The notes below the pieces were generated by a model that was given only the letters and a program-made list of their open reading frames with translations, was not told where the DNA came from and did not search any database. A DNA stretch of 64,000 nucleotides from Phytoactinopolyspora halotolerans. Its GTDB lineage: Bacteria; Actinomycetota; Actinomycetes; Jiangellales; Jiangellaceae. Within the stretch, counting starts at the first letter, position 1. The number at the start of each line of letters is the position of its first letter. Shown piece by piece: positions 1-64,000 of the stretch. The stretch spans positions 1 through 64,000 of the forward strand of contig NZ_JAAGOA010000022.1 of the NCBI RefSeq assembly GCF_010550675.1, given 5' to 3'. The position numbers were made by a program, and so were the translations under genes.

Positions 1-234
1 CGTGCGCCCGCAATCCAGAACGGATGCGCACCGCCCGACAGCCACAGCAGACGTGCGGCTGCTTTGCGTGGTAGCGACTGGTCGTGACGCTTGGTGCGTC
101 ACGTCAAGTTGCCCGCGAAAGTTGCACGCGGTACCGCGAAGTCGCTATCGTCATAACTGCGGTGACTCGTCCTCAACCTCTTGAGGGCCTCCCGCCCAGC
201 CTTACGCCCCGCCATGTGCGGGGCGTTCGTGCGT
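1..234. other. Left-edge intergenic stretch with two hairpins
   Basis: I find no convincing gene here; the short open frames lack ribosome sites and recognisable motifs. Two hairpins are visible: CCTCAA/TTGAGG at 171-186 with a 4-nt loop, and a stronger ACGCCCC/GGGGCGT stem at 204-226 with a 9-nt loop. The second lies just past the stop of the minus-strand DUF3800 remnant and could end its transcription. No U tract is present. Confidence 0.4.
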
Positions 235-747
235 CTACGGTACCCATTCCCACTCGTGGACGACTCTTTTCGAGACTCTGCTCCAGATCTGCCGGTTGGC
301 CAGGTCGGCGCGGCGATCTAGCTCAGTTACGCTCATACGCCTGTGATGCATGTAGGCAACAAGATCAACGGCCTGGATCAATCGGCTCGCACGCGACGGC
401 GCAAAGTAGATGGTGTCGACGATCTGTTCGAGCTTGCTGGATCGGTAACCTGGAGTGCCCGCACGGCGGTAATCCCACAGGTTCTGACGATAGGTCTCCT
501 GCCCGTCGATCTCGTCGGCGATGAGCAGCACGCGCTGTTTCGGATCGAATGTGCGCGCATGCGCATCCACTCTCTCCATGACGTGTTGGAGCACGACCCC
601 GTGTGGTCTGGCAGCCTCGCGATAGCGAGCCCTAAGCCGCACCACGTCGACGCCACGTGACCCACAGCGCTCTAACGTAGACAGAAAGCCTGCTGTCAGT
701 CGACGCGGATGGGTGCGTTCTCGACCTTGTCGAGGTACGGTGCTCAC
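235..747 (-). pseudogene. DUF3800 family protein, C-terminal remnant
   Basis: The open frame (170 aa) matches the C-terminal half of DUF3800 proteins, an RNase H-like family of unknown role often found beside mobile or defence genes. The recognisable part is the stretch with LLIADEIDG, the LEQIVDTIYFAPS segment and the terminal LIQAVDLVAYMHHRR helix, about residues 70-135. The family normally begins about 100 residues earlier with a D-E-S-G motif. That part is absent, and the DNA upstream belongs to unrelated gene debris (744-905). The first 30 residues look like non-coding sequence read through. I call it a truncated pseudogene; a very short divergent member is the alternative. Confidence 0.6.
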
Positions 748-905
748 TCACTGTCCAGCTCTGGCATGCACGACTCCGGGCAGTCCGGTGCAGTGGTGCC
801 GTTGGCCGGGTCGTTGTACAACGCGATCTCGTTCGTCCCGGCTTCGAGGGTGAGCACGCGCGATACGGTCGGCACCGACACGCCGGCGAGCTTGGCGACG
901 TCGGT
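744..905 (-). pseudogene. Gene debris: LacI DNA-binding helix joined to a carbohydrate-module tail
   Basis: Reading the minus strand from about 905 gives DVAKLAGVSVPTVSRVL, a textbook LacI helix-turn-helix. It runs at about residue 850 straight into LEAGTNEIALYN and an acidic tail ending PELDSE before TGA at 744-746. The tail resembles the last strand of a carbohydrate-binding module at the end of a glycosidase. No start codon or ribosome site precedes it, and the two halves belong to different protein classes. It therefore looks like a deletion junction between a former LacI gene and a former glycosidase gene. The family of the tail is my inference. Confidence 0.5.
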
Positions 906-968
906 GTCGGCAGGGGCGCGTGTGGATGGTCGTGGCGTCTCCCCACCAGGTGTGCAGCACGCCGGCTG

Positions 969-1742
969 TCAGCGCTCGTATCCGCGCACCCAGTCCACCA
1001 CGAGCGACGGTACCTCGTCGCCTGGAGGGCCAGACGGGAAGTCGAAGACTGCGAGCATCATCTGCATCGGATAGGTCGGCGGCCCCGCGCAACGCCGGAC
1101 CAGAGCGCCATCGATGAAGATCTCGGCGCTGTCCGGTGTCCAATCCACGGCGTACGTATGAAAGGCCGTGACATCGATGGGCAACCGCACGGCTTGGAAG
1201 TCCTCAGCCACGGCGGGATCACGAAAAGGGTGCAGGCCCATGCCTACGGCGGCAGAAACACCGGGCACGACCGCATTGCCGAAGACCTCCATCAGGCAGA
1301 TCTCCGCGGAGCGCTCCGGTATGTCCTCCAATCCGACCATCCAGCACGCCACCATGGCCCGCGGGGTGACCACGCCGCGGGCCCGAATCTCGAGATATCC
1401 GTACTCCGGTGTCCAGCCCCAGAACGTCTCTTGTTCCTCGCGCACCCTGACGCCTTGGCGATAGGGCTGCTGGCCGACAGTGCTGCCGACCGGCCCGGAG
1501 AAGTTGCCGGACTGGACACCGGACACCCGCAGCGGGGGCGAATGATCTCCGGCGCACCACAGACCCTGTTCGGGTGGGATGGTCAGATACAGACAGGAGT
1601 CGCGGACGGCGTACGTGGCCGCGCTCTCCGCCAGGGAACTCCACGCAGGTAGGTAATGCGGCAGCCACACGGTGCGGTCGAGATCTGGCCCGTCGAAATC
1701 ATCCTCGAAGACCAGCCGGCGCGCATCGGGTCGATCGGACAT
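969..1742 (-). CDS. GH16-type glycosidase with altered catalytic motif
   Basis: This is a jelly-roll protein of about 257 aa. It starts with LVFEDDFDG, the usual opening strand of GH16 endoglycosidases, and ends VVDWVRGYE, the usual last strand. GH16 enzymes cut beta-1,3 or beta-1,4 glucans and galactans with the motif E-I-D-x-(x)-E. Here the site reads EICLMEVFG (E147, C149, E152), so nucleophile and acid/base positions remain but the central aspartate is a cysteine. No signal peptide is evident. ATG 1742 is chosen because the fold begins directly after it; ATGs at 1751/1754 are possible. It lies 78 bp after the GH3 gene and is probably co-transcribed with it. Confidence 0.75.
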   Translation of the reverse strand: MSDRPDARRLVFEDDFDGPDLDRTVWLPHYLPAWSSLAESAATYAVRDSCLYLTIPPEQGLWCAGDHSPPLRVSGVQSGNFSGPVGSTVGQQPYRQGVRVREEQETFWGWTPEYGYLEIRARGVVTPRAMVACWMVGLEDIPERSAEICLMEVFGNAVVPGVSAAVGMGLHPFRDPAVAEDFQAVRLPIDVTAFHTYAVDWTPDSAEIFIDGALVRRCAGPPTYPMQMMLAVFDFPSGPPGDEVPSLVVDWVRGYER

Positions 1743-1820
1743 GGATCCCATCATCCGTCCGCGGCCCGATGCGCACCACTGATATCGCACCACCCCTGCG
1801 ACGGTACTGATCGGTTCAGC

Positions 1821-3884
1821 TCAGCGATGACCTTTGGTTCGCAAGCCGTGCCCGTACGGGAAGAGCGGCTCATAGTCCTCGTCGCCGACGTTGATCGGTA
1901 CCTGCTCCTCGCTCCGCGGCCAGGTCATCGGCAACGTCCCGGTGAACGGTCGCTCGCCGAAGAGGACGTCGGCCACGCCGGCACCCTCGCTGCCCGGAAG
2001 CCACGACGCCACCAGCGCATCCATGGAGCCGAGCTGATCGGTGACGATCTGCGGACGGCCGGAGACGATCAGCACCACACACGACTCGACCTCAGCGCAC
2101 ACCGCGTCGATGACTTCCCGGTCCCCCGGTTGCAACGTCAGAGTCTTCTCTTCCTGCTGTTCATGCGTGCACCAGGTGCACACCGGCCCGCCGACGTCGC
2201 CGTAGCCCTCGGCGTACGGAGTCTCCCCGACGACGACGATGCCGACGTCCGCGTCACCGACCGGCGCCGAGGCGTCCTCACTGAATGTGACGTCGGCATC
2301 CGGTGCCACCTCCTGGATGCCTTCGAGGATCGTGGTACCGGGGATGACGTCGCCCGACTGCCCCTGCCAGGTGATCGTCCAGCCGCCGGCCTGGTTGCCG
2401 ATGTCGTCGGCGTTGCGGCCGGCGACGTAGATGTCGCCGTCGCGGTCCAGCGGCAGCACGTCGTCGTCGTTCTTCAGCAGGACCTGCGAGTCCGCGACCG
2501 CGCGCCTGGCCAGTGCCCGATGCTCCGCGCTTCCGACCTCGTCCACATGGTCCTTCGTGGCGTAGGGCTGCTCGAACAGCCCGAGCTGGAATTTGACACG
2601 CAGGATTCGCGACACCGCATCATCGATGCGCTCCATGCTCACCCGACCGGCGTCGACCTCCGCGAGCAGCAGATCCTGGAACTCCTCGGCGCTGAAGGGC
2701 TCCATGAACATGTCGATGCCCGCGTTGACGGCGGTACGCACCTTGTACGGCGTGAGGCCGTCGTCGTCGGGATTGTCCGGATCCGGGATCTGGTGGATGC
2801 CCTCCCAGTCCGAGAGGACGAACCCACGGAAACGGTAGTCGTCTTTGAGCACACCCGTGATGAGCTCGGCATTGGCGTGCATCCTGATCGGGTTGCCGAC
2901 GCCGTCCTCGGTCCAGTCCACGCTGGAGAACGACGGCATGACGGTGCGCACGTTGTGCCGCAGAACGGCGGGACGGTATGGCGCCAGGTGGATGTCCTCG
3001 AAGTCGTCCCGGTCGGTCACCGTGATGCCCTGATCGATCGTGAACGCCCGCTCATCCCACGGCAGATCCTCGTTCTCTTCGGCGATCTCCTCGTCGAACT
3101 CGGTGCCGCCGTCGCCGGCGTAATGCTTCGCGGTCGCGACGACGCGGTCGTCCGGGACCGGCCCGCGCCGGTGGCCCTGCAGGCCGTCGACGATCGTCGC
3201 CATCCGCCGGACCAGGTCTGGATCCTCGCTGAAACTCTCGTACGTCCGTCCCCAGCGTTCGTCACGGGCGACGCATAGGCACGGCCCGAAGTTCCACGGG
3301 ACGCCGGTGGCACGCATCTCCGCGGCGGTGGCCTCCCCGATCGCCCTCGCCAGGCGGGGATCGCCGGTCGCGCCGAGGCCGATGTTGTGCGGGAACACCG
3401 TGGCGCCGTACACGTTGGCGTGCCCGTGCACGGCGTCGGTGCCGTAGATGATCGGGATGCCCAACCGCGTGCCCAGGGCCTGTTCCTGGAACTCGTTGAC
3501 CATGTCCACCCACGCCTCGGGGGTGTTGGGCGTCGGCGTCGAGCCGCCCCCGGACAGTACCGAACCGAGCTGCCAATCCGCGACCAACGACGGGTCGTCG
3601 GCGACGGCGCCGCGCTCGGCCTGCGTCATCTGGCCGATCTTCTCTTCGAGCGTCATACGCCCGAGCAGATCCTCGACGCGCCGGTGGACCGGCAGCGTCG
3701 GGTTCAGGTACGCAGGATCGGATGAACCGTGCCGTCCCGAGTCCGGCGACGACGCGCGCGCCGTGCCGGCCGCCGGACGGTCTGAGCCGGTACGAACATC
3801 GCCGGCCGAGCCGTCGGCGGACGAAACCAGCGACAAGGTCAGCATTCCGGTTCCGATGAATGCGATAAGCGAGCGGGATCGCAT
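1821..3884 (-). CDS. Secreted GH3 beta-glucosidase
   Basis: This 687-aa exported retaining glycosidase of family GH3 releases beta-linked glucose or xylose from oligosaccharide ends. A signal peptide (MRSRSLIAFIGTGMLTLSL) is followed by a low-complexity linker. The N-terminal barrel has KHYAGDGGT and GFVLSDWEG, with Asp359 as the expected nucleophile, and the alpha/beta sandwich has LLKNDDDVLPL. The end PLFPYGHGL is typical of GH3. ATG 3884 is preceded by GGGGAGGG; an ATG 45 bp earlier would bury the signal sequence. With the downstream GH16 gene it forms a likely two-gene glucan-degrading unit. It lacks the LacI operator word seen at 7.4, 8.5 and 14.1 kb. Confidence 0.92.
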   Translation of the reverse strand: MRSRSLIAFIGTGMLTLSLVSSADGSAGDVRTGSDRPAAGTARASSPDSGRHGSSDPAYLNPTLPVHRRVEDLLGRMTLEEKIGQMTQAERGAVADDPSLVADWQLGSVLSGGGSTPTPNTPEAWVDMVNEFQEQALGTRLGIPIIYGTDAVHGHANVYGATVFPHNIGLGATGDPRLARAIGEATAAEMRATGVPWNFGPCLCVARDERWGRTYESFSEDPDLVRRMATIVDGLQGHRRGPVPDDRVVATAKHYAGDGGTEFDEEIAEENEDLPWDERAFTIDQGITVTDRDDFEDIHLAPYRPAVLRHNVRTVMPSFSSVDWTEDGVGNPIRMHANAELITGVLKDDYRFRGFVLSDWEGIHQIPDPDNPDDDGLTPYKVRTAVNAGIDMFMEPFSAEEFQDLLLAEVDAGRVSMERIDDAVSRILRVKFQLGLFEQPYATKDHVDEVGSAEHRALARRAVADSQVLLKNDDDVLPLDRDGDIYVAGRNADDIGNQAGGWTITWQGQSGDVIPGTTILEGIQEVAPDADVTFSEDASAPVGDADVGIVVVGETPYAEGYGDVGGPVCTWCTHEQQEEKTLTLQPGDREVIDAVCAEVESCVVLIVSGRPQIVTDQLGSMDALVASWLPGSEGAGVADVLFGERPFTGTLPMTWPRSEEQVPINVGDEDYEPLFPYGHGLRTKGHR

Positions 3885-4056
3885 GGTGCCCTCCCCACAT
3901 CGGAGCGATCCGTGCGCTGGCTTGGCCAAGACCTAGCGTTTCCGCCCGCCATACTCGTCGTGAGTCTCAGCAACGTCAAGATGTCCGTTCTGTCTCGTTC
4001 GCATCTATACGGTGGTACCTCGCGCGGGCGCACCGTCATGCTCGCGGAGAGCGCGC

Positions 4057-4806
4057 CTACGGGATGAGCGGTGGCTCCTGTACCGCCGGCTTACGCCGCA
4101 CCAGCCAGCTGGCCCCGACGAGGCCGATCAACGCCAGCAGACCGCCTGCGATGCCGTCGACGATGTAGTGATTGGCGGTCAGCACGATCGCAAGGAACAT
4201 CAAGACCGGCATGGCAATGCCGAAGACCTTGCCCCACCGACTGGTCGAGAGGGTGGCCCATGCGATGCCCATAAGCAGATTCCACCCCAGATGGAGGCTC
4301 GGCATCGCGGCGTACTGGTTGGTGAACCCGGGCGGCTGCAGGACCCGGTAGGCGTTGGTGTGCTCGGTCACGGTATCGATGAACCCGAGATCGGCAAGGA
4401 AGCGGGGCGGTGCAACCGGAAACGAGGCGAAGATCACCAATCCGATGGCGCCCGAGATCAGCAGCGCGTTGCGGAACAACGGGAATGCCGGCCGGTGCCA
4501 GGCCAGGATCCATATCAGCGTTCCGACCACCACCGGCCAATGGCCGTACATATAGATGCCGTTGAGCACATCGACCAGCCAGCCGTGATCGGTGATGCGC
4601 GCCTGGAGGTCCGGCTCCACAAAGAGTCCGATGCTTCGTTCGAAGCCGATGACGCGGTCGGAGTTGTCGAATGCCAGGTCGGCTCGGCCGTCGATGAAGC
4701 CGCGAACCAGGAAGTACAGAAAGACCGCGGTGGCCACGATGAGGATCTCGCGGGAGACCGTCCGGGCTCGATCACCTGGCTGCCAGGCGATTCCCCCGAT
4801 ATGCAC
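4057..4806 (-). CDS. PAP2-superfamily membrane phosphatase
   Basis: This 249-aa integral membrane protein has about six hydrophobic helices. It carries the PAP2 signature in the form found in actinobacterial inositol-phosphotransferase-like members: MPSLHLGWN at about residues 165-173 and NHYIVDGIAG near residue 215, which supply the two catalytic histidines and the aspartate. These enzymes remove or transfer phosphate on lipid or polyprenyl substrates at the outer membrane face. The GTG start at 4806 is supported by GGGAGGAT seven bases upstream. Neighbours are a GH3 gene downstream and an oxidoreductase upstream, so its role in the glycan locus is unclear. Substrate is unknown. Confidence 0.85.
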   Translation of the reverse strand: MHIGGIAWQPGDRARTVSREILIVATAVFLYFLVRGFIDGRADLAFDNSDRVIGFERSIGLFVEPDLQARITDHGWLVDVLNGIYMYGHWPVVVGTLIWILAWHRPAFPLFRNALLISGAIGLVIFASFPVAPPRFLADLGFIDTVTEHTNAYRVLQPPGFTNQYAAMPSLHLGWNLLMGIAWATLSTSRWGKVFGIAMPVLMFLAIVLTANHYIVDGIAGGLLALIGLVGASWLVRRKPAVQEPPLIP

Positions 4807-5050
4807 CTATCCTCCCGAACGCAACCACCGACCACTGACCACCCCGTCACAACACCGGTGCACCGTCGGCGATTCCTCCGCCAGGCCAAGATGCGGCCGT
4901 CGTGATGGCGGCCGGTCGGGATTTGAGGCTTGCTTCACGATACAACCAGTGCATGTGCTCCGTAGGCATTGAGGGTGCGAGGTCGTACGTGGGTCGTCAG
5001 GCGCGGCTCGCCTCGCCGGTGTTTCACACGCGTCGGCTTCCGACCATCCG

Positions 5051-7294
5051 TCACGGCGACTCCGCATATGCCCGGATCTCGATGATCTCCGCCCGCGGGA
5101 TGCCCCATGTGGTCTCTACCACCACCCGGATGGCGCTGGTGCGGACAACCTCTCCGAGCCGGTGGATCCGGTGACGCCTGCGGTTGGCGCGCACCCTCGC
5201 GATGACCTTCCACGCGCCGTCGCCGCCGCACGCCTCGAGACGGTAGTCGCGGACCAGCTGTGGCGGCGCGCGGAACTCCGTGCGGTGGTGGTGCAGATTG
5301 ATGAGATCCTCGTTCACATCGTCGTTGAACGTCAGTCTGATCTCGGCGATGTCGGCCTCGTCATCGAAGGACAACTGCAGCCATTGCTCGGCGTAGGGAA
5401 GCATCGGCCCGGATGCCCACAGATTCGGTCCACCGTACGGCCGCGTGTATCCGTTGAGCGCTTTGCCCGCGGCATATGCGTCGGTCGCACCCTCGACGGC
5501 AACAGCCAAACACATCCGCTGCGACGCAAGTGGCCTCCACTCCAGCACCGGTTGCGGCCGGTCGGCGGGACGACGGAGCGGCTGCCGGGTGAAGCTCAGC
5601 ACGCCGTACGGCGCCGTCGTGCCGGCGTGCAATGTGACGTCCGGGTTGGCGCGGACGACGACGAAGACGTTCCGCGGATCCGAATCAGGGACCGCTACCG
5701 GCACGGCCACACGTTGATCGTTTCCGCGTTCGACCGGAACCTCCACCGCGCCCATGAGCGTCGCCGGGACGTAGTTCTGCGGCTGACCCGTCTCATAGAC
5801 CTCGACATTCAGCTGCGAATCCGCGTCTGCGTCCAGCACGATGCTCAGCCCGGCGAACCCCGGATCCGCCGGGATCACCACCCCGGCATCGGAGTGGAGT
5901 CGGTGCCGGAGCTCACCCGGGTCGACCTCGATCGAGGTGAGCGTGCTGGATGCTGTCACCGTCGCCGAACGTGCCAGATCCGCTTCATCGGTGTTCCGAA
6001 TGCCTAGCACCGATCCGTCCTGCCTCAGCAACGTCTGCTGCAGGAGCGTCGTGTGCGACCGGCCGAGTTCGCGCGGGGAGAATGCACGGTCGGCGCAGAG
6101 CGCCGCGGCAGTACCGGTCGCTTCCCCAACCGTCGCGCAGGTAGCCATCACCCGCGTGGTGCCGAATGCCACATGGCTGGCCGAGATGTCCCTTCCGGCG
6201 AACATCAGATTCTCCACGTTCACCGAGTACAGGCACCGGTACGGAATGTGATAGCTGCCATCGATGTGCAGGTGCTTCGAGCCGGAATCGGCCGCGTACA
6301 TTCCCTCGGGTGGATGTAAATCGATCGACCATCCGCCGAAGGCTACTCGGTCATCGAAGAGCTCCTGGTCGAGCACCTCGTTCTGGGTGAGCATGTGATC
6401 CCCGACAAACCGCCGATATTCACGCTTTCCAGGAATGGAACCGACCCATTCCAAAGTCATGGTGTCGGCATCGAATTTGCCCGAGTTCTTAATGTAGTCC
6501 CAGATGCCGTAGATGACGGACCATAGCTCGTCACGTATGCGTTCGTTCTCGTGCACGGTGTCGAGTTCCCCGCCCCACTCGATCCACCAGTACGCGCAGC
6601 CGTTGTCACCGGATCGGATCACCCGCTTCTCCGGGATGGACGTCTGTGTGATGTCCTTGGCGAACGACGGCGGGACGTACTCGACGTTCTCACCGGCATC
6701 CTTCGTGTAGAACAGCAGGGTGCTGCCGAGCGTAATATCGTCGGCCACCTCCGGCGCCCACTCTTCCCCGAATTCGTGGCGTGCCTCGCGGCCGATCCGA
6801 TACTGCGCACCTGCGAGATAGCCGACCAGTCCGTCCCCCGTGCAATCCAAGAAAATCGGGCTCTCGAATCGCGTCGACAATTCGGAGCCCATGGTCCAGC
6901 CGCTCACCGACTCGATCCGTCGACGGCCCCGAGGTCCGGTCGCACTGACCTCACGCACATCGGTATTCAGAAACAGGCTGATATTCGACTCCGCCCGTAC
7001 CGTGTCAAGGATCAGCGCATCCCACAGATATGGATTGCCTTCTGGGTTGCGGTACTGGTTCTCAACGAACAGCTCACCCATGATTCCGCCCTCCCGGGCG
7101 AACCTGTGCACGCCATGTGCCGTCGCTCCCACCACCCACACCCGTACTTCGCTGGACGAGTTGCCACCCAGGACCGGACGGTTCGTGATCAAACACACGC
7201 GCCTGCCGAGCCGCGCTGCGGCCACTGCCGCGCAGACGCCGGCCAAGCCGCCACCGACGACCGTGACGTCGGAATGTACCCGTTGTTCCCGCAC
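5051..7294 (-). CDS. FAD-dependent oxidoreductase with C-terminal discoidin-like domain
   Basis: This 747-aa protein opens with a Rossmann FAD-binding motif (DVTVVGGGLAGVCAAVAAA, about residues 8-26) and continues as a PF12831-type oxidoreductase (LGGNSSSEVRV, DCTGDG, NLMFAGRDIS). The last 170 residues form a beta-rich, discoidin/F5-8-like module with a W-x-QLSFDD strand, a usual carbohydrate-contacting fold. There is no signal peptide. I chose GTG 7294 because GGAG lies 8-11 bases upstream; the frame stays open to 7390 but would run through the LacI promoter. Relatives are common in plant-polysaccharide loci, yet the substrate is undefined. Shared control with the glycosidase and importer units suggests a step in oxidising an imported sugar. 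Confidence 0.8.
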   Translation of the reverse strand: MREQRVHSDVTVVGGGLAGVCAAVAAARLGRRVCLITNRPVLGGNSSSEVRVWVVGATAHGVHRFAREGGIMGELFVENQYRNPEGNPYLWDALILDTVRAESNISLFLNTDVREVSATGPRGRRRIESVSGWTMGSELSTRFESPIFLDCTGDGLVGYLAGAQYRIGREARHEFGEEWAPEVADDITLGSTLLFYTKDAGENVEYVPPSFAKDITQTSIPEKRVIRSGDNGCAYWWIEWGGELDTVHENERIRDELWSVIYGIWDYIKNSGKFDADTMTLEWVGSIPGKREYRRFVGDHMLTQNEVLDQELFDDRVAFGGWSIDLHPPEGMYAADSGSKHLHIDGSYHIPYRCLYSVNVENLMFAGRDISASHVAFGTTRVMATCATVGEATGTAAALCADRAFSPRELGRSHTTLLQQTLLRQDGSVLGIRNTDEADLARSATVTASSTLTSIEVDPGELRHRLHSDAGVVIPADPGFAGLSIVLDADADSQLNVEVYETGQPQNYVPATLMGAVEVPVERGNDQRVAVPVAVPDSDPRNVFVVVRANPDVTLHAGTTAPYGVLSFTRQPLRRPADRPQPVLEWRPLASQRMCLAVAVEGATDAYAAGKALNGYTRPYGGPNLWASGPMLPYAEQWLQLSFDDEADIAEIRLTFNDDVNEDLINLHHHRTEFRAPPQLVRDYRLEACGGDGAWKVIARVRANRRRHRIHRLGEVVRTSAIRVVVETTWGIPRAEIIEIRAYAESP

Positions 7295-7360
7295 GACTTC
7301 CGCTCCATCTCGCCCGAGTCTCGTGACCGCCGGTCCGTTCAGCCAGCGGGTGTCAGCGCA

Positions 7361-7390
7361 AGTCTGCCCACAGCTGTTAGCACACGTCAA
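7361..7390 (-). promoter_or_regulatory. LacI-controlled promoter of the FAD oxidoreductase
   Basis: On the minus strand there is TTGACG (7385-7390), an 18-bp spacer and CAGACT (7361-7366). The spacer contains TGCTAACAGCTGT, matching the half-site word found at the two other LacI promoters of this locus. The predicted transcript starts near 7354, about 60 bases ahead of the GTG start. Binding by one or both neighbouring LacI proteins is inferred from the shared word. Confidence 0.65.
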
Positions 7391-7436
7391 GGGGCCGATG
7401 TGTGGGCGCTCGTACCGCTCTCGACCCCTAGACGAG

Positions 7437-8486
7437 TCAGTCCGGCACGCCAGCCGAGGATTGGCGGACGACGAGTTCGGTCGGCAGCTCCACGGAGCCG
7501 ACTCCGTCTCGTTCGCCGTTCATCTGCCCGACGAGCATCGTCACGGCACGCACCCCTACCTCGTGTAACGGCCATCGCACGCTGGTGAGCGGCGGCGTCA
7601 GATACGCACACATGGGGAAGTCGCCGAACCCCACCAACGCGATGTCATCGGGAATCCGCCGGCCGGACTCGTGGATGGCATGCATCGCACCCACCGCCAT
7701 CCAGTCGTTACCCGCATGCACCGCGGTGGCATCGGGCCAACGGTCGAGCGCTTCCATCGTCGCCCGGTACCCATGCTGGGAACTCCAGGTCCATGGCCCG
7801 GGATCGATGTGCCGTGGTGGCGACAACCCGCGGGAGGTGAATTCGTCGGCGAACGCACGCAGCCTGGGGAGCGGCTCGCCTCCTCCAGTCGCGCCCGCCA
7901 CCATCACCACCTCGGTACGTCCGCCGTCGATCAAGTGTCTCGCAGCTTCGCGCAGCCCACCGCACTCATCCGTGCTGATGCTCCCTACCTGATCCAGCGG
8001 GAGATCGCCGGCCTGCACGCCCAGGCCGATGTGCACAACGGGCGTCCGCCAATCAGCCAGCTCGCGCGCCAGCCAGTCCAGGTTATGCACCACGACGCCG
8101 TCCACCTGAGCATCTCGCAGGACGCCGAACACGTCGTAGGACTGCGATTCCAAGACCGGTGGCAGGAACTTCACCGTATGCTGGCGTCGTGTCGCCCCTT
8201 CGACCGCCCCCACCATGACGTCCTCGAAGATGGGCAGCCGCAGTTTGGACGGCGGGTGCGTAGTGACGACGCCGACGGTCAGGTGTCGCTGCCCCACCAT
8301 CGCGCGCGCCGCGGAGTTCGGCACATATCGCAGCGTGGCGGCGGCGTCGCGGATCCGCTCCTGGATTTCCTTCGACAGCCGTAACTCGTCGCCCCGGCCA
8401 TTCAGCACGAGCGAAACAGCGCTCGGCGACACACCAGCCAGTTTGGCGACATCCGCTCTCGACACGGCACGAGCTCGAGTAGGCAC
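7437..8486 (-). CDS. LacI family repressor, copy 1
   Basis: This 349-aa LacI/GalR regulator has an N-terminal helix-turn-helix (DVAKLAGVSPSAVSLVLNG, residues 12-30), the hinge helix YVPNSAARAMVG and a periplasmic-binding-protein-like sugar sensor ending in the ELVVRQSS strand. It closely resembles the second LacI at 12,946-14,049, for instance RRIPDD(I/V)A(L/V)VGFGDFP, so the pair arose by duplication. The start is GTG 8486 with GAAGGAG about 10 bases upstream. It is divergent from the lectin-glycosidase pair. A perfect 16-bp palindrome in the shared intergenic region (8550-8565) is the probable operator, implying autoregulation. Confidence 0.93.
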   Translation of the reverse strand: MPTRARAVSRADVAKLAGVSPSAVSLVLNGRGDELRLSKEIQERIRDAAATLRYVPNSAARAMVGQRHLTVGVVTTHPPSKLRLPIFEDVMVGAVEGATRRQHTVKFLPPVLESQSYDVFGVLRDAQVDGVVVHNLDWLARELADWRTPVVHIGLGVQAGDLPLDQVGSISTDECGGLREAARHLIDGGRTEVVMVAGATGGGEPLPRLRAFADEFTSRGLSPPRHIDPGPWTWSSQHGYRATMEALDRWPDATAVHAGNDWMAVGAMHAIHESGRRIPDDIALVGFGDFPMCAYLTPPLTSVRWPLHEVGVRAVTMLVGQMNGERDGVGSVELPTELVVRQSSAGVPD

Positions 8487-8514
8487 GGCCCCGCAACTCC
8501 TTCATGAGCAACCC

Positions 8515-8565
8515 TTGACGGATGTTAGCAGGGACCTGCACACTGCAAGGCTAACAGCTGTTAGC
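8515..8565 (+). promoter_or_regulatory. LacI-controlled promoter with perfect palindromic operator
   Basis: TTGACG (8515-8520), 18-bp spacer and CACACT (8539-8544) form a promoter for the lectin-glycosidase gene at 8646. The spacer carries TGTTAGCA (8523-8530). Just downstream lies the perfect palindrome GCTAACAGCTGTTAGC (8550-8565). Two operator words suggest cooperative repression by a LacI dimer of dimers. The same layout recurs at 14,141-14,190 and on the minus strand at 7,361-7,390. Confidence 0.75.
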
Positions 8566-8645
8566 ACGCGTGATCGATCCTCATCCGGAACCGCTGGTTT
8601 CACTACGCGCTCCTCGCGCTTACACCGAGGGAAGGGATTATTCGT

Positions 8646-10952
8646 ATGGCGACATTGAGGCTGCCGGCGAGGCGACCCGGGCGAACTCCGACTCATCGGA
8701 GCGCCGCCGTGCTCGCTCTGGCCACGGTGCTGATGGTCTGCTTCACGCAACTCACCGCGGTCGTATCGTCCCCGACGGCGTCGGCGCAGACGACCTACTT
8801 CAACGACGACTTCGAGGCGGGTGATGCCACACGGTGGACTCCCCTGGACGGCTCGTGGTCGGTCGTCGACGATGGTGCCGGGGGCAAGGTCTACCAGCAG
8901 GGCGAGAGCCGGCCGGATCAGGCCTCGTATGCGGTCGCCGGTGACGGCGGCTGGGGCGACTACAACCTGGCCGCCGAGATCACACCGGGCGATCTCGGCG
9001 CCGGCGCGGCCGGCTTGATCGCCCGTTACCAGGACGGATCCAACTACTACGCCGCGAGGGTGAGCGATGACCAGCTCGAACTGACGAAGACCGTCGACGG
9101 GGTCCAGAGCACGCTGGAGAGCGCACCGATCGACCTCGTCGACGCGCCCGGCCTTCTCCTCGAGATCGAGGTCCGCTCCGACTACGTCAAGGTGTACGTC
9201 AACCACAACCTCGTCGTATCGAGTCAGGACTCCGCGCTGGACGCCGGCCGCGTCGGGCTCGGCACGTGGAACGCCGCAGCCGCTTTCGACGACGTCCGGG
9301 TCTCCAAGCCGATCGAGCTCGGCGTGATGCGCGCCAACCTGCAGTGGTACGAGCGGTACTTCGTGGACACCTTCCAGAACAACATGAACCGGTGGACGCG
9401 GATCGGTGACTGGGAGCTCGTCCCGCGGGAGATCGAGAACGGCCAAGACGACAACAACGTCGTCGAGGCGAGCGAGAACGAGGACGGCCGAGACCCGCTC
9501 GCTTGGTCCGCCTGGGACAGCTCGATACGGACGGACACCACAACGCGGGTGACGGTCATCCCGGTCGAGGAACTGGACGGCGACAAGCGCGCATCGGTGA
9601 TGTTCCGCCTGGTCAACAGATGGAACTACTACGCCGTGCACATCAACTCGACGACCGTCACGCTGGAGAGAAAGGTGAGCAACGCCTCTGAGGTCATCGC
9701 CGAGGCGCCCCTTCCCGAGGACGTCGAGATCGAGCCGGGGACTCCTCTGTACGTCGACATCGACGCCTACGGCCCGGACATCGACGTCTACCTGGACCAT
9801 ACTGCTGTCCTGTCGGCCAGTGACTCGACATTCACCGAAGGCCGGGTGGGTCTCGGCACCCGTGGAACGAACGTGCATTTCGACGACGTCGAGACGCACG
9901 ACAAGTTCGACCAGTTCGCGCTGCTCGACGAGATGAAAGACAACGGGATGAACCGCGCGCGACTGACCTACACGCGGTACAAGTACCTGCGGCTGGTCAG
10001 CGAGTGGGTCAAGCACGCGAACGAGATCGACCTGGACGTCTTGATGAGCTTCTCGTTCACCGGCGATCCGCAGTACTACCCCAAGGGAACGGAGAAGGTC
10101 TTCGGCTCGATCGCATGGGGCGCCTACCGCCTCTCCGACATCGACCCGCATCGCTTCGCCCGGGCATACCGCACGTTCCTGAAGCAGTTCCGCGACTCCG
10201 GGGCGCAGCTCACCGAAGTCGGCTTCGGCAACGAGATGAACTGGTTCGGCTTCAACGGCGACCTGCGGGAGGTCGACGGACCCAAGATCTTCGACCTGGA
10301 CACCGATATCTCGGATCCGGAGTTCGCCCAGGTCCGCGAAGGCATCGAGAAGTATGGTCAGCTGCTCGCGCAGGCGCGGCACGTGACCGACTCGGTCAAC
10401 CGGATCGGCGACGTGCAACTGGTCTCCGGCGGCGTCAACCATCCCGACACCGCCGGCATCATGGAGAACGGCCGGGTACACGTGCGGCCGGAACTCTTCC
10501 TGACGTTGCTGCAGGGCACCCACCGGGATCAGCCCGCGAACGCTCCGGACTACCTGTCGGCGATGGACCAGATCGGCGTCCACCTGTATCCGTTCCAGAA
10601 CGGTGGCCGGTCGTACGACACTAATCCGGACACCGCCTACGCGACCACCGTGGAATTCGTCACCGAGATCATGGATCCGATCATCGCCGCCATCGGGTCG
10701 GACTACACGTTCCTGATCGCCGAAGCCGGCGCCTACCGTCGAGACGCGATCACCCTGCAGGGCGAGCAGATCACCGAGGAGCAGCGGCTCGAGCTGTACC
10801 GGACCTTCGTCCGAGCTTTGCAGGATCCGGCGCTCTCGGACGTGAACTTCGGCACCATCATGATGTACTCCTTCGACGACGGCCCCTGGGCCGCCTACGA
10901 CGACGGCAAGCTGCTCCCCGTCGGCGAGGTCTTCGCCGAGTACCCGTACTGA
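8646..10952 (+). CDS. Secreted double-lectin putative glycosidase, unassigned family
   Basis: This is a 768-aa exported protein. A signal peptide ends near residue 48 (SPTASAQ). Two concanavalin-like beta-sandwich modules follow (about 50-220, from YFNDDFEAGD, and 235-415, from FVDTFQNNMNRW), each closing with GRVGLGT. Residues 420-768 look like a TIM-barrel glycosidase of clan GH-A. A GNE triplet (VGFGNEMNW, Glu530) sits where the acid/base would be, and Glu693 (LIAEAG) where the nucleophile would be. I cannot place it in a named GH family. ATG 8646 is preceded by GAAGGGA. It is paralogous to the next gene, with GFNGDL, LLQGTH and a GEVF-x-x-YPY end in common. The adjacent LacI operator implies induction by its glycan product. 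Confidence 0.75.
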   Translation: MATLRLPARRPGRTPTHRSAAVLALATVLMVCFTQLTAVVSSPTASAQTTYFNDDFEAGDATRWTPLDGSWSVVDDGAGGKVYQQGESRPDQASYAVAGDGGWGDYNLAAEITPGDLGAGAAGLIARYQDGSNYYAARVSDDQLELTKTVDGVQSTLESAPIDLVDAPGLLLEIEVRSDYVKVYVNHNLVVSSQDSALDAGRVGLGTWNAAAAFDDVRVSKPIELGVMRANLQWYERYFVDTFQNNMNRWTRIGDWELVPREIENGQDDNNVVEASENEDGRDPLAWSAWDSSIRTDTTTRVTVIPVEELDGDKRASVMFRLVNRWNYYAVHINSTTVTLERKVSNASEVIAEAPLPEDVEIEPGTPLYVDIDAYGPDIDVYLDHTAVLSASDSTFTEGRVGLGTRGTNVHFDDVETHDKFDQFALLDEMKDNGMNRARLTYTRYKYLRLVSEWVKHANEIDLDVLMSFSFTGDPQYYPKGTEKVFGSIAWGAYRLSDIDPHRFARAYRTFLKQFRDSGAQLTEVGFGNEMNWFGFNGDLREVDGPKIFDLDTDISDPEFAQVREGIEKYGQLLAQARHVTDSVNRIGDVQLVSGGVNHPDTAGIMENGRVHVRPELFLTLLQGTHRDQPANAPDYLSAMDQIGVHLYPFQNGGRSYDTNPDTAYATTVEFVTEIMDPIIAAIGSDYTFLIAEAGAYRRDAITLQGEQITEEQRLELYRTFVRALQDPALSDVNFGTIMMYSFDDGPWAAYDDGKLLPVGEVFAEYPY

Positions 10953-11076
10953 TCACGCGAGGCATCGTCCTCATCGCTTCACCTGCGGGCCGGGACGCCG
11001 GATCTGCCCCCTGGCTCCCGGCCCGCATGCATCACCGGATCCACCTACGACGACGTAGAGCGGAAGGCAGCAGCAC

Positions 11077-12903
11077 ATGCGCGACATCATCACTTCGAGG
11101 AGAACGTTTGTCCTGATCATCACGATGGCCGTCACCGTCATCGGTCTCTATCCCGTTCCCACCGAGACCGCGCACGCGCAGACGGCGATCTTCGCCGATG
11201 ATTTCGATGACGGCGACGACGGCTGGGCCCCGGTGGAAGGACACTGGCGGGTCGTCAGCGACGCATCTGGGAATCCGGTGTATGAGCAGGCGGCCACCGG
11301 CTCAGGCGTCCCCGGCGTCAGCTTGATCGACCTCCCGCCTTGGCAACCCTTTCATGTGAAGGTGCAGGTCACGCCGACCGACATTCAGCCCGGGGACGCG
11401 GTCCGGGTGTTCTTCCGGTACGAGGACCAGGACAACCATTACCTCGTCTTCCTCTCAGAGTCCTCGGTACAGCTGAGACGCCGGGTGAACGGGAGCCTGA
11501 CGACCATCCAGGAAGCGCCGGTCAATATCGAGAACGGGATCTCTTACCAGATCGACGTCGAAGGCAGAGGCAACCATTTCACCGTCCACGTCGACCATGC
11601 CCAGAAGCTGTCTGCCTACGACCCGTACGGCAGACCCGGCTCCGTGCTCGCGGAGGGCAAGATCGGGCTGGGGACCTGGCAGACCGGCGCGCAGTTCGAC
11701 AACGTCAGGGTCGCCAACGTCGTGCGCATGGGCGTCGCGCAGAGCCACCTGAGCCGGTGGGGCCAGCGGAGCGTCGAGTCGCAACAGCACGTCCTCGATG
11801 CCATGGACACCGCCGGGATCAACCGCGTCCGCCTCGCGCTCCCCCGTCCCGGCCGGCTCAGCGACGTCACGGAACAGGTGTGCCATGCGAAAGACAACGA
11901 CATGAAGGTCAGCCTCCTGCTCGGGCTGAGCACAAACGAGGACTACTACCCGGACGGCACAACCAAGGCCCAGCGGACGAACTTCGACCCTGTCTACCGG
12001 CTTTCCGATCTGGATCCGGCGAAGTTCGAGAAGGCGCTCTACACCACGGATACAGATAAGGCGGGCAACGAGATAGACGGCTATCTGGAAGTGCTCGACA
12101 ATGCCGGTTGCGTGCCGGACGCGCTCGTCATCGGAAACGAGCTCAACTGGATCGGCTTCAATGGGGATCTTCCAGAGGTGACGAGCGATCAACCAGGCGT
12201 TCCAGACGGCAAGATCTTCGACCACGACACCCCATGGGGCGACGCCGGCTATGAACAGATCCGCACCGGCATCGACAAGTGGGGGCAGGCGATCTCTCGC
12301 GCCAGGGAGGCGGCCGACGCCGCCTTCGGGCAGGACAAAGTCAAGATCGTCACCGGCGGCTTCGCCGACATTCCGCACGGCCACGTTCGGGACAGGGCCG
12401 GAAGCTACATGGCGCCGCAACTGTTCGTGCAGCTTCTTCAGGGCACCCACCCGAACCAGTCGGGCAGGCCCGACCACATCTCCGACGCCGACTTCATCGG
12501 CACGCACATCTATCCGTACCGGCCCTATGACCTCGACCCGGAAAGAGGGTATGACACGATCCGGGATCACATCGCCGACGTGATGGACCCCGTCGTCGAC
12601 AAGATCGGCGCACCGAAGCCCTTCTGGATCGGCGAGTTCGGGTTCCGCAACAGGCACAGGATCGACGGGGTCTTCGAGACAGTCACCGAGCCGGAGCGCC
12701 TGCAGCTGTTCCGCTGGTTCATGCTGGCGCTGTACGACGAGAAGCTCGCCGACATCGACTGGCGCGAGGTATACGTATACAACTTCACCGACAACGACCT
12801 CCTCAGCATCTATGAGTGCGAGACGACGCCCGAGGACGAGTACGTCTGCGAGACGGGCACTCTGCTGGACCCCGGTGAGGTATTCCGGGATTACCCCTAC
12901 TGA
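11077..12903 (+). CDS. Secreted lectin-domain putative glycosidase, paralogue
   Basis: This 608-aa exported protein is related to the preceding one but has a single lectin module. A signal peptide (TMAVTVIGLYP, cleavage near TAHAQ) leads into a concanavalin-like domain (35-205, DDFDDGDDGW to GKIGLGTW). The barrel then carries VIGNELNWIGFNGDL (Glu355, predicted acid/base) and FWIGEFGFR (Glu520, predicted nucleophile). GAAGG precedes the ATG. The 124-bp gap from the first gene has no clear promoter, so an operon is likely. Catalysis is inferred from the two conserved glutamates and the barrel pattern. A polysaccharide lyase-like or purely binding role cannot be excluded. Confidence 0.75.
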   Translation: MRDIITSRRTFVLIITMAVTVIGLYPVPTETAHAQTAIFADDFDDGDDGWAPVEGHWRVVSDASGNPVYEQAATGSGVPGVSLIDLPPWQPFHVKVQVTPTDIQPGDAVRVFFRYEDQDNHYLVFLSESSVQLRRRVNGSLTTIQEAPVNIENGISYQIDVEGRGNHFTVHVDHAQKLSAYDPYGRPGSVLAEGKIGLGTWQTGAQFDNVRVANVVRMGVAQSHLSRWGQRSVESQQHVLDAMDTAGINRVRLALPRPGRLSDVTEQVCHAKDNDMKVSLLLGLSTNEDYYPDGTTKAQRTNFDPVYRLSDLDPAKFEKALYTTDTDKAGNEIDGYLEVLDNAGCVPDALVIGNELNWIGFNGDLPEVTSDQPGVPDGKIFDHDTPWGDAGYEQIRTGIDKWGQAISRAREAADAAFGQDKVKIVTGGFADIPHGHVRDRAGSYMAPQLFVQLLQGTHPNQSGRPDHISDADFIGTHIYPYRPYDLDPERGYDTIRDHIADVMDPVVDKIGAPKPFWIGEFGFRNRHRIDGVFETVTEPERLQLFRWFMLALYDEKLADIDWREVYVYNFTDNDLLSIYECETTPEDEYVCETGTLLDPGEVFRDYPY

Positions 12904-12924
12904 CCGACTACTCCCACCACGTCG

Positions 12925-12998
12925 GCGACCTCGATACCGCGAGACTCAATCCGAAACCTGTTCCGGCTCCACGGTGCGTCTCGCGGTATCGAGGTCGC
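12925..12998. repeat. Perfect 21-bp inverted repeat overlapping the LacI-2 stop
   Basis: The arms 12925-12945 and 12978-12998 are perfectly complementary over 21 bp and separated by 32 nt. The right arm encodes the residues DLDTARR near the LacI-2 C terminus. The LacI-2 stop (12946-12948) is at the foot of the left arm, and the plus-strand glycosidase gene ends 21 bp before the left arm. The element can act as a two-way terminator for the convergent genes. There is no U tract. Confidence 0.7.
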
Positions 12999-14049
12999 GT
13001 CTATGTTCGGCATATCCAGTCGAACCACGGACCACCAGTTCGGTCGGCAGGACCACAGCACCGAGACCGGCGGGTTCGTCCTCGAGCTGTGCCAGCAACA
13101 TCTCCACGGCTTTGACGCCCAGATCGCGGAGCGGCCACGTCACCGTGGTCAACGGCGGGTTCAGAAAGGCGCTCACCGGGAAATCGCCGAATCCCACGAC
13201 CGCGACATCGTCGGGGATCCGGCGACCGGTCTCCACCAGCGCACGCATGGCACCGATCGCCATCCAGTCGGTGCCGGCCTGCATCGCCGTGATGTCCGGG
13301 TGAGCGTCGATCAGTTCCCTGGTCGCGCGGTAACCGTCCTCTGGAGACCACGTCCAGAATCCGGGGTCGATGTAGTGCGAGACGCCCGCGTTGCACTGCG
13401 CGAACTCGTCGATGAACGCCTGCAGACGGCCGACCGGAGGCCCCTGCGGGCGGACGGCACCGCCCACCACACCCACAGCCCGGTGCCCGTCATCCGCGAG
13501 ATATCGCGCGGCGGAGCGCATCCCGCCCTGCTCGTCGGTCGTCACCACTCCGATCCGGTCTACCGGGAGTTCGTCGTGTTCCTCCCCCGGCCCCGCGTAG
13601 ACGACCGGCATGCGCCAGTCGGCGACGGCCTGCGCCAGCCACCCCAGGTTGTGCACCACGATGCCGTCCACGTGTGCATCGCGGAGCACGCCGTAGACGT
13701 CGTAGGAGTCCGGATCGGTCACCGGCGGCAGTATCTTCACCGTGTGTTGGCGACGCGCCGCCTCCTCGACGGCGCCGACCGCGAAGTACTCGAAGATCGG
13801 CAGATGCAGGGTGTTCGGCGGCTGCCGGGTCACCACGCCGACCGTGAGATGCCGTTTGCCGACCATCGCGCGGGCCGCGGAGTTCGGCACGTATCGCAAC
13901 CGCATCGCCGCGTCGCGGACCCGCTCCTGTGTCTCCTTCGAGACTCGCTTCTCGTCCGCACGGCCGTTGAGCACGAGCGAGACCGTGGTGGGCGAGACAC
14001 CAGCCGCGCTGGCGACATCTGCCCGCGAAACGCCTTGACCTCGTGCCAC
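12946..14049 (-). CDS. LacI family repressor, copy 2
   Basis: This 367-aa LacI/GalR regulator has helix-turn-helix DVASAAGVSPTTVSLVLNG (residues 11-29), hinge YVPNSAARAMVG, then a sugar-sensor domain very similar to copy 1 (TDWMAIGAMRALVETGRRIP; WPLRDLGVKAVEML). The C terminus extends about 18 residues beyond copy 1 and is encoded partly by the inverted repeat. GTG 14049 follows GAGGAGTGG. It is divergent from the importer-sulfatase operon, whose promoter carries TGCTAACA and TGTTAGCA words. Because both repressors face similar operators, they may cross-regulate or answer to different inducers. Confidence 0.93.
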   Translation of the reverse strand: MARGQGVSRADVASAAGVSPTTVSLVLNGRADEKRVSKETQERVRDAAMRLRYVPNSAARAMVGKRHLTVGVVTRQPPNTLHLPIFEYFAVGAVEEAARRQHTVKILPPVTDPDSYDVYGVLRDAHVDGIVVHNLGWLAQAVADWRMPVVYAGPGEEHDELPVDRIGVVTTDEQGGMRSAARYLADDGHRAVGVVGGAVRPQGPPVGRLQAFIDEFAQCNAGVSHYIDPGFWTWSPEDGYRATRELIDAHPDITAMQAGTDWMAIGAMRALVETGRRIPDDVAVVGFGDFPVSAFLNPPLTTVTWPLRDLGVKAVEMLLAQLEDEPAGLGAVVLPTELVVRGSTGYAEHRRDLDTARRTVEPEQVSD

Positions 14050-14140
14050 GACCTACCACTCCTCGCAACTCACCTTACGTGCGGCCGCCCGCGTGGAACG
14101 CGGCGGACCACCGCCGACCGTCCTTTGCCTGTCATGAACC

Positions 14141-14190
14141 TTGACACATGCTAACAGGAGTTGGCACACTCGTGCTCACTGCTGTTAGCA
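14141..14190 (+). promoter_or_regulatory. LacI-controlled promoter of the importer-sulfatase operon
   Basis: TTGACA (14141-14146), an 18-bp spacer and CACACT (14165-14170) form the promoter. An imperfect palindrome starting TGCTAACA (14149-14166) fills the spacer, and a second half-site TGTTAGCA lies at 14183-14190. The element spacing is identical to the promoter at 8515. A roughly 75-base leader precedes the ATG at 14252. Confidence 0.72.
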
Positions 14191-14251
14191 AGGATCGACG
14201 CGCTCCACCACAGACACCGAAGTCAAGCCCCAACGCATCCGTGGAGACACC

Positions 14252-15592
14252 ATGACCACAACCCATCGTTCGTCCCGAGCAGAATTCGCGGCCGACACGA
14301 CGCTGAGCCGGCGCCGCTTTCTGCGCGCCAGCGCTGCCGCCGGTCTCTCCGTCCCAGCCATGGGCATGCTCAGCGCCTGCGGGGAGGACAGCGACGACGG
14401 CCCCAGCGCGGGCGGGTCAGGTGGCTCGTCGTCGACGCTGCGCGTCATCCACCTACCGTGGATGGAGAACGTCGCGCCGTGGCTTCCGGACCTGGGCACG
14501 CAGTTCGAGGAGAACAACACCGGCGTGAGCGTCGACGTCTCCCCGCTGGCCTCCGCCGAAGGCAACCCGCAGGCGCTGATCCAGAAGTTCACCCTGGAGT
14601 CCCGCAAGGACGAACCGTCGTTCGACGTACTCCTCGGTCCGACGCCGTTCAGCCTCGCGGCACCGCTCGCCAAGGCGGAAGTGATCGCACCGATCGGAGA
14701 TCTGATCCCCGACGACATCTTGTCCCGGATGCCTGACTCCATTCTCAGCGAGGTGACGGGACCGGACGGCAACATCTGGTGCTTCCCGTTCTGGCAGGAC
14801 GTCATGGGCTTCCTCTACAACAAGACGTTGATGAGCGAGGTCGGCCTGGACCAGCCGCCGGCGACGTGGGAGGAGTTGCACGCCCAGGCCCAGTCGATCG
14901 CACCGGAGCTTCCCAAGGACACGTACGCCTACGGTGCGGACTGGAACTGGGTGACCCGGATGTTCCTGCCGATGCTGGTCACCATGACCGACACGCCGTA
15001 CGCGGAGAACGGCACCCCGAACGTCGCCGACCCAGCCGCGCTCGAGGCTCTGCGGATGCTCAAGGACCTGGGACAGGCCAGCCCGCCCAACTCCACCACG
15101 GAGCTCGCCTCGGCCGAGGTGTTCCAGGCCGGCAAGGTCGTGATGGAGACCTACTGGCAGCCCCAGTACCTCCGCGCCCAGGAGGCAGGCCTCGGCGAAG
15201 ACGAACTCGGTTTCAGCGGCAACCTCGGTGGTCAGCGCAACAGCACCGTGTTCTGGTCCACCGTCGCGCTGATCCCGGCCAACAGCAAGAACGCCGAGCT
15301 CGCGGTCAAGTTCGTCACCGACGGCTTCCTGAGCGACGACGGTATCCAGCAATCGATCGAGGACGCCGGCCGCTTCTTGCCGCTGAACGACATCGAAGAC
15401 AGGTTCCCCGACTGGATGAAGCCGTTGTACCAGCAGATGCTCGAAGGTTCCCCGCTCCCCCTGAACGACTCGTTCGTGACCGTGGTCAAGGACACGTTCC
15501 AGACCGAGGCGGAGCGGATGGTCATCGAGGACCAGTCGCCCGAGGACACCCAGCAGAAGCTGATCGACGCGTTCTCGGCATACGCATGGTGA
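14252..15592 (+). CDS. Tat-exported lipoprotein sugar-binding protein
   Basis: This 446-aa ABC importer binding protein is of the carbohydrate family 1 type. The N terminus combines a twin-arginine motif (SRRRFLR, residues 19-25) with a lipobox LSAC (Cys43), so it is folded before export and then anchored to the outer membrane face. The mature part shows the usual family pattern of a domain-closing YNKTLMSEVGL segment and PPATWEE. It captures an oligosaccharide for the two permeases that follow, and its stop overlaps the next start. The adjacent glycosidases and sulfatase suggest a decorated oligosaccharide as ligand. Confidence 0.92.
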   Translation: MTTTHRSSRAEFAADTTLSRRRFLRASAAAGLSVPAMGMLSACGEDSDDGPSAGGSGGSSSTLRVIHLPWMENVAPWLPDLGTQFEENNTGVSVDVSPLASAEGNPQALIQKFTLESRKDEPSFDVLLGPTPFSLAAPLAKAEVIAPIGDLIPDDILSRMPDSILSEVTGPDGNIWCFPFWQDVMGFLYNKTLMSEVGLDQPPATWEELHAQAQSIAPELPKDTYAYGADWNWVTRMFLPMLVTMTDTPYAENGTPNVADPAALEALRMLKDLGQASPPNSTTELASAEVFQAGKVVMETYWQPQYLRAQEAGLGEDELGFSGNLGGQRNSTVFWSTVALIPANSKNAELAVKFVTDGFLSDDGIQQSIEDAGRFLPLNDIEDRFPDWMKPLYQQMLEGSPLPLNDSFVTVVKDTFQTEAERMVIEDQSPEDTQQKLIDAFSAYAW

Positions 15593-16545
15593 TGGACACG
15601 GCAACGACGACGCCCGGCGGCGCGATGAAACCCGTGACGACGACGTCCGGCGCGAGAAAACCCGACGCCGGGAGGAGGTTCAAGCGGGCTCTCACCGGCT
15701 ACCTCTTCGTGGCGCCGGTGGTGGTCCTCATGGGCGTCTTCGTCTTCTACCCGCTGGCACAGACGGTCTACCTGACGTTCTTCGACTATTCCTTCCTGGC
15801 CGACACCCAGGAGTTCGTCGGCGTCGACAACTACGTCGAGTGGGCCCAGGATCCGATGACCTGGCAGACCCTCTGGGTGTCGGTGAAGTTCTTCCTCTAC
15901 TACGTTCTGGGCTCGATGGTGCCTGGGCTGGTGATCGCCATCATGATCGACCGGCTGGCCACCACATACGCGCCGTCGGTGTACCGGACGATCTTCTACT
16001 TCCCCGTCGTGTTGCCGGCAGCGATCGTGTTCTCGATGTGGCTGTGGATCTACGATCCGACGCTCGGGATGTTCGCCCACTTGAGCGATACCGTGGGCGC
16101 GGACAGCTCGCCGAACTGGCTGGGCGATCCGGACCTGGCGCTACCGTCGCTCGCGATCATGAACAGCTGGCGGTTCCTCGGCGAGACCGTGATCTTCTTC
16201 CTGATCGGTCTGGCGGCGATCCCGCGCGACTATGTCGAGGCCGCGCGGACGGACGGGGCCGGCGAGGTGAAGATCGTCGTCCGGATCATCATTCCGCTGC
16301 TCATGCCGTTCATCTTCCTCGTCTTCGTGCTCCGGCTGCGTGCCCTGGAGTTGGTCACCGAGCCGCTGTTCATGACCCAGGGCGGGCCGGTGGATGCCAC
16401 CCGAACCTACGGCCTTGAAGCCTACGAGCTGTTCCACAACCAGGACCGGATCGGGTACGCCGACACGTGGTTCGTCCTGCTGGCAGTGATCTCTTTGGTG
16501 ACCGCCGGGTTCGCAAGCCGACGTCTACGGAGTTACCAGACATGA
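15592..16545 (+). CDS. Carbohydrate ABC importer permease (MalF type)
   Basis: This 317-aa inner-membrane permease has six predicted helices beginning GYLFVAPVVVLMGVFVFYP. The EAA loop is EAARTDGAGEVKIVVRIIIP (about residues 220-240), the docking site for the transport ATPase. ATG 15592 overlaps the binding-protein stop (TGATG), a sign of translational coupling. ATG 15586 and ATG 15626 are alternative starts; the frame is open far upstream but only as an out-of-frame shadow of the binding-protein gene. It pairs with the next permease. No ATPase gene follows in this operon. Confidence 0.9.
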   Translation: MDTATTTPGGAMKPVTTTSGARKPDAGRRFKRALTGYLFVAPVVVLMGVFVFYPLAQTVYLTFFDYSFLADTQEFVGVDNYVEWAQDPMTWQTLWVSVKFFLYYVLGSMVPGLVIAIMIDRLATTYAPSVYRTIFYFPVVLPAAIVFSMWLWIYDPTLGMFAHLSDTVGADSSPNWLGDPDLALPSLAIMNSWRFLGETVIFFLIGLAAIPRDYVEAARTDGAGEVKIVVRIIIPLLMPFIFLVFVLRLRALELVTEPLFMTQGGPVDATRTYGLEAYELFHNQDRIGYADTWFVLLAVISLVTAGFASRRLRSYQT

Positions 16546-17420
16546 CCGCCACGCCCACCATGACCAGACCGGGGCCGAACGTGGCGCGCGCGCAGTCGCG
16601 ACGCCGCAACCGGCAGCCCGTCGAACACACCACGCTCATCGTCCTGACCGCGTTCCTGCTCGCCCCGTTCGCCTGGTTCGTCTCGGTCGCGTTCCGGCCG
16701 AAGGACCAGCTGTACCAGTTGCTGCCCAGTTCCCTGACGCTAAGCAACTTCACCGAGATGGTCGACCGGGTGCCGGACATGGTCGCCTACTACACGGATA
16801 GCATCATCATCACGTTCAGCGCCGTCGTCATCATCGCCGTCGGATCCGCGCTCGCCGGGTTCGCGTTCGCCCGGCTGAGCTTTCCCGGTCGCGACGTTCT
16901 GCTCTGGATGATCGTGGCCACGATCTTCATCCCGCATCCCACCGTGGTGGCCTCGCTGTGGGTGCAGCTGTTCGAGATGGAACTGCTCGACACCCGGCTG
17001 GGGTTGACCCTGGTGTACGCCGCCTGGGGCTTCGCGATCGGCACGTTCATCATGCGCAACGTGTTCAAGCAGATCCCGATCGAACTGGAGCAGTCCGCCC
17101 GGGTCGACGGCGCGTCCAGCTGGCAGATCCTCTGGCGGATCTACATCCCGCTGGCGATGGGCGGCATGGTGGTCGTTTCGATGTTGTCGTTCGTGCACAT
17201 CTGGGGTGAGTATCTGTTCGCCTTCACCTTCGCCGGCGAGAACGTGATCCCGATGTCCCTCGGCATCCAGTTCTTCCAGCCCAGCGGCTCGGACCCGACG
17301 TACACGTTCAACGTCGCCGCGGCCGCGGGTCTGGTGATGTTCGTCCCGTCGCTCGTCATCTACATCGGCTTCCAGCGCTGGTTCAGCCGCGGAACGATGG
17401 AAGGAGCGCTCAAAGGGTGA
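16542..17420 (+). CDS. Carbohydrate ABC importer permease (MalG type)
   Basis: This 292-aa permease partners the preceding one. Helices start at TTLIVLTAFLLAPFAWFVSV, and the EAA loop reads EQSARVDGASSWQILWRIYIP. ATG 16542 overlaps the upstream TGA as ATGA, with GGAG 10 bases before. An ATG 75 bp earlier is in frame but lies inside the previous gene. The sulfatase start is only a few bases beyond its stop, so all four genes belong to one message. The transport ATPase must come from elsewhere, perhaps a shared MsiK-like subunit such as the one at 42,063. Confidence 0.9.
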   Translation: MTATPTMTRPGPNVARAQSRRRNRQPVEHTTLIVLTAFLLAPFAWFVSVAFRPKDQLYQLLPSSLTLSNFTEMVDRVPDMVAYYTDSIIITFSAVVIIAVGSALAGFAFARLSFPGRDVLLWMIVATIFIPHPTVVASLWVQLFEMELLDTRLGLTLVYAAWGFAIGTFIMRNVFKQIPIELEQSARVDGASSWQILWRIYIPLAMGGMVVVSMLSFVHIWGEYLFAFTFAGENVIPMSLGIQFFQPSGSDPTYTFNVAAAAGLVMFVPSLVIYIGFQRWFSRGTMEGALKG

Positions 17421-17422
17421 GC

Positions 17423-18931
17423 ATGAAACGACCGAACATCCTCCTGATCACCACCGACCAGCAGCACTGGAACACGATCGGAGCGTTCAACCCGGAGCTG
17501 CGCACGCCTAGTCTCGACCGGCTCGTCGCCGAAGGCACCACCTTCAGCCGGGCCTATTGTCCCAATCCGACCTGTACGCCCACCCGGGCGTCGATCATCA
17601 CAGGCAAATATCCCAGCCAGCATGGCGCATGGACGCTGGGTACCAAGCTCCCGGAGTCCGAGACCACGATCGGCCAACTGCTCGCCGATGGCGGTTACCG
17701 CTCCGGCCTCATCGGAAAGGCGCATTTCCAGCCTTTGCACAGCACCGCCGAATACCGTTCCGTCGAGTCATACCCGACGCTTCAAGATCTCGATTTCTGG
17801 CGCAAGTTCCACGGCCTGTACTACGGGTTCGATCATGTCGAGATGCTTCGCAACCACGTCAACGAGGCGCACGTGGGGCAGCACTACGCGCTGTGGCTCG
17901 AGGAACAAGGGGCCACCGACTGGCGCCGCTACTTCTCGCCGCCTACTGGGACCATGGACAAGCCCGATGGATTCCGCTGGGACATCCCCGAGGAGCTGCA
18001 TTACAACACCTGGCTGGCCGAGCGTGCGTCGTCGTTCATCGCCGACTCCGTCCGCGACGACCAGCCGTTCTTCTGCTGGGCGAGTTTTCCCGATCCGCAT
18101 CCGCCCTATCTGGTGCCGGAACCATGGGCCTCGATGTATCACCCGGACGACCTGACCATCCCTGAACCGGTCCCCGGTGAGCACGACCGGAACCCGCCGC
18201 ACTTCGGCCTGACGCAGCAGGACGATCCGGACTTCGCCGATTGGCACGAGTCCGGATTCGCCGTCCACGGTCTGCGCTCGCACCGGCTGGGCGACGACGA
18301 ACGACGACGGCTGGTCGCGGCCTACTACGGCATGGTGAGCTTCACCGACGCGTACATCGGCGCCATCCTGGACGAGCTCGACCGCCGCGGCGTGGCCGAC
18401 AACACGATCGTCGTGTTCTCCACCGACCACGGCCACTTCTTCGGACAGCATGGGCTGCAGCACAAGGGTCCCTTCATGTACGAGGACATGGTCCGGGTGC
18501 CGATGCTCGTCCGCTACCCCGGAAAGGTACCCGCGGGCCGGGTATCGCCCGCCATCCAGTCGCTGGTAGACCTCGCCCCGACCTTCCTCGACCTTGCCGG
18601 ATTCGACACACCGGCGACGATGACCGGCGTCAACCAGAGCGATACCTGGCTGGGCCGTCGCGACGCCGTCCGCGACCATGCGATCTGCGAGCACCACCAT
18701 GAGCCGACGAGGGTGAACCTGCGCACCTACATCAGCGAGCGGTACAAGCTCACCGTCTATTACCGCCAGACCTACGGCGAGCTGTTCGACCTGGAGGCGG
18801 ACCCGGGCGAGTTGCACAACCTCTGGGACGATCCGGACCACGCCGATCTGAAATCGCGCCTGCTGCTCGAGTACGCCTGGGCAGAGCTGGGCAAGGAACC
18901 GATGTGGATGCCGCGGATCGCCAGCGCGTGA
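17423..18931 (+). CDS. Formylglycine-dependent sulfatase, cytoplasmic
   Basis: This 502-aa type I sulfatase hydrolyses sulfate esters. The N terminus NILLITTDQQ supplies the calcium-binding aspartate, and CTPTRAS (Cys51) is the consensus that is oxidised to formylglycine. FSTDHGHFFGQHG at about residue 335 supplies further metal ligands, and the GELFDLEADPGE segment is typical of the C-terminal subdomain. There is no signal peptide, so it should act on imported substrate. ATG 17423 has AAAGGG six bases upstream; GTG 17417 overlapping the permease stop is the alternative. Linkage to the importer strongly suggests that the imported glycan fragment is sulfated. Some relatives cleave phosphonates or phosphodiesters. 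Confidence 0.88.
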   Translation: MKRPNILLITTDQQHWNTIGAFNPELRTPSLDRLVAEGTTFSRAYCPNPTCTPTRASIITGKYPSQHGAWTLGTKLPESETTIGQLLADGGYRSGLIGKAHFQPLHSTAEYRSVESYPTLQDLDFWRKFHGLYYGFDHVEMLRNHVNEAHVGQHYALWLEEQGATDWRRYFSPPTGTMDKPDGFRWDIPEELHYNTWLAERASSFIADSVRDDQPFFCWASFPDPHPPYLVPEPWASMYHPDDLTIPEPVPGEHDRNPPHFGLTQQDDPDFADWHESGFAVHGLRSHRLGDDERRRLVAAYYGMVSFTDAYIGAILDELDRRGVADNTIVVFSTDHGHFFGQHGLQHKGPFMYEDMVRVPMLVRYPGKVPAGRVSPAIQSLVDLAPTFLDLAGFDTPATMTGVNQSDTWLGRRDAVRDHAICEHHHEPTRVNLRTYISERYKLTVYYRQTYGELFDLEADPGELHNLWDDPDHADLKSRLLLEYAWAELGKEPMWMPRIASA

Positions 18932-19004
18932 CGCCGACGCATGCCCGGTGCTCAAGGCCGACCCACGCCTGGTTCTCAAGGAAGCCGCGTGGCACGCTGG
19001 CACC

Positions 19005-19409
19005 ATGGTGACCAGAACGGCGGTGGCGGCGTGGGTGACGGCGTACGAGCGTGCGTGGCGGGCGCCTGGCACGGACGGGCTGGCGTCGATCTTCACCGAA
19101 GACGCCAGCTACCTCCAGGGGCCGTACCACGAGCCCGTCGTCGGCCTACCCGCCATCGCGCGGATGTGGGATGACGAACGGGAGGGTCCGGACGAGGCGT
19201 TCGAGATGAGCAGCGACATCGTGGCCGTCGACGGTGACACCGCGGTGGTCCGCGTCGAGGTGATCTACGGCGATCCGGTGAACCGCGAGTACCGCGATCT
19301 GTGGGTGATCCGCTTCGCCGACGACGGGCGCTGCCGCTCCTTCGAGGAGTGGCCGTTCTGGCCGTCGCGACCGATCACCGTGCCGAGGAACGCGACGAAC
19401 GACGCGTGA
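19005..19409 (+). CDS. SnoaL/NTF2-like protein
   Basis: This 134-aa single-domain protein has the NTF2-like cone fold pattern: a helix with WVTAYERAWRAP, then FTEDASYLQGPYHEPVVG and strands WVIRFADDGRC and SFEEWPFWP. Such proteins act as small isomerases, cyclases or unknown-function ligand binders. I chose ATG 19005, where homology-like sequence starts; the frame is open from 18,948 but that part reads as non-coding. No clear ribosome site is visible. It follows the sulfatase on the same strand after 73 bp and could be a read-through passenger. Confidence 0.7.
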   Translation: MVTRTAVAAWVTAYERAWRAPGTDGLASIFTEDASYLQGPYHEPVVGLPAIARMWDDEREGPDEAFEMSSDIVAVDGDTAVVRVEVIYGDPVNREYRDLWVIRFADDGRCRSFEEWPFWPSRPITVPRNATNDA

Positions 19410-19446
19410 CCACCACGGCTACCCGGTCCTGCTAGAGTCCCAGGCC

Positions 19447-20142
19447 GTGGCCGATCCGTACGCGCAGCCGTCATTCGAACGCCATGCGCCGACCCACAAC
19501 TGGTCAGCATCCGACCGCTCCGACCCACACGCCGGCGAACCCGACGGTACGCGGAACGGTTTCGCGACCGCCTCGCTCCTCCTCGGGATCATCGGTGTCT
19601 TCACGGCAGCCGCCGGCTTCGGAATCGCCGCGCTTGTCCACATCAGACAGCGCAGGCAGCGCGGACGCGGCATGGCGATCGCCGGCCTTGTGCTCTCCGG
19701 CGCCTGGGCTGTCGGCATCGTCGCCGCGATCATGCTGACGGTCATCGACCTGGCAGAGCGTGACTCCGACGGGACCATCACCGATGGCGGTGACGTGTCG
19801 GTGATGTCGGTCCACGTCGGTGTTTGTTTCGTGAACCTGGAGGAAGCCGCCGAGATCAGCAGGCTGCCCGCCGTGCCATGCTCCGAGCCACACGTCGCCG
19901 AGGTCTTCGGCGTTTTCGACCTGCCCGAAGGCGAGTGGCCGGGCATGGAGGCGATCGGAGAGCAGGCAGACTCCAGGTGTGCTGAGATCTTGATCGAGTA
20001 CTCCTCGACTGCATACGAAGATCCCGGCGTCGGCCTGTTCCATCTGCATCCGCTCGAATCGATGTGGCCCCGCGACCGAGAGATCGTCTGCATCGCCTAT
20101 GCCCTGGACGGGGCGGTCACCGGCTCCTACGCAGACCGGTAG
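19447..20142 (+). CDS. DUF4190-type membrane protein with septum-formation-like domain
   Basis: This 231-aa protein has a hydrophilic N terminus and two membrane helices (FATASLLLGIIGVFTAAAGF, then GLVLSGAWAVGIVAAIML). They are separated by a basic GRGMAI turn, the DUF4190 arrangement. The extracytoplasmic C-terminal part has paired cysteines and a PCSEPHVAEVFG segment seen in actinobacterial septum-formation/lipoprotein domains. The GTG start has no Shine-Dalgarno site, but TAGAGT lies 8 bases ahead (19433-19438), suggesting a leaderless message. Function is unknown; a cell-surface stress or division role is only a guess from the family. Confidence 0.78.
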   Translation: MADPYAQPSFERHAPTHNWSASDRSDPHAGEPDGTRNGFATASLLLGIIGVFTAAAGFGIAALVHIRQRRQRGRGMAIAGLVLSGAWAVGIVAAIMLTVIDLAERDSDGTITDGGDVSVMSVHVGVCFVNLEEAAEISRLPAVPCSEPHVAEVFGVFDLPEGEWPGMEAIGEQADSRCAEILIEYSSTAYEDPGVGLFHLHPLESMWPRDREIVCIAYALDGAVTGSYADR

Positions 20143-20212
20143 CCGGATCGGTCGCTCAACGCGGCGAGCAGCGCCTCATCTCCTTTACCGGCCGGCGGAT
20201 TACACTCGACGG

Positions 20213-20707
20213 GTGCAGGCCGACGACGATGCGCTCCTCTTCCGTGCCGCCACCGACGACGACGCCGGGGCGGTCGCCAGGATCTGGCACGAGGGCTGGC
20301 CCGACGGGCATCTCGGCAACGTGCCGGACGAGCTCGCCGCCGTCCGAACCGAGGAGTCGTTCTATGTCCGGGCCTCGGAACGCGTCGGCGACACGGTCGT
20401 CGCTGTCATCGACGGCGCGGTGGCCGGTTTCATCATGGTGGTCGACGACGAGGTGGAGCAGGTCTACGTTGCCCGCCGGCACCGTGGTTCGGGTGTGGCG
20501 AGTGCACTGCTCGCCGAGGCGGAACGGCTGGTGAACGTCAACGGCCACGACCGGGCATGGCTCGCCGTCGTCGCCGGCAACGCACGGGCCCGGGCGTTCT
20601 ACGAGCGCCAAGGATGGAGCGACGGCGGCCCCTTCGACTATCAGGTGCCGACCGCTGCCGGAACGATCACCGTGCCGGCTCACCGGTACGTCAAGCGCGT
20701 GGGGTGA
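20213..20707 (+). CDS. GNAT N-acetyltransferase
   Basis: This 164-aa acetyl-CoA-dependent N-acetyltransferase has the acetyl-CoA loop VARRHRGSGVASALL (R-x-x-G-x-G/A) at about residues 84-98. The downstream AWLAVVAGNARARAFYERQGW segment is typical of amino-group acetylases acting on small molecules. GTG 20213 is chosen because TACACT (20201-20206) ends just six bases before it and no ribosome site is present, the pattern of a leaderless actinobacterial gene. It overlaps the convergent gene on the other strand by 17 bp at the 3-prime end. Substrate is unknown. Confidence 0.88.
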   Translation: MQADDDALLFRAATDDDAGAVARIWHEGWPDGHLGNVPDELAAVRTEESFYVRASERVGDTVVAVIDGAVAGFIMVVDDEVEQVYVARRHRGSGVASALLAEAERLVNVNGHDRAWLAVVAGNARARAFYERQGWSDGGPFDYQVPTAAGTITVPAHRYVKRVG

Positions 20708-21386
20708 TCGTGCCCGTCGCCGGCCACCGCGCCGCGTGGATCAACCCGGAGCTCCATCCCGGTGCTCGGCCATTCCTCGGTGGCCGGAGCGTGTCGACCA
20801 TGTGCCCGCTGGACACCAGCAGCCACGAGACCACCGAGTTCGAGTTCCACATGTCTCCGGTTCCCAGCTCGTCGCGGCCCCACGTCAGTCGTGGCGCCCG
20901 TGGCACCAGGCTGAGCAGCTCCGATGCGCGCCGCACGTCCTCGCTCAGGACGTGCGCACCGCCCACCGCATAAGCCACATCCGGTATAGCGCCGTCACGC
21001 CAGCAACGCACCTCATAGCGGAACAACACCGATTGCCCAAGCCAGGCACAGCCGACTGGACCCGTGAGCGCGACCCCACGTTCGCCCGTGCCGTTGCCCC
21101 ACGCGGGTGCCACCTCGATCACATACCGCTCATCATGGACGCGCACCTCGAGCGCCGCGTGATACAGATCTCGCGCGGGACGATGCTCGCGCCATGCTGC
21201 CAGCGCTTCGAAGACCTTACCGTTCACCCGGACCGACCGTCCCCCGGCCCCGAGCGGCAGCCAGTACAGCTGCACGCGCGCACGCGCCGATCCGCTGACC
21301 AGATCCACGTGGCTCACCTCCGGGCCGCCCCGCACATCATCTGGCACAGATCGGGCCGTCACGGCCCGATCGGACGCCATCAGCAT
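20691..21386 (-). CDS. Conserved actinobacterial hypothetical protein
   Basis: This 231-aa soluble protein is not assigned to a family by me. It is rich in beta strands (VQLYWLPLGAGGRSVRVNGKVFEAL; YVIEVAPAWGN), has a GPVGCAWLGQSVLFRYEVRCW core and a C-terminal LRPPRNGRAPGW motif typical of a family found across actinomycetes. The N-terminal start is uncertain; ATG 21386 or 21380 are both possible and no strong ribosome site is visible. Convergent with the acetyltransferase, which it overlaps by 17 bp. Confidence 0.7.
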   Translation of the reverse strand: MLMASDRAVTARSVPDDVRGGPEVSHVDLVSGSARARVQLYWLPLGAGGRSVRVNGKVFEALAAWREHRPARDLYHAALEVRVHDERYVIEVAPAWGNGTGERGVALTGPVGCAWLGQSVLFRYEVRCWRDGAIPDVAYAVGGAHVLSEDVRRASELLSLVPRAPRLTWGRDELGTGDMWNSNSVVSWLLVSSGHMVDTLRPPRNGRAPGWSSGLIHAARWPATGTITPRA

Positions 21387-21452
21387 CGCAATCGAGGATC
21401 CTTCAGTCGTAGCGCCGAAAGTCCCAGCATTCGGCGCCGAAGACCTGCCTTG

Positions 21453-22028
21453 TCAGTCCCGGCGGTACCACGTGATCTGCGTACCATTGCTGAACACTTC
21501 GCGCTGTGTCGGCGTGAACGCGGCGGGACGGAAATCGCCTGAGATAACCGGCACACCGGCTCCCGCCAGGACGGGATAGCTCTTGAGGATGAGCTCGTCG
21601 ATCTCATCGAACAACGTGCCGGCCAGCGTTCCACCCCCACACAGCCAGATGTCCGAGGTCGCCTCCTGCTTCAGCCGGCGCACCAAGCCGACCGGGTCCT
21701 GCTCCACCACCTCGACTGACGAGTCATCGATCCGGCCCAGGGTGCCCGACACCACGTATTGCTCCATATGCGCATAGGGGCTCATGACCCCGATATCGAG
21801 AGCCGGCTGGTATGTGCCCCGACCCATGACGAGTGCGCCGAAGCGTCTGTTCGGCTCGTCGGGAGTCATGCCCACCAGCGATCGCACATGGGTGGGGATC
21901 GTCTCGGGGTAGTGCGTACGGATCCATGTGACCAGGTCATCGGCCAGCGGGAAGAAGTCGACCTCGCCGTCAGGCCCGGCGATATAGCCATCGAGGGAAA
22001 CGCCGACGTAGTAGACGAGCTTTCGCAT
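21453..22028 (-). CDS. Dihydrofolate reductase-like (RibD C-terminal fold) protein
   Basis: This 191-aa member of the RibD-C/DHFR-like family is usually an NADPH-dependent reductase of unknown substrate. It starts KLVYYVGVSLDGYIAGPDGEVD, has VMGRGTYQPALD, and a cofactor-loop segment SDIWLCGGGTLAGTL, all typical. AGGGAGTGACGC precedes ATG 22028. It is divergent from a TetR regulator, with a paired palindromic operator in the 71-bp gap, so it is almost certainly the regulated target. Confidence 0.88.
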   Translation of the reverse strand: MRKLVYYVGVSLDGYIAGPDGEVDFFPLADDLVTWIRTHYPETIPTHVRSLVGMTPDEPNRRFGALVMGRGTYQPALDIGVMSPYAHMEQYVVSGTLGRIDDSSVEVVEQDPVGLVRRLKQEATSDIWLCGGGTLAGTLFDEIDELILKSYPVLAGAGVPVISGDFRPAAFTPTQREVFSNGTQITWYRRD

Positions 22029-22047
22029 GCGTCACTCCCTGAATCTA

Positions 22048-22092
22048 AGTACTATAACTGTAGTGGTAATAGCATAGTACTACATCTGGAGT
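22048..22092. promoter_or_regulatory. TetR operator between DHFR-like gene and regulator
   Basis: Two related 14-bp near-palindromes, ACTATAACTGTAGT (22051-22064) and ACTACATCTGGAGT (22079-22092), sit 28 bp apart. An outer perfect repeat AGTACTAT/ATAGTACT (22048-22055, 22074-22081) overlaps them. The AT-rich island stands out in this GC-rich DNA. It covers the divergent promoter, so the TetR protein should repress both genes. Confidence 0.75.
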
Positions 22093-22099
22093 GGTTTAG

Positions 22100-22669
22100 A
22101 TGCGAACGAACCTTCAACGACGGCATGCGCTACTCGACGCGGCCATCGAAGTGCTGGCTCGCGACGGCGCGCGCGGGTTGACCTTTCGCGCGGTCGATCG
22201 CGAAGCCTCGGTGCCGGGCGGCACGGCGTCCAACTATTTCGCCAACCGCGACGAGCTCCTCACCCAGGTGGTCGACCGCTTCTATGAGCGGCTACAGCCC
22301 GATGAGGCCATCATGGCCGAACTCGGCCACGGACCGCGGACTCGAGAAACGATCACCCGCCTGCTGACCGAGACCGTCGACCGGGTGGCGACCTTCCGGT
22401 CAGGGTTTCTCGCCCTATTGGAACTGCGGCTGGAAGCGACCCGGCGGCCACGTCTGCAGGCGGTGCTGACCGAACGGGTCCGTGCGGACCTGTCGTTCAA
22501 CGTGCGCAACCACCTCGACTCCGGCCTTCCGGGCGACGAGACCTCGGTCCGGCTGCTCTACCTAGCTCTGAACTGGCTCATCCTCGAGCGTCTCACGCTT
22601 CCCGAGCTGTTCACCGATACACACAATCACCAGCTCATCGCCGCTGCCGTCGACCGGACCATCGGCTGA
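22100..22669 (+). CDS. TetR/AcrR family regulator
   Basis: This 189-aa repressor has the N-terminal helix-turn-helix of the TetR family: LLDAAIEVLARDGARGLTF, then VPGGTASNYFANRDELL (residues about 37-53). A helical ligand-binding domain ends RLLYLALNWLILERL. The divergent DHFR-like gene and the paired operator indicate local autoregulation. ATG 22100 is preceded by TGGAGTGG. The inducer is unknown. Confidence 0.9.
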   Translation: MRTNLQRRHALLDAAIEVLARDGARGLTFRAVDREASVPGGTASNYFANRDELLTQVVDRFYERLQPDEAIMAELGHGPRTRETITRLLTETVDRVATFRSGFLALLELRLEATRRPRLQAVLTERVRADLSFNVRNHLDSGLPGDETSVRLLYLALNWLILERLTLPELFTDTHNHQLIAAAVDRTIG

Positions 22670-22861
22670 CGCGCATCTCCGAGGGCGGATGCCCGACCAG
22701 GACCGAGGCGAGTGCCGGCGGGTGCCAGGGCGAATCCGGGACGCGGGCGGGGCGATGACTTTCACCGCCGCACCGGGTCTGTACCCACGATGGCCGGCCC
22801 GCGAGCAAGCGGCGCGTGGCGGACCTCAGACCCTGCCGTACATCAGGAAGGACCGACCGAC

Positions 22862-23374
22862 ATGACCAAAACGGAGCCGGAGACCACCCTCGACACGCGT
22901 TTCAGCGAGGACATCGCCCAGGCCACTCCATGGGCGCACACCCGGCGCCGACTCCAGGATGCCGAGCTGTTCTGGATCTCCACGGTGCGACCCGACGGCC
23001 GGCCGCATGTGACGCCACTGCTGGCCGTATGGGCCGACGAGACGTTGTACTTCTGCACCGGGCCCGAGGAGCGCAAAGCGCTGAACCTCGCGCACAATCC
23101 GCACGTCGCTTTCACCACAGGTACCAACACCCAAGACGGAGAGCCCGACGTGGTGCTGGAAGGTACGGCCGTGCGCGTGACCGACGACGGCACGCTCCGG
23201 CGGCTGGCTGACGCCTGGGTCGCCAAGTACGGCGAGGGTTGGCGCTTCGATGTCCACGACGGCGGCTTCCACCACTCCAGCGGCGCCGGCCACGCGTGGG
23301 TATTCGGCATACGTGCCAACGCGGCGTTCGCGTTCGCCAAATCGCCATACGGCCAGACCCGCTACCGCTTCTGA
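22862..23374 (+). CDS. Pyridoxamine 5-phosphate oxidase-fold protein
   Basis: This 170-aa split-barrel flavin/F420-binding protein has the pattern FWISTVRPDGRPHVTPLLAVW near residues 37-57, a catalytic-strand ALNLAHNPHVAFTTG and an AWVFGIRANAAFAF C terminus. Family members reduce flavin- or F420-linked substrates or bind haem. AGGAAGGACC before ATG 22862 fixes the start; longer forms would begin in non-coding sequence. The 192-bp gap upstream from the TetR gene holds no other gene I can support. Confidence 0.85.
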   Translation: MTKTEPETTLDTRFSEDIAQATPWAHTRRRLQDAELFWISTVRPDGRPHVTPLLAVWADETLYFCTGPEERKALNLAHNPHVAFTTGTNTQDGEPDVVLEGTAVRVTDDGTLRRLADAWVAKYGEGWRFDVHDGGFHHSSGAGHAWVFGIRANAAFAFAKSPYGQTRYRF

Positions 23375-23416
23375 CCCGCCGACGGCCCACGCACGCTCGC
23401 GTGGTCCGGTTCCGCT

Positions 23417-24064
23417 TCAGGTTGTGCTCGCGTCTTCCGCGCCGGTGTAGAAAGCAGTGGTTCGCTGAGCAGCGGCTTCCGCGGCAGCGGCGTCCTCACC
23501 AGCGGCGATACTGGCGTCGCGCCACCGCTCACTGCTCAAGGTCATGAACCGGCGCCCGTCGTCGGACTCCGTCCAGGCCATGTGCTCCGGCGAATTCACT
23601 GCTTCCCCGGTCGCCAGGTGGAGCGAAAGCCCGGTCAGTGCGAGATCCCAGCCGACACCGACCGCCCCCGGCCCGAACTGGGCCCATCGATCGTCGTCGA
23701 CGTGAGCGACGTGTTCGAGCTCGAAGCGGGTCCGGTCGTCGCTCTCCCGGATGAACCGCACCTCGATCCAGCTGACCTCGCCACCGTACTCCCAGGTGGC
23801 GGCGAAGCTGTGCGGCGGATCGCAGCGTTCGATCGTGCCGCCGGCGTTACCTTCGAGCTGGTAATGCCCGTTCAACCGCAGGTCACCCGAGATCGGCATG
23901 AACCACCGCGGGATGCGCTCGGCGTTCGTGCACGCGTCCCAGACCTCCTCGAGCTGCGCGTCGTAGGTCTGGCTGATGGTGGTCGTCCGCGCCTCGCCCG
24001 CCTCCAGGGTGCGGCGGCCCACCTCGCGACGGACGGCGTTGATCTGCTCGATAACAGCGATCAT
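23417..24064 (-). CDS. SRPBCC/AHSA1-like protein
   Basis: This 215-aa START-like ligand-binding protein shows the AHSA1/Hsp90-activator-type pattern YDAQLEEVWDACTNAERIPRWF near residue 35, followed by GHYQLEGNAGGTIERCDPP and FELEHVAHVDDDRW. The C terminus is alanine-rich. Its ATG overlaps the stop of the ArsR-type gene (24061-24064), so both are translated together. The ArsR-SRPBCC pairing is common in actinomycetes. The regulator may sense the ligand that the SRPBCC protein binds. No ligand can be named. Confidence 0.87.
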   Translation of the reverse strand: MIAVIEQINAVRREVGRRTLEAGEARTTTISQTYDAQLEEVWDACTNAERIPRWFMPISGDLRLNGHYQLEGNAGGTIERCDPPHSFAATWEYGGEVSWIEVRFIRESDDRTRFELEHVAHVDDDRWAQFGPGAVGVGWDLALTGLSLHLATGEAVNSPEHMAWTESDDGRRFMTLSSERWRDASIAAGEDAAAAEAAAQRTTAFYTGAEDASTT

Positions 24065-24462
24065 GATGGTCTCCCAGTTTCTCCGTGTGGTTCGTGTGAT
24101 TCAGGTGGTTCCTGTGGTTCGGCGGACCGTGCACGCCGTCGCTGCTCGCGTCGGCCGCGCGCCAACTCGGTCTCCAGCGCCATCAGCGGAGGCGTCCAGA
24201 ACCGGCGGAAATGGTCGAGCCAGCCGTCCACCTCACGCAACGGCTCAGCGTTGACCGCGTACAGCCTGCGCGTGCCTTCGGGTCGGACCGTGGTGAACCC
24301 GCCTTCGCGCAGCACTTTCAGGTGTTGCGAAACTGCAGGCTGCGTGATGCCGAATTCCTCCTGGATGACGGCGCACACCGCCCCGGAGCTCATTTCGCCG
24401 TCGGCGAGCAGTTCCAAGATCCGCCTCCGGACCGGATCCCCGAGGACATCGAACGCGTGCAC
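24061..24462 (-). CDS. ArsR family regulator
   Basis: This 133-aa winged-helix repressor has VLGDPVRRRILELLADGEM, recognition helix GITQPAVSQHLKVLREGGF, and wing VRPEGTRRLYAVN. No metal-binding cysteine pair is visible; the single Cys lies in SGAVCAV. A proline/glutamate/histidine tail (PQEPPESHEPHGE) comes from a short DNA repeat. The gene overlaps the SRPBCC gene by 4 bp and is the first gene of the pair. The AT-rich 180 bp upstream should carry its promoter. Confidence 0.9.
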   Translation of the reverse strand: MHAFDVLGDPVRRRILELLADGEMSSGAVCAVIQEEFGITQPAVSQHLKVLREGGFTTVRPEGTRRLYAVNAEPLREVDGWLDHFRRFWTPPLMALETELARGRREQRRRARSAEPQEPPESHEPHGETGRPS

Positions 24463-24642
24463 GGCAACAATGTACAGCTGCTGCTTATATAAGTCAATGC
24501 TAATACACTTGCCGACGCGGCACTGGCGCCGTTGGATTTACCTGACTAGAGTCAGCAAAAACAAGACCCCGCGACGTCGGTCGGTGACCTGCGCGTACGT
24601 CACCACCGTCGCCCGTCACGCGGAGCACGTGAGAGGACGAGC

Positions 24643-25350
24643 ATGGATCCCGAGGTGTTACGAACGCGGTTCGCCGAACTCACCACAGCCCACATCGCCG
24701 ACGCGTGCATCCGCGCACATGTGCCCGTCCGGTGCGCCCCCGCGGGCGTCCGTGCGGTCGTGCCGGGCAGCCGGATGGCCGGTCGGGTGCTTCCCACCCG
24801 GCACGTCGGCAGCGTCGACGTCTTCCTCGAGGCGTATGAGTCCGCGACCCCCGGCGACGTGCTCGTCGTGGACAACGGCGGACGCGAGGACGAGAGCTGC
24901 GTCGGAGACCTGGCGGTGCTCGAAGCGCAGGCAGCCGGCCTGCAAGGCGTGGTGATCTGGGGTCTGCATCGCGACACCGTCGACATTCAAGCCATTGGAC
25001 TGCCCGTCTTCAGTGTCGGCTCGCTCTCTACCGGGCCGCAGCGCCTCGACCCCCGGCCCGACGACGCGCTGGAGTCGGCGAGCGTCGGCGAATGGACGGT
25101 CGGCCAGGCCGACATCGTCTTCGGCGACGACGACGGCGTGATCTTCGCGCCCGCGGCAGAGGTCGATCGGCTTCTCACCCTCGCCGAGTCCATCCGCGAT
25201 ACCGAACGACGCCAAGCCGAACGGATCCGCGCCGGCGAAACGCTGCGCGATCAGTTGGGGTTCGCCACGTATCTCCAGCGACGACGAGAGCAGCCGGCCC
25301 TGACCTTCCGGGAACATCTCCGCAACGTGGGCGGCGCCATCGAGGAATAA
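24643..25350 (+). CDS. RraA-like family protein
   Basis: This 235-aa protein has the RraA/HMG-aldolase fold: LTTAHIADAC at the N terminus, GDVLVVDNGGREDESCVGDL near residues 70-89, GVVIWGLHRDTVDIQAIGLPVFS, and ADIVFGDDDGVIFAP. Members are class II oxaloacetate decarboxylase/4-hydroxy-4-methyl-2-oxoglutarate aldolases or RNase E inhibitors; actinomycetes lack E. coli-type RNase E control, so an aldolase or decarboxylase role is more likely. GAGAGGA precedes the ATG. The R residue after the GGxxDxxxxG loop is not obvious, so activity is uncertain. Confidence 0.85.
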   Translation: MDPEVLRTRFAELTTAHIADACIRAHVPVRCAPAGVRAVVPGSRMAGRVLPTRHVGSVDVFLEAYESATPGDVLVVDNGGREDESCVGDLAVLEAQAAGLQGVVIWGLHRDTVDIQAIGLPVFSVGSLSTGPQRLDPRPDDALESASVGEWTVGQADIVFGDDDGVIFAPAAEVDRLLTLAESIRDTERRQAERIRAGETLRDQLGFATYLQRRREQPALTFREHLRNVGGAIEE

Positions 25351-25430
25351 TAGGCCGTACGCTCGTCGGTCAACCTCTCACCGGATTCGCGCGTCGTCGT
25401 CACAGACCACGGACCAAAGAGAGGGTATCC

Positions 25431-26117
25431 ATGACCGGTGCGAGCCGTTGCGCGATGGCGCTCGGCATTGCGATGGTTCTCGCCGGCTGCAGCGGTGAGG
25501 CAACCACGCGGCAGCCGCTCGGGACGGCGTCTGCTGTGGCCGAATCCGCCGCCGCTGCCACCAGCTCAGCAGCCCCTACGGACACCGGATCACCGGCGTG
25601 GACGGTCACGCCGGATCCCGGACATGCCTCGGAGGTCTCCGACGACGACGTGGCGTTGATGGAAGACTTCGTCGCATTCATGGTGGAACCCACGCCACGC
25701 CGTGCGCAGCGCCTGCCCTTCGTCTCCGATGGTGTCCGGCTCGGACTGGGCGACGAAATGAGCACAACGGTGGCCGTCGACGGTCTCGCTGACGAGAAGT
25801 CCTGGGTCGTCGATCGAGAGACGTTCCGCGCGCACACCGGTCCGTTCTCGCCGATACGGATCATCCGGGAACACATCGCGGCTGCCGTCGATCCTCCATT
25901 GCGGATGAGCAACGACCTGCAGGTGTCAGTCGGTGAGCACGCGCATTGTGCGTCCCTGCCCGTTCCGCCACCCGCGTCGGTCGCGTCGTTGCGGCGGGTC
26001 TCCGTCCAGCCCGCCCACGGCTCTATCGGGAGCTGCGTGTTCTGGTTCTCCGTCGATCTCTACCTGGATACTTCCGGGGACATCCAGGCCGTGACATTCG
26101 ACCTCTACGAGCCCTGA
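25431..26117 (+). CDS. Putative secreted lipoprotein
   Basis: This 228-aa protein starts with a lipoprotein signal (lipobox LAGC, Cys20), followed by an alanine/serine/threonine-rich linker and a folded C-terminal region of about 150 residues (VALMEDFVAFMVEPTP; SCVFWFSVDLYLD). I do not recognise a family. AAAGAGAGGG precedes ATG 25431. It is probably anchored to the outer membrane face. The gene is a single unit between the RraA-like and DinB genes, convergent with the latter. Confidence 0.75.
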   Translation: MTGASRCAMALGIAMVLAGCSGEATTRQPLGTASAVAESAAAATSSAAPTDTGSPAWTVTPDPGHASEVSDDDVALMEDFVAFMVEPTPRRAQRLPFVSDGVRLGLGDEMSTTVAVDGLADEKSWVVDRETFRAHTGPFSPIRIIREHIAAAVDPPLRMSNDLQVSVGEHAHCASLPVPPPASVASLRRVSVQPAHGSIGSCVFWFSVDLYLDTSGDIQAVTFDLYEP

Positions 26118-26124
26118 TTTCAGC

Positions 26125-26634
26125 TCAGTAGTATCCCTTCGATCCGTCGAGAAGCTCCCGGATAGTGTCCATATGGCCAGCGTGCCGGGCGGTCTCTTCG
26201 ATCATGTGCATCAGAATCCATCGCAGGCTGGCGGCAGAGACCCGGAAGTCGGGATGTGCGCCGACCTCATCGAGCGAGCGGGCGGCGATGATCTCGTTCG
26301 ACGTCGCACACTGGCGCCCGTACTCGTCCAGAAGCTTGGCCAGCGGCACACCGTGGACCATCATGTCCGCGTCCTCGGGTTCCTGGAACTGCGGCCCTTC
26401 CGCCGGGCGGCCGAGCAGTACTACCTCGAACCACGTCTGCTCCACCCAACGCATATGCGACACGATGCCCGCCATCGTCATCAACGGCGACGTCGGGAGC
26501 ACCGAGCGATGCGCGTCGCTGTCGGAGAGCCCGTCGCACTTCCAGTGGATGATCGCTCGTTGCATGTCAAGCCAGCCCACGAGCTGAGACCGCTCATCCG
26601 CTTCGAAGGGTGGCCGGACACGAGGTGGAATCAC
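26125..26634 (-). CDS. DinB family (DUF664) protein
   Basis: This 169-aa four-helix DinB-like protein has metal-ligand histidines in IVSHMRWVEQTWFE and MIEETARHAGHMDTIRELLDG. Such proteins act as thiol-dependent transferases (mycothiol or bacillithiol S-transferases) or are of unknown function. The start is GTG 26634. There is no ribosome site, but TAGCGT on the minus strand (26642-26647) ends seven bases before it, as expected of a leaderless message. Confidence 0.85.
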   Translation of the reverse strand: MIPPRVRPPFEADERSQLVGWLDMQRAIIHWKCDGLSDSDAHRSVLPTSPLMTMAGIVSHMRWVEQTWFEVVLLGRPAEGPQFQEPEDADMMVHGVPLAKLLDEYGRQCATSNEIIAARSLDEVGAHPDFRVSAASLRWILMHMIEETARHAGHMDTIRELLDGSKGYY

Positions 26635-26675
26635 GCGGCCGACGCTACTCGATCACGCCAGTCCGCACACGTGAT

Positions 26676-27104
26676 TTATCCCGTCGGCGACTCGGGGTGT
26701 TCCGCGCGCCGTGCCGCGCACCAGGTGTCGCCGCATGGTTCACCGGCCATGTTCCAGCTCCATGACGTGGTCGGCGTGATGCGCAGGAACGTGCCCGGGC
26801 CCACCATGCCGACCCGGTCGATCGGACCATCGGCCCGCCCGTACACCCGGATACTGCGGGTAATGAACGGCTCGAACGACACCATGTCGTCGACGACCAG
26901 CGCGACCTTCGTGTTTCCGGCCAGCACGTTGCGGAACTTACGGGTATTGACGACGGCCGAACCTGTGCCTCCGACCCAGAAGTGTGTCCCGTCGAACTCG
27001 AAGGCCACCGGTACGACGTCCGGCTGCCCGTCGTCGTCGACGGTGGCGAATCTGGCGAGCGGCTGGGACCGTAGATCGGCGATCTCTTCATCAGTGAACG
27101 ACAC
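26676..27104 (-). CDS. PPOX-class F420-dependent oxidoreductase
   Basis: This 142-aa split-barrel protein resembles F420-binding PPOX-class enzymes: LARFATVDDDGQPDVVPVAF at residues 18-37, NTRKFRNVLAGNTKVALVVDDM and SWSWNMAGE. GTG 27104 is supported by a perfect AGGAGG seven bases upstream; the frame runs on to 27206 without support. Upstream lies a 30-bp promoter nearly identical to that of the ECF42-DGPF operon at 54.3 kb, so it is a predicted ECF42 target. Confidence 0.87.
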   Translation of the reverse strand: MSFTDEEIADLRSQPLARFATVDDDGQPDVVPVAFEFDGTHFWVGGTGSAVVNTRKFRNVLAGNTKVALVVDDMVSFEPFITRSIRVYGRADGPIDRVGMVGPGTFLRITPTTSWSWNMAGEPCGDTWCAARRAEHPESPTG

Positions 27105-27175
27105 GGGTGCCTCCTGTGCGGGTGGAACCGGTGGATCCGGACGAGGATCCACCGGTCGCGGACTGTTCTCACCAC

Positions 27176-27205
27176 CTACACGAATGGATAGCGCCCATAT
27201 CGACA
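27176..27205 (-). promoter_or_regulatory. ECF42-type promoter of the F420 oxidoreductase
   Basis: The minus strand reads TGTCGAT, 15 bp, TCGTGTAG. The -35 word matches the TGTCGA published for ECF42 sigma factors in Streptomyces. The same two words with the same 15-bp gap occur only once more in this window that I could find, ahead of the DGPF-ECF42 operon (54,343-54,372). The expected leader is about 65 bases. Confidence 0.75.
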
Positions 27206-27249
27206 CCCAAGCGTTGCGTGACGTGTTCGAGCCAGGGCGGCGCCCGTGC

Positions 27250-29076
27250 CTAGAGCTTGAAGCGGTCCATCACGACCGGTGCGGCCTCGGGCGTCCGCAG
27301 GTCGTACAGGTAGCTGACCACCTCGCCGGCACCGGTGTCCAGGATCGAGAAGACGGTGAACTCGTTGCCGGCGGCGAACGGCAGTGACGCGCCGTCGTCG
27401 TTGGTCAGCGCGTGCACGCTCGGCACCACCGGCTCCAATCCGCCCGGGTTGCCCTGCGCGGAGTAGTTGTCCGCGTTCCACGGCGCCGGCGGCACCGGCC
27501 GCGAAAGGCCGGAGAGCGGATGGTAAGCGCCGTAGGAGTTGCCGACGTTCGACGTCTCCAGGTAGTTGGTGCCGGACGGTGCGACGAAACGGTTCCACAG
27601 GTGCGAGTGACCGTTGAGGACCAAGTTCACCCCGGCCTCCTCCAACAGCGGAGCGACGTCACGGGTCAGGTAGTTGTCCTCCTTGGGGTACTCGTAGCGC
27701 ACCCGTGGCTCGCCGTTCTCGCCCACCTCCTCGATCCGCACCGGATCCGTGAACGGCGGCGACATGTTGTCGCCCAGGCCGTGCGGCCCCTCATGCAGCA
27801 TCACGACGGCGTACTCGGCGTCCCGGAACTCCGAGCCGGCCAGCTCCGCGCGCAGCCACTCGTACTGCTCGCTCCCGACACCGATCTCTTCGAAGATGTG
27901 CGATCCCCACCCTTGGGCCAGCGGGTCGTCGAGCGTGTGCGGCGCCTCGGTGAAGCGCGTCCTGTCCCAACTGCTCTGGTCGGCGGCGATGTTCGGACTG
28001 CGCCAGATCCGGGTGGAGTACAGGGAGATCAGCCGCACGTCGCCGACGGTGGTCGCGTAGTACCGCTCCCCGCCCGGCGACGAGTCCGGGAGCGTGAACA
28101 GTTCTTCGTAGCTGGTTGTGTTGAACGAGTTGTCGGTGATCCACTGCTCTTTCAGCCGCTCGTCACCGGTCGGGTTGATCTCGTCGGCGATCCTGGCGTA
28201 TTCGGCCTCGGCCACTGCCCGCGGAACGGGCGAGTTGAACGACTCGTTGAGCGAACCACGACCGGCGCGGCCCATCACCTCGTGGTTGCCGACGGCGGGA
28301 AACAGCGGTGCGTTCTGGATGATCTCCGCACCGGCGTACTCCACGCCGTTGGCCTCGTATGACGCCCGTCCCTGCAGCGCCGGGAAGAACGCGAAGCCAC
28401 GCTGGTCGTCGAACCACTCCGACGCCCGGTCAGGGACGTTCACCAGATCTCCGGCGAGGAACACCGCGTCCACCTGGCCGACGGTCTCCGCTACCTGCTG
28501 CAGGTTCGCCGGGGTGTTCGCCTTGAGCTGATGGTCGCTGGTGAGCAGGATCTTCAGGTCGTCGCCGTTCCGCGGGCTCGGCGTCAGCGTGTAGGTATCC
28601 GACGCAACCGGGCGGGTGCGCGCCAGCGAGACGACTCGGTAGGGGATGCGCACGCCCGGTTCGAGACCGGTGACCGTCGCCTCGTGCCGGTAGACGTCCC
28701 GAGGCGTGACCTCGTCGGGAGCGTCGGGGATGGCAGACGCGGCGTCCTCCGCCATCTGCGACAGTTTGGCCGTGTCGGCGGGGAACACGTCGATGCCGGA
28801 AATCCGGGCACCGCCGGCGGCGGCACGGAGCTGCCCCGAGTTCAGTTCATCGACCCTTTCGCCGACGAGCACGACGTGCGAGCGGCCCTCGAACTCGGTC
28901 ATCCACGTGACGTTGACCGAGTCTTCTTCCGGCAGTTGAAGGTACGGCTCGGTCAGCAGCTCCCGCGCGGCGGAGGCGGGTACCGCTGCAGCATCAGAGC
29001 CGTCCGCCTGCCCCACCGCCGTCACGACGACGAGCGACAGCGCGGACAGGGACAGGACAAGGAGACGCGCAGCCAT
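27250..29076 (-). CDS. Secreted purple-acid-type metallophosphoesterase
   Basis: This 608-aa exported phosphatase has a signal peptide MAARLLVLSLSALSLVVVTAVG. An N-terminal fibronectin-like domain (TEPYLQLPEEDSVNVTWMTE) is typical of purple acid phosphatases. The calcineurin-like domain has ILLTSDHQLKA, FLAGDLVNVPD, FPAVGNHEVMGR, VVMLHEGPHG and LVLNGHSHLWNRF. These supply the two-metal site, although the first motif has H in place of the more common D-x-H-x arrangement. ATG 29076 follows CCAGGAGTG; the frame extends further but lacks a ribosome site. Likely role: phosphate scavenging outside the cell. Confidence 0.9.
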   Translation of the reverse strand: MAARLLVLSLSALSLVVVTAVGQADGSDAAAVPASAARELLTEPYLQLPEEDSVNVTWMTEFEGRSHVVLVGERVDELNSGQLRAAAGGARISGIDVFPADTAKLSQMAEDAASAIPDAPDEVTPRDVYRHEATVTGLEPGVRIPYRVVSLARTRPVASDTYTLTPSPRNGDDLKILLTSDHQLKANTPANLQQVAETVGQVDAVFLAGDLVNVPDRASEWFDDQRGFAFFPALQGRASYEANGVEYAGAEIIQNAPLFPAVGNHEVMGRAGRGSLNESFNSPVPRAVAEAEYARIADEINPTGDERLKEQWITDNSFNTTSYEELFTLPDSSPGGERYYATTVGDVRLISLYSTRIWRSPNIAADQSSWDRTRFTEAPHTLDDPLAQGWGSHIFEEIGVGSEQYEWLRAELAGSEFRDAEYAVVMLHEGPHGLGDNMSPPFTDPVRIEEVGENGEPRVRYEYPKEDNYLTRDVAPLLEEAGVNLVLNGHSHLWNRFVAPSGTNYLETSNVGNSYGAYHPLSGLSRPVPPAPWNADNYSAQGNPGGLEPVVPSVHALTNDDGASLPFAAGNEFTVFSILDTGAGEVVSYLYDLRTPEAAPVVMDRFKL

Positions 29077-29248
29077 GAAGACACTCCTGGAGAGGATGGA
29101 AGCGACGCGGATCATCCTGCTGCTCCGCCCGTGAACTGCGCTGCCCATCGCTGGTGAACCGGGGCGAACGGCCAGGTTGCGGATGTGCGACGCCGGCACG
29201 GGCTAGCGGCCGCGGCCCGCGAACGAACCGCCGGCTGGAATGAAACGA

Positions 29249-29278
29249 GCCCGGCTCAACCCTCCTGGGGAGCCGGGC
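29249..29278 (-). terminator. Hairpin terminator in a 347-bp gap
   Basis: GCCCGGCTC (29249-29257) and GAGCCGGGC (29270-29278) pair perfectly around a 12-nt loop. It lies between the DUF3145 gene and the phosphatase, both on the minus strand. It is best read as the terminator of the former, about 145 bp past its stop. The rest of the gap 29,077-29,423 should hold the phosphatase promoter; I see no gene in it. Confidence 0.6.
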
Positions 29279-29423
29279 CCATTCACATGGTGAGGCCGCT
29301 GTCTCCCGGATCACCGGGCCGGGGAAATCACCGGTGCCGGAGCGGCCACGAACAAAGGCGCGTTATCTGGATGTGACCATACACGTGACAGGACGGCCTG
29401 TGAAGCCCTTGACTCAAGTTTTC

Positions 29424-29918
29424 TCAGACCACCTGGTGGAGCCACCGGACCGGCGCTCCGTCACCCGCGTACCGAAAGGGTTCGAGCTCGTCGTCCCATG
29501 GCTTGCCGACCAGCCGACGGAGCTCCTCTTCCAGCGAGATCTCGCCCTCGGTCGCCTTGACCACGGCGGCCTTGATCCGGTCCTCCGGAATCATGATGTC
29601 GCCGTGCACGCCCGTCACAGCATGGAAAATGCCCAGGCTCGGCGTATAGGCGTACCGCGCGCCTTCGTTGCCGGGGCTCGGCTCTTCGGTCACCTCGAAC
29701 CGCAAGTGCAACCAACCGCGCAACGCGGACGCGATCCGCGAGCTCGTGCCGGGCTCACCCTGCCATGAGAGCTCGGCCCGGTAGGCGCCGGGCTGAGCAG
29801 GCTGCGGTGTCCATTCCAGGCTCACGCGCACACCAAGTACACCGGCGGCGGCCCATTCAACATGCGGGCACAACGCCGGCGTTGCGGCGTGGACGTACAG
29901 GACGCCACGTGTCGTCAC
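29424..29918 (-). CDS. DUF3145 family protein
   Basis: This 164-aa protein matches an actinobacteria-specific family, with RGVLYVHAATPALCPHVEWA at the N terminus, RFEVTEEPSPGNEGARYAYTP, and the LGIFHAVTGVHGDIMIPEDR and LEPFRYAGDGAPVRWLHQV segments. Function unknown, but it is very widely conserved among actinomycetes as a single-copy gene. GTG 29918 is preceded by AGGAGG six bases upstream. The frame continues to 30,143 but those 75 residues are cysteine-rich noise. Confidence 0.93.
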   Translation of the reverse strand: MTTRGVLYVHAATPALCPHVEWAAAGVLGVRVSLEWTPQPAQPGAYRAELSWQGEPGTSSRIASALRGWLHLRFEVTEEPSPGNEGARYAYTPSLGIFHAVTGVHGDIMIPEDRIKAAVVKATEGEISLEEELRRLVGKPWDDELEPFRYAGDGAPVRWLHQVV

Positions 29919-30184
29919 CAGATCCTCCTGTGAGTCGAGGGACGCCTTCCCCTGCGACCTCTTCTCATCACTTTCAGGATCAAGCGACGGTCCTATTGTG
30001 CATGATCGCGTGCGAGGATGCCACGCATACCCACCGCCCGCGTGGCGTGTCGGCGCGCGCGAGACCGGCCGGGCGCACGAATCATCACCAGCCGCGCATG
30101 CACACGAGCCCGCATGGCAAGGTAGTGCGCAACACCGCGCCACACCCCAGGCGCCATCAGCCTGTACGAGGAGTGACCCTGCTC

Positions 30185-32245
30185 ATGTCGTCCGAGAACC
30201 CGTTCCTCTCCCCCAGCGACCTGCCCTACCAGTTGCCGCCGTTCGAGCGGATCGACGAGTCGCATTACCGCCCGGCGTTTGAGCGGGGCATGGCAGAGCA
30301 GCGGGCAGAGATCGATGAGATCGTCGCGAACCCCGACGCCCCGACGTTCGAGAACACCATCGTGGCGCTGGAACGCACCGGGGAGACGTTGCGCCGGGTA
30401 TCGGCGGTCTTCTTCAATCAGGCCTCGGCGGACGCGAACGACACGATCCAGGAGATCCAGGGCGAGATCGCTCCGAAATTGGCCGCGCACGAAGACGCGA
30501 TCTACCTCAACGCAGAGCTCTATGCGCGAGTCAAGGCCGTCTACGACGCCGACCCCGATCTCGACCCGGAGTCGCGGCGGCTGCTGGAGCGCTATCACCT
30601 CGACTTCGTCCGTGCCGGTGCGGCCCTGCGGCCACAGCAGCAGGAGCGCCTGCGGGAGATCAACGAGGAGCTCTCGGCGCTGTCCACGACGTTTCAGAAC
30701 AAGCTCCTGGCGGACACGAACGCCTCCGCCGTCGTCGTCGACGACGAGTCCCAGCTGGCCGGGCTCTCCCCGGATGCGGTCGCGGCCGCGGCCGAAGCGG
30801 CCCGGGAACGCGACCTTCCGGGCTCGTACGTGCTCACCCTGATCCTGCCCAGCAACCAACCGGTACTTTCCTCGCTGACCGACCGGCCCCTGCGGGAACG
30901 TATCCACGTGGCCTCGATCCAGCGTGGCGCGAACGCCAATGAGCACAACACGGCGGAGACCGTGGCGCGGATCGTGGCACTGCGCGCCGAGCGGGCCGCG
31001 CTGCTCGGCCATCCGCACCACGCGGCGTACGTGCTGGAAGACAGCACCGCGGGGTCTCCGGCCGCCGTGCACGAGATGCTGGACAAGCTCACCCCCGCCG
31101 CCGTCGCCAATGCGCACGCGGAGGCCGCCGCACTGCAGGAGTCGATCGGTGACGAGTTCCAGCTCGAACCCTGGGACTGGTCGTTCTACTCCGAGCGGGT
31201 CAAGCAAGCGAAGTACCAGGTGGATGCGGCGGCGCTGCGCCCGTACTTCGAACTGGAGCGTGTCCTGCACGACGGCGTCTTCTATGCCGCGAACCGCCTG
31301 TACGGCCTGAGTTTCGCCGAGCGCACGGACCTGGTCGGCTACCACCCGGAGGCCCGCGTCTTCGAGGTCACCGATGCCGACGGGTCCGGGGTGGGCCTGT
31401 TCATCGGCGACTTCTACACACGCGATTCCAAGCGCGGCGGCGCGTGGATGAACTCGTTCGTCGACCAGTCCGCGCTGCTGGACACCAAGCCGGTGGTGAT
31501 CAACAACCTGAACATCAGCAGGCCACCCGCCGGCGAGCCGACACTGCTGACGTTCGACGAGGTCACCACGTTGTTCCACGAGTTCGGTCACGCATTGCAC
31601 GGACTGCTGTCCGACGTGCGGTATCCGAAGTTCTCCGGTACCAGCGTTCAGCGTGACTTCGTCGAGTTCCCGTCCCAGGTGAACGAGATGTGGGCGGTGT
31701 GGCCCGAGGTGCTGGCGAATTACGCCCGGCATTACCAGACCGGTGAGCCGCTGGCGCAGGAGGTGGTCGACCGGTTGCGCGAGTCCCAGATCTGGGGTGA
31801 GGGCTTCAAGACCACCGAATACCTGGCCGCGTCGCTGCTGGATCTGGCCTGGCATGAGCTGAGCACCGAGGACGCGCGGAGCCTCTTCCCCGATGACGCC
31901 GAGACCACGCAGCGCATCACCCGCTTCGAGGCGGACGCGCTGGAGCGGGCGGGCGTCGCGGTGGCGGCAGTGCCGCCACGTTACCGGACGACGTACTTCG
32001 CGCACGTGTTCGCGGGCGGCTACAGCGCCGGCTACTACTCCTACATCTGGAGCGAGGTGCTCGACGCCGACACCGTCGATTGGTTCACCGAGAACGGCGG
32101 CCTCACCCGGGAGAACGGCGACCACTTCCGCCGTACGCTGCTCTCCCGAGGCGGCAGCATGGATGAGATGCAGGCGTTCCGCGAGTTCCGCGGCCGCGAC
32201 CCGCAGATCGAGCCGCTGCTCACCCGCCGCGGCCTCGCCTCCTGA
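30185..32245 (+). CDS. M3-family oligopeptidase (peptidyl-dipeptidase Dcp/OpdA type)
   Basis: This 686-aa zinc metallopeptidase finishes cytoplasmic degradation of small peptides. The N-terminal helical part contains PDAPTFENTIVALERTG, a hallmark of M3A enzymes. The HExxH motif is LFHEFGHALHGLLSD (His465) with the downstream glutamate in FVEFPSQVNEMW. The C terminus has YYSYIWSEVLDADTVDWF and GGSMDEMQAFREFRGR. ATG 30185 has GAGGAGTG seven bases upstream; the frame opens 420 bp earlier but only as an antisense artefact. The complete length is normal. Confidence 0.95.
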   Translation: MSSENPFLSPSDLPYQLPPFERIDESHYRPAFERGMAEQRAEIDEIVANPDAPTFENTIVALERTGETLRRVSAVFFNQASADANDTIQEIQGEIAPKLAAHEDAIYLNAELYARVKAVYDADPDLDPESRRLLERYHLDFVRAGAALRPQQQERLREINEELSALSTTFQNKLLADTNASAVVVDDESQLAGLSPDAVAAAAEAARERDLPGSYVLTLILPSNQPVLSSLTDRPLRERIHVASIQRGANANEHNTAETVARIVALRAERAALLGHPHHAAYVLEDSTAGSPAAVHEMLDKLTPAAVANAHAEAAALQESIGDEFQLEPWDWSFYSERVKQAKYQVDAAALRPYFELERVLHDGVFYAANRLYGLSFAERTDLVGYHPEARVFEVTDADGSGVGLFIGDFYTRDSKRGGAWMNSFVDQSALLDTKPVVINNLNISRPPAGEPTLLTFDEVTTLFHEFGHALHGLLSDVRYPKFSGTSVQRDFVEFPSQVNEMWAVWPEVLANYARHYQTGEPLAQEVVDRLRESQIWGEGFKTTEYLAASLLDLAWHELSTEDARSLFPDDAETTQRITRFEADALERAGVAVAAVPPRYRTTYFAHVFAGGYSAGYYSYIWSEVLDADTVDWFTENGGLTRENGDHFRRTLLSRGGSMDEMQAFREFRGRDPQIEPLLTRRGLAS

Positions 32246-32280
32246 CCCGCCCACGACCCTCCCCATGCCAGCTCCCCCAT

Positions 32281-32326
32281 GATCATCAACCGTCGCTTGC
32301 CACAGCGGGATGGACGGTTGATGATC
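32281..32326. repeat. TGATCA-edged hairpin element
   Basis: Perfect 14-bp arms GATCATCAACCGTC (32281-32294) and its complement (32313-32326) enclose 18 nt. It sits 35 bp past the oligopeptidase stop and 30 bp before the serine hydrolase start. The outer end reads ATGATCAT, as in the other elements at 33,176, 35,091 and 37,583. It could serve as a terminator between the two genes. Confidence 0.65.
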
Positions 32327-32356
32327 TGCGGAGCGGGCCGGGTAGGGTCGTAAAGC

Positions 32357-33178
32357 GTGGAGAGCCTACGGATGATCGAGCAGTGGCCCGTGGACAACGC
32401 CGCCGCGGCGGTGGTGGCCGCGGACGGCACCGTCCTCGACAGCCACGGCGACGGTGACCGGGTGTTCAAGCTGGCCTCGGTGACCAAGCTGCTGACCGCG
32501 TACGCCGCGCTGCTCGCCGTGGAGGAGGGCGTCGCCGAGCTTGACGACCCGGCGGGGCCGGAGGGCTCCACCATCCGGCATCTGCTGGCGCACACCTCCG
32601 GGTTGAACCTGAACGACCACACCACCATCGCGCCGGTCGGCAATCGTCGGGTGTACTCCAGCGCCGGTTACGAGCAGCTGGCGGACGAGCTGGCCAAGCG
32701 GTCAGGCATCGATTTCGCCGACTACGTCCGCGAGGGCCTGCTCACGCCGCTCGGCATGGCGTCGACCGTGTTCGAGGGTTCGCCGGGGCATGGCGCGTCG
32801 TCCACCGTCAACGACTTGGTCCGCTTCGCCGCGGAGCTGCAACGCCCGAGCCTGCTAGACCCGAGCACGGTGGCGACCGCCACCACGGTGGCGTTCCCCG
32901 GTCTCGCCGGGGTTCTTCCCGGCTACGGTCGCCAAGACCCGAACGATTGGGGCCTCGGCTTCGAGATCCGGGACCACAAGAGCCCGCACTGGACCGGGGC
33001 CCAGAACTCGCCGGCGACCTACGGACATTTCGGGCAGTCCGGCACGTTCCTCTGGGTAGATCCCGAGGCCCGCTCCGGCGCCGGACTCGCCTGCGTCGTA
33101 CTGACCGATCGCGACTTCGGCGACTGGGCGATCGAGGCCTGGCCGCCCCTCTCCGACGCCGTCCTCACCTCCCCATGA
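32357..33178 (+). CDS. Serine hydrolase, beta-lactamase/penicillin-binding fold
   Basis: This 273-aa class C-like serine hydrolase has the SxxK motif in LASVTKLLTAY (Ser42), then LLAHTSGLN, the YxN-equivalent YSSAGYEQL and HFGQSGTFLW in place of the KTG strand. Such proteins are DD-peptidase or esterase-like, not necessarily antibiotic-degrading. No signal peptide is seen. GTG 32357 has no ribosome site; TAGGGT (32343-32348) lies eight bases before it, consistent with leaderless translation. The stop TGA is the first three bases of the TGATCA hairpin element at 33,176. Confidence 0.88.
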   Translation: MESLRMIEQWPVDNAAAAVVAADGTVLDSHGDGDRVFKLASVTKLLTAYAALLAVEEGVAELDDPAGPEGSTIRHLLAHTSGLNLNDHTTIAPVGNRRVYSSAGYEQLADELAKRSGIDFADYVREGLLTPLGMASTVFEGSPGHGASSTVNDLVRFAAELQRPSLLDPSTVATATTVAFPGLAGVLPGYGRQDPNDWGLGFEIRDHKSPHWTGAQNSPATYGHFGQSGTFLWVDPEARSGAGLACVVLTDRDFGDWAIEAWPPLSDAVLTSP

Positions 33179-33221
33179 TCATGAACACTTTCCGTGCTAT
33201 GTGAACGGTTTCTGTTCATCA
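33176..33221. repeat. TGATCA-edged hairpin element between convergent genes
   Basis: The left arm is TGATCATGAACACTTTCCGT (33176-33195); the right arm 33205-33221 is a partly degraded complement. Convergent genes both end inside it: the serine hydrolase stop is its left edge, and the glcF stop lies in its loop (33197-33199). It is about 80% identical to the element inserted in glcE at 35,091, which marks them as copies of one repeat. Confidence 0.75.
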
Positions 33222-34465
33222 CTCTGGGCAGAGAGGGCCGACGCGAGCAGCTGCACCGGGTGCACCACCGGGAGATCCAGCTCACGGCCGATCTGCAACG
33301 CGCATCCCGGATTGGTGGTGACGACGACGTCCGCCCCGGTCGTCGCCAGCGCCTGCGCCTTGCGACGACCGAGTTCGGCGGCCGGCTCCGGCTCGACCAG
33401 GTTGTAGATCCCCGCCGAGCCGCAACACAGACCGTCGTCGACGACGGGACGCAGCTCGATGCCCGGGATCCGGCCGAGCACGGTGCGCGGCGCCGCCCGC
33501 ACCCGCTGGGCGTTCGCCAGGTGACACGCGTCGTGATACGCGACCGCCAAGTCCAGCCGAGCGTAGGGACGGCGCGGCTCCAGCTCCGCCAGCACCTCGG
33601 TGACGTCCCGCACTTTCGAAGCCACCGCCGCCGCCCGCTCAGCGTAGCGCGGATCGTCGGCGAGGAGCCTGTCGTAGTCCTTCATCGCCGAACCGCACCC
33701 CGCCGCCGTGACCACGATCGCGTCCAACTCCAGCCGGGCGAAGATGTCCACGACGGCACGCGCACGGTCCAGGGCTGACGCCTCCCGGCCGCCGTGCAGC
33801 TCCAGCGCCCCGCAGCATCCCTGCGCCGAGGGAGCCAGCACCTCGCACCCCTCCGCCGCCAGCACCCGCACGGTGGCCTCATTCACGTCGCCGAAGAACA
33901 CCTCCTGAACGCAGCCGGTCAGCAGACCGACCCGGAGCCGGCGCGCACCCTCGGGCGGTGTCCGGGTGGCCGTCCGCCGGGTCACAGCCGCCCAGGTGAT
34001 CCGCGGCAGCACCGACTCCACCGCACGCAGCCGCGCCGGCAGGCGGTCCAGGATGCGGCTGCGACGCACCACGCGCGCGATCCCGAGCCGCTGATACACC
34101 CAGCCCACCAGTGCGGCCGCACGCAGTCGGCGGCGCCCCGGGAACGCGCGGAAGATCATCGAGCGGAACGCGCGATCCCGCCAGGGCCGGCGGTAGTCCC
34201 GCTCGATGGTGGCCCGCGCCGACTCGATGAGCTGGTCGTATTTGACACCGGACGGGCATGCCGGCACGCACGCCATGCAGCCGAGGCAGGCATCGAGGTG
34301 GCCGACCCAGGTGGCGTCGATCGGCGAGCTGCCCTCGACGGCCGTCTTCATCAGGTGGATCCGCCCGCGTGGCGAGTCCATCTCCTCGCCCCACAGGTTG
34401 TACGTGGGGCAGGCCGGCAGGCAGAACCCGCAGTGCACGCAATCGTCGATCAGTTCTCGGTCCAC
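33197..34465 (-). CDS. glcF: Glycolate oxidase iron-sulfur subunit
   Basis: This 422-aa protein has two 4Fe-4S ferredoxin motifs, CVHCGFCLPACP (residues 9-20) and CLGCMACVPACP (about 60-71). Two CCG domains follow (GCCGALELHGG and CCGSAGIYNLVEP), as in GlcF and related heterodisulfide-type electron carriers. It passes electrons from the flavin subunits, the next two genes upstream, to the respiratory chain as glycolate is oxidised to glyoxylate. GTG 34465 is preceded by GGGAGG. The last residues (DEQKPFT) come from the hairpin element, which has replaced or extended the original C terminus. Confidence 0.93.
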   Translation of the reverse strand: MDRELIDDCVHCGFCLPACPTYNLWGEEMDSPRGRIHLMKTAVEGSSPIDATWVGHLDACLGCMACVPACPSGVKYDQLIESARATIERDYRRPWRDRAFRSMIFRAFPGRRRLRAAALVGWVYQRLGIARVVRRSRILDRLPARLRAVESVLPRITWAAVTRRTATRTPPEGARRLRVGLLTGCVQEVFFGDVNEATVRVLAAEGCEVLAPSAQGCCGALELHGGREASALDRARAVVDIFARLELDAIVVTAAGCGSAMKDYDRLLADDPRYAERAAAVASKVRDVTEVLAELEPRRPYARLDLAVAYHDACHLANAQRVRAAPRTVLGRIPGIELRPVVDDGLCCGSAGIYNLVEPEPAAELGRRKAQALATTGADVVVTTNPGCALQIGRELDLPVVHPVQLLASALSAQSDEQKPFT

Positions 34466-34507
34466 CTGTCGACGCCTCCCGTTCCGGTGTCCTCGATGCC
34501 GGTGTTC

Positions 34508-35923
34508 CTAGATGCCGCCGGCAAACCGGCCCGGCGCGAACCGCCCGTCCGGATCCAGCGACCGCTTGACCGCACGTGACAGGCCCAGCAGCGGTGCGCT
34601 GCCGAGCTGGTCCCATGGATCGACGTGGTCGTCGAGGCCGACGGGGCGGTCGCGGACGGTGACCGTGCCACCCACGGCACCGATCCGCTCGCGCCATGCA
34701 CGCACGATGGCCGCGTGCGACGCCACGTCCCCGCCGGAGAGAACGGCGTCATGCAATCCGAGCCCGGCATGGCTGTGGATACTCACCTCCGGCGCACCAT
34801 CCGCTGCCGTCTGTACGGCACCGCGCAGCGCTGCATCACCCAGGGCGGCGTCCAACGCGCTGACCGCATCCGCGAGTTGACTCGGCAGCGTCGCGGCGCG
34901 TGCCACGGTGCAGCCGGGCCCTTTCCCTGCGTGCGCCTCGCGCCAGGCGTCCCATACCTCGCCATCGCCGTCGTCGTCGACGGGCTCCGCGCTCAGGTCG
35001 TGCCGGGCGACAAGCTCAGCCAGCTGATCGACCCGCCGGCTCAACCCGGCCGCTCGGCCCTCGAGCGCGACGAGAAGCGCCCCACTCCCATGATCATGAA
35101 CACTTACCGTTCTATGTGCACGGTTAGTGTTCATGATCACGGAGCCGGACCATTCGATGGCCGCGCATTCCACCGGGCTGGCGAGTAGATCGACGACGAA
35201 CGACGACGCGCGCGCCGCCGACGCGGGGATGAGCAGTGTCCGAGTCGCCTCCGGCAACGGATGCAGCCGGAGGGTCAGCTCCGTCACCAAGCCGAGGGTG
35301 CCGAGTGAGCCGCACCATAGCTTGCCCAGGTCGTAGCCGGCCACGTTCTTGATCACGGTACCGCCGCTGCGGCTGACCGTCCCGTCGGCGAGCACGACCG
35401 TCGTCCCGATCACCAGGTCCCGGATGCCGCCGTAGGAGAACCGTCGCGGCCCGGCGTCGTTGGCGACGTAGACGCCGCCCACCGTCACGTCGGCGGCGCC
35501 CGGAACCCACCGGCGCATCGGCGGGTCGACGGCGAGCTGCTGCCCCGCGTCCGCCAGCTGCTTTCGCAGCCGCGGGAGGGGCATCCCCGCCTGCACGATC
35601 GCCGTCATATCCCCCGGCTCATGGTGGATCAACCGGTTCAGGCTGCGGGTATCGATGACGTCCCACGGGCGCGCGGGCGACGATGCGCCGGCTTGTCCAC
35701 GCCAAGGGAGGTTTCCCCAGGCCAGCTTGGTGCCGCCGCCGTGTATCAGGAGGTTACGACCCGACTCCCGGGCCGCCAGCACTGCGGTGCGGGCCTCCGC
35801 CAGCTCGGTCGGACGGTGCACCGCGGCCAAGTCGATGAGCCCAATGCGTTCCACCGGGTGCTCGTCCGTCGGGTGCTCGTCCGTCGTCGTCATCGACGGC
35901 TGAGCCGGCAGCTCCGTCGACAT
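34508..35923 (-). CDS. glcE: Glycolate oxidase FAD-binding subunit, carrying an in-frame repeat
   Basis: This 471-aa VAO-type FAD protein has GGGTKLAWG, VPGAADVTVGGVYVANDAGP and GGTVIKNVAGYDLGKLWCGS, and a C-terminal SLDPDGRFAPGRF, all diagnostic of GlcE. At about residues 262-278 an unusual stretch, VIMNTNRAHRTVSVHDHG, is encoded by a 49-bp hairpin element (35,091-35,139). It separates EWSGS from the SGALLVALEG strand that normally follows, so the gene carries an in-frame insertion in its substrate-domain region. Function may be retained, since the insertion does not shift the frame. It sits between glcD and glcF. Confidence 0.9.
   Translation of the reverse strand: MSTELPAQPSMTTTDEHPTDEHPVERIGLIDLAAVHRPTELAEARTAVLAARESGRNLLIHGGGTKLAWGNLPWRGQAGASSPARPWDVIDTRSLNRLIHHEPGDMTAIVQAGMPLPRLRKQLADAGQQLAVDPPMRRWVPGAADVTVGGVYVANDAGPRRFSYGGIRDLVIGTTVVLADGTVSRSGGTVIKNVAGYDLGKLWCGSLGTLGLVTELTLRLHPLPEATRTLLIPASAARASSFVVDLLASPVECAAIEWSGSVIMNTNRAHRTVSVHDHGSGALLVALEGRAAGLSRRVDQLAELVARHDLSAEPVDDDGDGEVWDAWREAHAGKGPGCTVARAATLPSQLADAVSALDAALGDAALRGAVQTAADGAPEVSIHSHAGLGLHDAVLSGGDVASHAAIVRAWRERIGAVGGTVTVRDRPVGLDDHVDPWDQLGSAPLLGLSRAVKRSLDPDGRFAPGRFAGGI
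35091..35139. repeat. Hairpin element inserted in frame inside glcE
   Basis: Arms TGATCATGAACACTTACCGT (35091-35110) and its complement (35120-35139) match at 19 of 20 positions around a 9-nt loop. It is a near copy of the element at 33,176, two kilobases away, but lies within a coding sequence. Since related GlcE proteins lack the encoded residues (my recollection of the family), it probably arrived by insertion of a mobile hairpin. Confidence 0.75.
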
Positions 35924-35929
35924 GGCAGT

Positions 35930-37495
35930 TCACATCCGCTCGATGACGCCGGCGGCCTCGAGCGGATGCGGCCGGTACGGGCCGGGTCGCTCACCGCACA
36001 GGCGCGGAGTCGGCAACACCTTGTCCGGGTTGCAGCGGCCGTCGGGGTCGAACGCGGCGCGGACCCGGTCCATGACGGCCAGGTCGTCTTCGCCGAACAT
36101 CTTCGGCATCGAGCAGGCCTTGTCGGCACCGATGCCGTGTTCGCCGGACAGCGACCCGCCGAAGGAGACGCACAGCTCCGCGATCCGGGTGGAGAGCGAC
36201 TCGGCGCGCTCGGACTCCCCCGGCCGGGTGCTGTCGAAGAGCACGAGCGGGTGCAGGTTGCCGTCGCCGGCATGGAAGACGTTGGCCACCCGCAGGTCTG
36301 CCTCGGCGGCCATCTCGGCGATCCGGGCCAGGCACTCCCCCAGGCGGGTGCGCGGGATGACGCCGTCCTGCACGAGGTAGTCCGGCGCCAGCCGGCCCAT
36401 CGCCGCGAACGCCGCTTTGCGCCCGCGCCAGATGCGCGCCCGCTCGTCCGCGTCGTCGGCGATGCGGATGTTCGACGAGCCTGCTTCCTGACACAGCGCC
36501 ACCACCTCGGCGAACGCCGCGTCGCATTCCGCGTCCGGGCCGTCCAGCTCGACGATCAGCGCCGCGCCGGCGTCGAGGGTGAACCCGGCCGCGGCGTCCT
36601 CTTCGGATGCCCGGATGGCGAGGTTGTCCATCATCTCGACGGCGGCGGGCACGATCCCGGCGGCGATGATCGCGCTGACCGCGTCCCCGGCCGACGCGGG
36701 CGAGTCGAAATCAGCCACCAGGGTGTGCACCGACTCCGGGCGCCGCAGTAGCCGCAACGTCACCTTGGTGACCACGCCCAGGGTCCCCTCCGACCCGATC
36801 AGCAGCCCGCGCAGGTCATACCCGGGCGGGTCGAGCGTCGTCGCTCCCACCTCGACCAGCTCGCCGCTGGGCAGCACCAGCTCGCAGCCGAGCACGTGGT
36901 TGGTGGTGAAGCCGTACTTCAGGCAGTGTGCGCCGCCGGAGTTCTCCGCGACGTTGCCGCCGATGGAGCAGACGATCTGGCTCGACGGATCCGGCGCGTA
37001 GTAGAGATTGTGCTCGGCGACGGCTCGGCTGACGGCGGCGTTCGTGACGCCAGGCTCGACGGTGATCCGCTGGTTGGCCACATCCACGTCGAGGATCCGG
37101 CGCATCCGGGACAGGCCGATCAGCACGCCGTCGGGATGGGGCAGTGCGCCGCCGGACAGTCCGGTGCCCGCTCCGCGCGGTACCAGCGGGATTCCGCGCT
37201 CCGCGCAGGCCCGCACCACCTGGACGACCTCGTCGGTGCTGGCCGGCAACGCGACCATTGCCGGCACGCTGCGGTAGGCGGCCAGGCCGTCCGACTCGTA
37301 CGTGCGTCGTCGGGAAAGTTCGGTGATCAGGCCGTCGTCGCCGAGAACGGGGCGGAGTTCCGCCGCGAGCGCGGCGATATCCGGCGGCAGCGCATCGGGC
37401 GGTGGCGCACCGTCGCCCCGCGGCCCGTCGCCTCCGCGCCAGGCTCGCCCACGTCCGGCGCCGTCGCGGCGGTTGCGTCGTCGCAGTTCCGGCAT
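35930..37495 (-). CDS. glcD: Glycolate oxidase FAD-linked subunit
   Basis: This 521-aa catalytic flavin subunit of glycolate (or D-lactate) oxidase is of the VAO/PCMH family. It shows VPRGAGTGLSGGALP, the PDPSSQIVCSIGGNVAENSGG FAD-binding region, LLIGSEGTLGVVTKVTLRLL, and at the C terminus NVFHAGDGNLHPLVLFD and SLSGEHGIGADK with the metal/substrate histidines. GGGAGTGGG precedes ATG 37495; the frame opens 63 bp further up. It is the first gene of glcDEF, and a strong hairpin separates its upstream region from the GntR gene. Confidence 0.95.
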   Translation of the reverse strand: MPELRRRNRRDGAGRGRAWRGGDGPRGDGAPPPDALPPDIAALAAELRPVLGDDGLITELSRRRTYESDGLAAYRSVPAMVALPASTDEVVQVVRACAERGIPLVPRGAGTGLSGGALPHPDGVLIGLSRMRRILDVDVANQRITVEPGVTNAAVSRAVAEHNLYYAPDPSSQIVCSIGGNVAENSGGAHCLKYGFTTNHVLGCELVLPSGELVEVGATTLDPPGYDLRGLLIGSEGTLGVVTKVTLRLLRRPESVHTLVADFDSPASAGDAVSAIIAAGIVPAAVEMMDNLAIRASEEDAAAGFTLDAGAALIVELDGPDAECDAAFAEVVALCQEAGSSNIRIADDADERARIWRGRKAAFAAMGRLAPDYLVQDGVIPRTRLGECLARIAEMAAEADLRVANVFHAGDGNLHPLVLFDSTRPGESERAESLSTRIAELCVSFGGSLSGEHGIGADKACSMPKMFGEDDLAVMDRVRAAFDPDGRCNPDKVLPTPRLCGERPGPYRPHPLEAAGVIERM

Positions 37496-37582
37496 CGCGG
37501 CACCCACTCCCGGGTCGCTTCGATGACAGCCATGGTAACGACGCCACCCTACCCCCACGTCACGCCCGTCCCCGCGAGTCCT

Positions 37583-37670
37583 AAATGATCATGTGAAGTG
37601 GGTTTTCTCGTGCCCTACCATGCCTGCAGACATGGGGGTGCGCGAGAAAACCCACTTCACCTGATCATTT
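37583..37670. repeat. Long TGATCA-edged hairpin between glcD and GntR gene
   Basis: Two 28-bp arms (37583-37610 and 37643-37670) are complementary at 27 positions, beginning AAATGATCA and enclosing 32 nt. The right edge supplies the TGA stop of the GntR gene (37665-37667). Its position downstream of that minus-strand gene suits a terminator, and it shields glcDEF from read-through. Outer ends match the shorter elements, inner arm sequence does not. Confidence 0.8.
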
Positions 37671-38423
37671 TCGGGGTGGGCAGCCGGGGGGGTGGGTGAG
37701 GTCGAAGGTGTAGCGGGAGGCGCGGTAGATGTGGGATCCGTACTCGATGGCGCGGCCGGCGTCATCGTAGGCGATCCGGTTCATCGTCAGCAGCGGCGCG
37801 CCCGCCTTCTCGTCCAGCAGCCGGGCCTCCGCCGCGCGCGCCGCTCGCCCGCCGATCGACTGCGTGGCGATCTTCAGGCTGATGCCCGCGGCGCGGATCA
37901 GGTCGTACAGCCCCTGCTCCGCCAGCGCCTCACGGCTGAGCGGCAGCTGTTCGCGCGGGATGTAATTGTGCATGATCGACAGCGGCTCGTCGCCGGTGTA
38001 GCGCAGCCGCTCGATCACGTAGACCTCGCTGTCGGTCGGCACACCGAGCTTCTCCGCCACGTTCTCCGACGGGGCCTCGATATCGAACCTGAGCACCTCG
38101 GTCCGCGGCTCCCGCCCAGAGGCGCGTAGGTCGTCGAAGAGGCTGGACAACTCCACCGGACGCCGCACCTTGGGTTGGACCACTTGTGTCCCGACGCCAC
38201 GCTTGCGCACCAGCAGTCCGCGATCGACCAGATACTCGATCGCCCGGCGCATGGTCGGCCGCGACAGTCCAAGCTGATCGGCAAGCAGGATCTCGTTGTC
38301 CAACCGGGTTCCCGGCGGGTAGACGCCCGTCTCGATCAGCTGCTCAAGATGCTGCGCGACCTGGAAGTACAGCGGCACCGGGCTGGTGCGGTCGACCACC
38401 AACTGCGGGATGCTCTCGGCCAT
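37665..38423 (-). CDS. GntR/UTRA regulator (HutC/DasR type)
   Basis: This 252-aa repressor has an N-terminal winged helix (PLYFQVAQHLEQLIETGVYPPG; LADQLGLSRPTMRRAI; LVRKRGVGTQVV) and a UTRA ligand domain from about residue 90 (YVIERLRYTGDEPLSIMHNYIP; IEYGSHIYRASRYTFDL). It is divergent from the ABC importer at 38,830. TTGGTCTAGCCAA in the intergenic region resembles the DasR/HutC-type operator core TGGTCTAGACCA. The sensed compound is probably a phosphorylated sugar or related metabolite of the importer substrate. Its stop codon is part of a hairpin element. Confidence 0.92.
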   Translation of the reverse strand: MAESIPQLVVDRTSPVPLYFQVAQHLEQLIETGVYPPGTRLDNEILLADQLGLSRPTMRRAIEYLVDRGLLVRKRGVGTQVVQPKVRRPVELSSLFDDLRASGREPRTEVLRFDIEAPSENVAEKLGVPTDSEVYVIERLRYTGDEPLSIMHNYIPREQLPLSREALAEQGLYDLIRAAGISLKIATQSIGGRAARAAEARLLDEKAGAPLLTMNRIAYDDAGRAIEYGSHIYRASRYTFDLTHPPGCPPRK

Positions 38424-38526
38424 CCGGTCACCTCGTCTCCCGTGGATACAGACATCAGTATGTTAGAACATCGAGGTCAACGCAGCCCCGCGCACCGCAG
38501 TGCAGCGCGCGGGTCACAATTCGACC

Positions 38527-38554
38527 AACCTTGTGCATTGGTCTAGCCAAGGTT
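38527..38554. promoter_or_regulatory. DasR-like operator in the GntR/importer gap (38,424-38,829)
   Basis: The core TTGGTCTAGCCAA (38538-38550) is a palindrome around TCTAG and is nested in the repeat AACCTTG/CAAGGTT (38527-38533, 38548-38554). It resembles the operators of GntR/HutC regulators. In the 406-bp gap I also see ATGTTAGAACAT (38460-38471) near the regulator start and ATACGTAT (38787-38794) just before the importer; either may be a further site. No gene is supported in the gap. Confidence 0.6.
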
Positions 38555-38829
38555 AAGAGATCGTGACAACCTGACAGCAGCCGATACCCACCCCGGTGCC
38601 GGGACGTACCGTCGACCGGGCATGCACGTCGCTGGAGGTTCGATGACGAGCCCACATGTCTGCCTGACCGGCCATGATGCCGACGATCAGTGTTCTGCCG
38701 CCGTTGCCGTGCCGGCTACCTGACGCCCACTGAAACGGCCTATACGTCATGACATCCTCACACGCGACACCCGCAGGTATCCATCAATACGTATGAACCC
38801 AACGACTCTCAACGGCAGTTGGAGGACGG

Positions 38830-40248
38830 ATGAAGACCCACGTCAGGCGCGGTAGCATCGCCGCGGCCCTACTCATTCCCGCACTCGTCCTGGCCGCATG
38901 TGGCGGCGATGACGACGACTCGCCGGACAACGGCAACGGCGAGGGCCAACAAGATGGCGACGGCGGTCAGATCACCCTGACCCTGTCCGAGAACGCCATC
39001 CGCGGCGGCAAGAACACCGAAGCCGCCGAGTTCATCGAGGATTGGCTCATCCCCGAGTTCGAGGCGATGAAAGCCGAAGAAGGTGTCGATGTCACCGTCA
39101 ACTTCGAGGGCGCCGGCTCCGACGACGAGGATTACAAGACCGCGATGGCCCTCGACCTGTCCACCGGCGAGGGCGCCGACGTGCTCAGCCTGGACGGCAT
39201 CTGGGTCGGCGAGTTCGCCCAGGCCGGCTACATCGCACCGCTGGAGGAGGTCCACCCGGACGCGACCTCGTGGGACGGCTGGGAACAGATCCCCGAGGCC
39301 GTCCAGCAGAACATGACGTTCGACGGCCAGCTCTACGGCATCCCCGGCGGCACCGACGGCCGCGTCATCTACTACAACAAGGAACTCTTCGCCGAAGCGG
39401 GCCTTCCGGAGGAATGGCAGCCCACCAGCTGGGAGGAGATCCTCGAGGCCGCCCGCGCGCTCAAGGAGATCGACGGCGTGATCCCCATCCAGCTCAACGG
39501 CGGCGTCAACATGGGCGAGGCCACCACCATGCAGGGATTCCTTCCGCTGCTGGTCGGCACCGGCGCGAACATCTGGCAGGACGACATGTGGCTCGGCGGT
39601 TCGGAGCAGGTCCAGCAGGTGCTGGATCTCTACGCCACCATCTACGGCGAGGAAGAACTCGGCGATCCGCTCCTCCAGCAGGAGGCAGCGGGCCGGGACA
39701 ACTCGTTCCTCCAGTTCTCCGAGGGCAGCATCGGCATGCTCCTCGAGGGCGACTACTTCTGGCGCTCGGTGATCAACCCGACGTCTGATCTCGCTCCGAT
39801 GGAGAACCGCGACGAGGTGGTCGGCTGGGCCATGATCCCGGCGATGGAGCCTGGAGCCGGCATCAACGGCCAGGACTTCGTCAGCATGTCCGGCGGCGGT
39901 GGCCACGTGCTCAACCCGAACACCGAGCACCCGGAGCACGCCTGGGATCTGATGGCCTTCATGGAGTCGCCGGAGGCCCTGATGGAGCGCCACGCCGACG
40001 ACCCGCGGATCACCGCACGCACGGACGTCAACGACGAGATCATCACCGACGAGATGATCCGGTTCATCGCCGACGAGGTGCTGCCGATCACCGCCTACCG
40101 GCCCGGCCTGGAGGCGTACCCGCAGGTGTCGATCGCGCTGCAGGAGGCCACCGAGGCCGTCGTCACCGGGATGTCCCCGGCCGACGCTGCGGCCCAGTAC
40201 CAGTCCACGCTCGAAGGGATCGTCGGTGCCGAGAACATCGCCGACTGA
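38830..40248 (+). CDS. Lipoprotein solute-binding protein of ABC importer
   Basis: This 472-aa family 1 extracellular binding protein has a lipobox LAAC (Cys24) followed by an acidic DDDDS linker. Typical segments include YGIPGGTDGRVIYYNKELFAEAGLP and PTSWEEILEAARAL near residues 165-215. It delivers an oligosaccharide or polyol to the permeases downstream. GGAGG lies 6 bases before the ATG. A strong hairpin immediately after its stop probably raises its transcript level above that of the permeases. Substrate unknown. Confidence 0.92.
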   Translation: MKTHVRRGSIAAALLIPALVLAACGGDDDDSPDNGNGEGQQDGDGGQITLTLSENAIRGGKNTEAAEFIEDWLIPEFEAMKAEEGVDVTVNFEGAGSDDEDYKTAMALDLSTGEGADVLSLDGIWVGEFAQAGYIAPLEEVHPDATSWDGWEQIPEAVQQNMTFDGQLYGIPGGTDGRVIYYNKELFAEAGLPEEWQPTSWEEILEAARALKEIDGVIPIQLNGGVNMGEATTMQGFLPLLVGTGANIWQDDMWLGGSEQVQQVLDLYATIYGEEELGDPLLQQEAAGRDNSFLQFSEGSIGMLLEGDYFWRSVINPTSDLAPMENRDEVVGWAMIPAMEPGAGINGQDFVSMSGGGGHVLNPNTEHPEHAWDLMAFMESPEALMERHADDPRITARTDVNDEIITDEMIRFIADEVLPITAYRPGLEAYPQVSIALQEATEAVVTGMSPADAAAQYQSTLEGIVGAENIAD

Positions 40249-41185
40249 TCCATCCGCTCTGGGGCCTCTCGACGACGAGAGGCCCCAGCGGCCTGTCCGG
40301 CGCCCGGACGACGTGGACGCCGCCGGACTCGGGCGCGCCCGAGCGTCGGCGTTCGTGGCGCCGGCGCTGGTCCTGATCGGCGTGTTCCTGGTCTTCCCCG
40401 CGCTCTGGACGCTCTACCTGGGCGTCACGAACTGGCGGCTGACCGGTCTCGCCGCCGCCGAACCCGAGTTCGTCGGCCTGGACAACTACGTCGACGCGCT
40501 CAGCGACGACCGGTTCCTCGGTTCGCTGTACCGGACGTTCGTCTTCGTCATCGGATCGGCCATCGCCGGGCAGATGGTGCTCGGCTTCATCATCGCCTGG
40601 CTGATGCGCAACACCACCAAGCTGATCCGCGGCCTGGTGGAGACCCTGGTCCTCATCGCGTGGATCCTGCCGGCCTCGGTGATCGCGTGGCTGTGGCTGG
40701 TACTGCTCGATCGGCGCAGCGGCACGCTGAACGCGATCCTCGGGACCGAGGACACCGCCTGGCTGCTCGAGTACCCGATGCAATCGATCATCGCGTTCAA
40801 CATCTTCAACGGCACCGCGTTCTCGATGCTGCTGTTCAGCTCCGCGCTCGCGTCGATCCCGCCGTCGCAGATCGAGACGGCGAAGATGTCCGGGGCGCGC
40901 ACCTGGGCGACCCTGCGCGACGTCGTCTTCCCGAACATCCGGGGCCACATCCTGACGGTGTTGCTGCTGGTCACTCTCTGGACGTTCAACGTGTTCGCGC
41001 CGTTCCTGCTCACCGGTGGCGGGCCCGGTCAAGAGACCGAGATCTTCCCGGTGCTCATCTACCGGCTCGCGCTGCAGACCGGCGAGCTGGGCAAGGGTGC
41101 CGCGTTCTCGCTGATCATGATCATCATCAACCTCGCCATCGCGCTGATCTACCTGCGTGTACTCCGGGAGCGACGTCAATCATGA
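40226..41185 (+). CDS. ABC importer permease (MalF/UgpA type)
   Basis: This inner-membrane permease has six helices, from ASAFVAPALVLIGVFLVFPAL. The EAA loop includes ETAKMSGARTWATLRDVVFP. GTG 40226, preceded by AAGGGA, overlaps the binding-protein gene by 23 bp and gives 319 aa. However, a perfect 13-bp hairpin (40,259-40,288) would then lie inside the coding sequence. GTG 40313, giving 290 aa, is an alternative start that leaves the hairpin between genes. Its stop overlaps the next start as ATGA. Confidence 0.88.
   Translation: MPRTSPTDPSALGPLDDERPQRPVRRPDDVDAAGLGRARASAFVAPALVLIGVFLVFPALWTLYLGVTNWRLTGLAAAEPEFVGLDNYVDALSDDRFLGSLYRTFVFVIGSAIAGQMVLGFIIAWLMRNTTKLIRGLVETLVLIAWILPASVIAWLWLVLLDRRSGTLNAILGTEDTAWLLEYPMQSIIAFNIFNGTAFSMLLFSSALASIPPSQIETAKMSGARTWATLRDVVFPNIRGHILTVLLLVTLWTFNVFAPFLLTGGGPGQETEIFPVLIYRLALQTGELGKGAAFSLIMIIINLAIALIYLRVLRERRQS
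40259..40288 (+). terminator. Perfect hairpin after binding-protein gene
   Basis: CTGGGGCCTCTCG (40259-40271) and its exact complement (40276-40288) form a 13-bp stem with an ACGA tetraloop, 11 bp past the binding-protein stop. Such hairpins commonly attenuate or protect messages between a binding-protein gene and its permease genes, giving excess binding protein. No U tract follows, so partial read-through is likely. Confidence 0.75.
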
Positions 41186-42063
41186 CCACCACCGTGGAGC
41201 CACCCGCCGCGCCACCGACCACCGGCCGAGGCGCGAACGGTGCGTTCGTCCGTGCCGCCCTGGGCCGGATCGGGCGCTACGTGTTCATCAGCTTCGTCAT
41301 CGCGTTCTTCGCCCTCCCGGTGCTCTGGCTGGTCAGCGCGCCGTTCGACCGGGCTCCGGCGCTGCGGCTGTCGGTGCCGGAGTTCACGCTGCGCAACTTC
41401 GAGGTCCTGCTGGACAACCCCTACGCGCTGCGCTCGCTGGGGAACTCGGTGATCATCTCGCTGGCCACCATGGCGATCGTCCTGGTGCTGGCGGCGCTGG
41501 CGTCGTACGCGCTGTCCCGGGTCCGCATTCCGGGCCGGGACGTGCTGCTCTACTCGCTGCTGCTGCTGTCCTCGATCGTCACCGGCACGGCCGCGATGGT
41601 GCCGACGTTCGTGCTGATCACCGAGCTCAAGCTGATCGACACCCACCTGGCGGTGGTGCTGGTGATGGCCGGCGGGCTGCTGCCGGCGGCGATCTTCATC
41701 CTCAAGGACTTCATGGACAACACGCCCAAGTCCTACGAGGAGTCCGCCCGGGTGTACGGCGCGTCGTCGCTGCAGGTGTTGCGGCACGTCGTCGTCCCGA
41801 TCGCGCGGCCCGGGCTGGCGACGATCGCGGTGTGGGGCGTCGTTCAGGTGTGGGGCAACTTCCTGGTGCCGTTCATCCTGCTGCGCTCCCCGGACAACTT
41901 CCCGGCCGCGGTGGTCATGTTCACCTTCTACACCGAGGGCGGGCAACCGAACCTGGCGCTGATCTCCGCGTTCTCCCTGTTGTTCTCCATCCCCGTCGTG
42001 CTGCTGTATCTGTTCGTGAACCGGCGCTACGGGTTCCGCTTCTATGGAGGTATCAAGAGCTGA
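41182..42063 (+). CDS. ABC importer permease (MalG/UgpE type)
   Basis: This 293-aa second permease of the importer has a first helix YVFISFVIAFFALPVLWLVS and an EAA loop EESARVYGASSLQVLRHVVVP. ATG 41182 overlaps the upstream TGA (ATGA), with GGGAG 12 bases before. The ATPase start overlaps its own stop by one base. Partner of the preceding permease in a five-gene operon. Confidence 0.92.
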   Translation: MTTTVEPPAAPPTTGRGANGAFVRAALGRIGRYVFISFVIAFFALPVLWLVSAPFDRAPALRLSVPEFTLRNFEVLLDNPYALRSLGNSVIISLATMAIVLVLAALASYALSRVRIPGRDVLLYSLLLLSSIVTGTAAMVPTFVLITELKLIDTHLAVVLVMAGGLLPAAIFILKDFMDNTPKSYEESARVYGASSLQVLRHVVVPIARPGLATIAVWGVVQVWGNFLVPFILLRSPDNFPAAVVMFTFYTEGGQPNLALISAFSLLFSIPVVLLYLFVNRRYGFRFYGGIKS

Positions 42064-43172
42064 TGGCAGCGATCATCACGTCCAAGCTGGTCAAGGAGTT
42101 CGCCGGCGGCGTCCGCGCGGTCGACGGCCTGGACCTCACCATCGAAGACGGTGAATTCTTCGCGCTGCTCGGGCCCTCCGGATGCGGAAAGACGACGCTG
42201 CTGCGGACGATCGCCGGGCTGGAAGCGGCCACCGAGGGGCAACTGTTCATCGGCGACCGCGACGTCACCACTCTTCCACCCGGGGACCGCAACATCGCGA
42301 TGGTCTTCCAGGACTACGCGCTGTTCCCGCACATGTCCGTGGCGGACAACATCGCTTACCCGCTGAAGATTCAGAAGGTGCCGAAGGGTTCGCGGCTGCA
42401 GACCGCGCAGGAGACCGCCGACGGACTGGCGCTGCAAGGCCTGCTCGACCGGCGCCCGGGACAACTCTCGGGCGGCCAGCAGCAGCGCGTTGCGCTCGCC
42501 CGCGCCGTGGCGAGCAACCCGCAGGTCTTCCTGTTCGACGAGCCGCTGTCCAACCTGGACGCCCGGCTACGGCTGGAGGCGCGCACGTTCCTGAAGCGGC
42601 TGCAGCACGAACTCGGCGTCACGACGGTCTTCGTCACCCACGACCAGGCCGAGGCGCTCGCGCTCGCCGACCGCATCGCCATCATGAAGGCCGGCCAGAT
42701 CCAGCAGATCGGCAGCCCTCGCGAGGTGTTCGCGCAGCCGTCCAACACGTTCGTCGCCGGATTCGTCGGGTCGACGCCGATGAACCTGCACGCGGCGAAG
42801 GTCGCCGACGGACGGGTACGGGTGGCCGGAGCCTTGGTGCCGGTACCGGCGACGGCCGAGGGCGTCGTGGCCGACGGCGACGAGGTCATCTGGGGTGCCC
42901 GGCCGGAGTACCTGCAGTGGTCGCCGACGTCTGCCGACGACGCGATCGAGGGCACGGTGACGATCGCGGAGAATCTGGGCGCGTCCGCGCTGCTCACCGT
43001 CGAAGCCGACGAGACGCTCATCCAGGTGATCGTCGACGAGGACGACGAGCCGGCGGTGGGCACCAAGGGATGGGTCGTTGCGCGGCGAGACCGCACGCTT
43101 CTGTTCGACGCGACGTCCGAGCAGCTGATCAGCTCAGACGCTCGCCAGCCGGACCACCTCGCCGCCTCGTGA
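42063..43172 (+). CDS. Importer ATPase (MalK/UgpC/MsiK type)
   Basis: This 369-aa ABC ATPase has Walker A GPSGCGKTT, Q-loop FQDYALFPHMSV, signature LSGGQQQR, Walker B VFLFDEPLSNLD and switch histidine VTHDQAEALALAD. A C-terminal OB-fold domain (from about residue 235) is typical of sugar-importer ATPases. GGAGG precedes the start, and the ATG overlaps the permease stop. Since the importer at 14.2-17.4 kb lacks an ATPase, this subunit is a candidate to energise both, but a chromosomal MsiK elsewhere is equally possible. Confidence 0.93.
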   Translation: MAAIITSKLVKEFAGGVRAVDGLDLTIEDGEFFALLGPSGCGKTTLLRTIAGLEAATEGQLFIGDRDVTTLPPGDRNIAMVFQDYALFPHMSVADNIAYPLKIQKVPKGSRLQTAQETADGLALQGLLDRRPGQLSGGQQQRVALARAVASNPQVFLFDEPLSNLDARLRLEARTFLKRLQHELGVTTVFVTHDQAEALALADRIAIMKAGQIQQIGSPREVFAQPSNTFVAGFVGSTPMNLHAAKVADGRVRVAGALVPVPATAEGVVADGDEVIWGARPEYLQWSPTSADDAIEGTVTIAENLGASALLTVEADETLIQVIVDEDDEPAVGTKGWVVARRDRTLLFDATSEQLISSDARQPDHLAAS

Positions 43173-43191
43173 CAGCCCATGTACGAACGTC

Positions 43192-43231
43192 GCCGTGGAT
43201 TACTGGGGTTCTGGCCCCAGTAATCCACGGC
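43192..43231. repeat. Perfect 17-bp hairpin between ATPase and PHP gene
   Basis: Arms GCCGTGGATTACTGGGG (43192-43208) and its exact complement (43215-43231) enclose 6 nt. It sits 20 bp after the ATPase stop and 17 bp before the PHP-hydrolase start. Its size and place fit an intercistronic terminator or attenuator. The inner sequence is unlike the other elements. Confidence 0.75.
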
Positions 43232-43247
43232 AATCATGGAGACGGCG

Positions 43248-44465
43248 ATGCGAGTTGAACGGAAACTGACGCCATACGACCGTGCGACGTCGCCGTATCT
43301 CGAAGTGCCGTTCGAGGTCCGACCGGGGACGCCGTCGGTGGAGGTGCGGCTCGCCTATGACCGCGCTCGCGGCGTGGTTGACCTGGGCTGCCTCGGTGCC
43401 GCCGGATTCCGCGGCTGGTCCGGCGGCGCACGCTCCCGGTTCGTCATCGCGGCGGACTCGGCGACGCCCGGATACCTGCCCGGCGAGCTCGAACCGGGTG
43501 TGTGGTCTGTCGTGTTAGGCCTGCACCGCGTCCCGGCCGACGGGGCGGACGTCGTCGTCGAGATCGACGTGCCGGCGACCGGCCCTGCCGAGATGGAGCC
43601 GGCTCCGCCGCCCGCACCACAGCGGCCCCCGCGTCGCCCGCTGCCCGCCGACGCCGGCCTCACCTGGGTAGCCTGCGACTTCCATGCGCACACGCTGCAC
43701 TCCGACGGGTCGCTCGGCCGAGCGCAACTGGCGGCGCTCGCCGCCGAGGTCGGCCTCGACGTGCTGGCGGTGACCGACCACAACACCGTGAGCCACCACG
43801 ACGGCCTCGGCAAGATCGGTGCCGGCTACGGCGTCACACTCGTGCCCGGGCAGGAGGTGACCACCGATCGCGGCCATGCCAACGCGTTCGGCGAGATTCC
43901 GTGGGTCGACTTCCGCAAGCCGCCGCAGACATGGGTATCGCACGTTGCCGAGCACGGCGGACTTCTGTCGATCAACCATCCGCTTGCCGCCGACTGCGCC
44001 TGGCACCATGTACTCACCCAGCACCCGCCGCTGGCCGAGATCTGGCACTGGACCTGGCTGGACACCCGCTGGTCGGGGCCTTTGGCCTGGTGGAACGCGT
44101 GGGGCTGGGACACCATACCGATCGGCGGCAGCGACTTCCACAGCCCTGAGCAGGGCCGCGCCCTCGGCGTCCCGGTCACCTGGGTGGCGGTGGAATGGAG
44201 TCCCTCCGACGGTGTGACACCACCGTTCGAGCTGGTGCTCGACGGGCTGCGCGCGGGCCGGACCGCGGTCGCGCAGCGGCGGGACGCACCGGTCCTGCTC
44301 CGCGTCGACGACGAGTTCGTGGCGCTCGGCGCCGACGGCACGGTGCTGGTGGACGTCGAGGGTCGCCGGCGCGTGGTCCGCGGCGAGGTGGCCCGGTTCC
44401 CGGCGGCGCCTGGGCCACACCGCCTGGAGACCCCCGACGCCGCCGTCGTCGCGATCACTGGATAG
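43248..44465 (+). CDS. PHP-domain metallohydrolase, CehA/McbA type
   Basis: This 405-aa protein has a beta-rich N-terminal half (about residues 1-130) with a proline-rich linker. A PHP domain follows: ACDFHAHTLHSDG (first two metal ligands), LAVTDHNTVSHHDG, PGQEVTTDRGHANAFG, LLSINHPLA and IGGSDFHSPEQGR. CehA-type enzymes cleave phosphodiesters or carbamate esters with a metal centre. ATG 43248 is preceded by GGAG six bases upstream; ATG 43236 is also in frame. Its place at the end of the importer operon suggests it acts on the imported compound, perhaps a phosphodiester of glycerol or a sugar. Confidence 0.85.
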   Translation: MRVERKLTPYDRATSPYLEVPFEVRPGTPSVEVRLAYDRARGVVDLGCLGAAGFRGWSGGARSRFVIAADSATPGYLPGELEPGVWSVVLGLHRVPADGADVVVEIDVPATGPAEMEPAPPPAPQRPPRRPLPADAGLTWVACDFHAHTLHSDGSLGRAQLAALAAEVGLDVLAVTDHNTVSHHDGLGKIGAGYGVTLVPGQEVTTDRGHANAFGEIPWVDFRKPPQTWVSHVAEHGGLLSINHPLAADCAWHHVLTQHPPLAEIWHWTWLDTRWSGPLAWWNAWGWDTIPIGGSDFHSPEQGRALGVPVTWVAVEWSPSDGVTPPFELVLDGLRAGRTAVAQRRDAPVLLRVDDEFVALGADGTVLVDVEGRRRVVRGEVARFPAAPGPHRLETPDAAVVAITG

Positions 44466-44623
44466 GCGACTCGTAAGGCGGCCGCCGTCGTCGCGCGTAT
44501 ACCGTGGCGGCGCCGGACACGCCTTTACTCACTCTTGACCCCGTCTGGTGCCGTCGCCGAGACAGTAGAGCGCGAGGGCCTGCGAGCTCGTTGGCCCCGC
44601 ACGCCATTCTTGGGGGGACGGAC

Positions 44624-46003
44624 ATGACGGATCCAACCATGCTGAACGGATTCGCGGACAGCCTGCGCGGGGAGCTCGTCGGCCGGTCCGACGATGAGTA
44701 CGACCGCGCCCGGCAGCTGTACAACGGCATGATCGACAAGCACCCGCAGATGATCGCCCGGTGCGTGGACGTCGCCGACGTCATCAACGCGGTCAACTAT
44801 GGCCGCGAACATGACCTGCTCATCGCTATCCGGGGCGGCGGGCACAACGGCCCCGGCCTCGGCAGCTGCGATGACGGCCTGGTGATCGACCTGTCCCGGA
44901 TGAAAGGCATCCGTGTCGATCCGGAACGCCGGACCGTGCGGGTGGAGCCGGGATGCACGCAAGGCGACGTCGATCATGCCGCCCACGCGTTCGGGCTGGC
45001 CGTGCCCGCCGGGATCGTCTCGACGACGGGGGTCGCCGGCCTCACCCTCGGCGGCGGCACCGGCTACCTCAGCCGCCAGCACGGCCTCACGATCGACAAC
45101 CTGCTGGAGGCGGATGTCGTCCTCGCCGACGGCAGTTTCGTCACGGCGAACGAGTCGCAGCACGAGGACCTGTTCTGGGCGCTGCGCGGCGGCGGTGGCA
45201 ACTTCGGCGTCGTCACGAGCTTCACATTCCAGGCGCATCCGGTCGGCACCGTCTACGGCGGCCCGCTGTTCTGGAGCCAGGATGACGCGCGGCAGATCAT
45301 GCAGTGGTATCGGGAGTTCCTCCCGCACGCGCCGGAAGAATTCTGCCCGTTCCTCGGGCTCAAGACGGTTCCGTCGACAGATCCCTTCCCGCCGGCGCTG
45401 TGGGGGCAGCGCATCTGCGCGCTGATCTCCTGCTACAACGGCACCGCCGACGACGCCGAGGCGGCGATGAAGCCGATCCGCAACGCATTGCCGCCGCCGA
45501 TCCTGGACGGCATGGCCGCCATGCCGTTCCCGGCGTTGCAGAGCCTGTTCGATCCGCTGCTGCCACCAGGGTTGCAGTGGTACTGGAAGGGGGACTTCGT
45601 CAAGGAGTTGCCTGATGCGGCCATCGACGCCCATCTCGAGAACGCCGCCCAGGCGCCGAGCGAGCTGTCCTTGATGCATCTCTATCCGATCGACGGCGCG
45701 GTGCACGGCGTGGAGCCGGGCGCCACAGCGTGGAACTATCGCTCGGCCACCTGGTCCATGGTGATCGCCGGCATCGACCCGGATCCCGCCAACGCCGAGA
45801 CGATCACCGGCTGGGCACGGGCGTACTGGGAGGCCGTGCATCCGTACACGATGGGCGGCGCCTACGTGAACTTCATGATGGAGGAAGGCGACGAGCGCAT
45901 CAGGGCGACGTACGGAGACAACTATCCGCGACTCGTCGAGGTGAAGGGCACCTACGATCCGGAGAACCTGTTCCGGGTGAACCAGAACATCACGACGCCG
46001 TAG
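44624..46003 (+). CDS. Berberine-bridge-type FAD oxidase
   Basis: This 459-aa VAO-family flavoprotein has AIRGGGHNGPGLGS (residues 68-81), whose histidine normally bonds covalently to FAD. GVAGLTLGGGTGYLSRQHGL follows, and the C terminus has TYDPENLFRVNQNI, the BBE signature. The second cysteine anchor found in bicovalent members is not apparent. GGGGGG sits 8 bases before ATG 44624. Family members oxidise sugars, alcohols or secondary metabolites. No clear operon partner; the lipase gene follows after 58 bp. Confidence 0.9.
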   Translation: MTDPTMLNGFADSLRGELVGRSDDEYDRARQLYNGMIDKHPQMIARCVDVADVINAVNYGREHDLLIAIRGGGHNGPGLGSCDDGLVIDLSRMKGIRVDPERRTVRVEPGCTQGDVDHAAHAFGLAVPAGIVSTTGVAGLTLGGGTGYLSRQHGLTIDNLLEADVVLADGSFVTANESQHEDLFWALRGGGGNFGVVTSFTFQAHPVGTVYGGPLFWSQDDARQIMQWYREFLPHAPEEFCPFLGLKTVPSTDPFPPALWGQRICALISCYNGTADDAEAAMKPIRNALPPPILDGMAAMPFPALQSLFDPLLPPGLQWYWKGDFVKELPDAAIDAHLENAAQAPSELSLMHLYPIDGAVHGVEPGATAWNYRSATWSMVIAGIDPDPANAETITGWARAYWEAVHPYTMGGAYVNFMMEEGDERIRATYGDNYPRLVEVKGTYDPENLFRVNQNITTP

Positions 46004-46061
46004 CGCAACCTTGGATACGCTGTTCGGAACGACACCCGGGCAACGTGGACAGGCGAGGACC

Positions 46062-47063
46062 ATGGACGCGGATCTGGTGCTGGAAGGCGGCGGGGTCAAG
46101 GGCATCGCGCTGGTCGGCGCGATCTCAGAGCTGGAGGAGCGTGGCTACCGGTTCCACCGCGTCGCCGGCACGTCGGCCGGGGCGATCGTCGGGTCCCTCG
46201 TCGCCGCCGGCGTCGGGGCCGGCCGCCTGCGCGAGATCATGCAGGAGCTGGACTACCGGCGCTTCCGGGACGGCAATCTGCTGACCCGCCTCGGCATCCC
46301 CGGCCAGGTCCTGTCCATCCTCACCACCAGCGGTATCTATCGCGGCGAGTACGCGCGCGGCTGGCTCGGTGACCTGCTCGCCGAGCACGAGGTGCGTACC
46401 TTCGCCGACCTGCGCGGCGACGACCCGGGCACCTCGCTTCCTCCGGAGGAGGATTTCCGCCTGGTGGTCATGGCGTCCGACGTCTCCCAGGGCGAGCTGC
46501 GCCGCCTCCCCTGGGAGTATGACCGGTACGGGATGAAGGCCGACGACGTGGAGGTCGCCGATGCCGTGCGGGCGTCCATGTCGATCCCGTACTACTTCCG
46601 CGCGGCCAAGCTGCGTGATCGGCAGCTCAACACGGACAGCTGGCTGGTTGACGGCGGCATGTTGTCGAACTTCCCGGTCGCCGTCTTCGACCGGCGCGAT
46701 GACCGCACGCCCCGCTGGCCGACGTTCGGGATCAAGCTGTCGGTGCGTGCGGACGCGGCCCTGGGCCAACGGCACCGGATCACCGGGACGCTCTCCATGA
46801 GCAAGGCGATGCTGGACACGATGACCGGGTTCTACGATCGCATCCATCTGGAGCGGGCCGACGTCCTCGCCCGCACCATGTTCATCGACACCATGAAGGT
46901 GAAAGCCACCGACTTCGACCTCGACCGGTCCACTCAGCAGCAGCTCTTCGACAACGGCCGGCGGGCGGCCGAGTCCTTCCTCGACGGCACGGACGGCCGC
47001 CCCGGCTGGAACTTCGAGGAGTACCTCGAACGCTACCGGCTCCGTCCCACCACGCCGGCGTGA
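46062..47063 (+). CDS. Patatin-like phospholipase
   Basis: This 333-aa lipid acyl hydrolase has an oxyanion loop LEGGGVKGIALVGA (residues 7-20), the nucleophile elbow AGTSAGAIVGS (Ser39) and a catalytic-aspartate motif VDGGMLSNFP at about residue 203. There is no signal peptide, so it acts in the cytoplasm or at the inner membrane face. AGGCGAGGACC precedes ATG 46062; the frame opens 51 bp earlier without support. Single gene; a hairpin 60 bp past its stop likely ends transcription. Confidence 0.93.
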   Translation: MDADLVLEGGGVKGIALVGAISELEERGYRFHRVAGTSAGAIVGSLVAAGVGAGRLREIMQELDYRRFRDGNLLTRLGIPGQVLSILTTSGIYRGEYARGWLGDLLAEHEVRTFADLRGDDPGTSLPPEEDFRLVVMASDVSQGELRRLPWEYDRYGMKADDVEVADAVRASMSIPYYFRAAKLRDRQLNTDSWLVDGGMLSNFPVAVFDRRDDRTPRWPTFGIKLSVRADAALGQRHRITGTLSMSKAMLDTMTGFYDRIHLERADVLARTMFIDTMKVKATDFDLDRSTQQQLFDNGRRAAESFLDGTDGRPGWNFEEYLERYRLRPTTPA

Positions 47064-47123
47064 GGCAACGCCTCACCTCACCGTTATGAGGCCGCATCTC
47101 ACCCTGATGTCGTCAGGCCGCAA

Positions 47124-47159
47124 GTCACCTTGCTGTCGTGGGAGCGACAGCAAGGTGAC
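47124..47159. terminator. Perfect 15-bp hairpin between convergent genes
   Basis: GTCACCTTGCTGTCG (47124-47138) and its exact complement (47145-47159) enclose six bases. It lies between the lipase gene and the convergent DUF5808 remnant and suits a two-way terminator. The preceding 60 bp repeat the words TCACC and GGCCGCA, perhaps remains of an older hairpin. Confidence 0.7.
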
Positions 47160-47209
47160 ACATGGTCGTCCGACCGGGTTCAACCGGCGTCCGTGGACGA
47201 CGGTCCGGC

Positions 47210-47486
47210 TTACGCAAGCCCGAGCCTGCGCGCGATCCGGCCGACGTTCACCCGACCATCCCACCCCGAAGACGTGCGGGGTGAAGATCGCCGGGTCGTC
47301 CGGTGCCCACATGCGCTCGCGGACGCGCTGCATCGTCGGCGGGCGGAAGTCGTAGGGCACCAACCCGCCCACAGCGCCCTCCCACGTTCGCTCGTCCGCC
47401 GGCTTGCGCAGCTCCGCCGCCACCGCTGCCGCCACCAGGCCGGCCGCGCCGAGGGTCACCAGTGTCCTGCCCTTGTCCATACTCAT
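47210..47486 (-). pseudogene. DUF5808 protein with single-base frameshift
   Basis: The product starts MSMDKGRTLVTLGAAGLVAAAVAA, one membrane helix, and then WEGAVGGLVPYDFRPPTMQRVRERMW and TPHVFGVGWS, typical of DUF5808. At that point family members continue with VNVGRIARRLG and stop. Here the sequence VNVGRIARRLGLA plus TAA (47210-47212) is present but in the next frame, displaced by one extra C in a CCC run (47251-47253, plus strand). The unshifted frame reads on to 47,073 as meaningless sequence. It is either a recent mutation or a sequencing error. Function of the family is unknown. Confidence 0.8.
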
Positions 47487-47508
47487 CACGGTACGCCGCG
47501 CGCTCGCC

Positions 47509-47643
47509 CTACTCGACCGCGCCGTCCTCGCCCTCCGCGAGCCTCGCCTTCTCCCGATCCTTCTTGACCGCCCACGACAACAAGAAGATCAGGATGAGCA
47601 GGTCACCGCCGAGGAAGATCAGCGTCCATATGACGACGTCCAT
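47509..47643 (-). CDS. metS: MetS-like small subunit of NSS transporter
   Basis: This 44-aa single-helix protein begins MDVVIWTLIFLGGDLLILI, continues FLLSW, and ends in a charged AVKKDREKARLAEGE tail. Tiny proteins of this form accompany sodium-dependent MetP-type transporters in actinobacteria, where MetS is needed for uptake. The ATG is at 47643 with GAGGAG eight bases upstream, and the start lies 9 bp past the transporter stop. It is shorter than the roughly 60-residue corynebacterial MetS. The gene is below usual ORF length cut-offs and easily missed. Confidence 0.8.
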   Translation of the reverse strand: MDVVIWTLIFLGGDLLILIFLLSWAVKKDREKARLAEGEDGAVE

Positions 47644-47652
47644 GGCTGCTCC

Positions 47653-49173
47653 TCACCCCTCACGCCTGGTCTCGACCGTGCCAGGACCGCCAGGTGGCGT
47701 CATCGGTCCCGCCGACACCTGCCTGCTGAGCACGTTGTTCAGCGCGAACATGACGACGAACAACGCCGCCCACTGCGCCACCATGGTCATCAGGCTGAAC
47801 GGTTCGAACGGGTCCCACCAGGTGTCCGGCGCGAACTCGTCGACGGTGCGCCAGATCCACCAGCCGAACAGGGCGACGAAGACGGCCGGGAAGATCCGGA
47901 TCAGCCCGGTCCACCACCACGTGACGCGGAAGTCGCTCACCGTGTCGAGCTCTGCCCGCGCCCGGTTCACGCCGTACTTCATCATGGCGACGGCGGAGAA
48001 CAGGCCGCCGATCAACAGGCCGACGCCCCAGACGAAGTCCTGGTTGGACAGGAAGTCCAGGCTGATGGCCGACGGGATGCCGGCAAGGAACGCGACGCCG
48101 ACGATCCACGGCACCGCACGCCGGCGCGGAAGGCCCATGTCTTCGACGTTGCGGGTGGCCAGCTCCATCATCGCGATCAGGCTGGATATGCCCGCCATCG
48201 CCAGGGCCAGGAAGAACAGCGGCGCGAAGAACCAGCGGCCGCCGGGCATCTCGCCGAACAGCTCGGCGAAGAAGATGAACGCCAGTCCCTCGTTCCCCGA
48301 TGCGGCGGCTTCCTCAGCGAAGCTCTGGGTGCGCAGCGCGAAGATCGTGCCCAGCACCGCCGTGCCCGCCAGCAATGAGGCGAGCAGGTTGCCCGCGCAG
48401 ATGGTGGTGGCGTTCAGCGCGAAGTCCTCGCGGCGTCGCAGGTATACCGAGTACGTCAGGTACAGCCCCCAGCCGGCCCCGGTCGAGAAGGCCATCTGGG
48501 TGAACGCCTCCAGCCACATCCGCGCGTCCCCCATGGAGCCCCAGTCGGGCACGAACAGGTAACGCAAGCCCTCGGACGCCCCCGACAGCGTCATGGCCCG
48601 GATGGCCAGTATCACCAGGAACACGAAGAGCAACGGGATGGCGAACTTGAGGATCGCCTCGAAACCGCGTTTCAGGCCGCGATAGACGATGAGGCCGACG
48701 GTGCCGATGGCGATGGCGTGGAACAGGATGGTCTGCCATGGCGTGGTCGTGAAACCGTCCCATATGCCCTCGGTGTCCGCACCGCTCTCGAACCGCCCCG
48801 TGATGGCGTACACGAAGTAGCGGATGGCCCAGCCGCAGACGACCGAGTAATAGAACATGATGCCGATGGTGACGAACCCCATGAATCCGCCCATCCAGGC
48901 GAACTTGCGGCCCATGAAGTCGCGGAACGCACCGACGGTGCCGAGGCGGGACCTCGATCCGAGCAGTGATTCCGACATGAGAATCGGGATCGCCCACACC
49001 AGGTTCGCGACGACCAGAGCGACCAGGAATGCGCCGCCGCCCTGCTCGCCGGCCACACGTGGGAACCGCCAGATGTTACCCGTGCCGACAGCCATGCCGA
49101 TCGCGGCGGCGACGAAGGTGAACCTGCTCGCGAATACCTCTCGGGAGCCCGAGGAACTGTTCTGCGTGGCCAT
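47653..49173 (-). CDS. Sodium:neurotransmitter symporter (NSS) family transporter
   Basis: This 506-aa secondary transporter has about 12 helices. It begins with SRFTFVAAAIGMAVGTGNIWRFPRVAG, which includes the sodium- and substrate-binding unwound helix 1 typical of LeuT/MetP proteins, and continues with GGGAFLVALVVANLVWAIP. It imports methionine or other neutral amino acids with sodium. ATG 49173 follows GCGAGG; the frame opens 130 bp further up. The MetS-like gene follows directly, strengthening a methionine/alanine role. Confidence 0.93.
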   Translation of the reverse strand: MATQNSSSGSREVFASRFTFVAAAIGMAVGTGNIWRFPRVAGEQGGGAFLVALVVANLVWAIPILMSESLLGSRSRLGTVGAFRDFMGRKFAWMGGFMGFVTIGIMFYYSVVCGWAIRYFVYAITGRFESGADTEGIWDGFTTTPWQTILFHAIAIGTVGLIVYRGLKRGFEAILKFAIPLLFVFLVILAIRAMTLSGASEGLRYLFVPDWGSMGDARMWLEAFTQMAFSTGAGWGLYLTYSVYLRRREDFALNATTICAGNLLASLLAGTAVLGTIFALRTQSFAEEAAASGNEGLAFIFFAELFGEMPGGRWFFAPLFFLALAMAGISSLIAMMELATRNVEDMGLPRRRAVPWIVGVAFLAGIPSAISLDFLSNQDFVWGVGLLIGGLFSAVAMMKYGVNRARAELDTVSDFRVTWWWTGLIRIFPAVFVALFGWWIWRTVDEFAPDTWWDPFEPFSLMTMVAQWAALFVVMFALNNVLSRQVSAGPMTPPGGPGTVETRREG

Positions 49174-49344
49174 GACGAACCTCGCTCGTGTCGCGGTGTC
49201 CGGGTATGCCGTTATCAGGTGTCCGCGATCATGCCTCGCCGTTTCGGGTTTGACAACCCGTGGTCCAGCCGGGCGTCGTCGCAAGCGCACCGCCGCCACG
49301 GCCACGACCCGGCAACCGTGTGGGGGCGTCCTCCGCCGGCACCG

Positions 49345-50388
49345 CTAGACAGACAGCGTGTCGCGCACGCGCACGGCGGCTCCGACCTGGGCGGGCATCT
49401 CGGCGATGAGCCGCGGAACCAGGCGCGTGCCCAGGTCGGCCTCGGCTTCGGTGACGGCGCGCAGGCCGAGGGTGCGCTCGACGTTCAACACGAGCCAGTC
49501 GAGGCTGCTCGTCAACGTCGGGCCGAAGTCCTCGGGCCGGATCTCGGTGTCCGCGCCTCCGCCGTCGCGGTACGCGCGGATCACCTCCCGGGCGACGTCC
49601 AGCTCGTGCCATACCGCCATCGACATGGCCACGTCGCCCAGCTCGGTCCGTGGTACCAACGGCACGGCCACGTCCCAGTCGCACAGCACCGGACCGTCGG
49701 CGCTCATCACGATGTTCTTCTGGTCGATGTCGCCGTGGCTCATCACCTCGTCGTCCGCCCGGAGTGCGGATGCTCGCGCGAGCTCAGCGACGACGCGCGT
49801 GTGCGACTCGAGCGCCCGCAGATCCGCGGCCCAGGACGCCCCCGCGCGCTCGGCGGCGGCCACAAGTTCAGGCCACCGATCAGCGTTGTCCGTGTTGGCG
49901 ACCGGGAAGAGCGTCCGATCTTCTACCGCGACATCGAGCTGGTGCAGGGTCGCCAGCGTCCCACCGATCCACGAGGCGACGCCCCGATCCACCGGCCCGG
50001 GCCGCATCGGCTTCCCCTCCACCCACGCGTGCACGCGGACCGGTACACGCGAGCCTCCGCCCAGCACATCCACCCAGGCCAGGCAGCCCCCATCGACCGG
50101 GTTCGGGATCGGCTCTGGCATCGCGACCCCAGCGGCACGCGCTCGCTGCTCGAAGGTCCACGCCGCATCGAGCCGTTCCTGCCAGCGCGGATCACCCCAC
50201 GGGTTCCGTATCTGCTTGACCGCGTAACCGGCGCCGCCCGTGGACAGCTTGTAGACCCGGTTCGACCAGGCGCCGGAGACCGGTGTCATCTCCTCGACGT
50301 GGCCGCCCAGGCCGAACGCTGCGATCACGGCTGCTGGATCCGGGGCAACCTCATGCGGTGGAGGCGCCTCATCCGGTTGCGAAGGCAT
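49345..50388 (-). CDS. APH-family phosphotransferase
   Basis: This 347-aa kinase-like protein has the nucleotide-binding lobe AVKQIRNPWG and the catalytic loop VMSHGDIDQKNIVM (Asp in HGD, Asn as metal ligand), followed by LCDWDVAVPL, the magnesium aspartate. These enzymes phosphorylate hydroxyl groups of small molecules including aminoglycosides, choline or homoserine. The substrate cannot be told. ATG 50388 is preceded by GAGAGTGAG. It is divergent from the adenosine deaminase gene with only 45 bp between the two starts. Confidence 0.85.
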   Translation of the reverse strand: MPSQPDEAPPPHEVAPDPAAVIAAFGLGGHVEEMTPVSGAWSNRVYKLSTGGAGYAVKQIRNPWGDPRWQERLDAAWTFEQRARAAGVAMPEPIPNPVDGGCLAWVDVLGGGSRVPVRVHAWVEGKPMRPGPVDRGVASWIGGTLATLHQLDVAVEDRTLFPVANTDNADRWPELVAAAERAGASWAADLRALESHTRVVAELARASALRADDEVMSHGDIDQKNIVMSADGPVLCDWDVAVPLVPRTELGDVAMSMAVWHELDVAREVIRAYRDGGGADTEIRPEDFGPTLTSSLDWLVLNVERTLGLRAVTEAEADLGTRLVPRLIAEMPAQVGAAVRVRDTLSV

Positions 50389-50414
50389 CGGCTCACTCTC
50401 ACCACGGACCAATT

Positions 50415-50432
50415 TGTATGGTAGACAATACA
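50415..50432. promoter_or_regulatory. Operator in APH/adenosine deaminase gap
   Basis: The inverted repeat TGTAT/ATACA (50415-50419, 50428-50432) with an 8-bp centre lies two bases before the deaminase GTG. It is AT-rich in GC-rich DNA and overlaps the predicted -10 (TAGACA, 50422-50427). The GntR protein encoded at the end of the deaminase operon is the likely binder. Confidence 0.55.
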
Positions 50433-50433
50433 T

Positions 50434-51459
50434 GTGACGGACGTGCGGGATGACATCACGACATGGCTTGCCGAGCTGCCGAAGGTCGAACTCCACGTTC
50501 ACCTCGAGGGTTCGCTGCGGCCGGTGACCATGTTCACCCTGGCCGAGCGGAACGGCATCGACCTAGGCGCCTCCACCCCCGAAGAACTGACCGGTCTGTA
50601 CGAGTTCAGCGACTTCGAACATTTTGCGAGGCTGTTCTTCACCGGTCTTGATGTGCTCCGCACGGCGGAGGACTTCGCCGACGCCGTCTCGGCACTCGCC
50701 GCCGAGCTGGCCGCCCAGAACGTCCGGTACGCGGAGGTGACGACGACGTCGCTCAATCACCGCAGACGCGGCCTCGCGCTCGAGGAGTACCGGGACGGCC
50801 TGAACGAAGGCAGACGACGGGCACTGCTCGAATCCGGTGTCCAGCTCTCCTGGGTCTGCGACATCTCCCGCGAGACCGAGAAGCCCGAGTCTCACGAAAC
50901 CGTGGACTATGTTCTGGGTCGCACAGCGCCAGAGGGCGTCGTCGGGCTCGGGCTGGGTGGCATCGAGGCCGGATTCCCGCCCGAGCTGTTCGCGTCGTCG
51001 TTCGAACGCGCCAAAGCCGCCGGCCTGGCGTCGCTCCCGCACGCCGGCGAGACGGTCGGCCCGGCCAGCGTCTGGGGCGCGCTCGACATGCTGCATGCCG
51101 ACCGCATCGGCCACGGCGTGCAGAGCATCGCCGACGACCGGCTCATCGCCCGGCTCGTTCAGGAGCGCATCCCGCTGGAGGTCGCGCCGACGTCCAACGT
51201 CTGCCTGAAGATCGTCGACAGCATCGAGACACACCCGCTGCGGCGACTCACCGACGCCGGCGTCGTCACGACGATCAACACGGACGATCCGGCGTACTTT
51301 GGCACGACGCTGACCGAGGAACTCCTCGCGGCACACCGGTGGCACGGGTTCACGCCAGCAGATCTCCACGCCGCTCAGGTCGCCGCGCTCGACGTCTCCT
51401 ACGCGGACGCCGCCACCAAGGCACGCATCCATGCCGAGCTGGAGCGCGTTCAGCCATGA
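50434..51459 (+). CDS. add: Adenosine deaminase
   Basis: This 341-aa zinc amidohydrolase converts adenosine to inosine. It has VELHVHLEGSLRP (His21, His23 metal ligands), LPHAGETVGP (His and catalytic Glu), GHGVQS, PLEVAPTSNVCL and TINTDDPAYFG (catalytic Asp), in the order of the ADA family. An adenine or aminodeoxyfutalosine deaminase is a less likely alternative. The GTG start lacks a ribosome site, with TAGACA six bases upstream suggesting leaderless translation. It overlaps the GntR regulator gene by 4 bp, an operon for purine salvage with its own control. Confidence 0.92.
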   Translation: MTDVRDDITTWLAELPKVELHVHLEGSLRPVTMFTLAERNGIDLGASTPEELTGLYEFSDFEHFARLFFTGLDVLRTAEDFADAVSALAAELAAQNVRYAEVTTTSLNHRRRGLALEEYRDGLNEGRRRALLESGVQLSWVCDISRETEKPESHETVDYVLGRTAPEGVVGLGLGGIEAGFPPELFASSFERAKAAGLASLPHAGETVGPASVWGALDMLHADRIGHGVQSIADDRLIARLVQERIPLEVAPTSNVCLKIVDSIETHPLRRLTDAGVVTTINTDDPAYFGTTLTEELLAAHRWHGFTPADLHAAQVAALDVSYADAATKARIHAELERVQP

Positions 51460-52211
51460 CCCGGCCACCCGGGGCGGACCGGCCGCTGTACACGCGCATC
51501 GCGGCGTCGTTGAAGGGCCGGGTCCTCTCCGGTGCCCTCGCACCCGGTGATCGTCTGCCCGGCGAAGAGCACCTGTCCAGGAGCATGGGGGTGAGCCGCA
51601 GCACGATCCGGCAGGCCATCGCGGGGCTTCGCGACGCCGGCTACGTCACCAGCCGACAGGGTTCGGGGACGTTCGTCGCGGCCGAGCTGCCGATTGAGCC
51701 GCTCGTGCCGAGATCCGGTCCCGTCTACACCGGGTTTCTCGACGACCTCGACGACGAGGCCACCCACGTCGAAGAACTCCATCGCAGCCAGGAGACCTAT
51801 CCGGCCGACGACGCCATCGCCGCCGGCTTGCGGATACCGAGCGGCTCCCCCGTCACGCGATACCGGGCGGTCCGGGTGCGCGACGGCGTCATCTACGGCG
51901 TGGCCAGCGACGTCGTGCCCGGCGCCATCGCCAACGGCATCACGCCAGACATCTTGGCCGCCAGTCCCACGATCCCCGACGCCATGGCGGCCGCCGGACA
52001 CCCGGTCACCGAGAGTCTGCAGCGCGCGGAACCCGTTCTGATCGACGGCGCCGACGCCGACGACTGCGGCGTTGCCCCAGGCTCGCCCGGCCTGGTGCTG
52101 ACCGGCGTCGCCTACGACGGTCAACACACCCCGCTCGACGCCTACACGCTGACGATCGTCGCCGGCTACGGCATCGGCTTGCTGCTCACCCGGGCGAACC
52201 GGGCCGGCTGA
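51456..52211 (+). CDS. GntR/UTRA regulator
   Basis: This 251-aa regulator has an N-terminal winged helix LYTRIAASLKGRVLSGALAPG, recognition helix MGVSRSTIRQAIAGLRDAGY and wing SRQGSGTFV. The UTRA effector domain runs from about residue 95 (PVTRYRAVRVRDGVIYG). ATG 51456 overlaps the adenosine deaminase stop (ATGA), so the two are translated together. It probably senses a purine-related metabolite and binds the TGTAT/ATACA repeat upstream of the operon. Confidence 0.9.
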   Translation: MTRPPGADRPLYTRIAASLKGRVLSGALAPGDRLPGEEHLSRSMGVSRSTIRQAIAGLRDAGYVTSRQGSGTFVAAELPIEPLVPRSGPVYTGFLDDLDDEATHVEELHRSQETYPADDAIAAGLRIPSGSPVTRYRAVRVRDGVIYGVASDVVPGAIANGITPDILAASPTIPDAMAAAGHPVTESLQRAEPVLIDGADADDCGVAPGSPGLVLTGVAYDGQHTPLDAYTLTIVAGYGIGLLLTRANRAG

Positions 52212-52340
52212 CCCGCAGTGCGGCGCCACGGCACGCTGGGCACCGGTAAGACACAGCAAGGCCCCCGGGCCAGCACAGTGCGCATCGAGCGTCCATCCAC
52301 CGTGGAGTCCTCGTGACGTCGAGCGGTCACGATTCGCGCA

Positions 52341-53570
52341 TCAGCCCAGAGCCGCGCGGCGGCGGCGCAGGAACTCCTGCTCGGCGGTGTTGTCGGTCCG
52401 GGCGATCGCCTCGTCGTAAGCGGCCGCTGCCTCGTCGTCGCGGCCCAGCCTGCGGAGCAGATCGGCCCGAACCGCGTGGAACAAGTAGTAGCGATCGAGC
52501 GCGATCTCGTCCACCTGGGCCAAGGCCGCCGCCGGTCCGTCGACCTCCGCCACGGCGACGGCGCGGTGCAGCGCAACCACGGGACTCGGCGCGACGGCCA
52601 GCAACTGGTCATAGAGCTGCACGATCTGTAACCAGTCGGTCGCGGCGACGCTGGGCGCGTCGCTGTGCACGGCGCTGATCGCGGCCTGGATCTGGTACGG
52701 GCCTGGTTGATCGCGTCGCAGGCACGCCCGGACGAGCTGCTGCCCTTCGGCGATCAGTTCCCGATCCCAGCGGCTGCGATCCTGATCCGCCAGCCGCACC
52801 AGGTCCCCAGACTCCGTGGTGCGGGCGGCTCGGCGCGCCTCGGAGAGCAGCATCAGCGCCAGCAGCCCCATCACCTCGGGCTCGTCCGGCATGAGCTCGG
52901 CCAGCAGCCGGCCGAGCCGGATCGCCTCCGCACACAGGTCGGCCCGGATGAGCTGCTCGCCGGATCTGGCCGCGTAGCCCTCGTTGAAGATGAGGTAGAT
53001 GACGGCGAGTACCGCGTTGAGCCGCTCGGGAAGGTCGGCGTCGCGCGGGACCCGGTACGGGATCTTCGCGTCGCGGATCTTGCCCTTCGCCCGGACCAGG
53101 CGCTGTGCCATGGTCGGCTCCGCGGTCAGGAACGCACTCGCGATCTCGGCGGTCGTCAACCCGCCGAGCAGGCGCAACGTCAGCGCCACCTGGGCGTTCC
53201 GGGCGAGCGACGGATGACAGCAGGTGAAGATCATGCGCAGACGGTCGTCATGCACCGGACCCTCCTCCGCCGGTTCTTCCTCGGCGTGCAGCAAGGCCGC
53301 CTGGGCGTGCTTGTCCTCGCGGGCCGCCTCCCGGCGAAGGCGGTCGATGGCTCGGTTCCGGGCGGTCGTGATGATCCATCCCGACGGGCTGGGCGGAAGC
53401 CCGGATGCCGGCCAGCGCTGAACCGCGGCAGCGAACGCGTCCTGGACCGCCTCTTCGGCGACGTCGATGTCACCGAAGCGGCGGACCAGCACCGATACGG
53501 CGCGGCTGTATTCCTCGCGGAAGACCCGCTCGATCTCCGCGGGCGAGATCACCGGCGCATTGTCCGTCAC
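52341..53570 (-). CDS. ECF42-group RNA polymerase sigma factor
   Basis: This 409-aa sigma factor has region 2 ([35 protein letters not shown], residues about 20-55, with [16 protein letters not shown]) and region 4 ([32 protein letters not shown]). A long C-terminal extension with TPR-like repeats from about residue 190 ([23 protein letters not shown]) follows, the hallmark of ECF42. ECF42 factors lack an anti-sigma factor and are tied to DGPF proteins, two of which are just upstream in the same operon. GTG 53570 overlaps the DGPF stop. A promoter typical of ECF42 lies upstream of the operon. Confidence 0.92.
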
Positions 53571-53938
53571 GCGCAGGATCTCTCGCTCTCGTCCAGCACG
53601 GGCCGGACCTCGACCGGCAGGGTGAGCGCGCGGGAGAGCTTGCGTCCCCACTCGAGCGCGGCGTCGATGTCGGGCGCCTGGATGACCGTGAAGCCACCGA
53701 CGTGCTCCTTGCCCTCGATATACGGGCCGTCGGTGACGAGCACGTCGGCGTCCTGCGGCCGCACGACCGCGGTGGCACTCGACGGGTGCAGGCCGGCGGC
53801 GAACACCCAGGCGCCGGCCTCGCGCATCTCCGCGTTCACCGCTCGGACGTTCTCGATGACAGAGTCCAGGACCTCGGCCGGCGGTGAACCGCCGTCGGGC
53901 TGGTAGATACTGAGCAGGTACCGGTTCACGTCAGGCAT
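53567..53938 (-). CDS. DGPF/YCII-related protein 2
   Basis: This 123-aa protein is of the YCII-like/DGPF domain family ([34 protein letters not shown]), which usually accompanies ECF42 sigma factors. The DGP-Y-x-E-x-KE motif is the family mark. Its ATG (53936-53938) is preceded by GGTGGGA, and it overlaps the first DGPF gene and the sigma-factor gene on either side. The role is unknown; it may act with the sigma extension or be a small enzyme. Confidence 0.88.
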
Positions 53939-54290
53939 TCCCACCGTCCTGAAACGGGCGCACCTCCACCGGGAGCAGCCGCACGGCCCGGGCGAGCTTG
54001 CGGCCCCAATCCAAGGCGACGTCGAGATCCGGCGCCTCGATGATGGTGAACCCGCCGAGGTGCTCCTTGCCCTCGATGTACGGACCGTCCGTGGTCAGCA
54101 CGTCGTCGTCGCCCTTCGCTCGCACGACCGTGGCCGTGCTCGCGGCGTGCAGACCACCGCTGAACACCCACACGCCGGCGTCTTTCATCTCTTGCTCCAA
54201 TGCGTTCAGGTCACGCATGACGGGCTCAAGGATCTCCGGCTCGGGAGCCGGCCCATCCGGCTGGTAGATGCTGAGCAGGTACTGAGTCAT
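53931..54290 (-). CDS. DGPF/YCII-related protein 1
   Basis: This 119-aa paralogue of the next gene ([40 protein letters not shown]) has the DGP-Y motif. GGGAGGAAACC precedes ATG 54290. It is the first gene in the operon with the second DGPF protein and the ECF42 sigma factor. About 50 bases upstream is the TGTCGAT-15-TCGTGTAG promoter, so the operon is presumably under its own sigma factor. Confidence 0.9.
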   Translation of the reverse strand: MTQYLLSIYQPDGPAPEPEILEPVMRDLNALEQEMKDAGVWVFSGGLHAASTATVVRAKGDDDVLTTDGPYIEGKEHLGGFTIIEAPDLDVALDWGRKLARAVRLLPVEVRPFQDGGNA

Positions 54291-54342
54291 GGTTTCCTCC
54301 CTGAAGGTGACGGTACCGGCCGTCGCGCCGGTCTCTCACCCT

Positions 54343-54372
54343 CTACACGAACGACCCACGCCCGAATCGACA
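54343..54372 (-). promoter_or_regulatory. ECF42-type autoregulated promoter
   Basis: The minus strand reads TGTCGAT, 15 bp, TCGTGTAG. This is identical in both boxes and spacing to the promoter in front of the F420 oxidoreductase at 27,176-27,205. The -35 word matches published ECF42 targets. It lies 53 bp ahead of the first DGPF gene. Confidence 0.8.
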
Positions 54373-54426
54373 CCGCACGCATAGCTCTGGAGCACAACGT
54401 ATGCCAGACGGGCTACGCTTGGGATT

Positions 54427-54741
54427 GTGATAAAGAGCCGCACCCGCGCCTTGCGCCGAACGCTAGACGTTCACAGTGACGAGGTCAGATCTGTGCTGCG
54501 TCGGTATGGTGCTTCGAATCCGCGTCTTTTCGGTTCGGTTGCGCGCGGCGAGGCGACAACCGACAGCGATATCGATCTTCTCGTGGATCTTGATCCAGGG
54601 ATGGGAAACACGCTGTTGCGCATCGCCGGGCTGAGCGAGGAGCTATCGCAGCTACTTGGGGTCCGGGTTGACGTGGTGAGTGACGAGTTCCTCCTCGAAG
54701 GCGTCTCGCAAGCTGCTCGTGCGGAGGCCGTCGCCTTGTGA
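54427..54741 (+). CDS. MNT-domain nucleotidyltransferase, orphan MntA-like
   Basis: This 104-aa minimal nucleotidyltransferase has the active-site pattern RLFGSVARGEATTDSDIDLLVDL (GS-x-D-x-D with Asp near residues 48 and 50), and a third acidic residue in VRVDVVSDE. MntA antitoxins of this type add AMP to the partner HepT toxin. No HepT (HEPN) gene follows; only 148 bp of non-coding DNA separate it from the next gene. GTG 54427 has TACGCT seven bases upstream and no ribosome site, suggesting leaderless translation. Confidence 0.85.
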   Translation: MIKSRTRALRRTLDVHSDEVRSVLRRYGASNPRLFGSVARGEATTDSDIDLLVDLDPGMGNTLLRIAGLSEELSQLLGVRVDVVSDEFLLEGVSQAARAEAVAL

Positions 54742-54745
54742 GCCG

Positions 54746-54764
54746 GCTGACGCCGTTCGTCAGC
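54746..54764 (+). terminator. Hairpin terminator after MNT gene
   Basis: GCTGACG (54746-54752) pairs with CGTCAGC (54758-54764) around CCGTT, five bases past the MNT stop. The word GAGCCGGCTGACG recurs about 75 bp downstream (around 54,818), perhaps a short duplication. The 148-bp gap to the next gene shows no trace of a HepT toxin frame. Confidence 0.5.
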
Positions 54765-54889
54765 ACGTGAGTTCGTCTGAACAGGCCGATCCTGCCCATG
54801 ATCTCGCAGATGCAGAGCCGGCTGACGAGCACTGACCCATCGCGAAAACGACGTAGCGTGCACGGCTCACGACCACCATGATGAGCTGA

Positions 54890-55873
54890 ATGAGCGGCAT
54901 GAAGGAGGCCGACCTCCAGTACGTGTGCCAGGCCTTCACATTGGGCGGGTTGCACGACGTCCAGCGTGTCGCCCGGGGCGCGATGGGCGCCGTCTGGCGG
55001 ATAGACGTGTCGTCACCGGTCTCGACGTCGCTCACCACGTACGCGGGGAAGGAGCTCTTCTGGGAGATTCCGAGCGCTGACGCTGTCGTCGACGAGGTGC
55101 GCTTCGTCGACGCGTGCCGGGACGCGGGCGTGCCCAGTCCGACGCCGCTGGCCACTCCGGACGGTGACTACCTCGTCACCGACATGTCCGGGCGGGTGTG
55201 GCGTCTCTACGAATGGGTGGACGGTCGCGTGCCCGAACTCTCCGACGAGGACACGGTCAGATGGCTGGCCGCTCAGATCGGCCACATCCATGCGCTCGGC
55301 ATCACACCACCCGCCGGGGTTGAGCCGCACCCGTTCTACCAGCGTGTGGACGTCGACTGGGAGAGTCTTGCCGGAGACGCGGCCGCGTCCGGCACCGGCT
55401 GGGCACCGGATCTCGAAGCCAAGCTCGACCAACTTGTCGAGCTCTCCGACCTGGTCAACACCGCGCCCGACGACGAGCCGGTGATGTGCCACCGCGATCC
55501 CAAGGCCACCAATGTGCTTCAGGACGCGGCCGGGCGACGATGGCTCGTCGACTGGGACAACTCCGGCCCGATGGACCCGGCACGAGAGCTCGGCCTGCTC
55601 CTCATGCATCACCTGAACGACGTCGACGCGCTCCGCTCGATCTCCGCCACCTACCGCGAGCACGGCGGCGTCCCGACGCTGCACGACGCCCACGCCTTCG
55701 CGACCGGGCTGGCCGTGTGGCTGAACTTCCTGTACGGCCAGGCACGAGTGGTGCTGGATGCGGACACCACCGACGACGATCGACGTTTCGCCGAACCGCG
55801 CGTCACCGGCCTGCTGCACACCATGCCGACGCTGGCGCAGCTCGAACGAGCGGCCATGGCGGTGGCGTCGTAG
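54890..55873 (+). CDS. APH-family phosphotransferase, CHRD variant
   Basis: This 327-aa kinase-like protein has a catalytic loop VMCHRDPKATNVLQD at about residue 200, followed by WLVDWDNSGPMDP with the metal aspartate. The usual HGD is HRD here, as in protein-kinase-like members, and is still compatible with catalysis. The N-terminal lobe is less clear. ATG 54890 or 54899 could start it; an APH-like family of unknown substrate. No operon partner. Confidence 0.83.
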   Translation: MSGMKEADLQYVCQAFTLGGLHDVQRVARGAMGAVWRIDVSSPVSTSLTTYAGKELFWEIPSADAVVDEVRFVDACRDAGVPSPTPLATPDGDYLVTDMSGRVWRLYEWVDGRVPELSDEDTVRWLAAQIGHIHALGITPPAGVEPHPFYQRVDVDWESLAGDAAASGTGWAPDLEAKLDQLVELSDLVNTAPDDEPVMCHRDPKATNVLQDAAGRRWLVDWDNSGPMDPARELGLLLMHHLNDVDALRSISATYREHGGVPTLHDAHAFATGLAVWLNFLYGQARVVLDADTTDDDRRFAEPRVTGLLHTMPTLAQLERAAMAVAS

Positions 55874-55929
55874 CTCGCGCATCTCCTTAACCGCGTTAAT
55901 GCCGATCGCAGGCAGCAGTACACCTAGCC

Positions 55930-55954
55930 TGATATATACTCTTGGTATCTATCA
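55930..55954. promoter_or_regulatory. VapBC promoter-operator
   Basis: TGATA (55930-55934) and TATCA (55950-55954) form the outer ends of an inverted repeat, with TATAC/GTAT inside. It overlaps a TATACT -10-like box (55935-55940). It lies about 20 bp before the vapB ATG, and VapBC complexes bind such sites to repress their own operon. Confidence 0.6.
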
Positions 55955-55971
55955 GCTTGGAGGTAGTACCC

Positions 55972-56235
55972 ATGGCGACTACGACACCGGACACACCGAC
56001 CACGGCCGTCGCGAAGGTGTTCATGCACGGCCGGAGCCAAGCTGTTCGTCTACCGAAGGCCTTTCGAGTCGACAGCGATCGTGTACGGGTGCGGCGGGCC
56101 GGACGTGGTCTCTACCTCGAACCGGTCATCACCGACGTCGACGAGTGGTTCGCCGCCATGGATCGCCACAAGGATGTTGAATTCATGCCGGACGGACGCG
56201 AACAACCTGACCTACCCGCCGAACGCGCATGGTAG
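55972..56235 (+). CDS. vapB: VapB antitoxin (AbrB-type fold)
   Basis: This 87-aa antitoxin has the N-terminal swapped-hairpin DNA-binding domain AKVFMHGRSQAVRLPKAFR, typical of enteric-type VapB, and an acidic C-terminal tail (VDEWFAAMDRHKDVEFMPDG) that should plug the VapC active site. GGAGG lies 8 bases before ATG 55972. It overlaps the toxin frame at its 3-prime end. The AT-rich operator upstream suits self-repression. Confidence 0.92.
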   Translation: MATTTPDTPTTAVAKVFMHGRSQAVRLPKAFRVDSDRVRVRRAGRGLYLEPVITDVDEWFAAMDRHKDVEFMPDGREQPDLPAERAW

Positions 56236-56252
56236 CCGAGGGGTCAGCGGAC

Positions 56253-56666
56253 ATGGCCGTCATGCTCGACACCGACACCGCCATTGCCCTCATACGTGGT
56301 CGGCCGACATCTGCGCGTGACCGCTATCGAGAGACGCATGCCGAGGGGCACGAAGTATGGCTCTCGTCGATCAGCGTATTCGAGCTCTGGTACGGCGTGA
56401 ACCGCAGCCGCGACGTCCACGAGAACACCGAGCGGCTTGCGGACTTCCTCAGCGGACCTATCACCATTGCCGACTTCAATGAACTCGACGCCGCTCGCGC
56501 GGCGCAAATACGAGCAGAACTCGCAGCGGCCGGCACACCCATCGGCCCGTACGACCTGCTGATAGCGGGACAGGCTGCGCGGGCCGGGCACACCCTGGTC
56601 AGCGCGAACGGCCGTGAATTCGATCGAGTGAAATACCTCCAGGTCGAGAAATGGATCGCATCCTAG
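56253..56666 (+). CDS. vapC: VapC toxin, PIN-domain ribonuclease
   Basis: This 137-aa PIN nuclease has the acidic site: MLDTDTAIALI (Asp6), SSISVFELWYG (Glu), and IGPYDLLIAGQAARAGHTLVSAN with Asp near 98. The C-terminal REFDRVKYLQVEKW resembles VapC proteins that cut initiator tRNA. ATG 56253 has GAGGGG upstream. The in-frame ATG 56229 overlaps the vapB stop and is the alternative. Toxin and antitoxin are in the usual order. Confidence 0.92.
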   Translation: MAVMLDTDTAIALIRGRPTSARDRYRETHAEGHEVWLSSISVFELWYGVNRSRDVHENTERLADFLSGPITIADFNELDAARAAQIRAELAAAGTPIGPYDLLIAGQAARAGHTLVSANGREFDRVKYLQVEKWIAS

Positions 56667-56670
56667 ATCT

Positions 56671-58530
56671 TCATGGCCGGAAGACACCACCGTGCCAGGA
56701 GCGCCACAGGGCGGCGTACGAGCCGTCGGCTGTGACCAGGTCGTCGTGCGCGCCGAGTTCGGTGAGCCGGCCGTCCTCGACGACGGCGACCCGGTCCGCG
56801 TCGTGAGCGCTGTGCAGCCGGTGCGCGATGGTGATCACCGTCCGCCCTTCGAGCACCGCCGCCAGGGACCGCTCCGCGTGCCGAGCCGTCGTCGGGTCGA
56901 GCAGTGACGTCGCCTCATCCAGGATGAGCGTGTGCGGGTCGTGCACGAGCACTCGCGCGAGCGCCAGCTGCTGTGCCTGAGCAGCGTCCAGCGGGAGCCC
57001 GCCGGCGCCCACCATCGTGTCCAGGCCGTCGGGCAGCGAACGCGCCCACGTGGCGTCGACCGTGTCCAGCGCGGCGCGCAGCCGGTCGTCGTCGACGCCC
57101 GGCACGGCCATCGCCACGTTGTCCCGCAGGCTGGCCATGAACACGTGGTGTTCCTGGGTCACCAGCACGATCTCCCTCCGGTCCGGCGGCAGGTGGGCCA
57201 CCGGGACACCGCCGACCAGGACGCGACCTGCCCGAGGGACGTCGACGCCCGCCAGCAGCCTTCCGAGGGTGGTCTTGCCCGCACCGGACGGGCCGACGAT
57301 GGCGAGTTTCTCCCCCGGCTCGACCGTGAGGTCGATGCCGTGCAGCACATCGTGGCCGTCGACGTAGGCGAAACGCACGCCGATCAGCTCGATGCGGTCA
57401 TCGGCGGGAACCTGCGCCGTACCGTCGGCGTCTGCCGACGCTGAACGGAGTTCGACGGGCCCGGGACGACCGGCCACATGCTCGATCCCCTTGATCCGGG
57501 CGAACGACGCGCCGCTGCGCTGAAGCTGCTCCAGCCACAGGTGCAGCCGCGCGATCGGCTCGGTCAGCTGCCAGATGTACAGGCTTCCGGCGACGACGGC
57601 GCCGAGGCTGACGATGCCCTCGGTGTAGGCGAACCCGCCCAGCACCAACAGCACCGCCGCCGGCAGGACGTTCGCGACATCGCTCACCGGAAAGAACACC
57701 GAGCGCAGCGCCAGCGTGCGCACGCGCGTGCGGTAGGCGCGCCCGATCGCGGCATCCGCCTCCGCCACCCGGACGTCGCGCAGACCGAACGCCTCGACGG
57801 TCCGCGCACCCTCGGCCGTCGACATCATGCTCTCCGTCACATCCGAGTTCGCCTGGCCCTCGGCCAGGTAGGCCTCGCGTGCCCGTTTCAGATACCAGCG
57901 GAACACCCACACCATCAGCGGCAGCCCGACCAGGGCGCACGCACCGAGCAACGGATGCAGGAGGAAGATCGCGCCGAAGACGAACGCCGCCTGAACGCAC
58001 GCCAGGAAGACATCGGGGGCGGCGTTCCGCAGCGTCAACCCGACGACGCCCACGTCTCCGGTCGAACGCGTGACCAGGTCACCGGTTCCCGCTCGCTCCG
58101 CCACCCGCGTCGGCAGCGCCAGCACCCCTCCCACGAACTCCTCACGCAGCCTCGCCAGCGCCCGCTCACCGAACCGGTGCACGGCGTACCGCGCACACCG
58201 GGTGAGGACGAGCTGGGCGACGGCGAACCCGAGCAGCACCAGAGCCAGTACGTTAACGGTGGACATGGTGGCGTCGCCGGCCTCGACCACGTCGACGATC
58301 TCCCCCACGATCCACGGCGGAGCGAGCGCGACCAGCGCAGCCAGGCAGGTCAGGACGACGACCGCGGCCATCGACCGGCCGTCCTCGCGGATCAGCCGCC
58401 AGGTGGCCCGCCGCACGGTCGCCGCGTCGGCCACCGGCAGCCGCCATTCATCGTGCCCACCGTCGTCACGTCCACAGCCGTCACGCCCACCGTCGGCGAT
58501 CCCTTGGTTGCTCACCGACTGCCGGCTCAC
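56671..58530 (-). CDS. Heterodimeric ABC exporter subunit B
   Basis: This 619-aa fused membrane-ATPase exporter half has six helices (TCLAALVALAPPWIVGEIVDVV and onward) and an ATPase domain with Walker A GPSGAGKTTLGRLL, Walker B LILDEATSLLD and switch IAHRLHS, all intact. The signature motif is degenerate: LDAAQAQQLALAR instead of LSGGQ. This complements subunit A (next gene upstream), which has the reverse pattern. GTG 58530 overlaps the subunit A stop (GTGA). Exported substrate unknown; lipid or drug export is plausible. Confidence 0.92.
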   Translation of the reverse strand: MSRQSVSNQGIADGGRDGCGRDDGGHDEWRLPVADAATVRRATWRLIREDGRSMAAVVVLTCLAALVALAPPWIVGEIVDVVEAGDATMSTVNVLALVLLGFAVAQLVLTRCARYAVHRFGERALARLREEFVGGVLALPTRVAERAGTGDLVTRSTGDVGVVGLTLRNAAPDVFLACVQAAFVFGAIFLLHPLLGACALVGLPLMVWVFRWYLKRAREAYLAEGQANSDVTESMMSTAEGARTVEAFGLRDVRVAEADAAIGRAYRTRVRTLALRSVFFPVSDVANVLPAAVLLVLGGFAYTEGIVSLGAVVAGSLYIWQLTEPIARLHLWLEQLQRSGASFARIKGIEHVAGRPGPVELRSASADADGTAQVPADDRIELIGVRFAYVDGHDVLHGIDLTVEPGEKLAIVGPSGAGKTTLGRLLAGVDVPRAGRVLVGGVPVAHLPPDRREIVLVTQEHHVFMASLRDNVAMAVPGVDDDRLRAALDTVDATWARSLPDGLDTMVGAGGLPLDAAQAQQLALARVLVHDPHTLILDEATSLLDPTTARHAERSLAAVLEGRTVITIAHRLHSAHDADRVAVVEDGRLTELGAHDDLVTADGSYAALWRSWHGGVFRP

Positions 58531-60374
58531 AGCGCTGCCCTCTCGCTCGCGTCGTCTTCCTCCGACCCGCGGAAGACGAGGTCGCGGTAGCTCGGCTCGG
58601 TCGCCAGCAACTCCGCATGTGTGCCCACCGACCGCACGGCGCCGTCCACCACATAGGCGACCTGGTCGGCCTGGTCCAGCAGCAACGGCGACGTGCCGAT
58701 GACCAGGGTGGTGCGCCCTTGTCTCCACTCGCGGAGTCGGCGGATCATCGCCGCTTCGGTGAGCGCGTCGACCGCCGACGTCGGTTCGACGAGCAGCAGC
58801 ACCTCCGGCTCGGCCAGCAGCACCCGGACCAACCGGATCCGTTGTCGCTGCCCACCCGACAGGTTGCGTCCTTGTGGCTCGATCAGCGTGTGCAATCCGT
58901 CCCCGAGGGCGGCGACTATGTCGTCCGCGCTCGCCGCCCGCATCGCGGCTTCGATCTCGCGGTCACTCACCGTCGCACGAGGACGGCCGGTGGAACCGCC
59001 GGCACCGCTGCGATAACCGCCGTCGACGCAGTCACGCAGCGCCCCGGCGAACAGGTACGCGTCGTGATCCGCCACCAGGATCCGCCGGCGCACCTCCGTG
59101 ACGGCGATGTCGCGCAACCGGGTGCCGCCCCAGGTCACCTCGGACTCCGTGTAACGGCCGAGCCGGTCGACGATGCTTGTGGCGTCCTCGGACGTCGCGC
59201 ATACCAGGGCGCTGAGTCGGCCTGCCGGTACGACCAGCCCGGACGCCGGATCACGCAGGTCCGCGTGGCCGCTCGGTCCAGGCCTCATCGCCGGCCGGCC
59301 ATCAGTGTCCGGCCGGCCGTCGGTGTCGGGACGGCCATCGGTATCGGGCTCGACGCCGCCCGTCGTCGCATCCTCGATCTGGGGCGTCATCGCGAGGATG
59401 CGGATCACACGCCGGGCGGACACGATACCGGGAACGATGTCATCCGCAGCCTCGATGAAGAACGACACCGGAATGATCAAGATGGCCACGTACCCGTAGA
59501 CGGCGACCATCTCCCCCACCGTGATCGTGCCCTGCACCGCCTCACGCGCGGCGAGCCACACGACCACGCCGACGAACAGCACCGGCAAGCAGGCTCCCAC
59601 CGCCTGGATCCAGCTGGTGATCGCGCCGACCCGATAGCCGATCTCTCGCAACTCCGCGGACCGCGCCCGGTACCGTTGCCCGAACGTCGCTGCCCCACCG
59701 ACGCCGGAGAGCACCCGCAGCCCGGCGACCGTATCGCCGGCGAACGCGGTCAGCGCACCCTGGTGCTCGCGGTACCGGGTATCGACGCCGCGTAGCCTGC
59801 GCAGCAGCGGCCCGATCAGCAGCACCAGCACGGGCACGCCCACCAGCACCACCACCGCCAGCAGCGGCGAGATCGAGAAAAGCAGGACGGCCACGACGAC
59901 GTAGGCGATCACGGACCCCACGCCGGGACCGGCGATGGTCAGCGTCTGGGCGATGCGGCCGACGTCGGTGGCCTGCACGGTCGCCAGCTCGCCCGACGTC
60001 ACGCGCCGGGTGAGCGCGGCACCGAGCCGCACGGTCTGGCGCACGACCAGCTGCACCGTCCGCAGGGCGGCGTCGGTCCGGACGAAGGTCATCGTGCGGT
60101 GCCGCAGGATGCTCAGCACGGCGGTGACGACACCGATGCCCAGGACCGCCGACGCCCACAGGACCAGTGCCGTCATGTTCTCGCGCCGCAGACCGTCATC
60201 GATCGCACGCGCCGTCAGATACGGGGGCAGGGTGAGGCTGCACATGCCCAGGCTCGCCCACAGAGAACCGAGCAGGACCCGGCGGCGCTGCATCCGGACC
60301 AGCCACCACAGGTACCGCACGGGACCACGGCTGTCCGGCGTGCCGGGATCTGCGTACGGAACGTGGCGACGCAT
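58527..60374 (-). CDS. Heterodimeric ABC exporter subunit A, degenerate ATP site
   Basis: This 615-aa membrane-ATPase half has a complete six-helix domain (VLLGSLWASLGMCSLTLPPYL and onward). In its ATPase domain the Walker A glycine loop is lost (ALVCATSEDATSIVD), Walker B aspartate is valine (VLLLVEPTSAVD) and the switch histidine is threonine (VIGTSPLLL). The signature LSGGQRQRIRLVR is intact. It can hydrolyse ATP only in trans, with subunit B. Three tandem PDTDGR repeats sit in the linker before the ATPase domain (residues about 342-360). Confidence 0.92.
   Translation of the reverse strand: MRRHVPYADPGTPDSRGPVRYLWWLVRMQRRRVLLGSLWASLGMCSLTLPPYLTARAIDDGLRRENMTALVLWASAVLGIGVVTAVLSILRHRTMTFVRTDAALRTVQLVVRQTVRLGAALTRRVTSGELATVQATDVGRIAQTLTIAGPGVGSVIAYVVVAVLLFSISPLLAVVVLVGVPVLVLLIGPLLRRLRGVDTRYREHQGALTAFAGDTVAGLRVLSGVGGAATFGQRYRARSAELREIGYRVGAITSWIQAVGACLPVLFVGVVVWLAAREAVQGTITVGEMVAVYGYVAILIIPVSFFIEAADDIVPGIVSARRVIRILAMTPQIEDATTGGVEPDTDGRPDTDGRPDTDGRPAMRPGPSGHADLRDPASGLVVPAGRLSALVCATSEDATSIVDRLGRYTESEVTWGGTRLRDIAVTEVRRRILVADHDAYLFAGALRDCVDGGYRSGAGGSTGRPRATVSDREIEAAMRAASADDIVAALGDGLHTLIEPQGRNLSGGQRQRIRLVRVLLAEPEVLLLVEPTSAVDALTEAAMIRRLREWRQGRTTLVIGTSPLLLDQADQVAYVVDGAVRSVGTHAELLATEPSYRDLVFRGSEEDDASERAAL
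59295..59348. repeat. Three tandem 18-bp repeats in exporter linker
   Basis: Three consecutive 18-bp units, 59331-59348, 59313-59330 and 59295-59312, each encode PDTDGR on the minus strand. They fall between the membrane and ATPase domains of exporter subunit A. The units vary by a few synonymous bases, so the repeat is not brand new. Copy number could differ between strains. Confidence 0.75.
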
Positions 60375-60474
60375 GCTGCCATCATCGCGTCCTGCTCCCT
60401 CGCCCCAGCGGGCCGGGTCACGTCGCGGGACGACCCCGCAGATGGGAAGAGATCGCGGCCGGGCCGGGTTGTGC

Positions 60475-60489
60475 TACACAGGTTGTGTA
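60475..60489. promoter_or_regulatory. Inverted repeat before F420 oxidoreductase
   Basis: TACACA (60475-60480) and TGTGTA (60484-60489) form a palindrome around GGT, 29 bp before the ATG of the flavin-fold gene and in the gap shared with the divergent exporter operon. It stands out as AT-rich. It could be an operator or a -10 region of either gene; no regulator gene is nearby. Confidence 0.45.
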
Positions 60490-60517
60490 ATTTCTCGCCA
60501 CGAACCTCGGAGGATCG

Positions 60518-60880
60518 ATGAGCGCCTTCAGCGACGACGAGCTCGCCTACCTGCACGCCACCGACCGGCCCTCCAGGGACCGGCTCGCGCGACTCGCCAC
60601 CGTCGGCACCGACGGCACACCACATGTGACACCGGTGGGTTGGTCGTACAACGCCGAGCTGGACACCATCGACATCGGCGGTCGGGACTTCGCCACGACC
60701 AAGAAGTTCCGCGATGTTCAGCGTACGGAGCGTGCGGCCGCCGTCATCGACGACGTCCTCCCACCCTGGCGGCCACGGGGTATCGAGATTCGAGGACGGG
60801 CCGAGGCCATCGACGGCCCGGCGCCGATCATCCGGATCCACCCGGATCGGGTCCGCTCCTGGGGACTGGCTCAGGGCTAG
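60518..60880 (+). CDS. PPOX-class F420-dependent oxidoreductase 2
   Basis: This 120-aa split-barrel protein has RLARLATVGTDGTPHVTPVGW (residues 22-42), the FATTKKFRDVQRTERAAAVIDDV cofactor region and IIRIHPDRVRSWGL, the usual C terminus of F420-binding PPOX proteins. GGAGG lies 4 bases ahead of ATG 60518. It resembles the protein at 26.7 kb but belongs to a different subgroup and has no ECF42 promoter. Confidence 0.88.
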   Translation: MSAFSDDELAYLHATDRPSRDRLARLATVGTDGTPHVTPVGWSYNAELDTIDIGGRDFATTKKFRDVQRTERAAAVIDDVLPPWRPRGIEIRGRAEAIDGPAPIIRIHPDRVRSWGLAQG

Positions 60881-60926
60881 CGATCTCAAGCCTCGCCGTC
60901 GCCCCGGATCTCGGAAAATCCTCCAC

Positions 60927-60995
60927 GCTTCTTGAGCGTCAGTTGCGCGAATGGCGTGTGTGCCGGCACGTATTTGCAGCTGACGCTCAAGAAGC
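60927..60995. repeat. 20-bp inverted repeat overlapping a stop codon
   Basis: Arms 60927-60946 and 60976-60995 pair at 19 of 20 positions around 29 nt. The right arm contains the stop (60987-60989) of the convergent minus-strand membrane protein gene, and the left arm lies 46 bp past the flavin-fold gene. It is built like the element at 12,925: a long arm, long loop and a stop within it. Two-way terminator is the simplest reading. Confidence 0.7.
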
Positions 60996-61676
60996 AGACG
61001 AGGACACTCGAGCTCCCAGTACCCCGTACAGGGTCAGGCCGATGACGAAGATCCCAACGGATACCGTGACCGCCGCACCGGCGCTCCACGGCTGAACCGG
61101 CCATGTCCACCATGCCGTGCCGGATGCGATCGGCCGCGGCGCGATCGCGTACACCGCGGTTCCATAGGCGAGTGCCGGTAGCCAGGCCAGCCGCGTGCCC
61201 ATGACGACGGCCGCACCGACGATCAGCCCGGTGAAGCCGAGGGTGTTCCGCACCAGCTCCGCCGCACCGTAGGTCCGCGGTTCCCACAACCCTGTGACCG
61301 CGAGAACCGCGCCGATCACCGCCGCGACGACGAGGACGTGCACCAGGCGATACCGCCGCCACGGCGCGGGCAGGGAACGTTCTAGTTCCTCGGCCGCCCC
61401 GCCCAGCCCTGGCGACGCCAGCGTGGCGGCCATGAGCGGTGCGACCACCACTACCGACATCCGTGCCTGCGGCGTGGGCGTCGGTTCACGATGCACCAGC
61501 CAGTCGGCCAGGCCCCACCCGGCCAGAGCGACGGCAACGATCCCGAGCAACAGCGCCGGCGCGCCTCGCGCCCGCAGGTGCAGCGTGACGAGCCTCGAAC
61601 GCCGACCGCGCGGAGCGTGCCGCGGAGCATGCCGTGAACGTCGCCACGCGCCTGACCGCACCACTGTCATCGTCAT
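60987..61676 (-). CDS. Integral membrane protein of unknown function
   Basis: This 229-aa protein has about five or six hydrophobic helices (GAPALLLGIVAVALAGWGLADW; ARMSVVVVAPLMAATLA; YRLVHVLVVAAVIGAVLAV; LIVGAAVVMGTRL; TVSVGIFVIGLTLYGVLG). I do not recognise a family. The N terminus is arginine-rich (RHAPRGRRSRL). It follows the ABC permease-like gene on the same strand after 49 bp, so it may be a third part of that ABC system. Its stop lies in a hairpin arm. Confidence 0.72.
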   Translation of the reverse strand: MTMTVVRSGAWRRSRHAPRHAPRGRRSRLVTLHLRARGAPALLLGIVAVALAGWGLADWLVHREPTPTPQARMSVVVVAPLMAATLASPGLGGAAEELERSLPAPWRRYRLVHVLVVAAVIGAVLAVTGLWEPRTYGAAELVRNTLGFTGLIVGAAVVMGTRLAWLPALAYGTAVYAIAPRPIASGTAWWTWPVQPWSAGAAVTVSVGIFVIGLTLYGVLGARVSSSAS

Positions 61677-61725
61677 GGTCGCCCCTCATCCGCGGTCATC
61701 ACGAGGCGCGCCGCCGTCGCCCGCC

Positions 61726-63192
61726 TCATTGCAGCTCCCGCACCAAGGCGGCGAACATGTCCGTGTCACAGGAGCGGGCAGCCATCATGTACCGGCTCAG
61801 CCAGTCCTTCTGCTCGACCTCCGGTTTGGCCAGCAGCGTCTGGAATTCGTGGTTCTCGCCTTCTCCCAGAACCATGCCGACCGGATCCGGGTCCCCCAGC
61901 ACCCAGTAATACGCGATCTCGCCTGCCCAGATGACGGCCTGTTCCTCGGGCGACGGCTCGCCTCCGTCCAGATCGCAATGCCGATTGACCACGCCACCGG
62001 CGGAAGAGGCGAAGGACGTCTGGACCGTCTCTCCGTACTCGTTCTGCTCGGACAGCCCGCCGTTCCAGGACACGAGCCAGCTCAGGTCCAACCCGGCCGT
62101 GCCGTCGGGTAGCGATGACGGATCATGCCCGTGCGCCGTCGAGTCGACGGCACGGACGAACCCACCGTCGATGCCCTCCCATCGAGCCAGCTGCTCCCGC
62201 ACGGGCCCTTTCGCGTCCTCCAAGAGGAAGGCATTGACCCGGGTCATGCACACCTCCGGCCCGCCGTCGTCGGTACAGACCAGCTCCGCAGCCGCCGGAT
62301 CGCGTTGCCATCCGACGTCGCGAGTGTCGTTCACCAGCCACGCCGCCGCCACGATCGCGGCCGCCGCCGGGGCGACGACCAGCCACCTCCGCCGCGAGGA
62401 CACCAGCACCAACACCGTCACGGTCAATCCCGCCAGCCAGAGCAGCTGGAGCAGGCGCGCATCGGTGGAGACGTGCTCTACGCCGTATCCGGTCCAGTCC
62501 ATGGATGGAGTCAGCCAGGTGTACCCGGAACCGTTGGTCCCGCTGCCCATGCCCATGCTGACGAACACGACCAACCCGATCACGGGCGCCACCACCCGGC
62601 TCGGGATCAACCGTCCGGCCGCGACGCCGATGGCGGCGGCCGCCGCCAGGCCGGCGAACGCCACGGCCAGCGTCAACCACCAGCCACGGCCTCCGTACGT
62701 CGCCACCCGGGCGACCAGGACCGCACCGGAAGCCCAGACCAGAAGCAGACCGGCGAAGGCGCCGAGCGTGACGGCGGCCCACGCCAGCACCAACGGCTGC
62801 CCGGACGGCCGGGCCGTCGAGTCCAGTAGGTCACCGATCCGTCGCCGGCGTTCCCGTCCGGCCTGCCAGGCACCGGCCGCCGCGGCAAGCGGCAGGAGCG
62901 CGAACAGGATGACGGAGATGTACTCGGCCAGCGGATTCCACCGCCCGGCCCACCGCTCGGTCTCGTTGAACAGCATGGCGCCGCCGGCTACGGCGATGCT
63001 CAGCGCCGCCATCGGTGCGGTGCCGCGAATGAGTTCGGTCCGCAGCGCGCGCCACGTGGTCCGGTCGATGCCCACCGAACCTCGTTTCCCCACTCGATCC
63101 GCCCGGCCCGCCTGCTCCCGGCCCGCCTGATCCCGGCCCGGCTGCTCCCGGCCCGGCTGCTCCTGGCCCGCGCCCTCTCTGACCAGGCTCAT
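61726..63192 (-). CDS. ABC transporter membrane subunit with large extracytoplasmic part
   Basis: This 488-aa membrane protein has an N-terminal repeat-rich segment and helices from about residues 60-280 (MAALSIAVAGGAMLF; VILFALLPLAAAAGAW). A C-terminal domain of about 190 residues has two cysteines in ELVCTDDGGPEVCM and no helix. ATG 63192 overlaps the stop of the ATPase gene upstream. It is likely the permease of a two-component ABC-2-type exporter; I cannot assign the substrate. The C-terminal domain resembles nothing I can name. Confidence 0.78.
   Translation of the reverse strand: MSLVREGAGQEQPGREQPGRDQAGREQAGRADRVGKRGSVGIDRTTWRALRTELIRGTAPMAALSIAVAGGAMLFNETERWAGRWNPLAEYISVILFALLPLAAAAGAWQAGRERRRRIGDLLDSTARPSGQPLVLAWAAVTLGAFAGLLLVWASGAVLVARVATYGGRGWWLTLAVAFAGLAAAAAIGVAAGRLIPSRVVAPVIGLVVFVSMGMGSGTNGSGYTWLTPSMDWTGYGVEHVSTDARLLQLLWLAGLTVTVLVLVSSRRRWLVVAPAAAAIVAAAWLVNDTRDVGWQRDPAAAELVCTDDGGPEVCMTRVNAFLLEDAKGPVREQLARWEGIDGGFVRAVDSTAHGHDPSSLPDGTAGLDLSWLVSWNGGLSEQNEYGETVQTSFASSAGGVVNRHCDLDGGEPSPEEQAVIWAGEIAYYWVLGDPDPVGMVLGEGENHEFQTLLAKPEVEQKDWLSRYMMAARSCDTDMFAALVRELQ
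63094..63168. repeat. Five tandem 15-bp repeats in permease N terminus
   Basis: Five 15-bp units encode GQEQP, GREQP, GRDQA, GREQA and GRADR on the minus strand at residues 9-33 of the membrane protein. They form a charged, flexible N-terminal arm on the cytoplasmic side. Units have diverged by a few bases. Copy number may vary between strains. Confidence 0.75.
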
Positions 63193-63959
63193 CGCTGCCT
63201 CGCCGCCCGGAGCACCGCGGTGTAGCCGCGCTCGATCGCCGAGTCACCCGTGCCGGCGTCGTTCCCGGCCGCGGCCAGCTCCTCATGTGTGCCACGAAAG
63301 ACCGTCCGCCCGTCGTTGATCAGGGTGACATCGGTGCATGCGGCCGTGACGTCCTCGACCAAATGCGTCGCCACCACGACGCACGCGTCGACCCCGATGG
63401 TCCGCAGCAGCTCGCGGAAGGCCACCCGTTGCTCCGGGTCGAGCCCGGCGGTCGGCTCGTCCAGCAGCAGCAGGTCGGGGTCGTTGACGATCGCCTGCGC
63501 GATCCCGGCCCGCCGCAGCATCCCGCCGGAGAGCTTCTTCAGCCGCTCGTCGGCGCGGTCCAGCAGGCCGACGCGCTCGATCGCCCGGTCGACGGCGGTC
63601 GGCACCTGCGCCGCGGGCATCTCCTTCAGCCAGGCGAAGTACTCGACGAACTCCCGAACGGTGAACCGCGGGTAGTAGCCGAACTGTTGCGGCAGGTAGC
63701 CGAGCCGGCGCCGGACCTGTCGCAGACGCCCGTGGTCACCGAGTTCGTGGTCGAGCAGCGACACGTGACCCGAGGTCGGTGTCGCCACCGTGGCCAGCAC
63801 TCGCATCAGGGTCGTCTTCCCCGCGCCATTGGGTCCGAGCAGCCCGTGCACACCCGTGTCCAGGGTGAGGTCAAGCCGGTCGAGTGCGGCGCGCTTCCCG
63901 AACCGCACGACGAGGTCGCGCACGTCGACGTGGGTTCCGATCATGGTGGGAACGGTCAT
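63189..63959 (-). CDS. ABC transporter ATPase
   Basis: This 256-aa ABC ATPase has Walker A GLLGPNGAGKTTLMRVLAT, Q-loop GYLPQQFGYYPRFTV, signature LSGGMLRRAGIAQA, Walker B LLLLDEPTAGLD and switch ATHLVED, typical of ABC-2 exporters such as drug and lantibiotic efflux types. ATG 63959 follows GGAG; GTG 63965 is also possible. It overlaps the permease gene by 4 bp. With the permease and the membrane protein at 60,987 it forms a likely three-gene unit. The 41 bp beyond it at the window edge hold only its leader. Confidence 0.93.
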   Translation of the reverse strand: MTVPTMIGTHVDVRDLVVRFGKRAALDRLDLTLDTGVHGLLGPNGAGKTTLMRVLATVATPTSGHVSLLDHELGDHGRLRQVRRRLGYLPQQFGYYPRFTVREFVEYFAWLKEMPAAQVPTAVDRAIERVGLLDRADERLKKLSGGMLRRAGIAQAIVNDPDLLLLDEPTAGLDPEQRVAFRELLRTIGVDACVVVATHLVEDVTAACTDVTLINDGRTVFRGTHEELAAAGNDAGTGDSAIERGYTAVLRAARQR

Positions 63960-64000
63960 CGTCACATCTCCATCTGTGGACGGTCCGATACGGACTGCCG

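Follow-up and report, generated by a model that had tools for sequence, protein, structure and literature searches.

The locus at positions 5051-18931 of the window (the whole 64,000-nucleotide stretch of Phytoactinopolyspora halotolerans DNA that was analysed) encodes two secreted paralogs, named PA and PB, together with an FAD enzyme, two LacI regulators, an importer and a sulfatase (Table 1). We give about even chances to the reading that it is a self-contained, LacI-repressed unit for the use of an anionic, galactose-rich glycan, in which PA and PB act as retaining hydrolases. When no substrate is present, operators of the GCTAACAGCTGTTAGC type, located within or immediately past three matching promoters, would be occupied by one LacI protein or by both, which would keep PA-PB, the FAD enzyme and the importer-sulfatase operon silent. 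The secreted PA and PB would grip the polymer by their CBM66-like modules and cleave it by GH-A double displacement, with PA E530 and PB E355 as the putative acid/base and PA E693 and PB E520 as the putative nucleophile. Oligosaccharides would be taken up by the binding protein and two permeases, with an ATPase presumably encoded elsewhere. A cytoplasmic sulfatase would then strip sulfate, the FAD oxidoreductase may perform some oxidation, and imported sugar would free LacI from the operators.

Table 1. Features of the locus, with positions in the window.
Feature	Position	Strand	Basis or remark
FAD-dependent oxidoreductase (PF12831)	5051..7294	-	310 bits; start revised to GTG 7294
Promoter-like TTGACG-N18-CAGACT before FAD gene	7361..7390	-	read by eye
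Operator candidate, 2 mismatches, upstream of FAD gene	7366..7381	.	motif scan
LacI-family regulator 1	7437..8486	-	Pfam
Promoter-like TTGACG-N18-CACACT before PA	8515..8544	+	sequence
Operator candidate GCTAACAGCTGTTAGC, 16-bp perfect palindrome, LacI1/PA intergenic	8550..8565	.	motif scan
PA, secreted, 768 aa	8646..10952	+	Pfam, PDB search; signal peptide judged by eye
PA N-terminal CBM66-like module, residues 56-219	8811..9302	+	PF06439 stretch; PDB levanase module E 4e-11
PA second CBM66-like module, about residues 239-420	9360..9905	+	PDB levanase module E 7.9e-6
PA barrel after insert, residues 421-768	9906..10949	+	E530 (10233-10235), E693 (10722-10724) catalytic candidates
PB, secreted, 608 aa, CBM66-like module and barrel	11077..12903	+	Pfam, PDB search; signal peptide judged by eye
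PB barrel, residues 213-608, predicted clan GH-A fold	11713..12900	+	E355 (12139-12141), E520 (12634-12636) catalytic candidates
LacI-family regulator 2	12946..14049	-	Pfam; 63% identical to regulator 1
Promoter-like TTGACA-N18-CACACT before binding-protein gene	14141..14170	+	sequence
Operator candidate, 3 mismatches, LacI2/binding-protein intergenic	14150..14165	.	motif scan
Operator candidate, 2 mismatches, LacI2/binding-protein intergenic	14174..14189	.	motif scan
ABC importer solute-binding protein, TAT-type signal	14252..15592	+	SBP_bac_1; TIGR01409
ABC importer permease 1	15586..16545	+	BPD_transp_1 49.4 bits; ATG start picked by eye
ABC importer permease 2	16542..17420	+	BPD_transp_1 61.7 bits; ATG start picked by eye
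Sulfatase, C-T-P-T-R motif	17417..18931	+	PF00884 181.7 bits

Gene content and putative LacI control

All the parts named in the earlier note were found where it had placed them, and its calls of FAD oxidoreductase, sulfatase and importer are backed by Pfam scores over cut-off. PA and PB are indeed paralogous (34% identity in a 524-column alignment, E 1e-82), as are the two regulators (63% identity over 342 positions). The binding protein matched SBP_bac_1 at 73 bits and TIGR01409 at 17.9 bits (cut-off 16.7), both permeases passed the BPD_transp_1 cut-off, and no ATPase gene was seen among the reading frames of the importer operon. The sulfatase, in which no signal peptide was seen, can be assigned to type I (formylglycine) by its PF00884 domain, its CxPxR motif and the presence in the genome of a formylglycine-generating maturase (FGE-sulfatase, E 1.2e-82). 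For the FAD enzyme, FAD_oxidored (PF12831) was over cut-off and searches with this family gave no lead on it. The TTG called as the start of its gene, at 7390, opens the -35-like box, and the GTG start fits the sister protein better.

Both regulators contain LacI and Peripla_BP_3 domains over cut-off, and GCTAACAGCTGTTAGC-type palindromes, centred on GC, sit at the three promoters that serve PA, the FAD enzyme and the importer-sulfatase operon, as expected of LacI/GalR repressors that would bind there. At up to 3 mismatches, 4 sites were found in the window against 0.04 expected, and at up to 2 mismatches the 7.3-Mb genome has 3 places, all at this locus, with 0 for the backward control. This restriction of operator-like sites to the locus supports the LacI governance proposed from the sequence earlier, and the actinobacterial locus would add a small operator-defined regulon. 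A CG-centred operator was also considered and dropped: the intergenic scan turned up a single weak palindrome, in the PA/PB gap, and those of Phytoactinopolyspora endophytica did not recur.

LacI/GalR-controlled sugar importer operons are known in actinobacteria and likewise have palindromic operators, a binding protein and two permeases with no ATPase gene; the present locus differs in having two close LacI paralogs and a sulfatase and FAD oxidoreductase under the same sites. GH3 (1821-3929) and GH16 (969-1793) genes were rejected as members of the unit, neither having an operator-like site nearby at up to 3 mismatches. In P. endophytica, a homolog (80%) of the GH3 lies upstream, and BLAST of the relatives' loci gave no match to the GH16 at E 1e-8.

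P. endophytica retains the FAD enzyme, both LacI regulators, PA, PB, the binding protein, both permeases and the sulfatase. They are 60-87% identical to those here and partly rearranged, and an extra sulfatase adjoins LacI 1. Since the same gene set is kept, the grouping is not attributable to chance. The scan of P. endophytica, limited to a 21-kb stretch, gave 4 operator matches, none of them close to the FAD gene.

Modules, fold and family of the barrels

Both proteins consist of an N-terminal CBM66-like module followed by a barrel. In PA, a second such module is nested in the barrel between strand 1 and helix 1, where the family HMM splits at residues 238/421, so that in PA a carbohydrate-binding module is integrated into the enzyme's barrel. 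Each of the three lectin modules resembles in sequence the C-terminal module of Bacillus subtilis levanase (PDB 4azz, 4b1l, 4b1m; E 5e-5 for PB), which we take to be CBM66; the distinctive feature here is that one copy lies inside the catalytic barrel. CBM66 is a levan-binding module, a poor fit to a galactan substrate. The nested module was absent from the description in the earlier note. Identification of the lectin modules as 3-keto-disaccharide hydrolase (PF06439, cut-off 26.8) was rejected: whole PA passed with 31.3 bits, but its first module alone gave 25.6, PB 20.6, and the nested module no match.

Clan GH-A is defined by a (beta/alpha)8 barrel with catalytic Glu ending strands 4 and 7 and an Asn preceding the acid/base. 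The AlphaFold2 model of the PB barrel (pLDDT 90.7, pTM 0.91) shows eight barrel strands, with E355 (model residue 143) just past strand 4 (137-140), preceded by Asn, and E520 (model residue 308) inside strand 7 (304-309). The GH-A-type barrel claimed earlier is thus borne out by this predicted fold, for PB alone; the full-length PA model was poor (mean pLDDT 65.7). The numbering of the glutamates also proved correct, with PA E530 and PB E355 in GNE, PA E693 in AEAG and PB E520 in GEFG. Each of the 93 aligned rows has E355, E520, N354, R252, N357, D472, H477 and Y479 of PB unchanged; these rows were chosen by the family HMM and include a few genes twice; the tree used the 60 rows left after thinning.

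Pfam, NCBIfam and PDB sequence searches placed neither barrel in a named family, in line with what had been noted before; family matches were confined to the lectin part of each protein. Among the 37 members scanned, none passed a relevant curated cut-off and NCBIfam gave nothing relevant. The barrels would therefore appear as a GH-A family without a name in these libraries. It is rather unlikely that they are a divergent branch of a described GH-A family (GH53, GH39/PslG, GH5, GH128 or a newer one), with the architecture alone being new. This is favoured by the public annotation of some relatives as glycoside hydrolase and by weak profile similarities. One of these is to PF11790 (Glyco_hydro_cc, GH128), touched by 25 of the 37 members with at best 21.0 bits at a cut-off of 21; the match covers profile positions 136-209 only, and GH128 was considered but not adopted as an assignment. 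PF00150 (GH5) was touched by 12 members, the best at 19.9 bits (E 5.6e-4; cut-off 23.5), no GH39 profile was among the families matched at E 0.1 or better, and Pfam gave no GH1 match in the 37, despite GH1 leading VIA-align. Assignments to GH1, GH5, GH39 and GH53 were dropped.

Structural comparison of the PB barrel also argues against any one described family. Foldseek TM-scores were about 0.4-0.55 among the matches listed, with no single family prominent overall, and the 50 matches listed were mostly GH-A hydrolases. The few others included two sugar epimerase-type entries and one beta-amylase. The best match was PslG of Pseudomonas aeruginosa (PDB 4zn2, E 2.5e-9), presumably a hydrolase associated with a gene cluster for exopolysaccharide, like the alphaproteobacterial barrel clade, but with 13% identity, a TM-score of about 0.5 and a profile match of E 0.92. 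GH53 endo-beta-1,4-galactanases were also matched (E 1.1e-8). They share the GH-A fold, and the family profile searched against the PDB reached their NE motif at E 1.7e-4, a de novo designed barrel ranking first (E 1.7e-6); however, PF07745 touched 1 of the 37 members, at E 0.012 and below cut-off, and the similar fold was not decisive for GH53. In VIA-align, GH1 enzymes occurred throughout the 50 matches listed (top Z 24.8, rmsd 4.2, 308 aligned, 13% identity), which does not speak against other families.

Relatives of the barrel and their neighbours

The barrel family is rare, yet its two clades together reach across five phyla (79 loci were used, from 80 of the 106 confirmed stretches). Most loci of clade 1 contain sulfatases, enzymes for galactan or the same kind of FAD oxidoreductase. 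Gelidibacter (37% over 705) and genome G927 (35% over 743) carry an FAD enzyme homolog next to the barrel, and 4 of the 6 other lineages lack a PF12831 gene within 10 kb of it; a sulfatase lies within that distance in 4 of the 6. Random placement would bring the FAD enzyme to the barrel in two or more of the 6 lineages with P 0.010, and a sulfatase in four or more with P 0.009, a rough test given the short contigs; where a genome is rich in sulfatases (100 and 107 genes), one is expected beside the barrel in about 0.4-0.5 of cases. In Proteiniphilum (L030), the neighbours include a GH27 and a GH43 near solved exo-beta-1,3-galactanases (7bys 1.6e-53, best 6eug 1.4e-122), and other family copies neighbour GH43, GH35 and sulfatase. 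BLAST with the sulfatase of the window found none near the barrel in Gelidibacter or Pedobacter. Gelidibacter has GH97 and a pectate-lyase-like gene as neighbours, not galactan enzymes, and the 6.3-kb Poribacteria contig has no obvious glycan genes, the gene after the barrel being a nuclease.

Clade 2 is alphaproteobacterial and includes the EPS II (galactoglucan) cluster of Sinorhizobium meliloti. In 72 of its 73 loci the barrel gene has a pyruvyl transferase no more than 232 bp away, the exception (L088) having the gene at the contig start; the count covered 78 loci (L026-L103), of which the 5 non-alphaproteobacterial ones gave no match. No pyruvyl transferase was found by the barrel gene of Methylorubrum (L012). 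Relatives in rhizobial EPS clusters were out of reach of the earlier note, which worked from the sequence alone.

The barrel of the S. meliloti hydrolase is homologous (E 5e-20, with 25% identity across 373 columns; a profile comparison spanning 302 columns gave probability 99.5), and the protein retains both glutamates and the YRLSDLD, GNE-N and NGDL motifs. It differs from PA and PB in being 363 aa long with no lectin module seen, and in lying in a biosynthesis cluster with pyruvyl transferases. Its gene precedes dTDP-sugar genes, and gene order suggests that it is ExpA6/WgaF; the parts of the literature available mention expA6 without a function, and no relevant literature was found for wgaF. 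Low-molecular-weight EPS II is the symbiotically active form according to the available parts of three reviews (PMC1403797, PMC8227245, PMC3233446). Since the same parts name the glycanases ExoK and ExsH for EPS I and none for EPS II, the family member is a candidate EPS II glycanase, although one of the reviews attributes the low-molecular-weight form to wgcA expression instead.

Substrate of PA and PB

The neighbours of the relatives point, at somewhat less than even chances, to a beta-1,3 galactosyl linkage of a galactan-like, sulfated polymer as the bond most likely cut. The decorated, possibly sulfated substrate suggested in the earlier note is consistent with the several relatives from other phyla beside sulfatases and galactan enzymes, while other relatives are without them.

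The distant rhizobial cousins among slime-polysaccharide genes are further leads on the substrate, and PA and PB might instead digest an exopolysaccharide of the EPS II kind, a pyruvylated or acetylated galactose polymer, eating the slime of neighbours with the sulfatase incidental or serving another sugar. The nearest large clade lies in such clusters beside pyruvyl transferases, and S. meliloti EPS II contains beta-1,3 bonds and pyruvylated galactose, as stated in the part of PMC3233446 available. However, the sulfatase belongs to the putatively operator-controlled operon, P. endophytica has its extra one, sulfatases adjoin the barrel in three further lineages and in genome G1290, and no pyruvate-removing enzyme was recognised at the locus, which makes this substrate quite improbable. 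Levan or another fructan, as the match of all three lectin modules to the levanase module would have it, is far less probable still: the sulfatase and the relatives' neighbours indicate otherwise, Pfam found no GH32 or GH68 among the locus proteins scanned, and fructan enzymes are, to our knowledge, not GH-A.

Returning to the galactan reading, a broader proposal, possible but on the doubtful side, is that the barrels are a new GH-A family cutting beta-1,3-galactosyl bonds of anionic galactose polymers. One clade would trim nascent pyruvylated exopolysaccharide, and in S. meliloti could help to set EPS II chain length, and the other, at this locus with a lectin module set into the barrel, would digest sulfated galactans with a dedicated FAD oxidoreductase. 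If so, one undescribed enzyme family would join glycan degradation in several phyla to rhizobial exopolysaccharide synthesis.

Barrel fold and active site of PA and PB

The PA and PB barrels are very probably GH-A hydrolases. The fold prediction proposed in the earlier note was run on the PB barrel with 37 aligned relatives and gave a model with a pLDDT of 90.7 and a pTM of 0.91. In the model numbering (residue 1 is PB 213), strand 4 ends at 140 with E355 at 143, and strand 7 spans 304–309 with E520 at 308. Clan GH-A enzymes carry their catalytic Glu residues at strands 4 and 7, so the placement of E355 just after strand 4 and of E520 in strand 7 corresponds to the GH-A arrangement and bears out the GH-A-like barrel first proposed from the sequence. 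Residues R252, N354, E355, N357, D472, H477, Y479 and E520 (PB numbering) were unchanged in the 93 aligned rows.

With an E-value limit of 0.001, Foldseek retrieved 213 chains for the PB barrel. Among the best 50 of the 213, PslG ranked first (2.5e-9, TM 0.51), followed by a GH53 galactanase (1.1e-8); the remainder were mostly GH1, GH5, GH30, GH35, GH53, GH113 and GH164, and a small number were sugar epimerase-type or beta-amylase entries. By VIA-align, GH1 was at the top (Z 24.8, rmsd 4.2, 308 aligned, 13% identity), and all 1000 chains compared had a Z of 8 or more. From the model, the clan is clearly predicted to be GH-A, with no single family standing out. PF11790 was touched by 25 of the 37 members, its best match being partial with 21.0 bits, at the cut-off; PF00150 was touched by 12, below the cut-off, PF07745 by one, and NCBIfam gave nothing relevant for the barrel in the 37 members. 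In line with the earlier note, which did not place the barrel in a known GH family, Pfam, NCBIfam and PDB sequence searches did not assign it. Among the matches listed, no description of the barrel family was found in the titles or abstract beginnings of open-licence papers.

The lectin part was the sole portion of PA and PB recognised by Pfam and NCBIfam, and a PDB search led to the module of B. subtilis levanase, a CBM66. PA and PB align with 34% identity, PA carrying about 180 extra residues. This extra stretch matched no Pfam family at E 0.001 and is itself CBM66-like (PDB levanase module, E 7.9e-6), and the family HMM match is split in PA (model 22–45 at residues 215–238, model 45–368 at residues 421–768) and likewise in P. 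endophytica PA, which places a second lectin module within the PA barrel, directly after strand 1. Immediately following the putative nucleophile, both species carry Ala in PA (residue 694), whereas PB has Phe and most relatives have Trp at this position, so the active site of PA may be shaped differently.

Locus organization and putative operators

Features of the window and of relatives' loci (coordinates without prefix refer to the window)
Feature	Position	Strand
GH16 gene and GH3 gene, upstream of the locus	969–3929	−
FAD-dependent oxidoreductase (PF12831)	from 5051	−
Palindrome site	7366	
−35-like box TTGACG	7385–7390	
LacI 1	7437–8486	−
Palindrome site	8550	
PA	8646–10952	+
PA residue 694	10725–10727	+
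PB	11077–12903	+
LacI 2	12946–14049	−
Palindrome site	14174	
Binding protein		
Two permeases		
Sulfatase	to 18931	+
S. meliloti EPS II family gene	L010:14890–15981	
M. extorquens AM1 family member	L012:7899–9005	
N. galegae VafX2 family gene	L015:2872–4017	
Lacto-N-biose phosphorylase-type protein	L124:1021–3969	

The genome containing the window comprises 7.3 Mb in 65 contigs. The binding-protein and permease genes stand on the plus strand, between LacI 2 and the sulfatase. The same locus is present in the sister species P. endophytica, of the same genus, with its genes kept at 60–87% identity; there, LacI 1 adjoins one additional sulfatase and the FAD gene comes after. Upstream of the P. endophytica locus, the secreted GH3 has an 80% homolog, and no homolog was found for the GH16, which has no obvious signal peptide. 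Sulfatase matches numbered 26 in the window's genome and 41 in the sister, many for actinobacteria.

LacI control of the locus is highly probable. With as many as 3 mismatches allowed, the window contains four sites for the palindrome GCTAACAGCTGTTAGC, versus 0.04 expected; at up to 2 mismatches, only the three tabulated sites were found in the whole genome, and the backward control gave 0. The P. endophytica stretch holds four sites: two precede the binding protein, and LacI 1/sulfatase and PA are preceded by one each. None lies close to its FAD gene. In both species, promoter-like TTGAC(A/G)-N18-CACACT sequences precede PA as well as the binding-protein gene, and −10-like variants were found at P. 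endophytica LacI 1/sulfatase (CACGCT) and at the window's FAD gene (CAGACT, by eye). The operator candidates lie within the spacer or 3–5 bases past the −10, and no such site was found at the upstream GH3 and GH16 genes. Locus-confined palindromes with matching promoters point to a private repressor-controlled regulon with putative operators. The TTG called as the FAD start coincides with the beginning of the −35-like box of that gene; it is the first start codon in frame, so an automatic caller would make the FAD protein 32 residues too long.

Distribution of the family and its neighbours

Full-length matches were found in 2 of the 5 Phytoactinopolyspora genomes. Counted at E 0.001, 4 of the 5 have some match, the extra ones being partial (9e-7 to 3.5e-5) and taken for other GH-A enzymes. 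The barrel occurs in 2 of 60 relatives, one of them the window's own genome, which is also the only carrier in the phylum sample of 396 genomes. A tblastn search of plasmids gave 81 records with identities of about 25%, most of them from Sinorhizobium. In the genome contig scan, 106 stretches were confirmed and 79 loci kept: P. endophytica, 73 alphaproteobacterial loci, and one each from Poribacteria, Gelidibacter, Pedobacter, Kiritimatiellales and Proteiniphilum. Further samples, each counting the starting genome, added one genome in the Kiritimatiellales phylum (G927; 387 genomes), one in the Proteiniphilum family (G1290; 101 genomes) and none besides Pedobacter in its phylum (395 genomes).

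In a midpoint-rooted tree, 17 rows including the window separated from 43 alphaproteobacterial rows (support 95/91), with a long-branch warning from the program that included Methylorubrum and the PA–PB join. The member on the Methylorubrum extorquens AM1 megaplasmid is very divergent, and no pyruvyl transferase homolog was found in the 17-kb stretch around it. The family gene of N. galegae VafX2 seems to be split into several reading-frame pieces.

Within the window's clade, an enzyme homologous to the window's FAD oxidoreductase (37% over 705) is encoded near the Gelidibacter barrel; no other PF12831 gene was found in that genome, and the neighbourhood also includes a sodium symporter, GH97 and a pectate-lyase-like gene. 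The two barrels of G927 are accompanied by an FAD enzyme that aligns at 35% over 743, by a sulfatase and by an MFS sugar transporter, and in Kiritimatiellales a sulfatase adjoins the barrel (34%). One Proteiniphilum barrel lies with GH27 and a GH43 similar to exo-beta-1,3-galactanases of known structure; a further two are accompanied by GH43, a sulfatase and GH35. The two G1290 barrels stand amid four sulfatases (Pfam) and a partial one (BLAST), with GH43, GH27, GH2, GLAA-B and lacto-N-biose phosphorylase-type genes. The Pedobacter locus contains GH2 and DUF3863, and the Poribacteria contig showed no obvious glycan gene. In random placement over six lineages without Poribacteria, some with short contigs, P was 0.010 for an FAD enzyme within 10 kb of a barrel in at least two lineages and 0.009 for a sulfatase in at least four. 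These statistics are supportive of an association with the barrel, not strong. At locus L124, the start of a lacto-N-biose phosphorylase-type protein near the barrel resembles, by eye, the PA lectin module.

Exopolysaccharide clusters and possible substrate

A glycoside hydrolase gene with a signal peptide in the S. meliloti EPS II cluster is a member of the family. It lies on pSymB with two pyruvyl transferase genes on one side and rfbABCD-like genes on the other, and profile comparison of its protein with the window family gave a probability of 99.5 over 302 columns. Its function is not stated in the portions of the EPS II literature consulted. As the dTDP-sugar enzymes of the cluster are ExpA7-A10 according to the excerpt consulted (PMC1403797), the gene is presumably ExpA6/WgaF. 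Both pyruvyl transferases have homologs in 72 of the 73 alphaproteobacterial loci, the nearest at most 232 bp from the barrel gene in each; the remaining locus has its barrel gene at the contig start. No such homologs were found in the five other loci examined.

EPS II is built of Glc and Gal joined by alpha-1,3 and beta-1,3 bonds, each Gal being pyruvylated, according to PMC3233446. The same paper states that high-molecular-weight EPS II depends on the expression of wga, wge and wgd, while wgcA is crucial for the low-molecular-weight one, which counts against EPS II trimming by the family gene. A new GH-A family cutting beta-1,3-galactosyl bonds, with one clade trimming pyruvylated EPS and the other digesting sulfated galactans, is considered rather unlikely, slightly more so in view of the wgcA statement. 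The beta-1,3-galactosyl bond as such is a tentative assignment, somewhat more doubtful than secure. The genes around the relatives tend to suggest anionic polymers rich in galactose, often with beta-1,3 linkages; these would be sulfated in one clade and are pyruvylated in EPS II.

Reading by eye, signal peptides were found on PA and PB and none was seen on the sulfatase and the FAD enzyme, which fits a scheme in which PA and PB would cut outside the cell, with import and then desulfation and oxidation inside.
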